The position numbers and the translations under genes are program-made. From Diphasiastrum complanatum (lineage: Eukaryota > Streptophyta > Lycopodiopsida > Lycopodiales > Lycopodiaceae): 64,000 nucleotides of DNA. Each line of letters opens with the position of its first letter. Positions within the stretch are counted from its first letter, which is position 1. The notes under the pieces were generated by a model. The model worked only from the letters and a program-made list of their open reading frames with translations. It made no database searches and was not told where the DNA came from. This document shows, piece after piece, positions 1-64,000 of this stretch. The stretch is from positions 22,636,006-22,700,005 of the forward strand of contig CM055095.1 in the NCBI GenBank assembly GCA_029204225.1, given 5' to 3'.

Positions 1-1049
1 TCCGGTCAAAATGGCCGTTCGACGGGTTAGAAACGTAATTAGGTCAGTCGAAATGGGCTAGTTTTGTAGCTATCCGTCCGACGGTCCCGTTTCTCCAAAC
101 GGGATCCGTTTCAGGTGTCGTCCGTTTCAGCCAGCGGACAACCTCGATAGAAACCTGTGGGAGCAGACGGAGCGAGGACCGGACGGACGGCAGGCCTAGT
201 ACGTCCTTCCGAAGTTTAGGGTCAAAACAGGGCTTCGGGGACACTTTGCCGGGAGGGGACCTAAAAACATTCGGAATGGACAGAATGGTCCGGGAATACA
301 GTCCAACGATTCGTGATCCCGATACGATCTCAAGGGACCGAGCTTGGCTCGATTCGGGTGCCGTTCGGTCAAAATGGCCGTTCGACGGGACAGAAACACA
401 ATTAGGTCACGTGAAATGGACCAGTTTTGCCGGTCTTTGTTCGACGGCCCAATTTCTCCAAACTGGCTTCGTTTTGGGTGTCGTCCGTTTCGGCCAACCG
501 ACGACCTCGCCAGGAACCTGTAGGAGCAGACAGGACGAGGAACGGACAGACGGCCTGCAATGAATGAAACAGTTTTGCATAAGTAATTAGTAGGCTGTTC
601 CGGGGGGAAACCGATCACAGCATATAAGACAGAGTACTGTGTAGAATGCATCAATGGTCCGGGAACATAGTCCACAAGTCCGTGATCCCGATACGAACCC
701 AAGGGATCGAGCCTGGCTCGATTCGGGTATTCTTCGGTCAAAATTACCCTTCCACTGGAGAGAAGCGCAATTAGGTCAAGCGAAATGGACCGATGGTCCC
801 GTTTCTCCAAACGGGATCCGATTCGGGTGTCGTTTGTTTTGGCCGGTGGACAACCTCGATATGAACCTGTGGGAACAAACAGGACGAGGAAACGACCGAC
901 AGTCGGCCCGCAACGTCTGTCTGAAGTTCGACGTTAAAGAGAGCTTTGGGGACACTTTGTGCGGTCGGGACCTGAAAACTAGGAGATGTTTCGGTGCCCC
1001 CGTGCTGGTACGCAAAATCTCAACATCGTATTGCAGCATGTTGAAGTAG
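1..1049. repeat. Tandem repeat, about 365-bp unit, three diverged copies
   Basis: The phrase ggtcaaaatgg/ggtcaaaatta, followed by a block with aattaggtca and gaaatgg, recurs at about 4, 367 and 736, giving spacings of 363 and 369 bp. The block aatggtccgggaa...gtgatcccgatacg recurs at 281 and 653. A further block with tttggggacactttg occurs in the first and third copies only, because the second copy has a different end (about 560-640). The first copy is cut by the window edge. The reading frames seen here are not protein-like. This is noncoding satellite-like DNA, or part of a larger dispersed repeat. Confidence 0.75.
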
Positions 1050-1560
1050 TGCCATAACTAATTAGTAAGTTGTTGAAGTTCATCCGGGAAGAAACCGATC
1101 TCATCAACGGAGTCACAGTACTATAGAGCTTGTCACAGTAGTCTATAGCTTGTCACTGTAGTCTCTAGCTTGTCACTGCTCACTAGCCATGGTTGTTTAG
1201 TGATTTCTCAGTTATGAGAGGATGGCCCAGTGGTTAGGTCTGTTACAAATTTTTATGCAAATCTTTTTGGTACCATTTGCCTATTTTTTTATTTTTTTTT
1301 TGAAAAAAAAAAATTGAAAAAAAAAAGACGCGTCCGGACGCGAACGCACCCATGGCACGTCCGCGTCTAGACGCGGACACGCGTCCGCGTCCGCCACCCG
1401 CTTCCTTAGATATATATATATCAGACATGAGAGTCCGGGCCAAAGTGCTCACGTCCGCGTCCGCGTCCGACGCCCGGACCCGGACGCATCCGACCCCCGG
1501 ACGCGGGGTCGGACGAGTCCTTTTTTCTTAAAAATTTTTTTTTTTAAAGACGCGTCCAGC
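990..1560 (+). repeat. Dispersed repeat, left copy (paired with about 5870-6690)
   Basis: Sequence from about 990 matches about 5910 onward in the same orientation. Shared blocks in order are gtgccataactaattagtaag, gttcatccgggaagaaaccg, repeated agcttgtcac, ccatggttgtttag, gagag(g)atggcccagtggttagg, a T/A-rich stretch, then a GC-rich part built of gcgtccgcgtcc with tcttag-atatatata. The two copies flank the hAT pseudogene. The block gatggcccagtggttagg resembles a Pol III A box, but I see no B box behind it. Confidence 0.7.
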
Positions 1561-1594
1561 GTCCAGACGCGGACGCGTCTGGGCCCCGGACGCG

Positions 1595-1626
<32 letters not shown>

Positions 1627-1996
1627 GGAAAAACCCACGGGCCCTGCGGACAGTCCGCAGAACCCGAGAGCAGGCAGAGGGCGGAAGAGGGAGAGTGTGG
1701 GAGAGCATAAAGTGATATAAAGAGAGAGAGAGATGGTGTTTGTGTGTGTGTGTGTGTGAGAAAATTGTGTGTGTGAAAATTGTGTGTTGATTTGTGTGCA
1801 TTCCGTTGTGTGTGGTGATCTGTGTGTGAGAGAGAGAGAGGAAGAGACAGAGAGTGTGAGGAACGTAGAGAGAGAGGATTTGTGTGTGTGCACAATGTGT
1901 GTGTGTGTGAGTTTATGATTTAGGTTCAAGGGTGCTTGGGTTTGGGGTTTAGGGTTTAGGGCGGGAGAGAGCTTGGATTTCCGTGCTTCTGTGTGT

Positions 1997-2056
<60 letters not shown>
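1561..2056 (+). repeat. Low-complexity region upstream of the hAT ORF (A/T runs, GT and GA microsatellites, telomere-like motif)
   Basis: Contains poly-T/poly-A runs (about 1596-1626), GA and GT microsatellites (about 1720-1900) and a GT then GA tract (about 1997-2055) that ends directly at the hAT start codon. At about 1936-1965 there is a ggtttggggtttagggttta stretch that looks like plant telomere repeat. Long ORFs in this stretch are microsatellite translations such as SLSLSL/THTHTH and are not genes. It may hold the hAT promoter and 5' leader. Confidence 0.7.
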
Positions 2057-2057
<1 letters not shown>

Positions 2058-5000
2058 TGGCTGCTCGTCCCATTTGGGATGAGGTGGAGGTCATGCCCGA
2101 CAAAAAGTGGCGTTGCCCTTTTTGTCGAAAGCAGTTCACAGGGAACGCCTCTCGGGTTCAAGCACATCTGGGGGGGTTGCGAGTCCGACCCACAGGGGGA
2201 TGCTACGGGATCGGCATTTGTATGGTCATCCCCGCTGCGGAGAGGGCTCGCATTATGGAGACATATTCTGAGACAGCTGCTGAGCCCGGCGAGCCGTCCA
2301 AAGATGCCGCAGACTCTATTTTTACTAGTGCACCCACTGCCACCGACCTTGCCACTGGTACACCCAGCGCCACCGCCCCCACCGACGCATCTGCACCCGC
2401 CACCGTCGTTGCATCCGCACCCGCCCCCACCTCCACCTCCGCCAGTACTCCCCATGGATCCACGGCCTCCACTGCTGCACCTACGCCTCTGCCATCACCG
2501 TTAGATCTGCACGGCCCGTCCACATCCTCCGCTTCCGCACCTGCACCTATGCCACTACCTCCACATCCGCATCCTCCCAGCCATCCATATCCCGAGGCAC
2601 CAGACAGATCTCCATGTCGGGATCTTTCAGAGAGGGGCAGCACAGAGAGGCCACCAGGACCATAGCACAGATGTTCTATGACCTGAACCTCCCCTTTAAT
2701 CATGGCATCATCCCGCATCTTTCGAGAGGCTGTCTCGAAAGTTGCAATCTGCGGGCCCGGCTACACACCACCCACAGCCGACGCACTACGAGGCCCTTTG
2801 CTCCAGGACCGGGTTGCATCAGTCAGAGAGAGACTAGCCGCACTGCACGCGACTTGGGATAGATACGGCTGTTCCATCATAGCTGATGGATGGACTGATC
2901 GTCGCAGACGTCCAATCATCAACGTGATTGTTTCCAGTTGTTACGGTTCCATGTTCTTGCACAGCATCGACGCCTCCGAGGCAGGGAGTGTGCATTCGGC
3001 CGAGTACATTTACGGCATCATTCGCGCGGCGATAGAGGAGGTCGGGCCACAGCGCGTGTCCAGGTATAATATTCTTTCATTAGTTGCTTGCTCATTTGCT
3101 GCTTGATGTTGATACAATAGTTCTGCGTAGTTTTTGATTTTCTGCGTAGTTTTTGATTGATTGCAATGTGTTTCTCGAGCTGTGAACTGATCGTGTGAAC
3201 GTATCGCAAAAGGTTGTGACGGACAATGCGTCCAACTGCCGCGGTATGGGGGAGCTTCTTATGGCAGACTAACCCTCCATTGGCTGCACTCCATGTACCG
3301 CACACTCACTGGACCTCCTCCTGCATTCCATCGGGCGCCTACCTTGGGTCAGTGACATTCTCACAAGGGCACTTGCGGTCGTGGACTTCGTCACACGCAA
3401 GCGCCGCATGACAGCACTTTTCCGCACATTCACCAGGTAACCTGCCACTTACTTTTTGGCTCGTTCAAGATGCTCTCTTTTTTTTGCTCGTTTCATGTGT
3501 GCCTCTCATTCCGTTTGTCAATGCAGGCTCGACTTGAAGAAGCCCGCTCGCACCCGCTTCGCCTACCAGTTCATCATGCTTGAGCGGCTACACAAGCTCA
3601 AGGGTGAATTGCGGCACATGGCCACTTCGGCAGAGTTCACCGCCATGGACCTATCCACGACCCCAGAGGGCTTGGCCTTCCGCGAGATCCTCTTCACGGA
3701 GCCTTTCTGGGTGGATATGCAGCAGCTCATGGACGTCATGCGCCCCATCTACTCTGTTCTGAGACTCGTTGATCGCGAGGGGTGCACGATGGGCCTCATT
3801 TACGAGTTCATGGACCGCATAGGCGAGTCTCTCCAGCGTTCTGAGCTGGACCCTGCCAGGTATAACTTTTTTCCGTCTCACCATCCTTACTTCCATTTCG
3901 CACTCTGTTTCATCATGCTGCCGCAACACGATGGTATGTAACTGTTGCCTCCGCGTGGTTTGGTCCACAGGTTGGAGCCTATCAGGCGCTTGTGGCAGCG
4001 GCGATGGGATAAGTTTCACCGGCCCATTCACAGTGTGGCCCACATACTGCATCCGCTGTTTCAGAGCCAGAGGCAGTACGACGATGCAGAGCTGCGTGCG
4101 AACTGGTTCGCATACATCCGCCTCCTCAGCAGCGACACTGGGTTCTGCAGCATGCTCGAGGTGCAGAGGCTCAGTTACAGATAAACTCTTGATCTATCGC
4201 ACGCTGTCGTTCGTTCAATTTCCCTGCGCGGGCTCAAGTGTACTCAAGCATATCGTTGCTCAACTGCAGGCACTCTCTGGGGCTGTTCGGCGAGGACCTT
4301 GCACGTGTTCGAGAGAACAGGCTTTGCCTGTATCATGGTGGGAGAGCTACGGCGCCGGACAGCCAGATCTGAGGACGCTCGCACTCCGAGTCCTTTCACA
4401 GGTACGTTGTCTTGTCTCATTCATCCAACCAATTTTCGCATTTTCTCTACAAGGTCGGTACTCACTCGCGTTGTTGCCAATTAATGCAGGACTGTTCTGC
4501 TTGTGTGTGCGAGCGGAACTGGTCAGCGTTCAGCCTTGTTCACACGAACAGGCGGAACCATCTGGACGAAGCGGTGCAATGACCTGGTGTACTGCAACAC
4601 CAACACCAGAGTGGTTCGACGCATCACGGAGAGCATGAGGGCAGGAGGCGCACACGCCCTACTGCTGCAGGTATATTTCGTTGCTCTGTCGGTTTGCTTT
4701 CGTATTGGTTTGAGACATTCAGTTTAATGCCCTCACGGTTGCTTCGGCTATTCTCACGAATGATTGACTTGTGCAGGTCAATCCCGATGAGTGCCTGGTT
4801 GCAGCGGCAGATCACGAGCCAGAGGTTGATCCGGACGATGTTGTTCGGCGTGCTCTGCGAGGTGATCTTGAGGATGATGCCGATGCCGATGAGACCACCA
4901 CCCTCCCTGCTGACGTTCCATTGCCCTCCTCTGATGATGAGCCCACATATGATTCAGACGAGACGGTCGACCTAGCAGGGGATGGTCCACGTGCCCCACC

Positions 5001-5355
5001 CAGTACCCCCGCATCATGCCCCCTTTCAGATGATGGCTGGTCAGAGTTTGCGAGGGAGAAAGAGGCTGCTGCCCAGAGACATATAGTGCAGAGACGACTC
5101 AGAGCATCACAGGCAGGCAGTTCCTCCCAGAGACCCCCCCGTGGCAGAGGGAGACCCCCAGGCAGGAGTGTACCGCAGAGGGTTCCTCCCGGCAGACCCA
5201 GAGGCAGGCCAGCCAAGAGGGGACGCACTGATGATTTTTCTAGTCGTCTCTTGGCAGGCGTTGGCCCAGACCTAGAGGAGTCCCAGATGCCTCCAGACTC
5301 CGAGCCAGACTTTGTGTTTGACACCCCTGCAGATGCATCTGGCACAGAGGGATGA
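2057..5355 (+). pseudogene. hAT-superfamily transposase pseudogene (BED zinc finger, DUF659, hAT dimerisation domain), about seven exons
   Basis: Cut-and-paste DNA transposase relic. The N-terminus has a BED-type finger (WRCPFC...VQAHLGG, residues about 15-40), then a Pro/Ala/Thr/Ser-rich linker. A DUF659-like core follows (FYD..., YGCSIIADGWTD, then VVTDNASNCRGMGELL after an intron). The C-terminus has the hAT dimerisation signature (WWESYGAG...; CERNWSAFSLVHT; NDLVYCNTNTRV), then an acidic and Arg/Pro-rich tail ending in TGA at 5353. Exons I can place: 2057-3063, 3213-3436, 3527-3859, 3971-4160, 4270-4401, 4490-4670, 4777-5355, most with GT/AG ends. Lesions: a frame change in the linker and another near 2696-2706, one base missing at the first donor (about 3056), TAA at 3270-3272, and shifts near 4340 and 4575. 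The start is the ATG just after the GA tract, in frame with the BED finger. The exon 4/5 junction is uncertain. Non-functional as read. Confidence 0.88.
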
Positions 5356-5865
5356 TTTGTTTAGCGCAGACTTGTAAATATTGATACACATTTTAGCATC
5401 ATGTACAGTGGCATCAGATGAGATGTATATATATTTTTTACAATCTATTTGTGTCATGGCTAATTTATCGTGGTTGCTTACAAATGGTTAGCTCTGTGAA
5501 GTTTGAATGGTTAGTCAACAATGGTTTGCTCCGTGCAAGATTAGAGAGAGAGAGAGAGAGAGAGAGACCAGCACATATGCATCTCATTCAAAACATATGC
5601 ATCATGTTCAACCATTTAACATAAGACCCTAAACCCGACACCCCAACAAATGGCACAGTTAACACAACACCCCAAACCCTAACAAATCACCCTAAACCCA
5701 CAACCCCACAGCGATAACCATCAAAACAAGCCACAAGCATAATCATCATCCGTAAACATCATTAACCCCACCCACGTCCTCATTGTGTCGTAGGCATTGC
5801 ACCACAGGTATGTGCAGATTCAACATCAAAGCTGCACTTGTGCAGCATACACTTAAACCTGCGTA
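5356..5865. other. hAT 3' flank with GA microsatellite and telomere-like CCCTAAA motifs
   Basis: Noncoding. A (GA)n tract lies at about 5545-5567. At 5626-5700 there are several ccctaaaccc / accctaa motifs in the orientation opposite to the gggttta motifs upstream of the ORF (1936-1965). The opposed arrangement would suit subterminal repeats of the hAT element, but I could not identify terminal inverted repeats or an 8-bp target duplication. Confidence 0.45.
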
Positions 5866-5869
5866 GAAT

Positions 5870-6690
5870 GTATTAATGGTCCAGGAATACAGGCGCGGGG
5901 GTTCGTGGAGCAGGTACTGTAAATTTCGACATCGTATTGTAGCGAGTTGGAGTAGTGCCATAACTAATTAGTAAGTTGTTGAAGTTCATCCGGGAAGAAA
6001 CCGATCCCCTAAACCGAGTCACAATAGTGTATAGCTTGTCACTCTTCTGGTGAGCCCTAATTTCCCCCAAAGACTTCTGCTCCTGAGAGCTTGTCACTCT
6101 TCTGGTGAGCGTTCACCTTTCCCCAATCCTCTGGCGAGCATTCACTTCTAAACCTTGGGGCAGTAATATGTTTGCCATACAAACCTTCACTCGAAACCAC
6201 TCTCAGATCTTTCTTTGCTGCCTTTTTGGAGGTTCGTAATAATTTATGAACTGCTCACTGGCCATGGTTGTTTAGTAATACTGAGGTTATGAGAGGCATG
6301 GCCCAGTGGTTAGGTCTATTGCAAATTTTTTTGGAAATTTTTTCGGTACTGTTTTCCTATTTTTTAACAGAAGGGGGCAGGTGGGTGACAGGCACCCTCT
6401 GATAATTAATTCCGGGGGAAAAACAGGGGCCATAAGTTGTTTTTATTTTGCTTTTGGGATGGGGGGCAGGGTAGGCAGGTGCCTGTATTTTTTTTTTTTT
6501 TTAAATTGAAAAAAATTGGGCGCGTCCGCGTCCACGTCCGCCATCCGCTTCCTTAGATATATATATATATATATAAAATTATAATATCAAGGATGAGGGT
6601 CTGGGCCGGAATGGCCGCGTCCGCGTCCGGCGTCTGACCCCCGGACGCGGGGTCAGACGCATCCAGTTTTTTTTTTTTTTATTAAAAACC
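5870..6690 (+). repeat. Dispersed repeat, right copy, with internal deletion relative to the left copy
   Basis: Starts with gtagaatgtattaatggtcca, as at about 643, then jumps to the block seen at about 985 (cgtattg, gtgccataactaattagtaag), so about 310 bp present in the left region are missing here. It continues through agcttgtcac repeats, ccatggttgtttag, gcatggcccagtggttagg (6297-6315), A/T runs, and the gcgtccgcgtcc / tccttag-atatatata GC-rich part. Confidence 0.7.
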
Positions 6691-6884
6691 CAAAAAAAAA
6701 ATGTAAAAATTTTTAAAAAATCAAAAACAGACGTGTCTGTACAGCCGTACGCACATGTGGCTTCATTTTTTTTTTTTATATTTTTTAAATCTAAAAAAAG
6801 TTTCAAAATTTAAAAAAAAAAAAACGGACGCATCCGGGAATACGGACGCGAGTCGGGACACGCATCCGCGTCCACCGTCCGCTT

Positions 6885-6928
<44 letters not shown>

Positions 6929-7180
6929 AAGCGGATGGGGGACGCGGACCATGTCCAGACGCGTCCGAATTTTATTTTTTATTTTTTTAAGTTTTTATAA
7001 AAAAAATTTAAAAAAATTGCGTCCGATCCTCGAACGCTTGCGTCCGTACCCTGGGACGCATCTGTTTTTTTTTTCAAAAAAAAAAATAGACGCGTCCGAG
7101 GGGTCGGACGCGTCCGGGTCCGGACGCGGACGCGGACACGGGCAAAACGGCCCGGACCCTCATGTCTGATATATATATAT
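6490..7180. repeat. GC-rich inverted repeats (GTCCGC motif) with TA microsatellites
   Basis: The gcgtccgcgtcc-type block at 6519-6660 faces its reverse complement at about 7090-7175 (ggacgcggacgcggacac, then cccggaccctcatgtctgatatata). The block near 1415-1475 is in the forward orientation. Between them is a hairpin: tccgcttcctta (6878-6889) and taaggaagcgga (6924-6935) around a (TA)n core. This looks like palindromic MITE-like elements inserted at TA repeats. Confidence 0.6.
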
Positions 7181-7189
7181 ACACACACA

Positions 7190-7285
7190 CACAGTTGCAT
7201 GAGGTGTTCCGGATCGCGGTCCGAAATGCATTCAGGAACGTGTTCCAGGAAATCCCATTAGGGTTTCCCGGAACGTGCAACTGAA
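7190..7285. repeat. Imperfect inverted repeat, about 95 bp
   Basis: The sequence cagttgcatgaggtgttccgg at the left end pairs imperfectly with ccggaacgtgcaactg at the right end. No ORF. It may be a small foldback element directly beside the TA-rich inverted repeats. Confidence 0.45.
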
Positions 7286-7426
7286 TTTTCTTTTTTGAAT
7301 TTTTGTTAAAAATACAGAATTTTTACTGTTTTTTTAATATCTTTTAGGGTAGATTTTTTTGGTAATGCTAATCAGGTTTTTTTTAATGTAATAGGTGTTT
7401 TTTCTGATTTTCTCAAAAAAATAGTG

Positions 7427-7480
7427 TTCTAGAACAAACGTTCTGGAACGTTCCATGCAGCGGAACATGTTCCGCTGCAT
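7427..7480. promoter_or_regulatory. Heat-shock-element-like cluster next to a 26-bp perfect palindrome
   Basis: TTCTAGAA (7427-7434) and TTCTGGAACGTTC (7441-7453) match the nTTCnnGAAnnTTCn pattern of heat-shock elements. Directly beyond, 7455-7480 is a perfect 26-bp palindrome with half-site atgcagcggaaca. No gene start is seen nearby, so function is unsupported. The pattern match itself is visible. Confidence 0.35.
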
Positions 7481-7529
7481 GTATGATATATATGTATTAT
7501 GTATATATATAATTTGTTGTAAAAGCCTG

Positions 7530-7860
7530 CTCCATGTGAGTAGTCTTCTCAAGCTGTTAGATCTGCCTTCTGATTTTTCATGCAGAAATAAACCATTGAG
7601 CTCTTCAAAGGTCAGTATCATCTCCCTCCTGAGGAGAACCATGGCAGAATTCCAATAGGAGTAAGATAGACTGCAAGTACACCTAAACCGAACCTATATC
7701 AAGGATTTTCTCACCCAAAATAGCCAATTGATTTCTAATGTTCTTAAATTTTGTAAGATGATCAGATATGCTTTCTCTTGCCTGATTGTGTACAAATTTA
7801 TTTTTAAATTAACCACTTATTTGCAATCTCAAACATAGATTCATGATATCCCAAGCTTGT
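7530..7860 (-). pseudogene. Copia-type gag fragment (UBN2-like)
   Basis: On the minus strand the translation gives stretches typical of Copia gag: DHLTKFKNIRNQLAILGEKI, then, after frame breaks, a leucine-rich LPES-like part and MILTFEELNGLFLHEK near 7600. Upstream (7790-7860) lie IMNLCLRL- and LYTIRQE-like words in the expected order. Several stops and frame changes break it. It is similar to the gag part of the element at 10150-13330, so it may be a separate relic of the same lineage. Confidence 0.7.
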
Positions 7861-8540
7861 TAGAACGTTTGGCCCCTCTATTGTGTACATGACATATCAA
7901 TGCATATCCAAGCCTTTTGCTTCTAGCATCAAAATCTCTGGCCTCTGTTGTATTGATAATTGAGATCACAAACAAATGGCACCCATCAGCACGTACAACT
8001 GGAACATTAACACGAACAGACTGAGCATCTGTGTTGATGTAGGTGCTATAGACACACTCATGTATACGAAAGAAAGACATAATCTTGTGAGCATGATGTA
8101 TCATCAATGGCTAAAGCCCTACAAGCAATAGCAAAGGCAAAAGTTCTCCCACAAAGAGCCCGAGCAATACCACATCAATAAGCTGAAAAATGAATGTACA
8201 AAAGGCCTACTATTACTTTCTTCAGGAACCCTCAAAGTTGAATTTGAAAATCCAGTAAGGCAGAACTTTTGGAAGGAAGTAGAGTGCCCTCCTAAAGGGC
8301 TCCTACTCCGATATTTAATTTAATAGAAGTTGGGCCCTTGGGCAGTCCTAAATATAAATGCATAAAAAAGGCTTTTCCCCCTATACATGAATAAAAAAGG
8401 TTAATAGTTGCACATAGTAGGCTCACATGAAATGTATCACAGGCATGAGTACCAAGAGGAAGCTGAAGTCAATATGTAACAGGACTCGAGCACTGAAGGA
8501 GCTGATAAGACCATTTGCCTCATTGACAACTTCATTGTCT
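7861..8540. other. No recognisable gene
   Basis: A minus-strand frame of 88 codons (7841-8107) has no family I recognise, and its N-terminal ATG lies in ordinary A/T-rich sequence. Nothing else stands out. Confidence 0.4.
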
Positions 8541-8544
8541 GAAC

Positions 8545-8632
8545 TGAGCCCAACGGGGTTGGCTCAGTTGGTTAGCTTGACATCCAAAGTTTCTTTGGTC
8601 TCAGGTTCGAGCCTCCCCTTGGAAACCAAGAA
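8545..8632 (+). repeat. Candidate tRNA-derived SINE head
   Basis: ggctcagttggttag (about 8560-8574) fits a Pol III A box, and ggttcgagcct (about 8602-8612) fits a B box, about 30 bp apart as in tRNA-derived SINEs. The cloverleaf is poor (no clear anticodon or acceptor stem), so it is not called a tRNA gene. The SINE body and tail are not delimited. Confidence 0.5.
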
Positions 8633-8639
8633 GCATTGT

Positions 8640-10060
8640 CTGAACTGGCCTTTGTATTGCTCAATTGAAGATCAATATTTACAACAACAATATTGTCCTC
8701 ATGATTCTCCACAGTCTTCGTTATTCTCAGCTGATTTTCGGTGTACCTCGAGTGTTATGACAATGGAGCTAGACCACCTTCAAGGCCAAGTCATGAGCCG
8801 TGAGTTATTGTACTATCATAATAACTCTTTGCTTGAGAAGTGACAAATGACCATGCATTTGCATGGCTTCTTCAAGCAATGACAATAGAATTCAATGGCA
8901 CTCCTTTAAGAGTCTATAGACAACAAACACAACTTAGCAAGAGTGGTTTCCATGGTCGAAACCATAGTTAGCAATCCATAAATTCCTATATGTCATTGTC
9001 TAGATTGCGGTTATGCATTTGGCATAAAACAAGCTTTTTATAATTGTCGAAGTCATCCACCACCACGAAAGCTTTATATAATACCTAGTAGAATTCAAGC
9101 CGAGGAGTTGATGGCACTTCGAGATTTTGCCACCAAAAAGACGCTTTGCCTTTGAGAAATAACAGGATCATAGCAGTCGGATTTTTTTTTCGACATACTC
9201 TGATGTTCAAAATTACCTGAACATTGATTCAACAATCATCACCACTTTCGATTTCTTGTCCTTATGCTTATTCAAGAAAATTTTAGATTGGTAAGATAAG
9301 TTACTAGTAATAAATGATTGCAACTACAAATACAATTGTTAATTTTGTGATTCATGCATTTTATTCTAAGCTAATCCAACAAGGCATATTGCATGCACTA
9401 AAAAAGTGTAGCTCAAAGAGTTGTCGATCCTCCAAAGCTTGTTTTCACAATCGCTAGACAATCGCATCAAATATTCTAATGTGCATGAGGTAACAGGTTG
9501 GCATGGATGCTTCTACAATGTCCTGAGCTTTGGTTGGAGCCGATCAAGATAGTATTGAAGATAAGACGACTCATTCAACAAATAGCGTGGAGTCAAGATT
9601 CTAATAGATATGTTGTAGGAAGACACTGACTGAATCTGTGTCAAAGAACACCATTGCTTGAAACTATCTTGACTAAACTAAAGAGTTGTATGCATTGTAA
9701 ATGAGGTTCAAGACCTTGTATGTAGTGCACCACATTGGTCAATAAATCTTGATCACTAAATTGATATATGGAAAAAAGTTGCTGATACTTTTCCAACCAT
9801 TTGATTGTTCATCAAACATGGTTAACAAAGAAGCAGTGTTGTAATAAGAATTACCATAGCAACTGTAGCGTTGATCTCCAAGATGCTTATTAGAATTCAT
9901 TTTGGCAAATCAAAAGAGAATATGAATTTGAAAGTTTGTAAGGAACCTTATAGAAAAAATTCCGAAATTCACTTTTGCTAGAAAATAAGCTCTTGACAAT
10001 TTTCTCCACCCACTTAAAACTCAAAGTTCTACGATGAAAATAAAAATGGCAAAAACTTGT
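8640..10060. other. No recognisable gene
   Basis: A/T-rich sequence without a supported ORF, LTR or structural RNA. It is probably part of the long intron of the PP2A B' gene, whose first coding exon ends at 16069 on this strand. Confidence 0.4.
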
Positions 10061-10140
10061 ACTTGCTAAAATGTGCGTAAGAGGGCTTCACGATGTACTT
10101 AATTAATACCCCCATGGCATATGCACAACTTACAAGTTAC
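10061..10140 (-). repeat. 80-bp terminal direct repeat (left) of the Copia-1 relic
   Basis: Starts acttgctaaaatgtgc, carries acccccatggcatatgca and ends tacaagttac. It matches 13376-13455 with roughly ten differences over the same 80 bp. Both copies bound the gag-pol remains, so they may be short or truncated LTRs. No primer-binding site is seen next to the right copy. Confidence 0.6.
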
Positions 10141-10144
10141 CAAT

Positions 10145-13100
10145 TTTTCTTCTTCCACACTTCTAACCCTTGGCAATAGTGAATCAAACCACAATCTTTC
10201 ATGTCAAACTCATTAGACAAATGAACTTAACCTTTGCAATTAGCTTTCCATTGTTAACTGTGATGACAAGATCATCTAAATAGAGAACGATAACAATTGT
10301 GTTCCAATCCTCCTCGTTGACATACAGATTGCAATCTGTCTTACTCCTTAGAATATGTTGTTTTGCAAAATGGTCGTCAGTACGATGCGCTGGCTACCTG
10401 TTTCAACCAATATAATGCCTTCTTAAGCTTGCACACCATACAATCTTTGTCGTTCGCCTCAAAGCCTTGTGGCTGGTCCATGTAGATATCCTCTACCAAT
10501 TGCCCATTTAAAAATGCACTTTTCATGTCCATTTGATGCATCTCCCAATAAAAGAATGCAGCCAATGCCAAGACCACCCTCATGGAAGTCATCTTTGCCA
10601 TAGGTGCAAACATCTTGTCATGGTAGTTGGTCCTATAGATCCATTTACACCCAATGGAACGCTTCATTTTGGCACTTCCACACGATCCCATGTATATTCT
10701 TGAAAATAGAGTCATACTCTTCTTGCATACTTGAGGCCATACTTTCTCCTTTGCTACCTCAACAAATCAATGTGGCTCGTGTGAATACAAGATAGTAGTC
10801 ATAGGTGCAAAGTTTGTCTCCGAACACTCATGTTGCATAGGTGACCTCCTGGCACCTTGCTTGTTGCACTCACCTTCTTCTATCATCTGCCCTCGTTTCA
10901 CCGTTTGCCAATACCACCTTGGTAGACTCTGAAGGGGGGTGATGAAGATAGTAGTCATAGGTGCAAAGTTTGTCTCCGAACTCTCATGTTGCATAGGTTT
11001 CCTATAAGACCTCCTCGCACCTTGCTTGTTGCACTCACCTTCTTCTGTCATTTGTCTTTGTCTCATTGTTGCCAATACCACTTTGGTAGACTTTGAAGGG
11101 GGGAGTGATGAAGATGGTGACCTTGTAACCCATGGAACTTCCCTATCCTCTTTCTTATAGCCTCCTCTGTCTCATCCTCATGCTCATGCACAGGATCATA
11201 CTCTTGCACATGACTATCTTGAATCTTCCTAATGCCCTCTCAAAGCTGGGTCTTCATGATTGGAATCAATTATTTTGGAATGAATTCACTTATGTCCATC
11301 TTCTCATGCTCTTCCAGACGAGGTAACTGATCATTATCAAAGATCACATCTTGGCTCATGATCCTCTTCTTGTTGGTCAGATCATATAGTCTATAGGCCT
11401 TCTCTTCATTGTATCCCAAAAAGATACACTTGGATGATTTTGCATCCAATTCTTCCTATCATCCTTGGGAGTATGAACATACGCCGTAGAACCAAACACC
11501 CACAAAGCTCCCATTTTGGGCTTGATAACATTGAATGCCTCCTCTGGTGGCTTTGCTTCCATAACTTTTGACAGACTTCGAATCAAAAGAAAAACAATTG
11601 TTTCAAGTGCTCCGGCCCAAAAAGAGTTTGGCAACCCCTTTGCCTTGAGCATGTTTTGAGCACACTCAACTATGATTCAGATCTTCCTCTCATGTACGCC
11701 GTTCTGCTGGGGTGTGTATGGAGCAGTCAATTTTCTTTTGAAACCATTTGCCTTGCAAAATTGAAAAAATTCACCAGTACTGTATTCACCACCACCATCT
11801 AATTTGAGCATCTTTATCCTCTTCCTTGTTTGATTTTTCATTTTTGCTTCAAAAAATATGCCCAAACCTCGCTAGAGAAGTCATCTACAAAGGTCATGAA
11901 GTAATATGCCCCCCTGCAGATTTAGTTTGCGTTGGCCCCCAAAAGTCTAAATGGATCAACTCAAGCATCTCCTTCGCTCTGGTAGCGCTTCCCCTAGGAA
12001 ACTTTTGCCACGGCTACTGACAAACTGATGAGCTTGGCATTGATGGAAGCCCCACTACCATATTGTGCTTGCTTAGCACCTGCATGCTTTGGTAACTATG
12101 ATGGCCATACTTTTCATGCCACAACCTATCCACGTCATCCTCTTTGGTTGTGTAAGCATGTTGATTTGGGATAGTTGTATAATTTTATAGAGGCCATCTT
12201 CCTACATCCCCTTGGCTACAACCTTCATACTATCACCTTTGTCCTTGACAAGACAAGCTGAATCGTCAAATTCAACATTCATATTTTGCTTGGTGATAGT
12301 AACAACTAAAAAAAGGTTCTTTGCAAGCCCCAGTACATAAAAGACATTCATAATGACATTCACTCCTGATGGAAGCCTGACTAGAACTATGCCCTTTCCC
12401 TGACCTTGTGTGTAGAATTGTCACGCAAGCATAACTCCTATCATCACCTAACTCTTCCAAGGAAGTAAACGAATCCTTGTGAGGAGTCATGTGCTTTGAA
12501 GCACCAAAGTCAATGTATCATCCACCGTAAGGGTTTGTGTAGCCACTGTAGCAAAGAGAAGCTCAATTTGCTTTATGTCAGTCATCCTGCTCTTCCTTTG
12601 CAACTGCATCTGAATAATTTCCAAATTGCTTCTTGGATCTTTTTTCTTGATCAGCTTGTTTCTCCTTGAGTCCTTGCACTCAAAAGTAGAATGGACATAC
12701 TTTTTGCAATAGTTGCAATTCCCTTTCCAACAACGTGTAGAAGAGGAATTTGAGGTTTGTCCACCATTTGACAATTGCAGATTTTTCATGCTTTGCTCCA
12801 AGTCCTATGATGATTCCTTCAGTTTGCCTGTACCTTTCTTCTTGTCCTTGGCAAACTATTGCTTCTTCTTAAAACCAAAGGCATGCTCTTGAAGATCCTC
12901 CCTTTGAGAGAGGTTAAACCCTTATCACCTCCTCTTGTTTCAAAAGACCACACAGTTCTTCAAATGTAGGGATTCTATCCCTGGCATAAATCATCATCAA
13001 ATAATTTTGAAAGGAAGCGAGTTATTCAAAACTAACGGCATTGTCAGCAACATGCTCTCCAATAGCTACAAGCTGATATTTAAAATCTTGGATCTTTGTG

Positions 13101-13335
13101 AGATGATCAGTGATTTAACTCCCTAAATCCATCTTGAGAGAATGAAGCTTGTTTTTTAAATAGAGAACCCTTGTTATGTTGGCAATTAAACATGGATTTG
13201 AGAATTGCTCAAGCTTGATATGGTCCTCTTGCCTCTCTTATGTGAGGGACAATGCTATCCTTCACTGAGAGATTGATAATTCTGTGGGCCCTCTTACCCC
13301 TCTTGATATAGTCCTTCAAATCAGGCTCAAAAGTA
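10145..13335 (-). pseudogene. Copia-1: degenerate Ty1/copia gag-pol, 3' part deleted
   Basis: Reading from right to left, the relic shows gag (about 13330-12800, words like HLTKIQDFKYQLVAIGEH), then a CCHC-like knuckle (CNYCKKYVHSTFEC, near 12700; the usual Gly before His is lost). A protease-like IDFGASKHMT follows near 12510. Integrase core is at 11865-11677 (LDGGGEYSTGEFFQFC, TPQQNGVHERK), with a C-terminal integrase region at 11652-11380. The N-terminal half of reverse transcriptase is at 10715-10380 (GCKWIYR, MDMKSAFLNG, MDQPQGFE), and the YLDD motif at about 10290. After a GLEVW word the ORF stops at the left 80-bp repeat, so RNase H is missing. Many stops and frameshifts; not functional. 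It probably lies in the PP2A B' intron. Confidence 0.85.
10791..11105. repeat. Tandem duplication, 156-bp unit, inside Copia-1
   Basis: gatagtagtcataggtgcaa begins at 10791 and again at 10947, and each copy runs through cactcaccttcttct and gccaataccac to gaagggg. A third start (gatgaagatggtgacc) is visible after 11104. It sits in the linker between integrase and reverse transcriptase and arose after or during decay. Confidence 0.75.
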
Positions 13336-13375
13336 TGATCAGGTTCTCTACTTGTCACTATATCCCAACATACCT

Positions 13376-13455
13376 ACTTGCTAAAATGTGCAAAAGAGGG
13401 GTTCACAATGTATTTAATTGATACCCCCATGGCATATGCATAGCTTACAAGTTAC
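13376..13455 (-). repeat. 80-bp terminal direct repeat (right) of the Copia-1 relic
   Basis: Second copy of the 10061-10140 repeat in the same orientation. It lies just upstream (in minus-strand terms) of the gag remains. Confidence 0.6.
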
Positions 13456-16068
13456 AATAATATAAAGCCTAAAGGGGTAAAGTAGGCATTTATCTCAACA
13501 GAAGTTTCACCCTAGATGTGGCCAAGATGATGCTTGATCACAAACATAGAAACTAAGGATGACATAATCAAAATATCAATGCATCAAATGTATCCAAGAT
13601 CAAAATAGCTTCAAAGAAGATTGATACCGATAGACTTAAAACATGTATAGATGATCAAGATTACATAAAAAATGAAATATTACAAGCTTGATTAATACAA
13701 TAGAGTTATGCCAACTCTAGATGATTCAACTTGGCTACATATAAAGATAGAAAAGAGATCTACTTTAGGAATAAAACAACTCCTACTTATACTTGTTGAG
13801 GTTTGCAATAAGTCACCGAGATGCAATGTATGTGGTCCAATCCATGCCATCAACTCATATTGACCCAGAATTACTTCTAGAAGTGTGCAACCCATAATAA
13901 ATGACTTATGTGCATAGCAATTGGCAAGTAGCTTCTAGAAGCTCTCATTTGAATGTACTAGAGGACCCAAATTTTGGGTAAAGTGGGATTTTGCATATTC
14001 CTTCACATGTGGCACATAGCTTCTCGCCTAAGCTTAAATGCCCATTTTGAGAACATTTGAATTAGGCTTGAGGCCTATCATGAACAAATTGGGATTTCCA
14101 TATTCTTTCACAATGAGCATATGAATGTCCATAACAACCTACAAGGAAATGCAATAGAACGTCCCACAAAGAATTCAAGAGCAAGAGTACCTTTCAAGAA
14201 ACTTTGAATCTGGGTTATGAGGTCCCAAGAGGATTCAAACCCTAGTAACTACCACTAGTTCATTGACTCATTCCTTAAGTCCAGCTTGGCAATTTCATAT
14301 GTCCGCATGCTCCTTAAATTTACTCTCAAAATTCAGATGTGAGTAGTAAGGATTAAGCTAGACGTGGGCCTCTCCCCATTCATGAGACCGTGATCTCAAG
14401 GGGTGATATAGATGAAATCATGCATGAGTCTAAGAATGGAGCTATCATCATATGAGTTCTTTTCTTTATAGAAAATATGTAACTTTGTCACCGATTATGT
14501 CTTGGGTAGCTATAGGGCATTAGAGCTTCAAAGTTACATAATACAATTCTTGGTTGACATGGTGGGTTCTTTGCATGCTAGTGCCTCTAGCTCTCAAGAG
14601 TTGTGATATATAAGTTCTCAAGATTGTCTTAGGAGATATTGAAGTTATCTTACTTGAATGACAAAGTGAGGGCATTAATCACGTATAGAGATGATCAAAG
14701 TTAGGGATAGCATGGAAGAAGCAATTGTTGAAAGGTTCATTGCTTTAGAAGATTTGGCGTAACCAAGGTTTGCTAGACTTGAGAAACCTTTTGGTAAGCT
14801 AAAAACTATGCATGTTTTCACATATAAGACAATAACAAAGTGTATGTACAGTTCAACTTATCCGTACATTGAAATATCCAAATTTACAAGTACATACCCA
14901 AAGCACATGATTACACATGATAATCTACAAACATGTGGGTTCGATGATCAACACAAAAGTGCCTCTCACCTAAATTGCCCTTTAACACAACACAAGCACA
15001 ATATACCTTAATGGTGAGCGGGATAGCCACTCTACTACACGCATTCCAAACTTTCACATAGCACCTATGTATGCTTGACTTTCATAGCAACCTCTCTCAA
15101 CATCGTAGGTGAGCTCTCCTAGACGGGTTGGACTCTCTCATCACAACATCTCACTTCATATTGTATTGCCTAGTTACTAGTCACTGCTATGTTTCTCTAG
15201 CAGGACCATAAATCCTTCTAGTTCATTCACTTGCTTTATGGGGATATTGCACAGATGTGACACTTCTTGTAGATCACCACCACCCTAGGACTCTAGAAGC
15301 CTTCATTGAAACGTCACTTCCTCAATCACTTTCATGAGCGCCGGATCACCTCCCTAGAACATCAGAACTAGTGCCTCAAATTAGTGATAACACTAGCACT
15401 TCAATATAGACTTTTCTTGATTTATGACCATAGCTCCACATTATAAATAGTATCATGAAGGACTGCCTTTGCACAACATTTAACATGGACATAACTTCTC
15501 ATTGACTGAAATAAGTACCGTTGTTGGACACACTTCACAAATTGATCATTACAAAGAAGAGTCTTCAACTATAGAAAAGCCAGCACTAAACAGTAGTACA
15601 AACTTGTTGAAGAATCAAACGATCATACACTTGAATGGATAACTATCTAACATATAAAAAAAGGTCAGATATTATTTACCACAAAGTCACCAACTAAGAC
15701 TCCTTAAGCATATAACTCCATATGAATAACCTTTTTAAGAATGACCTTTTCACAAAGCAAGCCTTGAATACATTGCAAACATGTCCACCTTCTGTGCAAT
15801 ACTAGAGCTGATCCTTATATGTTCGCTTATCACCCAATTGCAAGAGAACTATGTTAGATGAGATTGGTAAGTAGCACTGAAAAGTACACATGAAAACCTA
15901 GTAAAGATATTTCATCCCCATATGCATAACCATTCTAATCAGAACAAGCTGGCATCAACCAGTCGAAAGAGTTATTTCTGATAAAGGCATAGAAAGTGCA
16001 CATGGGGCAAAGTTTAGGTATGTTCGTGCTAAGGTCATCTGTAAATCAAAAGCTTAAATAAAAGCTAC
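13456..16068 (-). other. Intron sequence of the PP2A B' gene (5' part); no other gene seen
   Basis: Begins on the minus strand with the GT at 16068-16067 after the conserved SSHFQ codons. I find no continuation exon (the family continues with VAERAL...) down to position 1, so the intron would exceed 16 kb if the gene is intact. The sequence is A/T-rich and holds no ORF I can support. Confidence 0.5.
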
Positions 16069-17289
16069 CTGGAAGTGTGAGCTATTCAGACAACGAGCAA
16101 TTTGTCGAAAAAGGGGAACCATACACCGCTGAAACTCTCCTGTCTGAGTTCCTTCCAGTACCTCCTCTAATTCACCCAGAAACAAAACCTCTTTCTGACT
16201 ATTTGTCAATGGCCAGTACTTCAGCAGTCCTGTAATAACAGTATCACCTAGCTTGGGATCTTTCTCCACAAATTGAGTTATACAGTAAGAAAGTTGTTGA
16301 TGGTACGTGGCAACGCACTTTGGCTTGTGCAATGGAATTAATGCCCGAACAAGAAATAATTTGTGCTCTTCCTTTAAAGGCAGTGTAAATCCATTGATAA
16401 TACTTCCTAGTATCTCAAGCAATTCGGCAATGCCATTATGCTTATCGGTCTCATAAATGAAACGATAAAAGATGTTGTTGATTGCCTTGCGAATGAAAGG
16501 GCGGTGGACCATAAATTTCCCATAAATTCGATGCAATATGGTTTTTAAATACTCCCTTTCTCTAGGATCTTCCGAGTCAAAAAGGTCCAGTAATTTTAGC
16601 ACAAATGTGTGATCAATATATCTCTTTGCAGTTTTAGCATCCGTCTCTGTTGAAACAACGTAACGAAGAAGGAACTCGTAGACAATCTGCAGGTGTGGCC
16701 AAGCAGGATCCATGCTTGGCTCCTCTTCTTCTGGATCATAACTATCAGACTTGCTATTTTCACGTGAGGATGGAGGCAAACTGCGAAAAAGGTTGGCATA
16801 CAGCATCTTCATTATGTCTTCCATCACAGCTTCTGTAAACTTGCCTGTCCCAGAAGTTACAAAATCCACTATTTCCAACAGAGTCTGGCGTTTAACTTCC
16901 CTTTCCCTGGCATTCTTGCTAGGGTCTGAAAAATCAAAAACGTAAGAGCAAAGGTAGAGTTTCCTCACAAAAACATTTAGCCTCTCAGAACTTGGAACGT
17001 CTCTGAAGGAAGGCAATGACTCATAGAAAGGGTTAGGGCCACCATTGGCAGGCAAAGAAGAATTATGCTTGTCCCTTGCGGTTGAGTTCATCCCTGGGGC
17101 AGATATGTTTGAAACTGAAAAAGAATTTCTGCTAACAGAAGCAGATGCCAGTCCACCTCGTCCTCCCTGCGCAATCCCTCCGGAGGCAGTGGATGCCCCA
17201 GCTCCCAGTGGCAAGCTGATTCCTGTATCATGATTCTCATTCTTGGAAGGTTTCCTAGGAATAAGCTTCTTCAACCTTATGTTAATCAT
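16069..17289 (-). CDS. Protein phosphatase 2A B'/B56 regulatory subunit, first coding exon
   Basis: B' (B56) subunits join the PP2A scaffold and catalytic subunits and recruit substrates for Ser/Thr dephosphorylation. This exon gives 407 codons. It has a basic start ([16 protein letters not shown]), a Ser/Gly-rich variable N-terminus (to about residue 85), then the HEAT-like B56 core. Hallmark words are [17 protein letters not shown] (about 107-123), [15 protein letters not shown] (197-211), [15 protein letters not shown] (245-259), [18 protein letters not shown] (263-280), [16 protein letters not shown] (286-301) and [20 protein letters not shown] (321-340). The exon ends after SSHFQ with a GT donor at 16068-16067, a position where I recall plant B' genes being split. 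The family usually has about 500 residues, so roughly 90 C-terminal residues are missing here and must be downstream beyond a long intron. No stop or shift interrupts it; this looks like a working host gene. Confidence 0.93.
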
Positions 17290-18120
17290 ATCTGCATACC
17301 CTTTTTTCAGTCTGCGTCCAGCTTACCACATTCCACTGCCACTGCAACAAGAAAAATTACATACACATGATTTGTTCGCTTCCACATCTGTGAATATGTA
17401 TGCATTGAAGCTCTGCAATACGAAGGCAGGCATACAAATATATCAAATTACTGCTGATTAAAGATGCCGACAGGCACGGAGGCATATAAACCCCTGGCAT
17501 CTAACGCCAATATAAGCTTATGAGGCCAGTACTCCTTTTTTGCTGTTCAGATCCACCATCAACTAAACTTAAAATCCCTCCATAAACTTAGCCTCTGATC
17601 ACTTTGCCCCTTCACAAGAACTCCCACATGCCGCTGTTCAAAAACAATGCCTAAAGGTGTTTGGGAAGTTGCCAGGTAACCTTTCATTCCACTGCAACCC
17701 CACCTTACGTCCGCTCTATATCTCACAGAAAGTTCAAAATGGGATCCTTCAACAATCTGTCAGACTGAATGATCCAAAGCTTCCATCACTCCCCTTTTTG
17801 CAAAGAGACTGCTCAGCCACATGATGAAAATCAGAAAAATCCACAACATGCTCAGCCATGTATAAAAAACGGAAACCGAAACTCTGCGGCATGAGCAGCC
17901 GATGATTCTGTTACTGGAAATATTGAAGCAGTAGCGCCTAGTAAACGAAGAACGGCATACCTAGACATGCTCGCTTTTCCATCCTCCTCCCCCAGGCTCC
18001 TCCAGGCAAAATGATCGCAAATAGCACGTTTGAATAAGAGAAACAAAATGTGAAAAATAATACTCGCACTTTCAGTCTCCGATCGCAGAGCGAGCGAATG
18101 AATAAACGCGTGAGAGGCAG
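17290..18120 (-). promoter_or_regulatory. Probable 5' leader and promoter region of the PP2A B' gene
   Basis: Upstream of the start codon on the minus strand the sequence becomes richer in CpG toward 17880-18110 (gcgatcggag, acgcgttt, gcatgcc), unlike the A/T-rich flanks. A 64-codon frame at 18046-17852 is not a known protein and may be leader sequence. A 5'-UTR intron could end at the AG just before the start codon (tgcag-at-ATG), but the pyrimidine tract is weak. The transcription start is not determined. Confidence 0.4.
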
Positions 18121-18142
18121 AGTTGTCAGGAAAATAGGCCCC

Positions 18143-18167
18143 CAGGGGGGGGGGGGGGGGGGGGGTG
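18143..18167. repeat. G homopolymer tract
   Basis: A run of about 20 or more G after cccca, just upstream of the PP2A promoter region. Such runs are often misassembled, so its length is uncertain. Confidence 0.8.
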
Positions 18168-18699
18168 TGATAGGATCCAGATTATAGCATTTTCTGCATT
18201 TAAATATATGACAATGTCATTCTATACAGTATACGAGGATGGATATACGGGGTGTAGGGTACATACATATGTGGAGACTCGTAAGGCCAACGTGTACTTA
18301 TATTTTAATTTTACTTGTATAAGCTGATCCCCTTTTTTTTAAGGTGGTTTTAAACTAGTGACGAGTTCTTTTGCCTGGTCCTTTAACTTGTCGTCCATTC
18401 TTTAAATTTTTGCAAGTGAGTTGAGGGGGCAATGCATTGATCCCTTTTTAGACTTGGTTGGCAAGTGCCAAATGAAGGGCCGCAATTGGATTGGCCAGTT
18501 TGAACCCCTAAGATTTGATTCATCCATTTTTTGTTAAGTTGCCTCTAGTAACTCAACATGTTAAGCAAAGCGAAACCACCCTGATGTGGCTGAAACTTGA
18601 ACTGATTACGATGATAGGTGACCTCTCAAGTTGATGTGGGAGCGCTTAATCGTAAATTGTAATCATGACTTTGGGTGCATCCCACTTGGTGTATCCAAC

Positions 18700-19045
18700 A
18701 TCCTGGAATCTTCTCAATCATTGGATTATTGTGGGGCCTTCCTTGCCTACACCTTGGTCACCTTGGAGAATAAGCTATCCACCCTATGCCATAATAAGAG
18801 GTGTTTTGCTATGACAAGTAATCGTACAAGTTTACAATAGCTTGAAATCATTGGATTGTGGTGGGGCCTTCCTTGATCATAGTCCAGAATAAGCTCCTCC
18901 ACCATATGCCATCATAAGTGTTGCATTGACAATTAACCACACAATTTTACAATAGCTTGAAATAACTAGTCACATACCACAAAAAATGTAACCAAGTGCC
19001 ATGACAAGCTTAGAGCACAAGTTTATAGTGGCTTGAAGGAATAGG
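18700..19045. repeat. Imperfect tandem repeat, about 110-140-bp unit, about 2.5 copies
   Basis: Words tcattggatt..tgtggggccttccttg, aataagct.tccaccctatgcca, acaagttttacaatagcttgaaat recur at about 18717, 18850 and, partially (tagtggcttgaagg), at about 19025. No coding potential. Confidence 0.65.
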
Positions 19046-19275
19046 CATCCACCATAATCAATAAATTAGTGTGCAACTATAGGGACCCAAAAAGGAAGGG
19101 AGTCAAAGTAAGAAGTCTCCCAAGTTGAGGACTCCTAATGCCCAACCCAGATAAAATGTGTTTTCAGGTAGTAAAGGATTCCATTAATTTATGTGAACTA
19201 AAATGAAAATTCATCCCACTATGAAAAAGTCATTTTCCTAGAATTTACCAAGTACATAAATCATAGAACAAACAG

Positions 19276-19375
19276 GCAAAAATCTACATGCCCATAATTT
19301 TTTTTTTGTTTTTCACCAATGCACGGCAAAAATCTACATGCCCATGATTTTTTTTGCTTTTCACCAATGCAATAA
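19276..19375. repeat. Short tandem duplication, 50-bp unit
   Basis: gcaaaaatctacatgcccat...tttttcaccaatgca occurs at 19276 and again at 19326, differing mainly in T-run length. Confidence 0.75.
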
Positions 19376-19379
19376 TTCA

Positions 19380-21455
19380 ATTTATCGTAGAGAAGCATAT
19401 CCCAAAAAACTTTACAACACATCCAACTATAATGGTGGAGACAAGTTACTGAAATTTTGCTAATCTTTTACATAAGTAAATGGTTAATTTAAAGACCTTT
19501 ACGTGCTCAAAATTACATCTCACCCTAGTGGGCTCACCATACCATTTCTCGATACATAATATAGGTGCCAAACTTGACACAACATCATCCAACGTGGCTT
19601 AAAACTCTCCCTCAAACTTTTGAACTGACATGAAAGTCCTTTCCACGATGGAAAAGTCTCTTCCACAAATTATACATACTCTTGAACCATAGAAGTCCAC
19701 ATCCAAAATCACATGTGCATGTGCACATGCTATTGTTGGTTGAAATTTTGAATTAATTAGTATATCAAATTGTTGTAGAGAATGAGGATTATGCCGAATA
19801 TTTTTTTAACTCTTTTTTGAATTGTTTTGGTTAAGAGTATAAAAAACAATATTTTCTAGAGACTTTTGATACTTGAGAATTTGATCTCACCCGAGCGAGC
19901 TTGCCTTGGCTTTTCAAATGCCCCTTGCAAACTAATAAATTTCAATAGAAAGACCACTCACCTATATAAAAATTATTTGCTCAAAAAATTTATTTCTATT
20001 CTTGAAAAGCATTAAATACTTACGAAGGTTGTGATGTCGCGTGAAATTAGCAGCTAACTCCTAGTTTGTCAAAACACATGAAGAGAAATTTTGTCATAAC
20101 ACAAAAAGGGAAAAAAAAAAAATAGCACATAGAAATTGAAGGGCAAATTATGAAATTTGGGCACGACTCACCCATTCTTTTTGGCATATTATGAATTTCC
20201 AATTCTATTATTAAATTTTAGCTATAATAAGGGTCTCCCTTGCCATCTTTTATGCTTGGAAAAGGTCTTATCAATGACCTTCACACTAGGTGTAACGATT
20301 GTTCAATTATGGCTCAACCTAATGGACTCATCATAGTTTTATGACCATTTTACCGTGTATAAAAGTCACTAAAAATGCCATTTCCTTAATGGTGATTAGG
20401 AGCACAAACATACAAGATGGAAACCTAAACAACGCTTTCTTATAAACAAATGCAGAGCGTCTAGAGGAGTACCAAATCTCATCATTATTATGTCATGTGA
20501 ACCTCATATTGACCAAGACGCTCAATAGGTTACCTCATCTAGGCCACTACATGACAAGAGGCCTAAAGAGCATTAGAGCTCTTCTCCATGGAATGGCGAT
20601 TCCAGTCCAGACCGGGCAGGCTATTCCGATCGATAGTGGATTAAGTGGGTGGGTAGCAGGGCCCTATGAAGCGACTACTCACTAAAGAAAGGTTTTGAAG
20701 TTTCCATGGGGACACAAATTCTAGATGGATGAATGGAAAAAATAAGTTGTTTCCTGTCCATGAGGACGAGCTCTTATATCATATGTATGATGCAATGGTC
20801 TCATATGATGCTATATCTGTAGTGGTTGTTGAGACTTTTGTCTATTAGTATACCTTTGTGATTTACCTTTGCTTTTTATATTGAAGGTTTTTTAACCCAT
20901 ACTTATTGAAGCTTACTTGGTATATTGTCCTATATCACAAGAATCTATGCTCAATGATCCATATACCCCAAACAAAGAGCCTATAGAACTTGCCAAAGTG
21001 CAAAAAAACTCCCAATGTCACCTAAACAAACTATCAAAGTATATCGTTGCTCATAAATAAACTTATTGCACATCGCACACATGATGTGGACAAGTGGCAC
21101 TATGCTCCCTTATGCAAAAACACTTTAAAATATACTCGCATGTGTAAAAGATCGCAATCCACACCCACGTGGATAATGTGTATGCATTACAATCAAATAT
21201 TTTGTAACACACCTGGTCCACAAATTACATGTGTTGCCCTAGGATTTTGGGGTGGGTTGTACGTACAATAGGAGCAAGCCTAGTACAACAATGACTCCCC
21301 CTGTAAAGACCACTAGGGAAAACCCCTAAGATGAGATGGGGATAGAAAAACACAAGAGAGATCCTAGATCCCTCTTGGAGAATCTTCCTGGATCTAGCCC
21401 CCAAGCCATGCCATGTGATAGCAAAAGGAGAAGAGCTCAACTGGTAACCTAGACC
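19380..21455. other. Intergenic A/T-rich sequence, nothing recognised
   Basis: No supported gene. A 62-codon frame at 20497-20685 does not resemble a known family. Near 21361-21420 a phrase (ggatctagcccccaagccatg) resembles part of the Gypsy-1 LTR and may be a relic of it. Confidence 0.4.
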
Positions 21456-21460
21456 AAAGT
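21456..21460. repeat. Target-site duplication AAAGT (left) of Gypsy-1
   Basis: AAAGT directly left of the left LTR matches AAAGT at 31802-31806 directly right of the right LTR. Confidence 0.75.
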
Positions 21461-21723
21461 TATAAAGTCCTAAATCCAAGGATCCTATTCTAAGCATGCC
21501 AATCACAAGCAAGACAAGGGAACCTGATGGTGGACAAACCAACCCAACCAAACCTAGATCGAACGGATCTAGCCCCCAAGCTATGGATCAATCATTCAAA
21601 GAGGAATGAGGAATCACACCAAGAGCATCATGCCATTGGTCATGCTATCAAGCATACACTAGTGAGAGCCCATGCACCACTAGTAGTGCATTGTGACACC
21701 TCACTGGACACCTCTGCAGCCTA

Positions 21724-21728
21724 TCTAG
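21724..21728. repeat. Target-site duplication (left) of the nested gag-only element, TCTAG
   Basis: The uninterrupted copy of this LTR in the right Gypsy-1 LTR (about 31594-31612) reads cctatctgggccacg. The left flank here is TCTAG and the right flank (27284-27288) is TATGG, each one change from TCTGG. So a 5-bp duplication of TCTGG is inferred, with one later substitution on each side. Confidence 0.75.
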
Positions 21729-22375
21729 TGTGAAAAATACAGATCCTAAGTGGATCTAAACTCCAAGATCATTGGCTTGAATGCTTGCACTCCAAACTAC
21801 ATAAGCTAGGAATTGGCAACACATTCTATGCTACCTAGAATGCAAAGAACTTGATCAAAAAGCATTTATCACAAATGGAAACTTCCATAAACATCAAGTG
21901 CGGCCCAAAATAGCATTATACAGTCCATAATACATCAGCCTACCACTTTTGGAAAGCACCTAAGATCATACACACAAAGCTTGAACTCAATCACTACACA
22001 ATGCCAACAATGGAAGGAGAACCCAATAGAAAAATCTCTCATTAAGCAAATGAATACAATGGATCTACTCCAACCTGTTTCTCCACGGCCTACCTGCTAT
22101 ATATAGCTGAGAGAGATGACTCTCTCTCCTCTCTCTAGACCCTCCTTACCTAAAATATGCCCTATATAGGTAAAATTGGCATATATGTCCAAAATACATG
22201 AAAATGGACTCATTTCGAAGGTCTTGAAGTTTGACACTTCTTCATACTGAAAAATTACACTTACTAAAAATATCTAGACCTGTTTCACACGTGTGAAAAG
22301 TCAGATCCTAAACTATGTGCCATTTTTAGCAATTTTGGCCTAAAACTAGACAAGGAAATGTTGACAATTTTCACA
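21729..22375 (-). repeat. 3' LTR of the gag-only element
   Basis: 647 bp, TG...CA ends in both senses (minus sense TGTGAAAATTGTC...TATTTTTCACA). Contains a TATA-box-like CTATATATAG at 22097-22106 and a second, cctatatagg, about 60 bp to the right, upstream of it in the minus sense. Only three substitutions separate it from the 5' LTR. Confidence 0.93.
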
Positions 22376-22390
22376 CTCCCTCTTCAACTT
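22376..22390 (-). promoter_or_regulatory. Polypurine tract of the gag-only element
   Basis: Minus sense gttgaagagggag directly abuts the 3' LTR. It primes plus-strand DNA synthesis in LTR elements. The ORF stop codon overlaps its upstream edge. Confidence 0.85.
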
Positions 22391-25300
22391 AACTTGCTAG
22401 TTTTACAACACTACTTTGTTCCAACTTAAGAATGATCTCCATCATCAGAATAGATCTCTTCTCAAGGATCCTAATATGTACAAAATAGGACACAACATAA
22501 TTGATATAGATAATAGTGTCCATATAGGATGCTTCACTATTTCTTACATCAATTTTACATAGAATCATAAAAATGGTACATGTAAAAGAACATAGAATCT
22601 CAATTAATGAATTCCTCCATGTATCCATCTCTGGTTTCTCTGTAAAATAGCAGCAAACAAGTTGTAAATGAAAGTGATCAACAAGTGTTTGCATGCCTCC
22701 TCCACATTTCACTATACATATAGTGAATGCAACATGTATCTCCATGAATGAACTTCCATCACCACCTTGCCTTTGTAGATCTTCAATCCATGAAAGCCTT
22801 TGAGTGAATGAATGCCAAAAAGATGTGTTCCCTACTCCATTTGAATGACCAAAACCTGAACTTGAAATACTTGAAGTACCTCCACAAGATTTGCACACAA
22901 CGCTTGATCCTACAATGTCAACAAGTTGCCAATTTGCCAACACTAGAATACTAGATCTTGAACTTTGTTCAAAAGAAAACATATTGACCACTTCAATACC
23001 TTTCAAGATCTGAATGAATTCATGTACTTGATCATACAAACCAGCAATGATAACTATTCCATCTCCAAGATCCAAAGGATGCAAAACTATGGAACTAGTT
23101 TTATTGAAATTTGACAATTTCAACACATTGACATAACAATGTTCATACATGAGATTAGGCAAGTGAGGTAGAGTAAGAAGACACTTCCTTGCAGCTCCAA
23201 AGACCTTACTTGAACCTTCAAGAACCTGTAAAAACAGATCCAAAATGCCTTGACCATTTGTCTCTTCTTTGATGCTTTTCACTAGCTTCGAATTGCCACT
23301 TGTCTCTTGGTGTTGATGAAGCAATCCAAGATCAACCTCTTGATCTTCCAATAAGACATCAAAGATCTTGCATATGTGAACATCTTCAGATCTGAAACTC
23401 TGAAGATACTCCCTCTCAAACACATGATTAAGATCCCACAAGATCTCATCAATGCTCAAATTTGACCCTTCACTATAGTTAGTGAAAACAATGCCACCAT
23501 CATAAACCAAAAGATAGATTCCAACATTTCCATTTAACATGAAGTAGAGTAGGTGAAGATGAGTATCAAACCTAATCAAAACAGCCCTCTTGAGTTCATA
23601 ACAAACCTCAATAAGCTCACCAATGATATCTCCCTTGCCTTGAAGAAGTTGCCACTTGAGTTGCTCCATGTAGTCTTCTTCAACCAACCTTTTGCCATCT
23701 TGACCATGAATGAACAATCCACCACAATCATAGAATGCTTTGAGTTGATGAAGAGATGTTAGATCCATGCTTTGGATCTTCCCAAGAACCACTCTTCCAT
23801 TGCCCTTTCCTTCACAAGACTCCCTCTTAATGCTAGCACCACAAAAGTTAGAAACCTCCCTCTTGATAGTTGCACCATAAGAAGTAGAAGACTCTTGAAT
23901 ATTAGAAGCCAAGAAAAGAATCCTTAGTACCTTCAACATAAGAGTGATTGAAGTACTCTCTCTTTTCAAACATGAACTTCTACTCAATGATTTAGGTAAT
24001 GAGTCATATGATAATGATTCTTCCTCACTATCGTTCATAAAAACATCATTCAAAGTACATCCTACTTTGAACACTTCACATACTTCTCTTCCTTTTGACT
24101 TGTGATCTCCCTCACCAAGTCTCATGATAGAAACCTTTGATCTACTCTTTTTATGAAGAAATGTGACACCACTTGTTGCACAAATGACTTTATCACAAAA
24201 AGATGTAAAAGAACCATTTCCTTCAAGCATGCTCAAAGCACCATCATCTTTTCCCACATGATTACATACATCAATATGAAAAGAATTAGAAGAACAACCA
24301 TCTTCTTGCAAAGAATGACACTTAGCATCTCCATCTTTTTCCATATGAACAAACAAGTCATTAGCAACAATCACTTCCAAAGAAGAATCTTCATCAACTC
24401 CATTGATGAAGTTAGCTCCTTCCTTACCTTTTCCATTTTTGCACTTGCCATCTAGCACCATTGAAGAACCACCAAGCCTTGGAAGTCCATGAGTAGAAGA
24501 GTACAAACATGATGCTAATTTAGCTCCACATGACTCCATATGACTAGTAGGTAACACTAGTGCATCTTCAAGATCCAATGGATCCAAAAAATTGACCATA
24601 GATTCACCAAAGCTTGCCAAGTTAGCACAACAATTATCATCTCCAAAAAGTACATTAGATCTCAACCTAGATCTAGCATTTTGTTTCTTATGGCATTCAT
24701 TTGCAAAATGTCCTTTTATCCCACAATAAAAACATTTGAACTTGGACTTATCTTGCTTCCTACTTTGCAAAGAAGAAGAATGCTTTCCATGCTCCAAACT
24801 ACCTTGCTTGGACCACTTGCCTTTGAACTTGCCCTTTGTGAAAAGAGCTTCTTCATCTCCACCTTGTGTTGATGCACCACCACCTTTGGCTTGCAACCTA
24901 TGCTCTTCAGCCACCAAGATCTCTTGCAAGTCATTGACACTTGGCAAAGACTTTTGTATAGCAAAGCATTGTACAAGGTTAGAATGTTCATCAAGCAAAC
25001 CATTCAACATGACTTGAACTAGTTCCCCATCCTTTATGCTTTCATCTATGCATGCTAGATCATCATTCAAGGATTTAACCTTCAAGACAAATGAATGTGC
25101 ACTCTCTCCCTCTCTTTGACAACTTTGGAAGATTTGCCTTCTTAGGGTGAGAACCCTAGATGTGGATTTGGACTCATAGATCTTCTTCAAAGCATTCCAT
25201 GCTTCACTTGAAGAAGTACATTTACCAACTTCTTTAAGAAGTTCATTGGTAACATTCATCTTTATGATATGTAAGGCTCTTTTAGCCCTTCTATCAAAAT

Positions 25301-25529
25301 TTAGTTGCTCTTGAAGAATTAGAGGTCTTTCTTCAATTCCCACAACTATATCCATTAGCTCATTCAACTCTAGTAAAGACTCCATCCTCACTTTCCAAGT
25401 TGAATAGTTTGTAGAGTTTAACCTCTCTTTAGCTTCCAACATGATTCCACCATTGGATGTCATGATGCTAAAATCTTCTTGTGTCCTTAGGCTCTGTTCT
25501 AATGCACCTAGCACTCTCCTTTCTCTCAA
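22389..25529 (-). CDS. 1046-residue gag-containing polyprotein with a long unrecognised C-terminal region
   Basis: Residues about 30-230 are a Copia-type gag: LNSTNYSTWKVRMESLL (37-53), the RAKRALHIIKMNVTNELLKE helix region (81-100), AWNALKKIYES (110-120), the UBN2-like SFVLKVKSLNDDLACID (146-162) and LQEILVAEEHRL (201-212). A CX2CX4HX4C zinc knuckle lies at 266-279 (CFYCGIKGHFANEC). A Copia protease (DSGA) should follow, but none does. Instead about 765 residues run on without a stop to the polypurine tract. They include Cys- and Ser-rich parts, a near-repeat GATIKRE / GASIKRE (about 565-590) and a hydrophobic, Leu/Ile/Phe-rich second half. No RT YxDD, integrase DDE context or RNase H words are present. 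M1 may not be the start: M23 (MTSNGG) also precedes the gag. The frame is intact, as expected for a young insertion. I do not recognise the C-terminal region. Confidence 0.85.
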   Translation of the reverse strand: MRERRVLGALEQSLRTQEDFSIMTSNGGIMLEAKERLNSTNYSTWKVRMESLLELNELMDIVVGIEERPLILQEQLNFDRRAKRALHIIKMNVTNELLKEVGKCTSSSEAWNALKKIYESKSTSRVLTLRRQIFQSCQREGESAHSFVLKVKSLNDDLACIDESIKDGELVQVMLNGLLDEHSNLVQCFAIQKSLPSVNDLQEILVAEEHRLQAKGGGASTQGGDEEALFTKGKFKGKWSKQGSLEHGKHSSSLQSRKQDKSKFKCFYCGIKGHFANECHKKQNARSRLRSNVLFGDDNCCANLASFGESMVNFLDPLDLEDALVLPTSHMESCGAKLASCLYSSTHGLPRLGGSSMVLDGKCKNGKGKEGANFINGVDEDSSLEVIVANDLFVHMEKDGDAKCHSLQEDGCSSNSFHIDVCNHVGKDDGALSMLEGNGSFTSFCDKVICATSGVTFLHKKSRSKVSIMRLGEGDHKSKGREVCEVFKVGCTLNDVFMNDSEEESLSYDSLPKSLSRSSCLKRESTSITLMLKVLRILFLASNIQESSTSYGATIKREVSNFCGASIKRESCEGKGNGRVVLGKIQSMDLTSLHQLKAFYDCGGLFIHGQDGKRLVEEDYMEQLKWQLLQGKGDIIGELIEVCYELKRAVLIRFDTHLHLLYFMLNGNVGIYLLVYDGGIVFTNYSEGSNLSIDEILWDLNHVFEREYLQSFRSEDVHICKIFDVLLEDQEVDLGLLHQHQETSGNSKLVKSIKEETNGQGILDLFLQVLEGSSKVFGAARKCLLTLPHLPNLMYEHCYVNVLKLSNFNKTSSIVLHPLDLGDGIVIIAGLYDQVHEFIQILKGIEVVNMFSFEQSSRSSILVLANWQLVDIVGSSVVCKSCGGTSSISSSGFGHSNGVGNTSFWHSFTQRLSWIEDLQRQGGDGSSFMEIHVAFTICIVKCGGGMQTLVDHFHLQLVCCYFTEKPEMDTWRNSLIEILCSFTCTIFMILCKIDVRNSEASYMDTIIYINYVVSYFVHIRILEKRSILMMEIILKLEQSSVVKLAS

Positions 25530-26624
25530 TAAATGAAGAAGGAGAAGATCTTAAAAGATTTAGAACCCTAAATGACCTCTATCTTGAAACTATTTGGCTT
25601 TCAAGCATAGAAAGGAAGATTGAAACACATGCAACACTTTGCACACACTAAGAATGGATTACAAACTCAAACCAACCTGAACACACTCTTGCTTAAGCTC
25701 TCAAACTTTCCAGCAAGTGACCAAATCAAGTTATGGTGTGAAGAGTTACTTGCATTCTTAGAAAATACCCAAAACTAGGATGCCAAAATTACCTAGTAAT
25801 GAACAAACTTGATCAACATATGATCACCACACTAAGATATTGATTCAACCTGTAAAACCACATGTAAACCACACTTCTAAAAGTTTATAAACTCCAGCAA
25901 GTGATAAATACAAGATTTAGAGGTGAATGAATGAGCACACTTAGTGAATCACAAGACTAGCTTCACTATCTTGTCAAAATTTGGTGTTTAGATGTAGATC
26001 TAAGATCACTTCACATGAGAATGTTCCTCAACCTGTTAAGAACCTGAAAACACACTTGCATAATGGTTAACACCTTCCAGCAAATGCTCCAATCAAATTA
26101 CATAAGGAGAGTTACTTACATGCTCAACAAAGTACACCAAAATTTATGCCAAAATTGATGACAATCTTTACAATATGCTCTTCACAATGGAGCTTACAAT
26201 ATGTTCACCCAAAAAAGGGGATCTTTCATCCAAATGGGAGCTTTGCTCAGCCTTTAGGAGAATTACAACTCACTCAAAAGAGCATTTGTCATCCACTTAA
26301 GGAGAAGTTTCATCCACTTAAGGAGAGTGTTCATCCAAGAATGGAGATTGTCAACAATAGGATTGAAAAGAACATTGTTAGTATTGAATATGCACAAGCC
26401 TCACAATCACAAATGATTAGGTGTTATGATCTGATCCAAAATAGTTTCTTTTCAGCCTCTGATCTTCAATAGACCTGAAATATGCTTTTGATCCACAAGT
26501 TCAACTCACAAAACAAAGGTTAGTAAGATTTGATCAACAAAGCAATGCAAAATCATGCTAGAACTTGATCAAACATCCAAATATCACCAAAAATGGAATA
26601 CTTACTGTAAATAGAAGCCAACCA
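25530..26624 (-). repeat. Untranslated leader of the gag-only element, with internal repeats
   Basis: Between the primer-binding site and the ORF. Three imperfect copies of about 180 bp begin with caacctg at about 25673, 25849 and 26030, each followed by accaca/acactt-type words and ccagcaa(g/a)tg. A smaller direct repeat catccacttaaggaga occurs twice at about 26291-26325. The leader may hold the packaging and dimerisation signals; that is inference. A 108-codon plus-strand frame (26146-26472) is probably chance. Confidence 0.6.
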
Positions 26625-26636
26625 GCTCTGATACCA
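26625..26636 (-). promoter_or_regulatory. Primer-binding site (initiator Met-tRNA) of the gag-only element
   Basis: Minus sense TGGTATCAGAGC, the standard plant initiator-Met tRNA complement, directly abutting the 5' LTR with no gap. Confidence 0.95.
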
Positions 26637-27283
26637 TGTGAAAAATACAGATCCTAAGTGGATCTAAACTCCAAGATCATTGGCTTGAATGCTTGCACTC
26701 CAAACTACATAAGCTAGGAATTGGCAACACATTCTATGCTACCTAGAATGCAAAGAACTTGATCAAAAAGCATTTATCACAAATGGAAACTTCCATAAAC
26801 ATCAAGTGCGGCCCAAAATATCATTATACAGTCCATAATACATCAGCCTACCACTTTTGGAAAGCACCTAAGATCATACACACAAAGCTTGAACTCAATC
26901 ACTACACAATGCCAACAATGGAAGGAGAACCCAATAGAAAAATCTCTCATTAAGCAAATGAATACAATGGATCTGCTCCAACCTGTTTCTCCACGGCCTA
27001 CCTGCTATATATAGCTGAGAGAGATGACTCTCTCTCCTCTCTCTAGACCCTCCTTACCTAAAATATGCCCTATATAGGTAAAATTGGCATATATGTCCAA
27101 AATACATGAAAATGGACTCATTTCGAAGGTCTTGAAGTTTGACACTTCTTCATACTGAAAAAATACACTTACTAAAAATATCTAGACCTGTTTCACACGT
27201 GTGAAAAGTCAGATCCTAAACTATGTGCCATTTTTAGCAATTTTGGCCTAAAACTAGACAAGGAAATGTTGACAATTTTCACA
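26637..27283 (-). repeat. 5' LTR of the gag-only element
   Basis: 647 bp, matching 21729-22375 except for about three substitutions (for example a/g in ggatct(a/g)ctcc, g/t in aaaat(a)(g/t)catt, and a/t in ctgaaaaa(a/t)tac). TATA-like CTATATATAG at 27005-27014 would drive minus-strand transcription. The right flank TATGG (27284-27288) is the second target duplication. Confidence 0.93.
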
Positions 27284-27487
27284 TATGGGCCACGTCATCC
27301 AGTTCTCCAATGACTCAGTAATAGACCCATACAAATCCACAATCAAGTGTTTAGGCCTACAACCATTAATTATGACCATGTACACTTAAGGGCCCCAATT
27401 CCCTTATAGTCACAATTAACTTACGGGTTGTTGGTCTACCGTTCCCTAGCGTGGACACGCTACCCGAGACCAGTCATGGGCATGACA

Positions 27488-27501
27488 TTCTTCCCCCCTT
27501 A
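27488..27501 (-). promoter_or_regulatory. Polypurine tract of Gypsy-1
   Basis: Minus sense taaggggggaagaa directly before the 3' LTR start TGTCATGCC. The same arrangement recurs at 32108 (Gypsy-2) and 61149 (Gypsy-4), which supports a shared lineage. Confidence 0.8.
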
Positions 27502-27539
27502 TTCAAGTTCTGTCCTCATAACTTAAAACTGGGAAAGTT

Positions 27540-28160
27540 CCTCCTTAATTCCTTCCTGTTACCAGGAATCATCATCGTCTGTACATCCCTTCCATCGAAC
27601 CAGATACTCGGTAACTATACGATTTCTCAATCGTTTAGTTCTTGTATCCAAGATCTTTTCGGGTTCAAGACGAGATACACCCAATGATTTATCCAACAAG
27701 TCCAACTGATCTCCAGATCCAAGATGCTCTCCTTCACGTAGACTTTTTCAAAGACGGCTTACGTGAAATACGGAATGCACATGAGATTCATCCGGGAGTT
27801 CAATTGGTAAGCTAAGGATCTGATCTTAAACGATCCTCTATATCTAGGGGACAATTAGTAATGCTAGTCAGTACACATTACATTTGAATCCATCGAGATT
27901 CTCAAAAAATACCCAACCCCCCACTAGGAAGTCTCTTGGTGATCTTTTCAGGCTTGCATAATGTTGGTCCCCATCCCGGGTACACTAGACATTCTCACAT
28001 GCAATCAGTAGCATTTCCCGCATATCATGTAGGAAATCCGCTACTTCTTGAAACTTGAAAGCCCGAGTCTCTACCTCCATGGGTGATATAGGTTTAAAAC
28101 TATACGTAAGCACGCACGAGTTATAACCGATAGCCAAATGCTTACTATAACTCAATCTCC
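27540..28160 (-). pseudogene. Gypsy-1 pol 3' remnant: integrase C-terminus and chromodomain
   Basis: On the minus strand, 27680-27560 reads ILDTRTKRLRNRIVTEYLVR, then WKG and an acidic DDDD-W stretch. This is the chromodomain that ends chromovirus integrases and targets insertion to marked chromatin. It aligns word by word with the better copy at 61385-61176. Around 27990-28100 the words match the 61640-61740 region (cgcatatcatgtaggaaatc), which is integrase C-terminal. Frame breaks and stops are frequent. Confidence 0.75.
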
Positions 28161-29865
28161 ATCAAGGATAACTTCCTCTCCGAGGAGATTGTTAAGAAAA
28201 TATGAATACATATCTTAATTGATCTTCTGATCCATATCTCTACAGATATCCTGATCTGTACACAACACTTTCATAACCAAAAATCTTGTAACTTGGTTAT
28301 CTTCTAAGAGAGAATATTTCTCAAAGAGTGCTATTTCACAACCAAAAAATCTCAACCGAAGATTAACCCAAAAGAATATATTGTTAGCATGAATTTATTT
28401 CTTTGCATCAACCACACAGATCTCAATCTAAACTAAGATCAAGTTGACTAAATTCAGCAAGGAACAGGTTTCAACAAACTTCTCATCTTGCAATAGAATT
28501 CCAAGTTCTGACACAAATCAATCGGACTTATTATCAGCTGATTTTCTACCGCAAGAGTGCTTTCTAAATTTTTTCCCTTTAATTTTTCAAACCTGATATA
28601 TACTATAATCCATAAAGGATTTCTGTAATATCTAAATATTCTATCGTTTCTGATTCATAAGACAGGTCCATCATCGATATAATAGATTCCTCCTTGAATC
28701 TCTGACCGAGGTTTCTCCTTGATAATTCTCTTTTCTTCCTACTTCTCCTCTTTTTTTAACAAGAAACGCCACGAGTTTCCAAGGGGTGCAGATCATTTAA
28801 GATTTGCCCAGGAGAAGAGTCTAAGAAGAGATCCGAGAAAATCTTGAAAGCCAAAAGAAGTGTTGCATCATTGTAAGTAAATTCCAATGATGTCCCAACA
28901 CAATGACTTTAACAAAAGATCTTCGTTATTACCAAGCTTGAGAATTGACCCATAAATCAGAAAAGGATTACTTGAAGATTCAAGCAGAGAAAACACATTT
29001 AGAAAATGGTTTTATTAACCATCTTTGTGACATCGTCCCTGGTCAACGGGTAATCGAAATTACCTTCCAAGGAATTACAAAAAAGTCAGGTTAATTTATG
29101 AGTTAAGAAATTCACCAATATATCTTTTATAAAGAAATTGCTTGCCGGGTTTTCAGTTTTGTAAATTTGAGATATCCAAAAAAAAAAAGGGTCATGACCA
29201 ATATCTCAAATTTCTGACAAAACACTCGTTTTGGAATTCAGCCCAGTCACAGTTCTATGGGTTGCACTCACGTGAGGCTTGACCCAAAGCACCAACGAAG
29301 CTCGCTTTTGTTTACTCTGGGACGTTTGTACAACGACAAATGGTTTATCCAGTCATCGACAACTTTCGGACATTACTCACTGGAAAAAATTTCTGTTTTT
29401 AAGCCCAAGCTGTAAATCCTAATGGTTAATTATCGATTAAATAGATTTTGCATTCGGTGTTTTTTTTTATTTAGTTTATTGCCCAAATGAAATTACGACA
29501 CACCACAGTCCAAAATTTTAGCCATGTGTATTAAATATCTTACGGGGTCATCACTGTCGAGTAATGCCATGCTAATTTTCATTAGCCACCCGGAACTAGA
29601 TTTGCATTCCCTCTATTTGCATATGAAAACTGAAAAAATTAAAACAATTTACGTTCAATTGAACCCATTACGGATATATTTTTCCTAATGGAGCAATGTC
29701 CTAAAAAACGCAGTTTTTACCGGACCATATCGTGCTCATAGGATTTATACCAATGAGGATGCAAATTAGGTCTTAAGCAATAAAAATTCAGAAAAAACTA
29801 GTTAATGTAACAAAAATCTATTTACCATCCCGACTTGAGCCATTACAAGTAGTAAACACTTTAAC
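28160..29865. other. Gypsy-1 internal noncoding sequence, related to 32400-34100 and 55900-57000
   Basis: A/T-rich without ORFs. Short words such as aatcttgtaact..gttat..aagagaatatttctc (28280-28325) recur in 33820-33860 and 56490-56530 in the same order. So this is the same noncoding internal region in three elements, although this copy is the most diverged. Confidence 0.5.
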
Positions 29866-30335
29866 TGCACTTGCTTTGCGTGGACCAAAAATAGACATGG
29901 AAAAAATCGAAACGAAATTTTGTTTCCATAAAAAAACTCGGCGATCGAGAAACCCCTCCCCACCAACCGTGCAACTAGCACAAGACTCTATGTTAACAAA
30001 AATGTTAACTGAAGTTTACCTACCAAGCACCCCCCCCCTTCTTCCTCCACACGCAAATACCCTCATTTCACGGGTTTCTCCAAAACCCGAGAGCAGGGAA
30101 GGCGAAAAAATAGCGCGCAGAAGTCGAAGAGAGAGCGAGAGCGAGAGAGAGGGCCTGTGGTCATGAGGAGGGATGGAAGCACGCCATTCCCCCACCACAC
30201 ATTCAGCCATTTGCTTGCAGGTTTTAGCAGGAGGGAGGGCGCCCAGAATGCAGCATACTTGCATGATTTTGAAGCCAATACCATTAGTTTTTTCCAGATT
30301 TCTTGCTCTTAAAGATGCAGGAAGCATTAAAGCCT
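29866..30335. other. Gene-like GC-richer island inside Gypsy-1, possible captured host fragment
   Basis: Base composition shifts to CpG-bearing sequence with a GA/CT-rich stretch (gaagagagagcgagagcgag at about 30126-30145) and C runs, like a plant 5' UTR. The flanks are A/T-rich element sequence. Frames in both directions (up to about 115 codons) show no family I know. It lies between the pol remnant and the primer-binding site, where captured host sequence is sometimes found in LTR elements. Host origin is inference. Confidence 0.35.
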
Positions 30336-31291
30336 TCTATTCAACTGTTACTTTGCATATTCTAGAAGTTTCTTGGGTGATTTTTATAGCTCTTTCCATT
30401 CAAGCAAGCCTACGCATTCACACTTTGAAGCAAAAAACCCACCTTATAGCTGTTTTTTCTTTATGCTTAAGGCTTTGGAAGGAAACCTTTGTTGTTTTAG
30501 CATATTACAACTGCTATTAAGGTGTTTCAATAGTTTCTTTACATTCTTACATGCATAAGCAAACTATAGTTACAGATTTACATCAAGTCGGTTTCTCAGA
30601 GGCTGAAAACAGGGTACATGCTGCCCAATTTTTTGCAAAAAGCCTAATTTGCAGGTTGCCTCATCCTATAACTCAGAATAGGCTTTCCTGTAACCCATAC
30701 CATCCAAATGATGGCTTTACTGACTCACATTAGCCTGCAAAACTTGTTAGTTTGCAAAAAATACAGCATATTCCTGTAAATCACCATGAACTCGCCATGC
30801 AAATCCTGTAAGAAACCACCAACACTCACAACCAATGATTAGTCTTTTTTTTGTGCTTCTTTTCCTGCTTTCCACTAATTCAAGCCAAAAATGGCTCAAT
30901 AAAAAACAAAAGGCAGCCCATAAAAACCACCTAAATCACTGCTAAAAGAACAAAAAGCCGCAAAAACCAGCATTTCCACTGATTGATCTAGTTGCTAACG
31001 GAAAAGTGTCCCTAATGAAGTAAACGGCAACACAAATTTACTTCCTGAAAACCAATATGAAGTGTTTAAACATCGAACCGATTGTATACCTAGTAGTGCA
31101 CTTACCATAGAACCAATTACACTTCAAACAAGGAAATCCATAGAAAGAATAATCCGCACTTTTATCACTTTGTTGCATACTCCATTGAATTCTCAAAAAA
31201 GTGTCAGGATTCCATATCACACAATGGAAAAATCCCCACAATTCGAGATTTCTCTTGAACACAAATCAATGGCTAAACGAGCTTAGAACTT
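30336..31291. other. Gypsy-1 internal or leader sequence next to the primer-binding site
   Basis: No ORF of note; frames of 60-74 codons only. Contains tttgcaaaa/cctgtaa phrases repeated with variation around 30640-30810. It would be leader or deleted gag territory. Confidence 0.4.
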
Positions 31292-31303
31292 GCTCTAATA
31301 CCA
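31292..31303 (-). promoter_or_regulatory. Primer-binding site of Gypsy-1
   Basis: Minus sense TGGTATTAGAGC, one mismatch from the initiator-Met site, one base from the 5' LTR. Confidence 0.8.
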
Positions 31304-31304
31304 A

Positions 31305-31801
31305 TATAAAGTCCTAAATCCAAGGATCCTATTCTAAGCATGCCAATCACAAGCAAACACAAGGGAACCTGATGGTGGACAAACCAACCCAACCAAACCT
31401 AGATCGAACGGATCTAGTCCCCAAGCTATAGGTCAATCATTCAAAGAGGAATGAGGCATCACACCAACAACATCCTACCACTGGTCATGCTATCAGGCAT
31501 ACACTAGTGAGAGCCCAATAGGTATACTTATACCCTCCAAGGCCCATGCACCACTAGTAGTGCACTGTGACACCTCACCGGACACCTCTGCAGCCTATCT
31601 GGGCCACGTCATCCAGTTTCGCAATGACTCACTGATAGACCCATACAAATCCACCATCAAGTGTTTAGGGCTACAACCATTAATTATGGCCATGTACACT
31701 TAAGGGCCCCAATTCCCTTATAGTCACAATTAACTTACGGGTTGTTGGTCTACCAGTCCCTAGCGTGGACACGCTACCCGATACTAGTCACAGGCATGAC
31801 A
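31305..31801 (-). repeat. 5' LTR of Gypsy-1 (uninterrupted copy)
   Basis: 497 bp. It matches 21461-21728 joined to 27289-27487, with a 29-bp extra segment (about 31516-31544, ataggtatacttatacc...) absent from the left copy. It provides the empty site (cctatctgggcc, about 31594-31605) that dates and places the nested element. Confidence 0.88.
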
Positions 31802-31806
31802 AAAGT
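31802..31806. repeat. Target-site duplication AAAGT (right) of Gypsy-1
   Basis: Matches 21456-21460. Confidence 0.75.
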
Positions 31807-32107
31807 CGTCGACGGGATAATCTCTGCCTCAATATATAAAGAGTAGGATCATGTGCTTGAACCCATGCAAATCAACTATAAATAGGTCACAGCTTTTCAT
31901 GCATACCTCCTGCCTATATCAGTCACACATACATGCATTACTCCATATGTCTCAATTAGAGTGTTTGGGTCCTCTCAAGATCATTAGTCACCAACGGGCC
32001 TCGATGTGGAATTAAATCTAGGCATGACCAAGAATCTCGAACACTGGAGGGCCGGTCTACCATTTTGGGACTATTCCATGTCCTTAGCTGAATATGGTCG
32101 TAACATT
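31807..32107 (-). repeat. Partial LTR of a second Gypsy element (Gypsy-2)
   Basis: Ends at 32107 with tcgtaaca (minus sense TGTTACGA), followed at once by ttcttcctccctta (minus sense polypurine tract), as in Gypsy-1 and Gypsy-4. The other end is lost at the Gypsy-1 insertion point, so Gypsy-1 probably landed in this LTR. Confidence 0.55.
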
Positions 32108-34170
32108 CTTCCTCCCTTAAACAGGTTATGTCCTCATGACAGGAAAAAGAAAACATGAAATTATCCCTTAAGCTTTCAAATCTTACCCATGAATTATTAT
32201 TCATAATCTGATCTTTCCATCTGAATAAGTACTAATAGATGCAACAATTTTCAAATTGCTTGCCTCTACTCAGGAATACTAACTCAAATTCCCAAAGATA
32301 TACTAAGTTATAAATCTTTCAAATTAGTTGATTTACTCCAAATAAAAATTCATCGCCTTCATGTAATCCTAATGACATGAACCACTGGGTGAATCAACTT
32401 TTTTATCTCAAAGATCAAATCCAAAAGCTAAAGAAATTCCATTTTAACATAGTCTAAAAATATGTCTATAATTTCTTATAGATAATAATGCTTATTGGTA
32501 CAAGTATTCTTGGAATACCTAAATATTCTATAATACCACAATTAAATCCTCTAAAATCTCTAGGAGATCCATCAAGTCTCAGATAGTTATAACTCAATCC
32601 AGTCACTCTAATTATTCAATGGCCCCATTTCTAGCACGACATGCAAGAAATCTGAAACTATCTGTATCTTAATAGAGTTATCTGTTTCGAATAAATCTGG
32701 AGATGTAGACTGAACTTTGCACACAAGCACTTATAAACTACAATCTGTAGTAGAATTTCATCCACTAAGGTAAGCAAATTCCTCATAAGTAACCAATTAC
32801 CTAATGAAAATGCCTGTGAGATCCACACAATCTCAAGTACGCACTAGAGTAAATAAATTTAGAGTTCAACTAACAGATCCAAATCCCTAACTCCCTCTAT
32901 TGATCAAGAATTTTATCTTAAGAATCCTCATATTTCCTTATAATTTTCTAATGATTTTTAAGTATCAATTTATGATTCATGAATCATAAACCTTTAGAAT
33001 TTTATGATTCATCAATCATAATTTACGGGATTTCAAAACCATACTTAATTATTGAAAGATACTGGAGTATATGTACAACATACCACTCAAGAAATATAAG
33101 AATCATTCTAAAATCTTTTCCACAAGGAAAATTATTGGATTCCAAGAATATTCTTCCAAACCGATTCTTAATCAGATTATGAGTTCCAAATTCTACAATC
33201 AACCAAGTAATTAAAGACCATTACAACATATGTCTTTAACAACATAAACTTTATACAACCCCCCTGAACAATATCTAGAGATTACAAAGTTTTACTGAAT
33301 TTCAAAAATTCAGTTACCATTTTTGTAACCATTAGTGAATCCAAATGGCTCATAAATTATGTGTCTTACAAGCAATACACACAAAACAAACAGTTTCCAG
33401 TGAATTATCTTCACACTCTATTTTACCAATTAACTTCCACATGAGTAAATCAACTACTCAAGTTAATTGCCCATGATTTAGAAATCTTAAATGTCTAGGT
33501 GCAGCTCTTAATTGTACATGTACAACACCACATTTAGATCCATATCCAAATCACTTTTAAGTTAACCTATAGATCTATCAAAACAGATCCGTTAACTCTA
33601 CAAGTAATTGTCGAACACAATACTTGATCATATGTCTATGTTCATCAAGTAGGTTAAGTGCACCAGATAACATTAGTAACCAGGAATACATAGTAGATCC
33701 AAACAAGATTAATCATGCACATATGAGAATAATCTCACTATGACCAATACACAAATATATATGTCATTATTTGGAAGATTTCTCCAAAATCCGCATACGT
33801 TACTCACATATCTCACTGAGAATCTTGTAACTCAGCTACAAAAGATTATATTTCTCTAGAGTAAATAACATATATTGGAAATCTTTGAAGTGAATAACTC
33901 CACAAGTTTTTCAACCATCATACTTTTACAAACCTAATTTCTACATCCAGTCACCCTACTTCAGATTTTAGTGTACAAACCAAGATTAGGCCTTTCTATT
34001 CAAACCTTAAGCTTCTGGTTTGTATAAGAAAGTTGAAGTTCAGTTTAAAGTTTTTTTGGTAACTTTAAACTTTGAATTAATGACTTTCTTATAAACTTAT
34101 TAGTTTTGTTGTTAAAGCATCATTTTAAATCTTATGAAGTTTAAAGAATGGCTTTACTTTTTATGAGACC
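32108..34170 (-). mobile_element. Gypsy-2: degenerate Gypsy internal sequence, mostly noncoding
   Basis: Starts with the polypurine tract and gttatgtcctcatgac, like gttctgtcctcataac in Gypsy-1. At about 32625-32680 a faint match to the integrase C-terminal words (gcacgacatgcaagaaatc) is left. From about 33340 to 33990 it carries the dispersed noncoding repeat also found at 56000-56660. No ORF longer than about 70 codons. Confidence 0.5.
33340..33995 (+). repeat. Dispersed Gypsy-internal repeat, copy at 33340
   Basis: Aligned by eye with 56010-56660 in the same orientation. Shared words in order: atgtgtctta.aagca, acagttt.c.gtgaatt, caactactcaagt.aattgc, aatgtctaggtgc, caccacattta, catatgtctatgttca, ccgcatacgttactcacata, gagaatcttg.aactcag.tacaaaag, agtaaataac, and tttccaatcat/tttcaaccatc. 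Confidence 0.7.
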
Positions 34171-34497
34171 CCCTTATAAGCCTTTGTTTTAATAAAATAC
34201 ATTCTCCTGGTTAATTAAATGGCGGGGGGGCATGGAGGCCTCTGACTCGTGATAGATGTAGAGCTGCGGACCTGTCCGCCTCCATCTTGGGGTAGGTGAT
34301 GGTGCCTATGTATACCTATATGAATCTGTGGGGGGGGGAGGTGATGTTGTTCAAGGTGGTCCACAGGTAGAGCACTACCACCAGCGCAGGCAGCGCCCAC
34401 AAACAGCGCATTTTTTGCTTTAGTGTATGCAAGGAAGGGGGGGGGGGGGGGTAGTACTCTCTCCTGGTGATTAGTTGTTTGATTTGACAAGTAGGGG
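34171..34497. other. G-rich sequence between Gypsy-2 and Copia-2
   Basis: Contains G runs at about 34221-34227, 34331-34338 and 34437-34451. No coding signal that I trust; a 91-codon minus frame is Pro/His-rich low-complexity. Confidence 0.5.
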
Positions 34498-34502
34498 GAG
34501 GG

Positions 34503-34775
34503 AGTTAGAATTAAAGTAGAACTATTGTGTTACTGTATTGCGAGTCCTATCAGTGGATAAGGACTAGTTGGCCTTGCCACGAGATGAGTCGACGGGACAC
34601 GCGTCCTATCAATGGCAACATGAGCCATGCATGGGTTGCCATAGTGAAGCACTATATGTACAGCGTATTTTGGTTTTGATAAATACAGTTGCTACGTGAG
34701 CTTGGTGTGGAGAGTGTTTCTGTCTGTATTATTGTATTGCATGATTTGTAATCTTGTCCAGAACAAATTCTAAGT
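34503..34775 (+). repeat. 5' LTR of Copia-2
   Basis: 273 bp. Shared words with the 3' copy include aaagtagaactattgtg, aaggactagt, gacacgcgtc, gccatgcatgggttgccatag, gctacgtgagcttggtgtgg. The end is fixed by the adjoining primer-binding site. Confidence 0.85.
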
Positions 34776-34788
34776 TGGTATCAGAGCC
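34776..34788 (+). promoter_or_regulatory. Primer-binding site (initiator Met-tRNA) of Copia-2
   Basis: TGGTATCAGAGCC directly after the 5' LTR. Confidence 0.93.
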
Positions 34789-36864
34789 ATACAGGGAGTG
34801 TACACAGGACAACGTCGTCGTTGAAGATAGCTTCAGGAGAAGAGTCTTTTGAGAGTTCGGGGTTTACGACGAGTTGAAGGTGGAAAGTAAAGCACTTGTC
34901 TACAATTTCTAGCATGCACAGGCTTGCCAAGCTTGAAACTGTGAGAGGATTCGAAGACAAGACTTGTTGGTTTAATCTAAAAATCAATAAAATGGAATTC
35001 TGAAATTTCGTATTTTAAAGAAATGACTCTGGCAAAGTGTGGGGCTATTCTAAATGAGATTTAAGGACACTGTCGGATTTTTCACAAAAAGCCGACATTG
35101 TTGTCTTTTTGCGACACTATCGTCTGTGGCAGTTTTAGTTCATTTTTGTAGAGTGACAGTTTTAGTTAATTTATACAGACAGACTGTTTACGACCAATTT
35201 TCATCGGTTATCAACAATCAATTTCTGAGAAGGAACTGGATGAATGCCAGCGAACACCAGCCAACTGGCAATCGCATTTGACGACCTGATTATTTATTAT
35301 AAATCAGTTGTTCATACATTTTTTTTTCAAGTTTTGTAGCAACGAATCAACATTGTGAATTGTGAAGGAGTTGAGTGTTATTACGCGACGCCTCCTGTGC
35401 TCTTATCAAGCAGATCATTCACAATCAGAAAGTATTGTTGTTAGCTCTCTATCAAGCTTTCAAGCTTGAACTCTCTTGAGCATTCTAGCTTAGTCTTTTA
35501 GAGATTTATTTTAGAGTTGTTGTTGCGCTACTGCTTATTAGCATTGCGCTTGATTCATACTTACATTTTAGCCATTCAAAAATAGCTTAGAGTACACGAC
35601 TTCGATGCACAACTTGTTGTACTCATTTACATATGTTTTGCTTTCATATTGAATCAATACTATCTCTTATTGCGTTCAGCTTCATCTCAGAATGTGTGCA
35701 TTTCTTTAGTTCTTCGCGACTAATTATTTGTCTAGTGATTCACAACTAATTATTTGTCTAATGTTTCAATACTTTATGTTTGGCTACGTAATCACTTAGT
35801 ATCTAGCGATTTCAAAGTTAGTTGCTAAAGATTGAATGTGATTTTCATCACTACTACTTTGTTCAATTTTTGATAGTCGTAGTCATGCATTGGAAGTAGG
35901 AAGTTTTCACATTACTGCCAAAGAGTTGTAAATAGTTAGCCAAGATCAATACTTGCAAGGAAAACTCTGGCCTAGGGTTTGGAAACTCAAAAGCAGTGTT
36001 TTCTCTCTATTTTGAACTAATTTCAATGTTTTAAGTAGATACAGTAGGGCGCCCTAGCACTGGTAGGAATCCGGATGCCAGAGGGCTGCAGATGGTCGTG
36101 GATCACAAGATGAGTTATCTACATTCTCAAAGTGCAACCATAGTTATGAAAGCTTTCAAAGGAAAAGAGGAAGCTTGAAACAGACCGTGGAGGAGGCACG
36201 GGCGTCGCGCGCCCTCAATGCAGCTACTACTTTAGCGTAAAGTGGGGGCCTGGTGTATTAAGGAGTGAGCTTGGGCGCGCAAAGTTGTGCGTAGCAATAG
36301 GATTGGGTTCCATCGTGACGGACGGTGCAGATTTTACGATGGAAAATGGACATGGACCATAGGATATGAAGGCACCATTGGATTGCCTCAAAACCACCAA
36401 AAACCTCAATTGAAGGGGCCTGAAGAGCAGAAGACACTTGAACTTCATTAAAAAAATTCAAATTGAAATTGGAGTTGGGTCCCTTCACATGTGAAAGGTG
36501 AAGAAATTGTTCAAAAATTCAAAAAATCCCTATTTTCTAGTCCTTTATCCATTTTGACCCAAACGAAGGCCTATAGCCTCCAAACGAAGGGCACCAGGAC
36601 TGTACCTGCAAGTATGGTACTGTAGTGGAGAACGCGCTCAGTTGATGTCAAATCTCTTTGGCCCCTTTCAGGGAGCAGGTAGTCAGGAGCTTTAGGTAAG
36701 AAACATTTCACGTTTGAAAAGCGACTTGGCTTGCGAAACACCACGTAAGCGACAGGACGCCCTGGTGTGAAATTTTAGCAGGTCATCAAAACAAGTTATT
36801 GATGTCGTCATTGTACTTAAAACACGTCTTTTAGCCAACGGTTGCAGTTTTAGGCAGTTTTGAG
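34789..36864 (+). other. Copia-2 leader, about 2 kb, noncoding
   Basis: Unusually long for a Copia leader; it may itself contain an inserted fragment. Frames are short. Two near-copies of agtgacagttttagtt-type words (about 35130-35170) are visible. The stretch 36020-36330 is more GC-rich (ggcacgggcgtcgcgcgccc at about 36196) but has no recognised gene. Confidence 0.5.
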
Positions 36865-39800
36865 ATGGCAAATATGGGAGAGTCCATTTTCATTGAAAAT
36901 AACAAATTGGACGAGATTTCCAACTATGCGGTGTGGAAATTCAAAATGAAAAACATACTGATAGAGAAAGAACTATGGGATGTCATCACAGGTGATGATA
37001 GAAGACCGCTAAATGAAGCGGACATTAAAGTGTCCGACAAGAAGACAATGAGAGCTTTGACCTTCATCAACTTGTCAATGAAAGACCACGTCATTACCCA
37101 CGCAAGTGATGCCATTACGCCTAGACAGACATGGGATGTGCTAAAGGAGTAGTTTGAGACGTCAAATCCATCAAGGATTATGTTATTAAAGTCAAAACTG
37201 AATAGTGCCCAAATGGAACAAGGAGAGCACAATCAGACTTATATGACCATAATCAAGACAATGAGGGATGAACTACATTCTATTGGTGAGCGCATACGTG
37301 ATGTTGAGCTGGTGACAATCCATTGTGTGACATTGCAGCACCTTATCAAATGTTTGTGAGTGGAATAGCATCAAGAGAAAGATTGCCAACCTTTGACGAG
37401 CTCACAAGAATCTTGATGCAGGAGGAGCAATGACGAGAAATGGTGAAAGCTAGATATCAAAATACTGACGATCAAGCACTTGCGACATGCCAAAAACAAG
37501 GGCAAGAAGAAGTCTAAGCAGGAATTCCCCAAGACTCGGGAGAATGAGGAATCATCCAGCAAGACCAATAAGAAGGGAAAATGTTTCCATTGCGGCAAAA
37601 AGGGCCATTGGAAGAGCAAATGTTGGAAATTCTTGGCGGAATCAGGCAAGGAGAAACCGAAGCAAGCAGGTAATCTTGTCGACGATTGAAGACTCTAGCA
37701 TCTTCATATCAGCATTGTTATCTAATCAAGATGATCAAGTGTGGTACATTGACTTGGGAGCCATAAGACACATGACAAGTAACAAAAATTGGTTTAGTAG
37801 TCAGAAAGAGTTGGATAATGAAATGTCTCTTGCAATCACCAAAGAAGACGGAAAAAGAACACGCACTCTCACTCAATACTCTATCACACCGTAGCAAAAG
37901 CATGATGATCAAGGAGGTACTTTATGTACTAGGTTTAAAGAAAAATCTATTTTTTGTTGGTGTCATTACTGATCAAAAGTTGAAAGTATAATTTGCCCAT
38001 GATCATTGCTTTGTGAAGGATGTGAACCAAAAGTTCAAAGTCATTACGGATGGTATAAGGAAGCCCAACACTAAATTGTACAGGTTGAATGCTACAACCA
38101 AGGGGAAACATGGACTTATCTTGTCCATTCCATCACAAACTAAACTGTGGCATAAAAGGCTTGGTCATTTGAACCTAGGAAGCCTTAGCTTGATGAGAAA
38201 ACTGGAAATGGTGAAAGGATTGCCTATGATGGAAGACCACTTGAAGACGATGTGCGAATCATGTGTGTATGGGAAGCAACATCGAGAGAAATTTAACAAA
38301 GGTGGTGTTGCAAGGGCGAAGAACATCTTGGATTTGATCCACACAGATCTATGCGGGCCTATGAGAACTATGTCCATGGGTGGAGTTTTTTATTTCATGA
38401 CCTTCATAGATGATATGTCACGTAAGACGTGGATTTACTTCCTAAAAAAGAAATCAGATGCTTTTGCCACTTTCAAGAGCTTCAAAGCATTGGTCGAAAA
38501 TCAAACAAGTAGGAAGATCAATGTCCTAAGGTCTGATAGTGGAGGCGAGTACAAATCTACTGACTTCAATGATCTTTGTGATCAATGTAGGACCAAGAGA
38601 CAATTTATGCAAGCTCATACTCCTGAACTCAATGGGGTAGCTGAGCGCAAGAATCGTACAATTGTGAAAAGTGCCAGATCTATGCTAGTTGAGATGAAGC
38701 TACCAAAAGTTTTTTGGTCAGAAGCATGCAATACTGCAGTCTAGTACCATAGTCTATCTTCAAAATAGAAGTCCTACCATTGCCGTACCAAAGATAACAC
38801 CTGAGAAGGTGAACCACTTGCAAATCTTTGGATGTAAGGCCTTTGTACACATTCCTAAAGAAGAAAGATGTAAGCTTGATGTAAAAGCTATCAAGTGCAT
38901 ATTCCTAGGATATTATGATCGTGTGAAGGGCTACAGATGTTTTGATCCAGTGGAGAAAAAAATACATGTAAGCCATGATGTTATCTTTGATGAATCCAAG
39001 ATGTATGAAGATGAGGATGCTGAGAAGATGGACACATCCAGTGGGAAAGATGGTACAGTGAGGATTCCTCTTGATGATGATCCATTTGTTGACTTTCCTA
39101 GTGATGGACATGTGGATACACCTCATGATACTGCTACTCAACCTCAAGACATAGGTTGGAGATGTAGAGATAAACCTTTTGGTGCAAAAAGAATTGAAGT
39201 TGCAGGTGACAAACTCAAGGAGAAGGACGTCTTGTGGGATACATTTTCACCAGAAAGCCGATCACTTGACATGAAGCTCCCTAAGTGGTTTGAGAGATTG
39301 ATGGAGAGTTGCAACATGGATGACTTTCCAAGATCATCTAGCCAGGGAGAGATACGAAGATCAACAAGAGAGAAGACACAACTTGATAGATATGAAGCGA
39401 ATAATGCTCTCTTATCTAGCATCATTCAAAGCAAAGAACCCCGGACTTATGTTGAAGCGAAGGATGAAGACATTTGGGTCAAGGCCATGGCAGAAGAGAT
39501 GGAGTCATTTGCTAAGCATAGCACATGGGACTTAGTGGAACCACCAGTTGGCAAGAAACCCATTGGTTATGAATGGGTATACAAGACTAAGTACCATGCA
39601 GATGGAAGTATAGCAAAACACAAATGTACCATGCAGATTGAAGTATAGCAAAGCATAAAGCAAGATTGGTGATCAAAGGTTATGCACAAATTAAAGACAT
39701 CGACTATGAGGAGACCTTTGCGCCAGTACATAAGTGGAATACTCTATATCTACTTGTTACTTTAGCTTCGGTCTTTACATCAGATGGATGTGAAATCTGT

Positions 39801-41035
39801 TTTTCTAAATGGTGAGTTAGAAGAAGAGGTGTCCATGGATCAACCTGAAGGCTTTGTAGCAAGAGGACAGGAGAATAAAGTATGTCGCTTGAAGAAAGCA
39901 CTTTATGGTCTCAAACAAGCACCACGTGCATGGTACAACAGGATTGATGCCTACTTTCATTCTAAGGGGATGGTGAAAACACGCTCTGATCCAAATCTTT
40001 ATGTCTTATGATTTGATGGTATGGTTGCTTTGGTTGCTCTTTATGTTGATTACATAATTATTAAGGGAAATTATTAAGAGATGATAGATATGATCAAGAA
40101 GGATCTCATGGAACAATTTGAGATGACATATCTCAACCTAATGCATTATTGCCTTGGAGTGGAGGTGTGGCAAAAAGGACATGAGGTGAGTCTAACACAG
40201 TTGAAGTATGTCAGAGAGTTGATGCACAGGTTCAAATTGCAGGATTGCAAGCCAGTGAACACTCCTATTGAACCAGGTAAAAAGCTTTCTAAGCTTGACA
40301 AATCACAACCATTTGATGCTACGCTGTATAGGCAGTTATTAGGGAGCTTGATTTATCTTACCACAACTAGACCAGATATATGCTATGTTGTTGGTATTGT
40401 AAGTCAGTTTATGACAGCACCTACGAAAATGCATTGGAAGGCAGCCAAACACATTTTGTGATATGTCAAAGGCACTTCCGATTATGGCTTGGTGTACATG
40501 AAGCATGAGGGTTTACCTGAGTTATGTGGCTATGTGGATGCAGATTGGGGAGGTGACTATGATGATCATGGATCCACCACAGGTATGTATTTCAGCTTTG
40601 TGGCAGTTGCTTTTCTTGGTCTAGTAAGAAGCAAAGTATAGTTGCTCTATCCACAACGGAAGCAGAGTATAAGACAATGTGTAGTGCAGCACATGAAGTT
40701 ATATGGTTGAGACAAATCTTGAATGAAGTTGGCTGAAACAAAAAAATCCCACAATTATACATAGCGATAGTCAGAGTGGCATTCAGCTAGCAAAGAATCC
40801 AGTGTTCCATGCGAGAACCAAACACATTGAGATTCAGTATCACTTTATACGTGAGATGCTACTGAGTCATGAAATTAATGTTGTTCATTGTAATACAGAC
40901 GAACAACTAGCTGACATTTTCATTAAACCATCATTAGAGAATTTGATAAGTTTTGATCAAAGCTTTCTATACTTAAAGTTTGTTAACTTTGATGCTATGT
41001 ATATGGTTGTAAAAAAAAATAGATGTCACTTTTAG
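36865..41035 (+). pseudogene. Copia-2 gag-pol pseudogene
   Basis: Order is gag, protease, integrase, RT, RNase H as in Ty1/copia. Gag begins MANMGESIFIENNKLDEISN and has WKFKMKNIL. A TAG interrupts it at 37150-37152. The zinc knuckle CFHCGKKGHWKSKC is near 37582. The protease reads YIDLGAIRHMT (Ser of DSG changed to Leu). Integrase zinc and core follow (HKRLGHLN at about 38154; HTDLCGPM; SDSGGEYKS; ELNGVAERKNR). RT begins near 39470 (GYEWVYKTKYHADGS), then MDVKSVFLNGELEEE, KALYGLKQAPRAWY. The catalytic YVDD is YVDY at 40042-40053, so one of the two essential Asp is lost. RNase H follows (TRPDICY, MHWKAAKHIL, ADIFIKP). A 35-bp duplication near 39590-39660 (gtaccatgcagat...gaagtatagcaaa) shifts the frame. 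Dead. Confidence 0.9.
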
Positions 41036-41041
41036 GGAGAG

Positions 41042-41315
41042 AGCTAGAATTAAAGTAGAACTATTGTGCTACTGTACTACAGGTCCCATCAGTGGGTAAG
41101 GACTAGTAGGCCTCACCACAAGGTGATTCGACAGGACACGCGTCTTGTCAAAGGCAACCTTAGCCATGCATGGGTTGCCATAGTGAAGAACTATATGTAC
41201 AATGTATTTTGGTTTTGAGAAAAACAATTGCTACGTGAGCTTGGTGTGGAGAGTGCTTTCTGTCTATGTTACTGTGTTGCATGATTAGTAATCATGTTTG
41301 GAACAAATTCTAAGT
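41042..41315 (+). repeat. 3' LTR of Copia-2
   Basis: 274 bp, preceded by tttagggagag (polypurine tract) and followed by GAGGG. It matches the 5' LTR with scattered substitutions. Confidence 0.85.
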
Positions 41316-41320
41316 GAGGG

Positions 41321-41995
41321 GAGGCAGTGCGCTTCCCCACGGCCCCACTCTCAAAGGAAACCTGCAAAAACAACTTTGAGAATAAGTTTGATTCATACAA
41401 AGTTTAACTAAACTTTGAAGTATAAATTGAATTATAAGCTCTAAGATGTTAATCGTATGAAAGCTTATGAATAAAAACTAACTAAACCAAATCTTGGAGC
41501 CTTGTTCTTTTTTTTATCGTACCGTCTTCTTCCTCCCTCTCTATACCTGCAAATCTCCAAAGGAGAGGAGAGAGATGTGGTACATAGGAGTTGGAGGTGG
41601 GAGAAGAGGCTTTAGTTAAATTTGATAATTTTTTGAGGTCCATGGGCTATGTGGCACCATATGGTATGAAAATCCTAGAAGGGACAAATGGGGCCTTTCT
41701 TGGGCCCCACATGTCCTTTTTTGCATGAAATTGAAGAGGAGCTTTGGGGAGGGGGTAAATGAGGTACGTTCACCTTTCCTCTATCCCATTCTCAAAGTTG
41801 CTTGTAGGGTTTTTAAAATTTCAAGCTTATTTGTTTCTTGAGGCCTTTTTCTCTAGTTATCAGTTTTTGACGGATATTATACTGTTGTTATCCGTTTTTC
41901 CTCAAACTTGTTGCTACATACTATTTTTGCCACGGACACTCCTATGGAAGAAACACGAGCTCCAAGTCTCGTTGGGACTTATATGGAGAATATGA
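41321..41995. other. Intergenic; no recognised gene
   Basis: A/T-rich then mixed sequence. Frames of 78 codons or less with no family match. It ends where a truncated Copia-3 LTR begins. Confidence 0.45.
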
Positions 41996-42290
41996 TGCGT
42001 GCAATTAATCTGTTGCAACAACCAGAAGATTTCGCGACATCTTAGGTTTGAACCAAAAAGATAATATTTTGCGACAAGATTCTGTTTGTGAATCTTTCGA
42101 GCTTCAACAAGAAAGTCACGAGCTTCTACAGGTAACTGTTTCATGAATCTTTCGAGTTGACTACGAGACAAAGTTCACGAATCCTTCGAGGTTGATCATG
42201 GACAAAAAATATTTGGAGTTCGCATTTGTTTCTTATCATTTGTCTAGTAAATTGCACGCTTTGTTAGTAGAATCAAGAGTTGTTTGATCA
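41996..42290 (-). repeat. Truncated 3' LTR of Copia-3
   Basis: About 295 bp matching the right-hand part of 45803-46722; the rest is missing. Its right end tgtttgatca is the LTR start in the minus sense. Confidence 0.75.
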
Positions 42291-43206
42291 GTTGTTCTAC
42301 AACTACCTCTCAAAGTGGACAGTTGGATTAACCCCAATCTTCTTCGCTGCTTCTCAAACAAAGCTTTATTGAGTGGCTTTGTAAAGATATCAGCTGTCAT
42401 TTCCTCTGTGGGTATGAAGACTATCTTCATTATTTTCTTCTCGACTAAGTCCTGAATTACATGATATTTGATAGCTACGTCATTCATTTTTTGTGAAATA
42501 CAGGATCTTTCATGAAATAGATTGCTGAATTGTTATCCATTAACAAGACATAAGGTTCAAAAATAGATTTATCAAATCCTTCTAACATCTGTTTGATCCA
42601 GATCAGCTCATTTACCATCTTGGATGTTGCTACATATTCTGCTTCACAGGAAGGTTGAGCTACTGTTGTTTGCTTTTTGCTTATCCAGAGTATGGTTGCG
42701 CCAGATGCTAGAGTACAACCTCCTGAAATAATTTTGCTATCATCTTTTATGGATGCCCAGCTTGCGTCACTATAAGATTCGATGCAAAATCCAGCTTCCT
42801 TCGAATAACACAATCCATAGTCTTTCGTTTCCTGGAGATATTGTAGTACTCTCTTTGCTAATTTCCAATGCAACGATCATGGGTTCAACATATTTGTTGA
42901 TTCATGAGTTTGATTGACTTGTTCGATTCTTGTTCGAATGTTCAGGTGATATAAATTTCCTTCTCTGTTGTCTTTGGCAACCAGGTTTTCAGAATCTTCC
43001 TCGAACAGTTTACAAGAGTTCTTTGTAAATGTTAGTTCCATCAACCACATGTTTAGAACCATCTCCAAGTATTATAGATTTCAAATAGTTCATTTTCTTG
43101 TACTCAGATAAAATTTGTTTCGAGAAGAAAAAAAATGTGAGGTGGCTCCCGAATCAAGTACTACTTCTCGAATTGAATTAGATGAACAGCATAGATCAAC
43201 ACTAAC
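42291..43206 (-). pseudogene. Copia-3 pol remnants: RNase H fused by deletion to protease and GAG-pre-integrase
   Basis: Minus strand, right to left: protease motif VVLDSGATSHFF (about 43160), a pre-integrase stretch (GNLYHLNI, about 42960), then directly RNase H from 42873 (MHWKLAKRVLQYLQETKDYG, SDASWAS, SKKQTTVAQPSCEAEYVA, ADIFTKPL near 42390). RT and the integrase core are missing, so a deletion of about 2 kb joins the two parts near 42880. The RNase H part is rather well preserved, broken at 42484/42487 only by a shift. Confidence 0.85.
43202..43206. repeat. Target-site duplication CTAAC (left) of Athila-1
   Basis: CTAAC directly before the LTR start; the same pentamer follows the element at 44677-44681. 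Confidence 0.85.
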
Positions 43207-43959
43207 TGTTGGAGGGTTTGCGGATCCCAAGGCAACCCTAACCTTAGTTAATAAGTGAGAGGGATTTGGCACCCTGCGTGTGTAAGTCCAATCCGGTGAT
43301 CACATAGTTATTTGATTGATTAGTTAAAAGTCAATAAAAGGACTTCAGGCCTTTTTGCGGGACTTTTAATGTCGCAAGGCCTAAATGTCAAGTTAGTGAA
43401 CAAAGTTGGATTTCCCTCCAATTTTGATGGTTCCCACACTTTTTAAAATTTGAATAAAAAGAAAGACAAGACTAGACCAATAGGATTCAGAGGCCAGGGT
43501 CCTCCTCTCTACTATAAGAAGGGACCAACTCGAGTTGTTCCTGATGTTCATTTTCGCATTTCAATAAAGCATATTGGTTCTGTTCATAAATGGATTGATG
43601 AATGTCCTTGTTCTTCTTCTTTCCTTCTCCATCTCTCATGCTTTCTTTGGATTTTGCTAATTATTGGATCTGAATGTTATTGGGATTGAGTGTTATTATG
43701 TTTTTTATGAGAGAGAAAGAGAGAGAGAGAGAAAGAGTAAGCTATCTTTGTTGTGGATCGTAGTGTTAATGGATCTTAGTGTTAATGAGTAGGGTTACTG
43801 AATGTAGAGTTAGATTTAGATCTTCCATTTATGCTGAAATCTAAACTAAACTATCGCTCTTATGGGAACAAACCTACGCGTGACAACTAACTCTGTCTCT
43901 ATGATGCTAGATTGACTAGATCTTGGATTTAGGTTAGGCAAGGAAAGAAACCCACTACA
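43207..43959 (+). repeat. 5' LTR of Athila-1
   Basis: 753 bp, TG...CA. Very similar in arrangement to 54492-55177 (tgttggagggtttgcggat, gtgagagggatttggcaccct, aaaaggactt.aggcctttttg). Contains a GA-rich tract at 43709-43737. Confidence 0.88.
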
Positions 43960-43963
43960 ATTT

Positions 43964-43981
43964 TGGCGCCGTTGCTAGGGA
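43964..43981 (+). promoter_or_regulatory. Primer-binding site (Asp-tRNA type) of Athila-1
   Basis: TGGCGCCGTTGCTAGGGA, four bases after the LTR, is the typical Athila/Tat site (usual form TGGCGCCGTTGCCGGGGA). Confidence 0.88.
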
Positions 43982-44162
43982 GCTACGCCAATTTTTCAGT
44001 TTGCAGCATGATTGTTGGGCATCTTGTTGTGGCATGAATAGTGTTATATCTGCATTTTAGGATTAGTTTGGGATTGATTTTGCTTGATTTGAGTGGATTT
44101 GCTTGTTTGAAATCTAATCTGATTGTTAAAACAGGGAAAGCTATTCAGATTACCAAAAGAGG

Positions 44163-44525
44163 ATGACAATTCGTCAACAACAAATCACACTTGTGACCGA
44201 CCACATAAAAAATTTGGGAGTTCATTACGATTCTCAAACAGATACGGTCAGTTGGAATGAAGCTCTTGCAACGATTGATTGTACAGCAAGATATATGTGT
44301 CAACGAGATAATCAATCAGATTTGAGCGAGATTTTTTTATTAGATCAAACTTTGGATACACCAATCACGTTTTCACTAAATGTGCTGAATGTAGCCTGGA
44401 TATCAATGGAACCTATACCAGATCCGATTGAGGATGAACTCATTCCTGTGAGTCATGCCTTGACTTATGATGGCAATGCAGCAGTTACGGATCTCGATAA
44501 GACATTTAAATCGATAGGACATTAA
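44163..44525 (+). CDS. Athila-1 120-codon ORF, unrecognised
   Basis: An open frame after the leader, beginning MTIRQQQITLVTDHIKNLGV and ending at a TAA that touches the truncated 3' LTR. It sits where gag would start, but the sequence is not one I can match to Athila gag. Acidic C-terminal half (EPIPDPIEDELIP). It may be a gag remnant or chance; no lesion is visible inside it. Confidence 0.4.
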   Translation: MTIRQQQITLVTDHIKNLGVHYDSQTDTVSWNEALATIDCTARYMCQRDNQSDLSEIFLLDQTLDTPITFSLNVLNVAWISMEPIPDPIEDELIPVSHALTYDGNAAVTDLDKTFKSIGH

Positions 44526-44676
44526 TTTAGATTTAGATCTTCCATTCATGCTGAAATCTGAACTAAACTATCGCTCTCATGGGAACGAACCTACGCGTGA
44601 CATCTAACTTCGTCTCTATGATGCTAGATTGACTAGATCTTGGATTCAGGTTAGGCAAGGAAAGAAACCCACTACA
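44526..44676 (+). repeat. Truncated 3' LTR of Athila-1
   Basis: 151 bp matching the last part of the 5' LTR (ttagatttagatcttccat, ctaaactatcgctct, tgatgctagattgactagatcttgg, aaagaaacccactaca). Confidence 0.88.
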
Positions 44677-44681
44677 CTAAC
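44677..44681. repeat. Target-site duplication CTAAC (right) of Athila-1
   Basis: Matches 43202-43206. Confidence 0.85.
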
Positions 44682-44689
44682 ATAAGCTG

Positions 44690-45658
44690 CTGAGTTCCTT
44701 GTTGTCATGTCTTCTGCTCCTCTAGAGCATTATGCTTTGTCTTCAACATAGTTTGACTCTGAAAGTTCGCTTCGATTCTGCTCCTTTTTGTTTCTAGGAT
44801 TCTGATAATAGTCTACTGTTGCATGACCTCGTTCATGACAATGAATGCATTCAATCTTTGGACTTAACTAGCACTTTTCTTCTATGTGACTTTGTCTTTT
44901 GCATCTGTTGCAAACCTTCTTATCACCAGAATTTTTCTATTGTTTTCCAGATTGTTGCTCATTAGTCTTAGACTCATTCTTTCTGGATAACTCCCTCTTA
45001 AACTTAGACTTCTTAGAAGATTTATTCTTCTGAGTAAATAGAGCATTTTCGGAATCACCATTGTCGTCATAGCGTTCACGAGCTTCTACTTCCTCTTTAA
45101 CTCCGTCTATTGCCTTTTGAAGTGTCATTGTCGCATCTTTCGCCAATAAGGTTTGAGTTGTGTGGAATGACCTAGGTAGGGCACGGAGAAAATAACTAAG
45201 CTGCTTTTCCTTAGAAATTGTATTTTCTGCAACAGAATTCTGTAAAGAAATAAACAGATCTTTAATCTTTGGCACGAATGTGTTCAGCTCTTTGTCGTCC
45301 CACTGTAGGTAAGTACTTGGTCTTCCAAGAACATGATTTGATTACGAGATCAAGTCTCATTCTTGGTTTGCAATTCTTCCCATAAATCCTTTGCGTTCGA
45401 AATTGATGTAAGATCTAGCATAATATTGTCATGCACTGAAGACGCAATAATTGCTATAGCTTTGTCATTTTGTAAACTCCATTCTCGCATTTCTTTGTCT
45501 GGAGTAGCTACTGACTTCTCTTCTATTGGTTCTACCCATTGCCATAGACCTTCGCCCTTCAATAAGAGTGAAGGCTTTAATTTCCAAATCAAGTAGTATG
45601 AACCTTCCGGATCCAAGATCGTAGTGATCTTAGCCTGAATATTGATGATCGATGACAT
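44690..45658 (-). pseudogene. Copia-3 gag
   Basis: Minus strand from ATG at 45658: the N-terminal gag has YYLIWKLKPSLLLKGEGLW (about residues 21-39) and LWEELQTKNET, then breaks near 45345. The second part (45275-44937) has the UBN2 words (DLFISLQNSV, KQLSYFLRALPRSFHTTQTLL), then a Lys-rich linker (KSSKKSKFKR). Two knuckle-like Cys clusters follow (CNRCKRQSHIEEKC near 44905 and CIHCHERGHATVDY near 44850). Double knuckles also occur in Copia-4, suggesting a shared lineage. Cut at the left by Athila-1. Confidence 0.8.
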
Positions 45659-45789
45659 CTTCTATTTTTGGATAACCTCCAGATAGCGGCTTGCTGATGG
45701 ATATATCAAGAATGCTAAGAGGGGTGCGAATATACTACTGTATTGACTATGTTCATTCTGATATCACCGTATCAGATTTACTTCAGTAT

Positions 45790-45801
45790 GCTCTGATATC
45801 A
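45790..45801 (-). promoter_or_regulatory. Primer-binding site of Copia-3
   Basis: Minus sense TGATATCAGAGC, one mismatch from the initiator-Met site, one base from the 5' LTR. A second, weaker look-alike (ctgatatcaccgtatcaga) lies at about 45759-45777. Confidence 0.75.
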
Positions 45802-45802
45802 T

Positions 45803-46722
45803 TGTAGGAAAGATAATAATTATTCTTCCACAGAGAACACGATTAAAGTTCGAATAAATCAAACTAATATTAGTGTCTTCAATCGGGATTGTATCTGATC
45901 TATGTACTAATAGAACAGAATTAGTTCTGATTGAATATGTGTGTGGAAATTATGTGCGATAGTAAGAGACAACTTAAGACAATTTAGACAATAAGAAACT
46001 ATTGATCAAAAATGAATTTTTATAACTCTGAATCTGAATCATCAATATACATCTCTTACTGTCTTACCTCACTGTTGTGTCTCTGATTGAATGAGTTAGT
46101 TACAACGAGTAGTGCACATGTATTTATAATGCTACAGGACAGGTCTTTTGGCCTTTCATTTATGTAACAGTAGATCTAACTGTTTATGACAGTTGATATT
46201 CAAATAGAAGTTTCGTTTTCAAGGGTCGAATAATTTTTGTTCGCGAATATTTCATGACAGTCTATCTCTTCGTCTTAGCTTTGTGTTTTGCGAATTGTTC
46301 GCGACAGTTGTCTCTTTGCGACATTTTTGTCTTTCACGAATTGTTTGCGACAGATGACAATTCTTGAGTTTGAAGAAGAAATCTAGAATATTTCATAAAC
46401 TATTCGCGACAAGTGAGTTTGAAGAATAGTCCAAAAGATTTCGCAAATTGTTTGCAACAATTTCGCGACATCTTAGGTTTGAATAAGAAACAAAATATTT
46501 CACAACAAGATTTTGTTTGCGAATCTCTTGAGCTTCAACAAGAAAGCCACGAGCTTCTATAGGTAATTGTTTCGTGAATCTTTCGAGTTGAATGCAAGAC
46601 AAAGTTCACGAATCCTTCGAGGTTGATCACGAATAAAAAAATATTTTGAGTTTGCGTTTGTTTCTCATCCTTTGTCAAGTAAATTGCGCGCTTTGTTAGT
46701 AGAATCAATATTTGTTTGATCA
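45803..46722 (-). repeat. 5' LTR of Copia-3
   Basis: About 920 bp with TG...CA ends in the minus sense. Rich in ttcgcgac / gaattgttcgcgac motifs repeated at about 46235-46480. Confidence 0.78.
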
Positions 46723-46734
46723 ATACACAAATGT

Positions 46735-47350
46735 GTGAACAGTGCCAAGTAAATAAAGCAGAAAGACTCAAAGCAGCTGGTCTGTTACATCCGTTGGAAA
46801 TTCCCAACAAGAAGTGGAAAGTGGAAAAGTATTTCCATGGATTTTGTGGTCGGACTTCCCAAGTCTAGGAAGGGTCATTATGCCATTTGGGTAGTAGTTG
46901 ACATGCTTACCAAGACGGTGCAATTTCTTCCAACAAAAATTATTGTCAAAGCTTCAGAACTTGCACAACTCTTCATTGAAAAGTTGTTCAAGTTGTATGG
47001 TTTGCCGAACGATATTGTTAGTGATTGAAGTTCACTGGCAAGTTCTAGCAGGTGGTCTTTGAAAGACTGGAAACTACTTTAAGTCTATCGTCTACGGATC
47101 ACCCAAAAATTGTTGGTCAAACCGAACGTGTCAACCAGTCAATGGAAGATATGCTTCGCGCATATGTTTCCAGACGACAATCAGATTGGAAAAAGTATCT
47201 CCCAATGGTTGAGTTCGCATACAATAGTATGAAGCATTATGCCACTAGTTTTAGTCATTTTATGTTCTTGTATGGCTTTCAGCCTCGTTCCCCTATCTCT
47301 ATTGGACTCAAAGGTCTCAAGGTTCAAGCTGCAACGAATTTCTTGCATGA
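46735..47350 (+). pseudogene. Gypsy-3: integrase fragment
   Basis: Plus strand: zinc-binding C..C part (CEQCQVNKAERLKAAGLLHP), core start MDFVVGLPKSRKGHYAIWVV at 46837, PTKIIVKASELAQLF, YGLPNDIVSD. Then a deletion removes the RDPKF part, and it continues at 47052 with DHPKIVGQTERVNQSMEDML, VEFAYNS and YGFQPRSPIS to about 47350. It matches the Gypsy-4 integrase at 62222-61650 word by word, so it is the same chromovirus lineage. Confidence 0.85.
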
Positions 47351-47978
47351 TATATGGAATTCATTTTTTCTATTTAGTTCCAAATTAGCATGTCTTAAGA
47401 TTTTGATAAAATTCCTTATGATAGAAATTGGCAAATCTACAAGGATCTCAAATGTATGGATAGATTGGGATTGGATCATCCAATCTATTGTTTTGATGTG
47501 TTATTCAGGTTTCAACAAGTTATTTAGGTGGTCTGATTTGAGATCAACGTGTGGAGAGAAAGATGGATCTTTGAAAGCTTCTGGAGGTCTCAAATCTCAA
47601 TTTTGTGTGTATAGAATTGGCATATGATTGTGTGAAGCTCAAATTGATTATAGTCAAGCTTTATTTGTGAGAGTGTGAGGGCCAAGTTGTGATCACATTA
47701 AGTATCTAGAATAGGGAGGAGTCCATATTTGACTTGGTTAAGATCTTGGTGAATCTCTAGATGTCAATTTCATCCAAATTTTTCAAGCTAGTCAAGATTG
47801 GTGGAAATCTAGGACATAGATTGGCATCAAAACTTAACAAATCCATTCAACTCTAAAAGCTAGAGTATGTGAAAGAGATAAAAACAAGCTAGTCATTTTG
47901 GTTGCTAGGTGTCATCATGAGGTTGGACCTCATTGATTCTCATCACATGTACATACTTTCATGCTTATTGTCAAAAAT
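47351..47978. other. No recognised gene
   Basis: A/T-rich; an open frame continues from the Gypsy-3 integrase to about 47627 but with unrelated sequence. Words such as ggtctcaaatct..ttttgtgtgtatagaattggc do not identify it. Confidence 0.4.
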
Positions 47979-48575
47979 TGTGAACTCCTGCAACTTTTCC
48001 ACGACGCGAAACAAAATGACACGAAGCGAAGGTAAACGGCGAACAATTCGCGAAAATCAATGGACCTCAAAAAACCTAAGACACGAAGCAAAGCAAAACT
48101 CGAAGGTCAAATGATTTCGCGAAAGTCAAACATGCCTCCAGGACCAGAAAGACAAAGACACGACACGAAACGAAAGAAAATCTTTCGCATTGTCAACTGG
48201 CAGCTCAACGAGTGTGGAGCCTTAAACTTCACGCTCAGCCGGAACAGTTAGCAATAACAGAGAGTAACTGATTAGTTGATTAGCATTAACTACTCTTGTA
48301 ATTCTTTGTTTATCTATCTTGTAAAATCCCGACAATGGAGATATAAACTATTTTTCTGGATAAAAAATACACACAGAGAATGTGCGTGAGTAGAGCAGAA
48401 AAGAAAAAGAATAGAAACGAAATAGTTGTGCATGAAAGTCTGCCAACAAGCAGAAAATAGTGAAAGAACAGAGCGTCAGGTCGCCAACAAGCGAGACACT
48501 GACCATCTCGCTCTAAAAATCAAAAGAAATGAAAAATGTTCGTAAATCAAAGGCGAATCAAGCCCGCTCGTGACA
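47979..48575 (+). repeat. 5' LTR of Copia-4
   Basis: About 597 bp, TG...CA. Carries repeated tcgcgaaa.tcaa and acacgaa.cgaaag motifs (48030-48180). The end is fixed by the primer-binding site; the start by the TG only, since no second copy exists here. Confidence 0.6.
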
Positions 48576-48588
48576 TGGTATCAGAGCC
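48576..48588 (+). promoter_or_regulatory. Primer-binding site (initiator Met-tRNA) of Copia-4
   Basis: TGGTATCAGAGCC directly after gctcgtgaca. Confidence 0.92.
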
Positions 48589-48633
48589 ATATCACTACTG
48601 ACATCTGAACAATGATTCTCTAGACGACACAAT

Positions 48634-51600
48634 ATGGCTACAACGATCCACACAAGAGTAGCAATCAGTCTTGATGGTGCAAACTATAGAATCTAGAAAT
48701 TCAAGATCAAAATACTTCTGAAGGGGCAATCATCGTTTCGTCCATCAATGAAGATCTACTCATGCAAATCGAAGACTGCGAAAGCAGCCATGCAACACGA
48801 GAAAGATTAAAACAGAAGTACGAAGTTAGGATTGTAGCTTTAGTGATGCATCTTCACAATAAGCTACAATCCATACGATGGGATGGCAACCAGTTATCAG
48901 CACGTTGAGAACATCAGAACGATCTTTGCTCAACTCGCTGCGTCAGGACATGAGCACCAGGTCCCACCACAACAACTAATGTACTTCATGAAGTCTCTAG
49001 CGATGTCCTATCAGCAGTTGAGAATGCTCATACTGAGTCTACCAGATATGACATTCAACAAAGCCATCAGTCTTGTTGATGATGAGAGACCAATGAGGGA
49101 TGAAGGAGAAGGAAGCAGTGATAAAGAGAAAGCTCTCTTCACAAAAGGAAAGAAGAAGAACAAGAACAAATCCAAATTCGACAAGGCGAAGTCCTCAAAT
49201 CATCAATCTTCTTCTTGTGATCATTGTCACAAAACAGACCATACAACCAACAAATGCTGGATTAATCCAGCAATACCTTGCATGCTCTGCAAGAAGAAGG
49301 AAAACTCTGCATACGATTGTAGATTCAATCCAAAAAGAAAAAACAAAGCTGAAAAGACAAATGTTGCAGAGTCATCCAAGGATGCATATAGAGCTGATGA
49401 AGCCTTCATGATACTCGATGAAGCTTCGACGAGCTGCATCGAACAAGACTACGATGTAGTCATTGATTCATGAGCAACATCACACATCACTTGCAACAAG
49501 TAAATTTTGATCGACTTTAGGAACTTGAAAACAACAGGGCAGTGATTCTAGGTGATGGGAGCAAACAAGATGTTAAAGGCATCGAGACTCTATAGCTTCA
49601 AACATTGTCAGGTCAAGCAGAGCTGCCAGGAGCACTCTACGTGCCTTCCCTCAAAAAAGATTGGCTATCAATATCCAAGATGGCAGATCTTGGAATTCGA
49701 GTTTTATTCGATGGCAATACATGCCACATAATCGAAAAAATGACAAACAAATTGTTGATGGTCGGATGTAGAGAATGAAACCTCTACCAGGCCAAGATAA
49801 TCAGCAACTCTGATAGCATATTAAATGCATCAGAAAATGAAGATCAGCTCTGGCATAGGATAGTGATCTGAACATGAGGAGCCTGTATGACATGTGCAAG
49901 AAAGACATAGTCACATGTTTAAAGATATCAAGACCTGATACTGAGTTCTGCGAAGCCTGTCAGAAAGGCAAACAACATCGAAATCCATTCACACATGAGG
50001 GAAGAAGAGCCAAGGAAGTTCTTGAGCTCGTCCACTTTGATGTCTGTGGACCGATGAAAATGGATTCGCTCTCAGGTTTGAGGTATTTTCTGACGTTCAT
50101 AGATGATTACAACTGGATGACTATGATCTACTACCTAAAGAAGAAATCTGAAGTCTTCGACTCTTTCAAGAAGTTTGTAGCATTTGCAGAGAGACACACC
50201 TTGAAGAAGATTCAGATCATCAGATCTGACAATGGAGGTGAGTACAAGAGCAAAGAATTTTTGAAATTTTGCCAAGAACAAAGGATAGAACATCAATTCA
50301 CTCCTACGTCCACATTGAAGAAACATGATGCTAGTCGAAGGAGCTAGATGCATGATGGCACATGCTTGATTGCCAATTCAATTCTGGATTGAGACAATAG
50401 CTACAGCAGTACACCTGCAGAACAGATCAACAACGACAGCGCTGGAAGATAAAACACCATACGAAATGTGGACAGGTAGAAAGTCTGATCCATCATATGT
50501 ACATGTGTTTGGATGTGCAACATATAAGCAAATTTCAAAAGAAAAAAGAATCAAGCTCGATGACAAATCAGAGCAAATAATCATGGTCGGATACTCGAAC
50601 GGATCATAGGTGTACAGACTCTACGATCCAACCATGAAAAAGGTTATTTCGAGTAGAGATGTGAAGTTCGATGAGTCCACATACCCTGGATTAAGAGACG
50701 AAAGAGGCCATGACATCTTCACACTACTGCCAATTCAAGGGAGAGATCGAGGACAGACGTCAAGTCAGAATGTTGAGCCGCAGACTCCAGAGTAGCAGGA
50801 AGCAGATAATCAGCTTCACGAACAAGAAACGTTCGAGCAGCAACAAAACGAACCTAGAAGGTCAACAAGACACGGAAGACCTCCAGATCGATACGCTGAC
50901 AATCTTCAATGGAGTGAAGACATGCAATACGAGTATTGCAGTTTCACTGAAGAGCCTACAACATATCAAGAAGTTGTTCAGAGTCCAGAGAAAAAATTAT
51001 GGAAGCAGGCGATGTCATAGGAGATCGAGTCAATGAGGCGAAATGAGGCATGAACACTAGAGCCACTGCTAGAAAATAGAAAGATCGTCAACTGCAAATG
51101 GGTGTACAAAAAGAAAATAAAATTAGATGGCATTGTTGGTCATTACAAGGCAAGGCTTGTCGCGAAGGGCTATACACAGAGATATGGTGTTGATTATTTC
51201 GACACATATTTGTCGATGGTCAAGATGATAAGCATACAACTACTCCTTGCATACGCTACACAACACAATCTGAAAATTAATTAGATTGATGTAAAGACAG
51301 CCTTGCTCCACGGGGATCTGAAAGAGGAAATCTTCATGAAGCAGCCTGAAGGATTTGAAGACCCCGACAATCGACCATATGTCTGTCGGCTGCAGAGATG
51401 CATTTATGGTCTAAAGCAGACATCACGAGCTTGGTACAAGAAGCTCGATGGTCTTCTGAAGTCTCTAGACTTCAATCCTACACAACCGGACTGTAATGTC
51501 TACATAAAAAGAGTAGGAAAAGGTTTTGTGATATTGACTATCTTCGTGGATGATTCCCTTATGATAGGTAACTCCTTGATACTAATCGAGGACACGAAGA

Positions 51601-52180
51601 GTCAGATTTCTGAGAATTATGAAATCACATATACGGGAGAAGCAATAAAATGCCTTGGGCCGGAGATCAGAAGAGATCGAATAAAGGGCAAAATGCACTT
51701 GAGTCAGTTAGAATATGCCAAAAAGGGGTGAAGTAGTACCACATGATGGACTGCAAATAAAAGGCCACACCAATGATAGCTGGAGCCAAGCTGACAAAGC
51801 AGGATTGCCCAAAAACAGAAGAAGAAGAACATAAAATGGCAGGTATACCATACCAAAACCTAATCGATAGTATGATGTATCTTGCAATTTGTACTAGACT
51901 TGATCTAGCTTTCTTTATTTATGCTTTAAGCCAATTTTCTTCCAATTCTGGCATGGCACATTGGCAAATGGCAGAATGAATCCTACAATATCTGAAGGGT
52001 ACCCAAAATATGGGATTAACCTACAGAGCAGAAAACAAAAGAAAAGGATTTGAGCTGCACCACTATAGTAATGCAAGCTGAGTGAGCTGCAAAGATGACA
52101 GCAAGTCTGTAACTGGAGGATGTTCAATAGTGTGCGGAGCACCAATCAGCTGGATATGCAAAAAGCAAATCTTGGTAGCT
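48634..52180 (+). pseudogene. Copia-4 gag-pol pseudogene
   Basis: Gag starts MATTIHTRVAISLDGANYR with WKFKI, broken, then a 196-codon open stretch from 48883 (LAASGHEHQVPPQQLMYFMKSL). That stretch has two Cys clusters, CDHCHKTDHTTNKC and CMLCKKKENSAYDC. Protease reads VVIDS-stop-ATSHIT: the glycine codon is TGA at 49471-49473. Integrase: CEACQKGKQHR, VHFDVCGPM, FLTFIDDYNWMT, SDNGGEYKSKEF (49925-50280), VFGCATYKQI. RT from about 51100: KARLVAKGYTQRYGVDYFDT, CIYGLKQTSRAWY, and FVDD near 51546. RNase H words TRLDLAF, SW-CKKQ up to about 52170, then cut. Stops and shifts occur throughout, but RT motifs are largely intact. Confidence 0.9.
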
Positions 52181-54120
52181 CAAAAAACTATCCCACCAAT
52201 TTGGTTGGTCACCAAATGCGGGTAGCTTATCCAAATCTTTGTTTGTCTCTATCTTTGAAGTCTTAAATTCTACTACCCATCCAACCCTCAAGGACTCATG
52301 CGGATGTTGTCGTAGACATGCTTGGATTTGGTCCTCGATGGTGATCGACTTGTAAAATAATGGCCTGGTCCTTGAAGTAGATGGACCTGTATCCGTGGCC
52401 TGAGGTTCAGTAACTTTTTGAACATCTCCCCCGTGATCCACTCCTATATCAAATTCTCCCCGATCTTGTTGTCGATGCGAGAACTGAGGCATATCTGGAA
52501 TTGGAATCTGGGGGGCTGATTCAAGGACCTGAGTGGCTGCCTTCTCATAATCTTTGATTATCATCTTTGCCTTGGCCAACTCGGTCGATGCTGTGCATTT
52601 AAACTTATTAAACCGATCATGGAAATCAGCAAGTGAGGTGCGATAAGTTTCAACTTCTTGAACAAGTAACTGATCTCCTCTTTTCCAATAAAAGAAACAA
52701 CCAAGTAGTGTAAACCAACAAAAGTAAAAATGCTAAGATCTTGGATCATACTAGGGTGTCAAAATGTTTTCCATCCAAGTGTTCCAAAATAACTGCTACG
52801 TAGGACAATATCTCTTTCACTTTGTATGGTCCTTCACCTGTAAACTTCAATTTCCCTTTGATCAGCTTGGTTTTATACATCAAGGCTAGATGACTTTCCT
52901 TCAGATATTTTTTGTGTAAGCGACGATTGTGCCATGTCTTGCAACGGGCTTTCTCTACTGCTAATGCATGTACTGCCATCAATTTGGTTTCGCATAGTTT
53001 ATGCAAAGCCTCATGACGCACTTGTAAGGATTTTGAATCATCTCATTGTTCCGTTGCTGCTATGTGTAAAGATAGTACTATAAACTTAACCGACATAACT
53101 ACATCTTGACTATGAACCAGTTGAAATAATGTCTGATTCATACTAACTTGGTAAGCGGTTCTGAATGCCCATAAAGCTGCATGAAGTTTGTGTTCCCAAT
53201 CAAAACGACTTGCTTCAACCATTTTTGTCATAATGTTGCAGAGAATCTTATTGGAAGATTCAGCTTGTCCACTATATTATCCCTCGAATAATGTGGAGTA
53301 CTAAACCGATGTATAACAAAAAAGTCATCCAACAAACACTTTATTGTTTCGTTGACAAATTGCGTTTCCCAATCACTTACTACCTCGATAGGACATCCAA
53401 ATCTAACAATGATATGCTCATTCATGAACTTAGTCATAGACTTAGCATTGGCAACTCTAACTAGTTTTCTCTCGACCCACTTGGTCATATAATCCGTTGC
53501 TACAATGATATATTTGGCTTGAGACTCTTGTCGCAGGATGAATAGGACCAACATAGTCAAGTCCCCATTTCTCGAATGGTGCTTGCGATAGAACCGGATG
53601 CAAAGGTTCATAATTCTGCTTCATAGGACACCTTGCTCGTTGACATACATCACATGACTGAATATAGTTTTCGATATCCTTATGAAATGTCGGACACCAA
53701 CACCCTGATTATAAAAGTTTTCAAATAGTGATATCTGTTGAAAAATGTCCATCTCCCATCCTATCATGTGAGAACATGATTAGGTCAGGTATTTTGTGAG
53801 ACAACACACATCTTCTCTAAATATCATCCATTCTCCATCGATACAATTGGCCGGCAATCAATTGATAAGGTTGTGTCTTAAGAATCAATTGTTTCTTTTG
53901 TACTTTTGTCAGAGAGTCGTTAGGTTGGCCTAACATCAAATATTCAACAATATTTGCTGCCCACTCAGGTACTGCTTCAACATAAAACAACCCGACATAT
54001 AGTTTTCTTTGGATTCCGTTAAATATTGAGCAAGTTACAAAGTTTTGAAGTTGGCAAATTTTTTTTGTAAACTTGTCAAAAACTAGAAACTTCCAATTTT
54101 TTTTTTCTGTCATGTTTGCA
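52181..54120 (-). pseudogene. Athila/Tat-like Gypsy pol fragment: integrase plus a downstream ORF
   Basis: Minus strand, right to left: an RNase H-integrase linker (54113-53817, WAANIVEYLMLGQ, LIAGQLYRW), an HHCC zinc region (CQRARC, about 53640), and a core with QAPFEKWGLDYVGPI, ATDYMTKWVE and EVVSDWETQF (53590-53370; the last Asp of the catalytic triad context is weak). Then WEHKLHAALWAFRTAYQ (about 53190) and the C-terminal domain KFTGEGPYKVKEIL (about 52840). Downstream of the integrase stop, 52690-52124 stays mostly open with a helical, charged ORF (LADFHDRFNKFKCTASTELA, then PDMPQFSHRQQ and PHESLRVGWVVEFKTS). I do not recognise it. Cut at the left by Copia-4. Confidence 0.8.
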
Positions 54121-54479
54121 CTCCGACCTTCAGTTCTCTATAATTCAATATGAATAAATAAGTTGTAGAGCATTGAAAGGGCTTTCTGGAGATATAAATT
54201 TTTTCTCATTTCGTTAACTATTGAGGAAGTTACAAATTTTTGAGAATGTCAAAATAATAATAATTCTGTAACCTTGTCATTAGCTTCAACAATGTCATTG
54301 CTAGCATTTGCACCTATCTACAAGGATCAAAATCAACAAGCATTATCTTGGGATCCTTTTTTGGACGGTGTCGATTACCCATTTGTCAATGAACAAGGTT
54401 ATCATGAATGGCCACCGGACCCATATGGTTGTTATTGAACATTTGCATTCAAGCGCCGAGGTTGCCCACCACCAATTTT
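54121..54479. other. Internal sequence of an Athila element before its 3' LTR
   Basis: Mostly noncoding. The last part (54290-54470) has an open 72-codon plus frame. It ends in the polypurine tract before the LTR at 54492. Confidence 0.4.
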
Positions 54480-54491
54480 GGTGGGGGATAT
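54480..54491 (+). promoter_or_regulatory. Polypurine tract of Athila-2
   Basis: ggtgggggata directly before the LTR start TGTTGGAGGG. Confidence 0.7.
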
Positions 54492-55177
54492 TGTTGGAGG
54501 GTTTGCGGATTCCAAGACAACCCTAACCATAGTTAATAAGTGAGAGGGATTTGGCACCCTACGTGTGTAAGTCCAACCTGATGATCGCATAGTTAATTGA
54601 TTAGTCAGAAGTTAATAAAAGGACTTTAGGCCTTTTTGTGGGACTTTTATTGTCGCAAGGCATAATAGTCAAGCTAGTGAATAAAAAAGACTTCCCCCAA
54701 TTTTTGAATTTCAAATAATAAGAGAGGTGGAGATTGGCCAATCGGATTTGAGGCCAAAGCCCTAAAATCCACTATATATAGTGGTGGATTCGAGTTATTC
54801 TGCACATTCACTCTTCATTTCAATAAAGCATGTGGATCCTCTTTCAAATGGATATGGAATGTCCTTGCTCTTCTTATTTCTTTCTCTATCTCTCATGTTT
54901 TCTTTGGATTTGCTAATTGTTGGAGTTTATCTTGTGAGAGAGAAAGAGAGAGATAGAAGAATAAGATCTATCATTGTTGAGTAGTGCTAGTATTAGTGGA
55001 TAGTAGTGTTAATGGTTAGTGTTAGATGTGGACCACAAGCATGTGCTTGATTATGAACTATGCTATCGCTCTCATGAGAACGAATCTCCGCATGACAACT
55101 GGTTAATCCTCTTCTTCTCCTTTGATGCTTGAGTGCTTGGATCTAGGGTTGAAAGTGGATAGGAAATACCCGCTACA
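54492..55177 (+). repeat. 3' LTR of Athila-2
   Basis: 686 bp, TGTTGGAGGG...CCGCTACA, homologous to the Athila-1 LTR (43207-43959) over its whole length with many substitutions. The preceding purine tract and absence of a primer-binding site after it mark it as a 3' LTR. Confidence 0.82.
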
Positions 55178-55179
55178 CA

Positions 55180-55445
55180 AGCCTCATTTGTTGTTGTGGC
55201 CCTATCCAACTCCATGACGAACTCATCGGACACATTCATCTTGATGATGTGTAGAGCAATTTTTGTCTTCTTGTCATATTTGATTCATTTTTGTGCTTGA
55301 GAAAGCTTTTCTTCACGTATGATACAATGTCCATCAGATACTAAACAACCAAAAATAATTCCATCCTTACCTTCCGTATAGAATAGTTAGAAGATGTCAA
55401 TCTATCACTTAGCTTGTATACATTATTGCCATGATAGCTAGATTG
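55180..55445 (-). pseudogene. Copia gag fragment, related to the gag of the gag-only element
   Basis: Minus strand: LTSSNYSIRKVRMELF, a stop, YLMDIV, then a well-kept IALHIIKMNVSDEFVMELDR. This is parallel to STNYSTWKVRMESLLELNELMDIV and ALHIIKMNVTNELLKEVGK in the 22389-25529 ORF. Cut at the left by the Athila-2 LTR. Confidence 0.75.
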
Positions 55446-55995
55446 AGTAGATTTAGATCAAACTTGATCAAATCGTGATGACATGCACAAACCCTAATCT
55501 TGTGTTTTCAAAAGCACATGATAAGTGTTAGGGATTATGTACATAATGTTTCATATTGTATATTAGAAAGATGAATATGCAACCCTTCTACTCACTTGGC
55601 AATTTCATGAAGATTGTCAACGAAACTATATAGCAATGTTGATACAAATAACTGCCAAATGAAATCCGATTTCAAGTAGACTTATACAGATAATACATAG
55701 CTCAACTACTTCATTAGGAATAGGAAAAATGAAGGATCATGTCCCATTCAAGATGAATCCCATTATAACAAAGTGTTGATGCCCTTGTATGAGAGAAATG
55801 CACCAAAATTGTCTTCCTTGCCTTACAAAGTTCTGTTGAATTCCATATGAACACAGTGGTTATTCTTGATATTTGTTAAACTCTGTCATCCAATATGAGC
55901 TCACTGGGATACAATCAATAACTTAGAGTCTATTTCCCATTCGATAAAAATTCTATACCAAGAATTTCTTATATTCTATACACACAACTTTTACT
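55446..55995. other. A/T-rich sequence, no gene
   Basis: No ORF or repeat that I can name. It joins the Gypsy-internal repeat at about 56000. Confidence 0.4.
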
Positions 55996-56665
55996 GTTGA
56001 ATCCTGATGACTCACAAATCATGTGTCTTAAAAGCATTATAGAACAAAACACAACAGTTTCTGGTGAATTCTCTTCCCACTGCTTATTCAACCGATTAAC
56101 TTTTAACCAAGAGTCATCCAACTACTCAAGTCAATTGCTAATGATTCAGAAATCTCAAATGTCTAGGTGCCGAATTCGTTTATCCTGGAACTTATTCCAG
56201 AATATCACCACATTTAAATCCTCTTCCAAACCATCGCTAACTTAATGAATTACCCTTTCCACATAAAGAGTCATTAACATGCAAGTAACTGTTTCGAACA
56301 TTACTTGTTCATTTGTCTAAGTTCACTGACTAGTTTAAGTCTATGATATAAACTCTAGAAAAACATAGTAGACCCACAAGATTAGGACGTACGTAACCAA
56401 AATATTCCACTATGTTCAATACATAAACATAGGCTATAATCTGACAAATTTCTCCATAATCCGCATACGTTACTCACATAATTCATTGAGAATCTTGCAA
56501 CTCAGTTACAAAAGAACTCTATTTCTCATGAGTAAATAACTTATCTGGGAAATCTCTAAAGTGAATAATTCTACATCCTCAAGTTTTCCAATCATCAAAC
56601 TTTTAGTTACTAAATTTCTTCAACTCAGTCAACCTACAGCAGATCTCAGTACTCCTACCAAGATT
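55996..56665 (+). repeat. Dispersed Gypsy-internal repeat, copy at 56000
   Basis: Same order of words as 33340-33995 (atgtgtctta, aactactcaagtcaattgc, aatgtctaggtgc, ccgcatacgttactcacata, gagaatcttgcaactcag). No LTR or ORF seen around it. Confidence 0.7.
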
Positions 56666-57769
56666 AGGTCAACTTATACATACATCTTTGGCTACAGGGT
56701 TAACATTAGAGCTTTATTCAACCTGACCCAATCCATAACTTAATGGAACTTGGTAAACCAATTAGTGGAATCTAAATTCAATCTTTACCACTACTATCCA
56801 TAATTATGAATAACTCACAACTCATTACCCCCCAAAACTCTTCTTTTTCTAGATTATTCGCAACAATCCCCAGAGAGTTCATCTATTTCACTTGGATAGT
56901 TTAACCTTTGCAAATTCAAGATTTCTTTAAAAAAAATTCTATGCAACTGGCTGATCCCATGAAAGTATTATTCATATCTAGATCTTCATCTCCTCCTTTT
57001 AAAAGAAATTCTCAATTTCCTTGAAAAAAGGTATTGAGGAGACAATGTATAAGATATCAAATATTAGAAAAAGTCAATAATGGGTATCCAATACCATTAC
57101 AAACCGGAACATCTATGACAAAACCCAACAACGGTGAGCTTTAAATCATGGCATGGAGTTGAATACAAGGGAAAAGAAGTCACAACCAAGGAATTCACTA
57201 TGGCACACTCATATCTTAACGATAGTCCACGATGTTAGGTCTACCACCATTGGACTTTTTCACACACATACAAATTTGGCCATGTCTCCACAATGAATCA
57301 CCGAAGAGCTTCTATGTGACATCCATGACCCATGTTGTGTAAGAGTCTAGCTATTCATAAGAAAGGACTTACAAAAACAAATGAGCCACAACAAATTATA
57401 TTATATTATTTTATTTTTCTTTGGTATGTGCTGATTTGTGAGGCGAATTGAAGCATGACTTTATGGAGAAGACAAGAACACTAGTTCAAGGTTGACAACA
57501 TTGAGCATGAATTGGGCAAATGTAACATCATAGAGATCAAAACCTCGTGTCCGCATTGATCATTTACCTATCATAAAATTCTTGATCATTTTACCTCTCA
57601 TAAAATTCTTGGAACCCTTGTTTCAGAGGCATATTGCGACTATTGTGATTTGAAAAACTTGTTACAAAATATCATCTGGTGTGTAAGGAATCTCACAACA
57701 ACCAGGAATTGAGATCATGATTTGGTGAGTTGTGATTAATCTGTGGTCAAGAATTGGGCTGTCTTCCAA
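56666..57769. other. Intergenic; no recognised gene
   Basis: Probable further Gypsy-internal decay to about 57000, then unique-looking sequence upstream of the KH gene. No ORF of note. Confidence 0.4.
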
Positions 57770-57946
57770 ATTGGGAATTTGGGAAGGGCCCTTAGTGGAG
57801 GACAAGGAGTTATAGACGGGCCCTTATTGGAGGACAAGGAAGGACAGTGTTACAGGGCGGGAATGCGGGCTATGTTTTGGTGAGAATAGGTTTCAAACTC
57901 TGGAGCCGAGCGAGCGAGCGAGCGAGCGATTGATCGAGTGACGATC
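57770..57946 (+). promoter_or_regulatory. Probable promoter and 5' leader of the KH gene, with a short duplication and GAGC microsatellite
   Basis: gggcccttagtggaggacaagga is repeated as gggcccttattggaggacaagga about 40 bp later (57786 and 57820-57842). A (GAGC)n tract lies at about 57907-57929, ending about 17 bp before the start codon. Composition is richer in G+C than upstream. No clear TATA box is seen. Confidence 0.45.
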
Positions 57947-59828
57947 ATGTCGTCGGGTCGACACATGCATTATTCGCCAACGCTAGGGGCGGGTGCATCT
58001 CACATAAGCATGCGCTCCTCCATTGCATCATCCTTGGAGCATGACAAGTAAGCAATACGTAATCTGGTTTATTTTCATTCATTTCTTTAAGGTTTAAATT
58101 TAAAGCAAGCCTTAACCCTAAGTATTGTTGCTTGCGATTTCCTTTATTCCGTTGTTCTGTTAGTTTGTTTCTTTACAAGCTTCTTACTAGCAGCAGCCGT
58201 TACTATCTAGATTTTGTTTTCCGACTGTTGATAATCTTGACACTCGTTTTCAGCCATGGAAATGCTGATCAGTAAGTTTTAGGATACGACACCTGTTAAT
58301 GCGCAGCAAGGCGGTTTGTAAAGATTATCCGTTGAGTGCTAGTAAGATACACTAATTCAACCTTTTAGAGAAATTCAGTTAGCCGTGCATGCCTTCAACA
58401 TACAAAGATCCACACATTCACCTTATTTTGTTGCCAACTAAAATCTTCGAAGAAGTCCGTGAATGAGAACGCTATCAACCTGGCCTGGGGCTAGGCTATA
58501 ACAGCCTCAAATTGATGTAGACTAGGTTTGTGAAATACTCTTTGCTATAAAAAAATTGGCATCTATAAGTTAAGATTTGAACTTCATTTTCGGTGTAATA
58601 CGTCTGCCATAATCGTAATCCTCTCACCGTAGTTGCTGCAGAGCCGAATTTCAAGACGTTACTATTCCTAAGCGTCATTTTTGTATTTCCATGGGGGCTA
58701 CCATAGAAGATAATAAGAAAGCTCTTTTTTCCCCGACAGGTAGTTAGTTCCTTCAAGGCAGAAACATTGGAATCAAAATGAGGTTTTTTTAACGTATTAA
58801 GAAAGCTCTATTTATCATGAGACCTCATTGATCAAGATGATCAATTATAAGGTTTGATGGACGTTGTGACATACATACTTTTTAAAAAAAAAAAATCAAA
58901 ATCCTTTTCTTGTTCAAACTGCTTCCAATTCAAATGGATTTGCAGCTGATCAAACGACAATTTTGGGAGACATTAACGATAATGAAACAACTAACAAAAC
59001 CAATAAGAGGCAAATAACAACCCAAAAGTTCGGAACGCGTTCTTCATCTCTCCTCACCTTGACCAACCCTAGCTTCTTACACACAAGATTTTTGTTCAAT
59101 CCACCTCTTTAATATCTTTTAGCATGTCTCTTTGTTTGTCTTCCACATGTCTCCTCTTTCTTCTACTCCTTGATTTAAAACAAAAAAATGTTCAATACTC
59201 TCCAATGCTATGAATGCTTGGAGTCTAGTACATTGTTTTTCACACCCCTCATTTTGGCAATTGAGCTGTATAGTTGAATCAACTTTTTTTGTTTCCGCTA
59301 TGTTACGAACACATGGTGTACTTTGTTTTGTTTCGATGCTACTAAGGTTCTAATATTTAATTTTTTGTACAAACTTTTTATGAGTAGTTTAGGAAAGTTG
59401 GTATCATTTATAGAAGAATCTTTTGTTGTTGTTTTGAAATGTGAAACTTGAAGTTCATATGATGAATCACTAGTATCTCATTAATGAAAGTCGGTGCATT
59501 TTCAGAGGATGTTGATTTTGAGTATCCATTCAACGTGGTGTAGGTGGAAAATACCTTGAGTCAGTGTTTGAATGCAAGAAAAACTTTTGTGATGACTTCA
59601 CTTTATTATGAATGATTGTTGGATTGCAATTTTTTAAAGATTAAGTTGCAATTTTTTTAGACTTTTAGTGACATCCATAGAAATTAGAATGTATGCTAGA
59701 TACCGTGCTTGTAAAATTGAGCATAAAAACATTTTGATGTAGGTATCTTGCAGAACTATTGGCTGAGCGTCAAAAGCTAGCTCCTTTCATGCAAGTGTTA
59801 CCTACTTGTAGTCGTTTATTGAATCAAG
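57947..59828 (+). CDS. KH-domain RNA-binding protein, STAR/quaking-like family: first two coding exons
   Basis: Plant quaking-like KH proteins bind RNA through one KH domain preceded by a conserved N-terminal helix region. Exon 1 is 57947-58047 (ATG, 33 codons plus two bases: [19 protein letters not shown]..., then [13 protein letters not shown]) with GT at 58048. Exon 2 is 59743-59828 after an AG. The phase joins exactly (aa+g) to give [20 protein letters not shown], then PTCSRLLNQ. This segment is the hallmark of the plant family, as recalled from Arabidopsis relatives that read YLTELLAEHQKLTPFMQVLP. Exon 2 ends one base into the next codon, with GT at 59829. The KH domain itself must lie beyond the window. 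Frame, splice sites and family words agree, so this looks like a live host gene. Exon 1 is less conserved but fits in length. Confidence 0.82.
58048..59742 (+). other. Intron 1 of the KH gene
   Basis: 1695 bp, GTAAGC...TGTAG. T-rich near the 3' end. An 86-codon minus frame (58756-58496) is not a known protein. Nothing else recognised. Confidence 0.75.
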
Positions 59829-60717
59829 GTTTACTTTTATTTGATGAACTCACTTTGTTTTGATGATTACATTACTAATTGTTTATGGAAGTTTTTTTTG
59901 TACTCTACTGAAGAAATGAAGTAGCAATATTGTAAGCATATATTGGTTATTGGTGATGTTGGAGTATTTCCTTGAAATCTTGTGGAAGCATTGAGCAATA
60001 AGAAATTTGTTCATTGTTTGCTTACTACCATGATTAAATTGCTTGCATTATTCTTGAATATTTTCTCAATATAAATGGGGTAATCATGCAACCTTTCCAA
60101 GTATGTCAATTGTCCTTTTGTTGGTTGGAGTGCAAAATGATTTCTTTATGTTCCATTGTCTTGAAGATTTTGATGAGTGTGCACAATTGTTGACAAGCGA
60201 TTTTGCATTAATGCCATGTGGTGTTGTGTACAAAGATAACCTGTTTCAAGCCTTTTGGTTCGGAACGTTTAGTTCCATACGTTCGGATTGAAACAACATT
60301 TGTACGTATGGAACTTAAAAAAAACTTGAAATTGTTTTCTTTGAAAGAAGTTTCTTCCCAAAAAAAAATTTGAAATTATTTTTGGAAGTCGCCTTCTTTT
60401 GCTATGTCAGGGCTCCAAAAACTTATGCTCTAAAATTGCACCATGTTTGAACATTGAATATGAAACAAAGTTATTTGAAAGTAATCAAAAGTAGCAACAT
60501 AGAAGTATTTTATTTAATGGCTAAGCAATATCAAGATTAGGACTTCCAAGAAGTTTTGTGTCTCCATCATATAATACATGCTAGGCCTCTAGTTTTCTCA
60601 TGTATATAATTGTGCATCAAGCATATCTTTCTAAGCCATGATCCTTAGCCAACGAAGAATCTAGTGATGTCATAATATCACAAACACAAAAGTGTCTAGA
60701 ATGCATCTAAAACTTAG
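59829..60717 (+). other. Intron 2 of the KH gene, 5' part
   Basis: Starts GTTTAC. T-rich, no further exon found. Interrupted by the Gypsy-4 LTR at 60718. Confidence 0.55.
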
Positions 60718-61148
60718 TGTTAGACTCTTTCATACCGCATACCTGCAGGTGCCGGTTAACCACAAGAGACCGAACAATTCACGTTCCACCCCGCCATAGG
60801 ACCTAATCCGGGTCCACCCTCCATGCCCTAGCCTGTGACCGTAACAGGCAAGATCCGACTTCCATCCTAGACAATGTCCCATACCATTGCCTAGGCTCTC
60901 AGCCATTTCCTGCCTCAAGCTAGCACTCATCCTGGCCGTGCACACCGCTCTCCATCCACCTCCTCCTAGGTAGATAGAATGGATGGCAAATGAGTCCTCC
61001 TCCCCTTGTATACCTCGAAGGTGGGAGACTCCAAGCCATGCGCACGTCCTAGATTACGACACGTGGCAACCATGCAGGTTCACGAGTCACCTGTCAAGTC
61101 AACAGACCCAGTCATCATCCAGGACCCAAGGGAGTTGGGTCCCTAACA
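60718..61148 (-). repeat. 3' LTR of Gypsy-4
   Basis: About 431 bp with matching TGTTAG...CTAACA inverted ends. Followed at 61149 by a purine tract in the minus sense (ttttaagggggagggaa). GC content is higher than the intron around it. Left flank is CTTAG; the other end of the element is not available for comparison. Confidence 0.7.
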
Positions 61149-61166
61149 TTCCCTCCCCCTTAAAAG
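61149..61166 (-). promoter_or_regulatory. Polypurine tract of Gypsy-4
   Basis: Minus sense ttttaagggggagggaa beside the LTR start TGTTAGGGA. Confidence 0.75.
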
Positions 61167-61175
61167 ACTTCTCTT

Positions 61176-63205
61176 CTAAGGAAGAAAATATGGGAACCTC
61201 AGTCTAAGGTCACGTTCCTTTTCCCAAGTATCATCGTCTTCGGAGCTTCCTTTCCAGCGAACCAAGTACTCAGTTACCTGCCGGTTTCTGAGCCCACGTT
61301 GACGTACATCTACAATGGCTTGTGGTTTAGAAGGTACAAAGGATGTCAGGTCCTCAAGTTGTACTAGATCCTCCTGAAGAAGCAAGTCATCCTTTCCACC
61401 AAGTCATTCCTTTAAACGACTAATGTGAAAAACCAGATGAACCTTAATACCTTGAGGAAGTTCTAGTTGATAGGCATTTCGATGGAGTTTCCTTACTATA
61501 CGGAAAGGCCCAGCATAACGAGGTGATAACATGGGACATTTTCCAATCTTTAATACCTTAGAGTCTTTTGGGATTCTAAGATATACCCAGGCTCCCTCCT
61601 CATAGACCCTAGGTTGTCGCTTTTGATTAGTGTAAAATTGGGCTCTATCCTAAGCCGTTTTTACGTTATCACGGGCAACAAGCAACATTTCTTGCATATC
61701 ATGTAGGAAATCTACTGCTGCTTTAACCTTGAGGCTTTTGAGGCCAACTGAAATGGGAGCCCTAGGCTGGAAACCATACATCAGAGAAAATGGACTAAAA
61801 CTCGTCGCTGAATGCTTTGCGCTATTATACGCAAACTCAATCATTGGAAGGTACCATTCTCAATCCGACTATCTTCTGGAAACATATGCATGAAGCATGT
61901 CTTCCATAGACTGGTTTGTCCTCTCTGTCTGACCATCCGATTTAGGATGATATGAAGACCCTAGACTTAATGTGGTCTCTAATTTCTCAATGACCACCCG
62001 TCAGAATTTGCCAGTGAATTTAGGATCTCGATCACTAACAATATCATTCGGCAAACCAAACAACCTGAACAACTTTTCAACGAAAAGTTGAGCAAGTTTA
62101 GAAGCTTTGACAGTTTGCTTGGTTGGAATGAATTGCGCCGCCATTTTGGTTAATCTGTCAACTATAACCCAAATAACATCATTTTGCTTCCCCGTCCGGG
62201 GTAGCCCAACCACAAAGTCCATGGAAATACTTTCGCACTTTTTGCGAACATATGCCTACACTGGACTTTTTAAGTTTGGCCAATAAAAGTTCCTTTTTAT
62301 TAGGTCAAGTGTTCTTTGTGAGCCAGGGTGCCTTGCACACGGGCTGTCATGACATTCATGCAGGATTTGGACCCTTATATCATAGTTGCAGCGAACTGCG
62401 ATTCGCTGGGATCGCGATTCTAACAGCGAATCGTGCAAAAAAATTTAATTTTTTTTTTTGTTTTTGTTTTTTTGGAAAAATAGCTTATGGCTGAAATTTT
62501 TTTAGGGGAGCAATGGTCAAACCAGCGTTTTGCCTTCCAGAAGTGCAGTAGATAGGGCACAAACAGATAGAAGTCAGTAGCTATTTGGTTGTTAAATGCT
62601 CTGGTTCTCAGTAATTGTTAATGCTACATCCCAAATTATCAACTCTATGGATGATGATCACTTTTGCAGCAAAAAGCGATGTACAATTGCTCTACAATTC
62701 TCTGTCTCTGTCCCACTGGGACCATCTGTGATCGTAACGAACAAGCTAGAGGTGAGTTTTGAATTTTTATCCTTGACAAAACCCAACATGGATTAATGCA
62801 CTTGAACTGGACCATCCTGTACACAGTACCCGAAACATTCGGCAAACTACACAGTAATAATGCTCTTAATTAGAGCTTTCATCTGATACCCATATTGCCC
62901 AAAAAAAAACGATTCTAGGAAAATTCCGAATCGTAGTGCAACTATGCCTTATATCATCATTTTCTGGCACACAAACTTTTTCATTCCAGAAAAGTAGCCC
63001 ATTTCTAATGGAATAGTCTCTTAATATCTTGTCCTGAGGAGAAATCTTGGAATCCTGCATTCCAAGCTCATCACTAGATCTAGAAGAACTTGCCAGGACA
63101 TCTAGCCAAATGCAACCGAAGTACCTATCGGTCTTACACAAATCTATTAAGGACAGATATAACTTAGATTGGATCTCAGAAAAGCTTAACTGATTAACCT
63201 CTCCA
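61176..63205 (-). pseudogene. Gypsy-4: chromovirus integrase and chromodomain, interrupted by a MITE
   Basis: Minus strand, right to left: a tether region (LFWNEKVCVPENDDI, 63020-62955), the MITE (62946-62381), then ILHECHDSPCARHPGSQRTL (integrase zinc finger). The core begins MDFVVGLPRTGKQNDVIWVI (62222), then PNDIVSDRDPKFTGKF, a TGA at 62001-62003 (family usually Trp), DGQTERTNQSMEDML and [15 protein letters not shown] (61840). GPF-type C-terminal words (YAGPFRIVRKLHRNAYQLEL) follow, and a chromodomain at 61385-61176 (VTEYLVRWKGSSEDDDTWEK). The chromodomain is well kept. Only a few stops are seen, so the copy is fairly young. Truncated at about 63205 by hAT-2 sequence. It lies in the KH gene intron on the opposite strand. 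Confidence 0.88.
62381..62946. mobile_element. 566-bp hAT-type MITE inside the Gypsy-4 integrase
   Basis: Terminal inverted repeats begin CATAGTTGCA at both ends (left catagttgcagcgaactgcg; right end read outward catagttgcactacgattcg). It is flanked by an exact 8-bp duplication CCTTATAT (62373-62380 and 62947-62954). The Gypsy frame reads on across the site (ENDDI to RVQILHEC) if one duplication and the insert are taken out. No transposase inside. Eight-bp duplications and a CA..GTTGCA-type end fit the hAT superfamily. Confidence 0.88.
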
Positions 63206-64000
63206 ATCCGGCTTAAGGCTCCGCGACGTCTGCCAAGCTGAGCGAATGGAACTCAGCTCCCGCGTGATGGTCTCCTCCTCCTGACGAAGCAACCTGCCTC
63301 GCAGTGCCTTTTGCCTGGGAGGTGTTCATGTAGCATCCACGGCCGCCATTTGTGCGCAGAACTCCCTGAACACCCAAGTGTCGGCAACAGCAAAAGGAAT
63401 GCCGCACTCGTAAAAGAACTGGGCAGCAAGTCGAGTGCACTAGGCATGCTGCTCTCTCTGCCACGTGCATCGCTCACGGGTCTGCTGTATGGGCCTAACC
63501 CCTCTCTGCTGTATATATGGCGCTCATGGTCTAGCATGTCCAATGGATGGCTGATCTGTGGGTGTGTCACTCTCTCTGGCAACACCTGCCGAAGCATGTG
63601 GTGCATCTGTTGCCGAGGAGGAAGGACCCGCTGCCGCTGAACCAACATGCTCATCTGATGCTCGTGCCTCTGAACTAGGCCCTGTTGCTGCGGATGGAAT
63701 TGAAGGTGTTGTACTAGGCCCTGCACCTGTACCATGCCCTGCCCGTGATGTACTAGGCCCTGCACCTGTACCATGCCCTGCCCATGATGTACTATGCTCT
63801 GCACCTGTACCATGCCCTGCCCGTGATGTGCTAGGCCCTGTACCCGTGGTAGGCCCCCTTGCTTGCCTGCCTGTAGCTGCTCCTGCTACCTGTCCCTGTC
63901 TAGAACCCTGTGATGCAACATCGGGCCCGTACATACTAGACAACCTTTGCATATCCTCATCAGAAATCTTGGGGAAATCAGATATGCCCAATGCCCGCCC
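63205..64000 (-). pseudogene. hAT-2: second hAT transposase pseudogene, N-terminal part, cut by the window edge
   Basis: Minus strand. A frame from 63991 (MGISDFPKISDEDMQRLSSM) leads into a Gly/Thr/Ser-rich linker with 13-residue tandem repeats (GPSTSRAGHGTGA). After frame changes, 63420-63215 reads FYECGIPFAVADTWVFREFC, AQMAAV, then a TGA, TPPRQKALRGRLLRQEEETI and SSIRSAWQ. This aligns with the DUF659 start of hAT-1 (FYD...FREAVSKVA...TPPTADALRGPLLQD). A BED finger would lie upstream, outside the window. The left end meets Gypsy-4 sequence at about 63205. Several frame changes; not functional. Confidence 0.72.
63708..63850 (-). repeat. 39-bp tandem repeat inside hAT-2, about 3.7 copies
   Basis: gtactaggccctgcacctgt starts at 63710, 63749 and, with changes, at 63788 and 63827. 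The 39-bp period keeps the frame and codes for the 13-residue repeat GPSTSRAGHGTGA on the minus strand. Confidence 0.85.

Follow-up and report, generated by a model that had tools for sequence, protein, structure and literature searches.

The window, a stretch of 64,000 nucleotides of Diphasiastrum complanatum DNA, contains a Copia element of 5,555 bp, whose sense strand is the minus strand and which holds a pair of 647-bp LTRs, a primer-binding site (PBS), a polypurine tract (PPT) and one ORF. Its parts, in sense order, are:

26637..27283, minus strand: 5' LTR, 647 bp, TGTG...CACA
26625..26636, minus strand: PBS TGGTATCAGAGC, adjoining the 5' LTR with zero gap
25464..26624, minus strand: leader, about 97% identical to the leader of the putative helper
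22389..25463, minus strand: single ORF, 1,024 aa from ATG, stop included in the span
24672..25463, minus strand: gag part (type 1, gag-1), about 264 aa, Pfam Retrotran_gag_2 and DUF4219
24693..24737, minus strand: CCHC zinc knuckle, residues 243-257, with a Pfam score under the curated cut-off
22392..24671, minus strand: tail, 760 codons, no Pfam domain
23415..23729, minus strand: decayed reverse transcriptase (RT) segment, residues 579-683, YVDD changed to YDGG
22376..22385, minus strand: PPT GAAGAGGGAG, directly adjoining the 3' LTR
21729..22375, minus strand: 3' LTR, 647 bp, three substitutions and no gap relative to the 5' LTR

The LTR pair with about three differences, the zero-gap PBS and the purine tract described by the first-pass annotation were all recovered; the pairing partner of the PBS we take to be the initiator-Met tRNA. 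A mutated 5-bp target duplication had also been proposed. The insertion lies in an LTR of an older element whose other LTR (31305-31801) is unoccupied, and the sequences concerned are:

21724..21728, unstranded: TCTAG, target duplication copy flanking the element
27284..27288, unstranded: TATGG, target duplication copy flanking the element
31598..31602, unstranded: TCTGG, the target in the unoccupied LTR of the older host element

Since the unoccupied LTR reads TCTGG and each flank is one change off it, the 5-bp duplication and its mutation are confirmed. Perfect 5-bp duplications were present around 4 of the 5 further tail-bearing copies with flanks examined (L009, L015, L020 and L023, with L016 left out) and around the helper copy L028, while L013, the outer end of which is incomplete, had none. 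With its LTR pair, PBS, PPT and target duplication (its own being one base off per copy), the element is an LTR retrotransposon. A copia-type gag (PF14223, E 5e-22) and a partner pol with integrase before RT place it in the Copia superfamily; Pfam gave no integrase match in the window element itself. Rfam at gathering thresholds returned no match in the window, and a search of viral contigs also gave none.

From stop to stop, the ORF frame spans 1,053 open codons and runs from gag to 13 nt short of the 3' LTR. The next longest such frame within the window has 422 codons, and 1,046 open codons would arise by chance with a probability of about 4e-26 at the window stop density of 0.054. Counted from the first in-frame ATG, which lies at 25463, the protein has 1,024 aa; the single uninterrupted gag fusion was thus correctly described, but its announced length of 1046 residues is reached only from a TTG. 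Translation of the leader gave no in-frame ATG upstream of the ORF start. The PBS and leader together carry 17 upstream ATGs, which are hard to reconcile with cap-dependent scanning and might in themselves expose the RNA to decay. Pfam found no protease, integrase, RT or RNase H in the ORF protein, which is therefore not that of an autonomous Copia element, and solved structures matched it with zinc-knuckle chains only, at E 0.18 or worse. LARDs have a long, non-coding internal domain; assignment to this class was ruled out, as the internal region here is an open frame.

The host genome contains 255 occurrences of a 32-mer taken from the element's gag, which rules out a one-off deletion of an ordinary Copia element. 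The earlier view of a gag-bearing, pol-lacking Copia derivative of the TR-GAG type, with many copies and a plausible pol donor, is supported. Recent movement is likewise supported, as the LTR pairs of five tail-bearing elements differ at 0-3 sites. All scored tails are nearly identical, and 25 of 40 have one and the same score, equivalent to one change from the window tail. No diverged tail was found via weak LTR matches (L029, L050, L051, L052/L054) or by a tail DNA search.

The pol donor is probably a gag-pol relative, hereafter B (the tail-bearing elements being A), with LTRs 85% and a leader 97% identical to those of the element. In its copy L021, a frame of 1,301 aa encodes gag, Pol_BBD, gag_pre-integrs, rve, SH3 and RVT_2, with rve (499-597) ahead of RVT_2 (824-1066); one exact 32-mer from the L021 pol was counted 2,246 times in the host genome. 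Between gag-1 and the helper's gag (gag-2), dN is 0.125 and dS 1.07. A 4,330-aa frame on C7 was discarded because it enters a stretch of N.

All six further tail-bearing copies found through their LTRs combine the U3 and tail of the window element with the R-U5-leader-gag of the helper. This was read from 292 informative sites, at which the six A copies are alike among themselves and the two B copies are alike, with no exception and no contrary substitution site. Over nt 24-401 the window element matches its sisters (93 sites), over nt 463-2552 the sisters match B (199 sites), and from nt 2573 onward the window element matches the sisters again. The breakpoints fall in two intervals:

26821..26883, minus strand: first breakpoint interval, LTR nt 401-463, with A-type U3 upstream and helper-like sequence downstream in the sisters
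24711..24732, minus strand: second breakpoint interval, sense nt 2552-2573, where helper gag-2 is joined to the tail in the sisters

Gag-2 in the A copies carries 1-2 nonsynonymous changes relative to gag-2 in B. We read the mosaic as the signature of template switching between RNAs which, we infer, were packaged together, and a single founding event probably gave rise to all six copies.

The tail was compared with the helper pol. BLASTP of the tail against the L021 polyprotein alone gave E 4e-6, at L021 residues 905-1016. The Smith-Waterman score of the RT segment, 91, was reached by none of 500 shuffles and is its highest, obtained against the pol of its own family (runner-up 62). An in-frame profile match gave E 0.005, versus 1.5 in the best of 50 shuffles; linked tblastx gave 1.5e-6, versus 6e-4 in the best of 100 codon shuffles, with three of the six linked matches off frame and treated as chance; a loose DNA alignment scored 103, and none of 300 codon shuffles exceeded 82. 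Aligned strictly as DNA, the segment scored 31 (a 23-of-24-nt patch), no better than the best score elsewhere in the tail against pol, 32, and Pfam, RVT_2 included, gave the protein no RT match at a threshold as loose as E 10. No other tail segment (about 655 residues) scored against pol above shuffles, a profile search for pol on the antisense strand of the tail or in its other frames gave nothing above shuffles, and the protein database held no relatives of the tail. An Env-like tail was also considered, with no clear case for it: one hydrophobic stretch is clear (953-971, 2.07) and the others are weaker. Judged from these alignments, the tail is at least partly a pol stripped of its enzymes, in which an RT segment without the catalytic YVDD is still visible. 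Of the two origins first envisaged for the extra coding region, kept or gained, the RT segment thus points to the former, as a ruined pol, and not to the latter.

Our explanation, to which we give a probability of about 70%, is that a non-autonomous Copia element is mobilised by helper B, that the mosaics arose by template switching, and that the tail is kept open. The enzymes of B would package, reverse transcribe and integrate the RNA of the element, which would provide its own Gag and which has a cis-acting region in common with B (R, U5, PBS, leader and PPT). With A and B RNAs in one particle, reverse transcription would begin on the B RNA (R-U5), strong-stop DNA would transfer to the 3' R of the A RNA, and synthesis would later return to B at the zinc-knuckle codons, yielding a product with U3 and tail from A and R-U5-leader-gag from B. 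A gag stop with more than 2.3 kb untranslated behind it would be a target of nonsense-mediated decay, which is most likely why the tail frame is kept open; selection would then bear on openness, not on amino acids.

The gag common to the sister copies might also come from ordinary gene conversion between chromosomal copies, which can copy blocks as well. Boundaries that are identical in six of six copies, the 5' one lying within the LTR, fit strand transfer and subsequent amplification of the founding recombinant instead, and we regard conversion as very unlikely. We think as little of the capture of a host gene or host exons as the source of the tail outside the RT segment, even though some 655 residues lack pol similarity above shuffles. 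Maize Bs1 reportedly arose by such a capture, with host gene fragments within its ORF. Here the RT relic is in frame with the ORF, and tail codon usage follows the helper pol (r 0.90 and 0.89) over one host exon (r 0.57 and 0.62), an argument made weak by an off-frame control at r 0.93. A check for Bs1-type capture found no protein relatives, and the host genome search was swamped by copies of the element's own family.

What keeps the frame open was approached through substitutions. Gag is constrained, with dN/dS of 0.12. The tail gave 0.75, a weak estimate from 13 changes in one small block, and its difference from gag is not significant (Fisher p 0.15):

24456..24562, minus strand: nested-haplotype block in gag-1 copies, full haplotype with 9 nonsynonymous and 4 synonymous changes, hand-counted

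The dN/dS comparison suggested by the first-pass annotation therefore came out strongly for gag but did not demonstrate a protein-level role for the tail. Among 20 gag-1 copies, picked by place and blind to frame state, 13 have an open tail and 7 a broken one, each break being private to one copy, which answers in part the concern that the frame might be randomly broken elsewhere; none of 26 tails shares a break with another. A working protein domain, in which the pol relic would be re-used, for example as an accessory or packaging factor linked to Gag, with its amino acids selected, is possible but doubtful. Its 760 open codons, a coding-like codon-position composition (p 9e-11 and 4e-9), the constraint on gag in the same ORF and the lack of tail stops in 59 scored copies (a set in which high protein scores are over-represented) agree with it; the block above, the sole pre-insertion variation seen, does not, nor does the lack of database relatives and Pfam domains, and a single-sequence structure model of residues 585-1024 was uninformative (pLDDT 33). 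Unlikely, in our opinion, is a frozen accident, a decaying pol left open by luck and unselected in one or a few masters of a young burst. The youth of the copies, the uniform tail scores and the neutral-like private changes (51 nonsynonymous, 3 stop, 10 synonymous) suit it, but given the stop density measured, 760 codons would stay open by chance with a probability of about 4e-19, while pol similarity is gone over most of the tail; the lack of a common break also speaks against it, though descent from a few masters would leave that pattern too. We think it likelier, though unproven, that selection keeps the frame open than that it preserves a tail protein. That the transposon is selected for an open frame as such, the dead pol being translatable and its amino acids free to drift, is a tentative proposal based on the 13-change block and on private mutations, which show neutral decay only. 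As part of the same reading, the open frame may, just as tentatively, guard the genomic RNA from decay or keep it competent for packaging.

The known systems are compared here as excerpts of the cited papers describe them. In Arabidopsis ONSEN, as here, pairwise recombinants are joined within the coding part and in R, where the first strand transfer occurs, but recombination took place within one family and in real time, whereas here it would involve a helper and a non-autonomous element and is deduced from mosaics (PMC5668417). Wheat RLG_Sabrina, RLG_WHAM, RLG_Wilma and RLC_Angela resemble our element in that they are semi-autonomous, carry GAG or a degenerate pol, and co-evolve with helpers; Sabrina-SA differs in being gag-protease, and non-autonomous RLC_Angela copies in having a highly degenerate coding sequence where ours is one open frame (PMC9744471). 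TR-GAG elements such as Arabidopsis AT5TE33540 are also Copia with LTRs, a single gag ORF, no working pol and a full-length relative as likely helper, but the ORF of AT5TE33540 has 562 aa, against about 264 aa of gag plus a 760-codon tail with a pol relic here (PMC8704663). With these extra codons and their RT relic, our element is not GAG alone. Among the matches listed in the literature on non-autonomous gag-bearing LTR retrotransposons, none had a degenerate pol. The ruined pol offers a concrete source for at least part of one uncharacterised tail of a gag-only element. A question that becomes testable is why such elements maintain an open frame over hundreds of codons when no protein can be recognised in it.

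The closest known system is wheat RLG_Quinta/RLG_Cereba. RLG_Quinta of einkorn wheat is a centromeric Gypsy element with RLG_Cereba as helper, and its lineages have strongly different GAG inside flanks more than 90% identical, ascribed to template switching (PMC11302176). Like our element, it is non-autonomous, has one ORF made of GAG and an uncharacterised domain, and keeps LTR ends and PBS conserved with its autonomous partner (PMC11302176). The differences are that its DUF1 has no assigned function, whereas our tail has an RT relic; that its GAG variants differ from the helper GAG, whereas our sister copies bear the helper's own gag; and that it is Gypsy (PMC11302176), while the gag and helper of our element are Copia. 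If selection for an open frame holds, the uncharacterised domains of Quinta-like gag-only elements could be placeholder frames. The element and its probable helper would form a Copia counterpart to the Quinta/Cereba pair, in which the trace left by recombination of the helper with the element that depends on it is narrowed to two short intervals.

The window element, a Copia-type LTR retrotransposon without a working pol, was annotated together with two other repeats.

Repeats annotated in the window
21729-27283, minus strand: the window element, 5,555 bp, 36.7% GC
34496-41258: another Copia element, with LTR-like repeats at 34496-34719 and 41035-41258 (88%), a gag-like match at 36919-37629 and pol frames at 38013-39648
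63668-63856: tandem repeat with 39-bp spacing, four overlapping copies

The LTRs of the window element, 647 bp each, differ at 3 sites, and its PBS and PPT directly adjoin them. With 0-2 LTR differences in four sister copies (the sisters are introduced below), the recent movement proposed by the first-pass annotation is borne out. Insertion took place into one LTR of an older LTR element, whose other LTR (31305-31801) is empty; this host element spans 21461-31801 and its LTRs are ∼94% identical. The target site reads TCTGG in the empty LTR, and TCTAG and TATGG in the two copies flanking the window element. Two changes in 10 target-duplication bases exceed the number expected from 3 in 647, and the only explanations we can offer are chance, fill-in error or assembly error. 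The leader (25464-26636) contains an imperfect internal duplication (120 bp, 74%) and 17 ATGs. Elsewhere in the window, a gag remnant with a broken frame (55171-55430) is ∼40-42% identical to the gag of the window element, and a frame at 16054-17289 resembles a plant PP2A B′ subunit exon.

The single ORF starts with the ATG at 25463 and encodes 1,024 aa; 13 nt separate its end from the 3′ LTR. Pfam recognised only gag in its product, as Retrotran_gag_2 (E 5e-22) and DUF4219, plus a CCHC knuckle scoring below threshold; the 760 codons that follow (residues 265-1024, hereafter the tail) gave no match up to E 10, RVT_2 included. Against the protein database, the whole protein had two relatives, both gag-pol (E 2e-6 and 0.3), the gag region alone none at E 0.01, and the tail alone none at E 10. 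Codon-position composition was coding-like in both halves of the tail (p 9e-11 and 4e-9; 0.05 for the leader).

The host assembly (1.74 Gb, 5,176 contigs) was searched with the LTR, yielding at least 37 matches: 12 at 97-100%, 21 at 83-86% and 4 at 76-80% identity. Surrounding stretches were taken for all ten non-window loci of the first group. Gag and tail were present at six (L009, L013, L015, L016, L020 and L023), hereafter the sisters, and the tail was absent from the fetched stretch at the other four (L010/L011, L018/L019, L024/L025 and L026/L027). One of these, L010 (1-5324), carries an LTR and leader of the window element's type followed by sequence matching neither gag, tail nor helper pol, and is either a truncation or another variant. 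L016 (1-2201) is a composite array, in which another tail, with a truncated gag, is fused directly to an LTR piece beside a further internal region. A distant relative at L052 and L054 (LTR 61%, gag 67-74%, pol 66-70% at the nucleotide level) is broken up over both strands, which gives it a rearranged look.

Two loci, L021 and L028, correspond to a gag-pol relative that is the probable helper (hereafter the helper), with LTRs ∼85% and leaders ∼97% identical to those of the window element. In both, gag, integrase and RT domains are arranged as in Copia; the frame is open over 1,301 aa in L021 and has one internal stop in L028. The sister L020 is nested in an LTR of L021. In our reading, the window element would be a dependent of the helper that supplies its own Gag. 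An exact 32-mer of its gag type, gag-1, occurs 255 times in the genome, and one of helper pol 2,246 times. Of the 145 gag-1 matches scored, none had a frame of sufficient length for gag-pol, apart from a single one rejected as an artefact of an N stretch.

Comparison with the helper polyprotein alone gave an indication of where the tail comes from. By BLASTP, tail residues 579-683 align with RT residues 905-1016 (E 4e-6), a score reached by 0 of 500 shuffles, and among the Copia sequences compared this relic scored best against the pol of its own family (91; next 62). The tail has YDGG where all seven sequences showing the motif have YVDD. Aligned loosely as DNA, the segment scored 103, against at most 82 in 300 codon shuffles; a strict alignment retained a 24-nt patch (23 matches and a 3-nt gap) scoring 31, against 32 for the best patch elsewhere between tail and pol. 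No remaining tail segment rose above shuffles when compared to pol, so that position is the sole ground for inferring a pol origin there. Immediately upstream of the PPT, 36 nt are 81% identical to the helper, a weak match taken alone (E 0.2, a level that several matches reach).

That 760 codons remain open while most similarity to pol is gone requires a reason. The reading that we favour is selection for an open frame as such, and a functional protein made from the tail is almost equally likely. A protein search scored 59 tail copies, distributed over 19 of C1-C24 as well as smaller contigs, all near 100% and without internal stops, in a set biased to the best-scoring copies. Frame lengths were 1,035 (35 copies), 1,053 (16), 1,057 (2) and six single values; we read 1,053 as gag-1 and 1,035 as gag-2, the type close to the helper's. 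We also sampled by position, frames unseen, 20 of the first 44 places in the 255-place gag-1 list, and added the six gag-2 sisters. The tail was open throughout in 13 of the 20 and 4 of the 6, and no frame break was common to two of the 26 tails. Private changes (51 nonsynonymous, 10 synonymous, 3 stop) were close to the proportions expected under neutrality (0.72, 0.24 and 0.04; p 0.11). Shared changes clustered at tail nt 109-215 as nested haplotypes, the first three sites in 13 of the 20 gag-1 copies and the whole block in 7, one of which has a different base at one site. Neither haplotype was seen in the six gag-2 copies, three of which share another site in the stretch. The block resembles a tract originating in a diverged tail lineage, a source that was not found. 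The first-pass annotation had proposed dN/dS as a check for a protein-level role of the tail. Gag-1 against gag-2 shows strong constraint on gag (dN 0.125, dS 1.07, near saturation, ratio 0.12); for the tail, the ratio of 0.75 for the full block is a weak estimate from 13 changes (9 nonsynonymous, 4 synonymous, counted by hand) and does not show such a role.

All six sisters, found via their LTR and not via gag, carry gag-2, with 1-2 nonsynonymous and 2-4 synonymous differences from helper gag. We counted substitution sites at which the six sisters agree and the two helper copies agree, leaving out other sites and gap columns. From sites 24 to 401 (n = 93) the sisters side with the window element against the helper; from 463 to 2552 (n = 199) they side with the helper against the window element; from 2573 onward they rejoin the window element, the helper's pol being unrelated sequence there. 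No site among those counted contradicted this pattern. The second breakpoint falls in the zinc-knuckle codons. The first is inside the LTR, downstream of the TATA-like CTATATATAG at about nt 270, and therefore probably in R. First-strand transfer between two RNAs, with one later switch, would produce a mosaic of this form. The R-U5-leader of the window element is itself near the helper's (37 differing sites over 463-1803). Many of the differences are located just upstream of the gag start codon: alignment block 1700-1800 has 23 in 100 columns, and the other leader blocks have 0-3 each. Together with the near-saturated dS of gag, this suggests an earlier exchange that ended before gag.

In its relevant parts, a review of additional ORFs describes extra ORFs, sense and antisense, between pol and the 3′ LTR, and no relic pol fused to gag. 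TR-GAGs (PMC8704663) form a broader heading. The nearest described system is RLG_Quinta/RLG_Cereba of einkorn wheat, for which the sections consulted (PMC11302176) report GAG with an unknown domain, a helper, and GAG variants exchanged between near-identical flanks.
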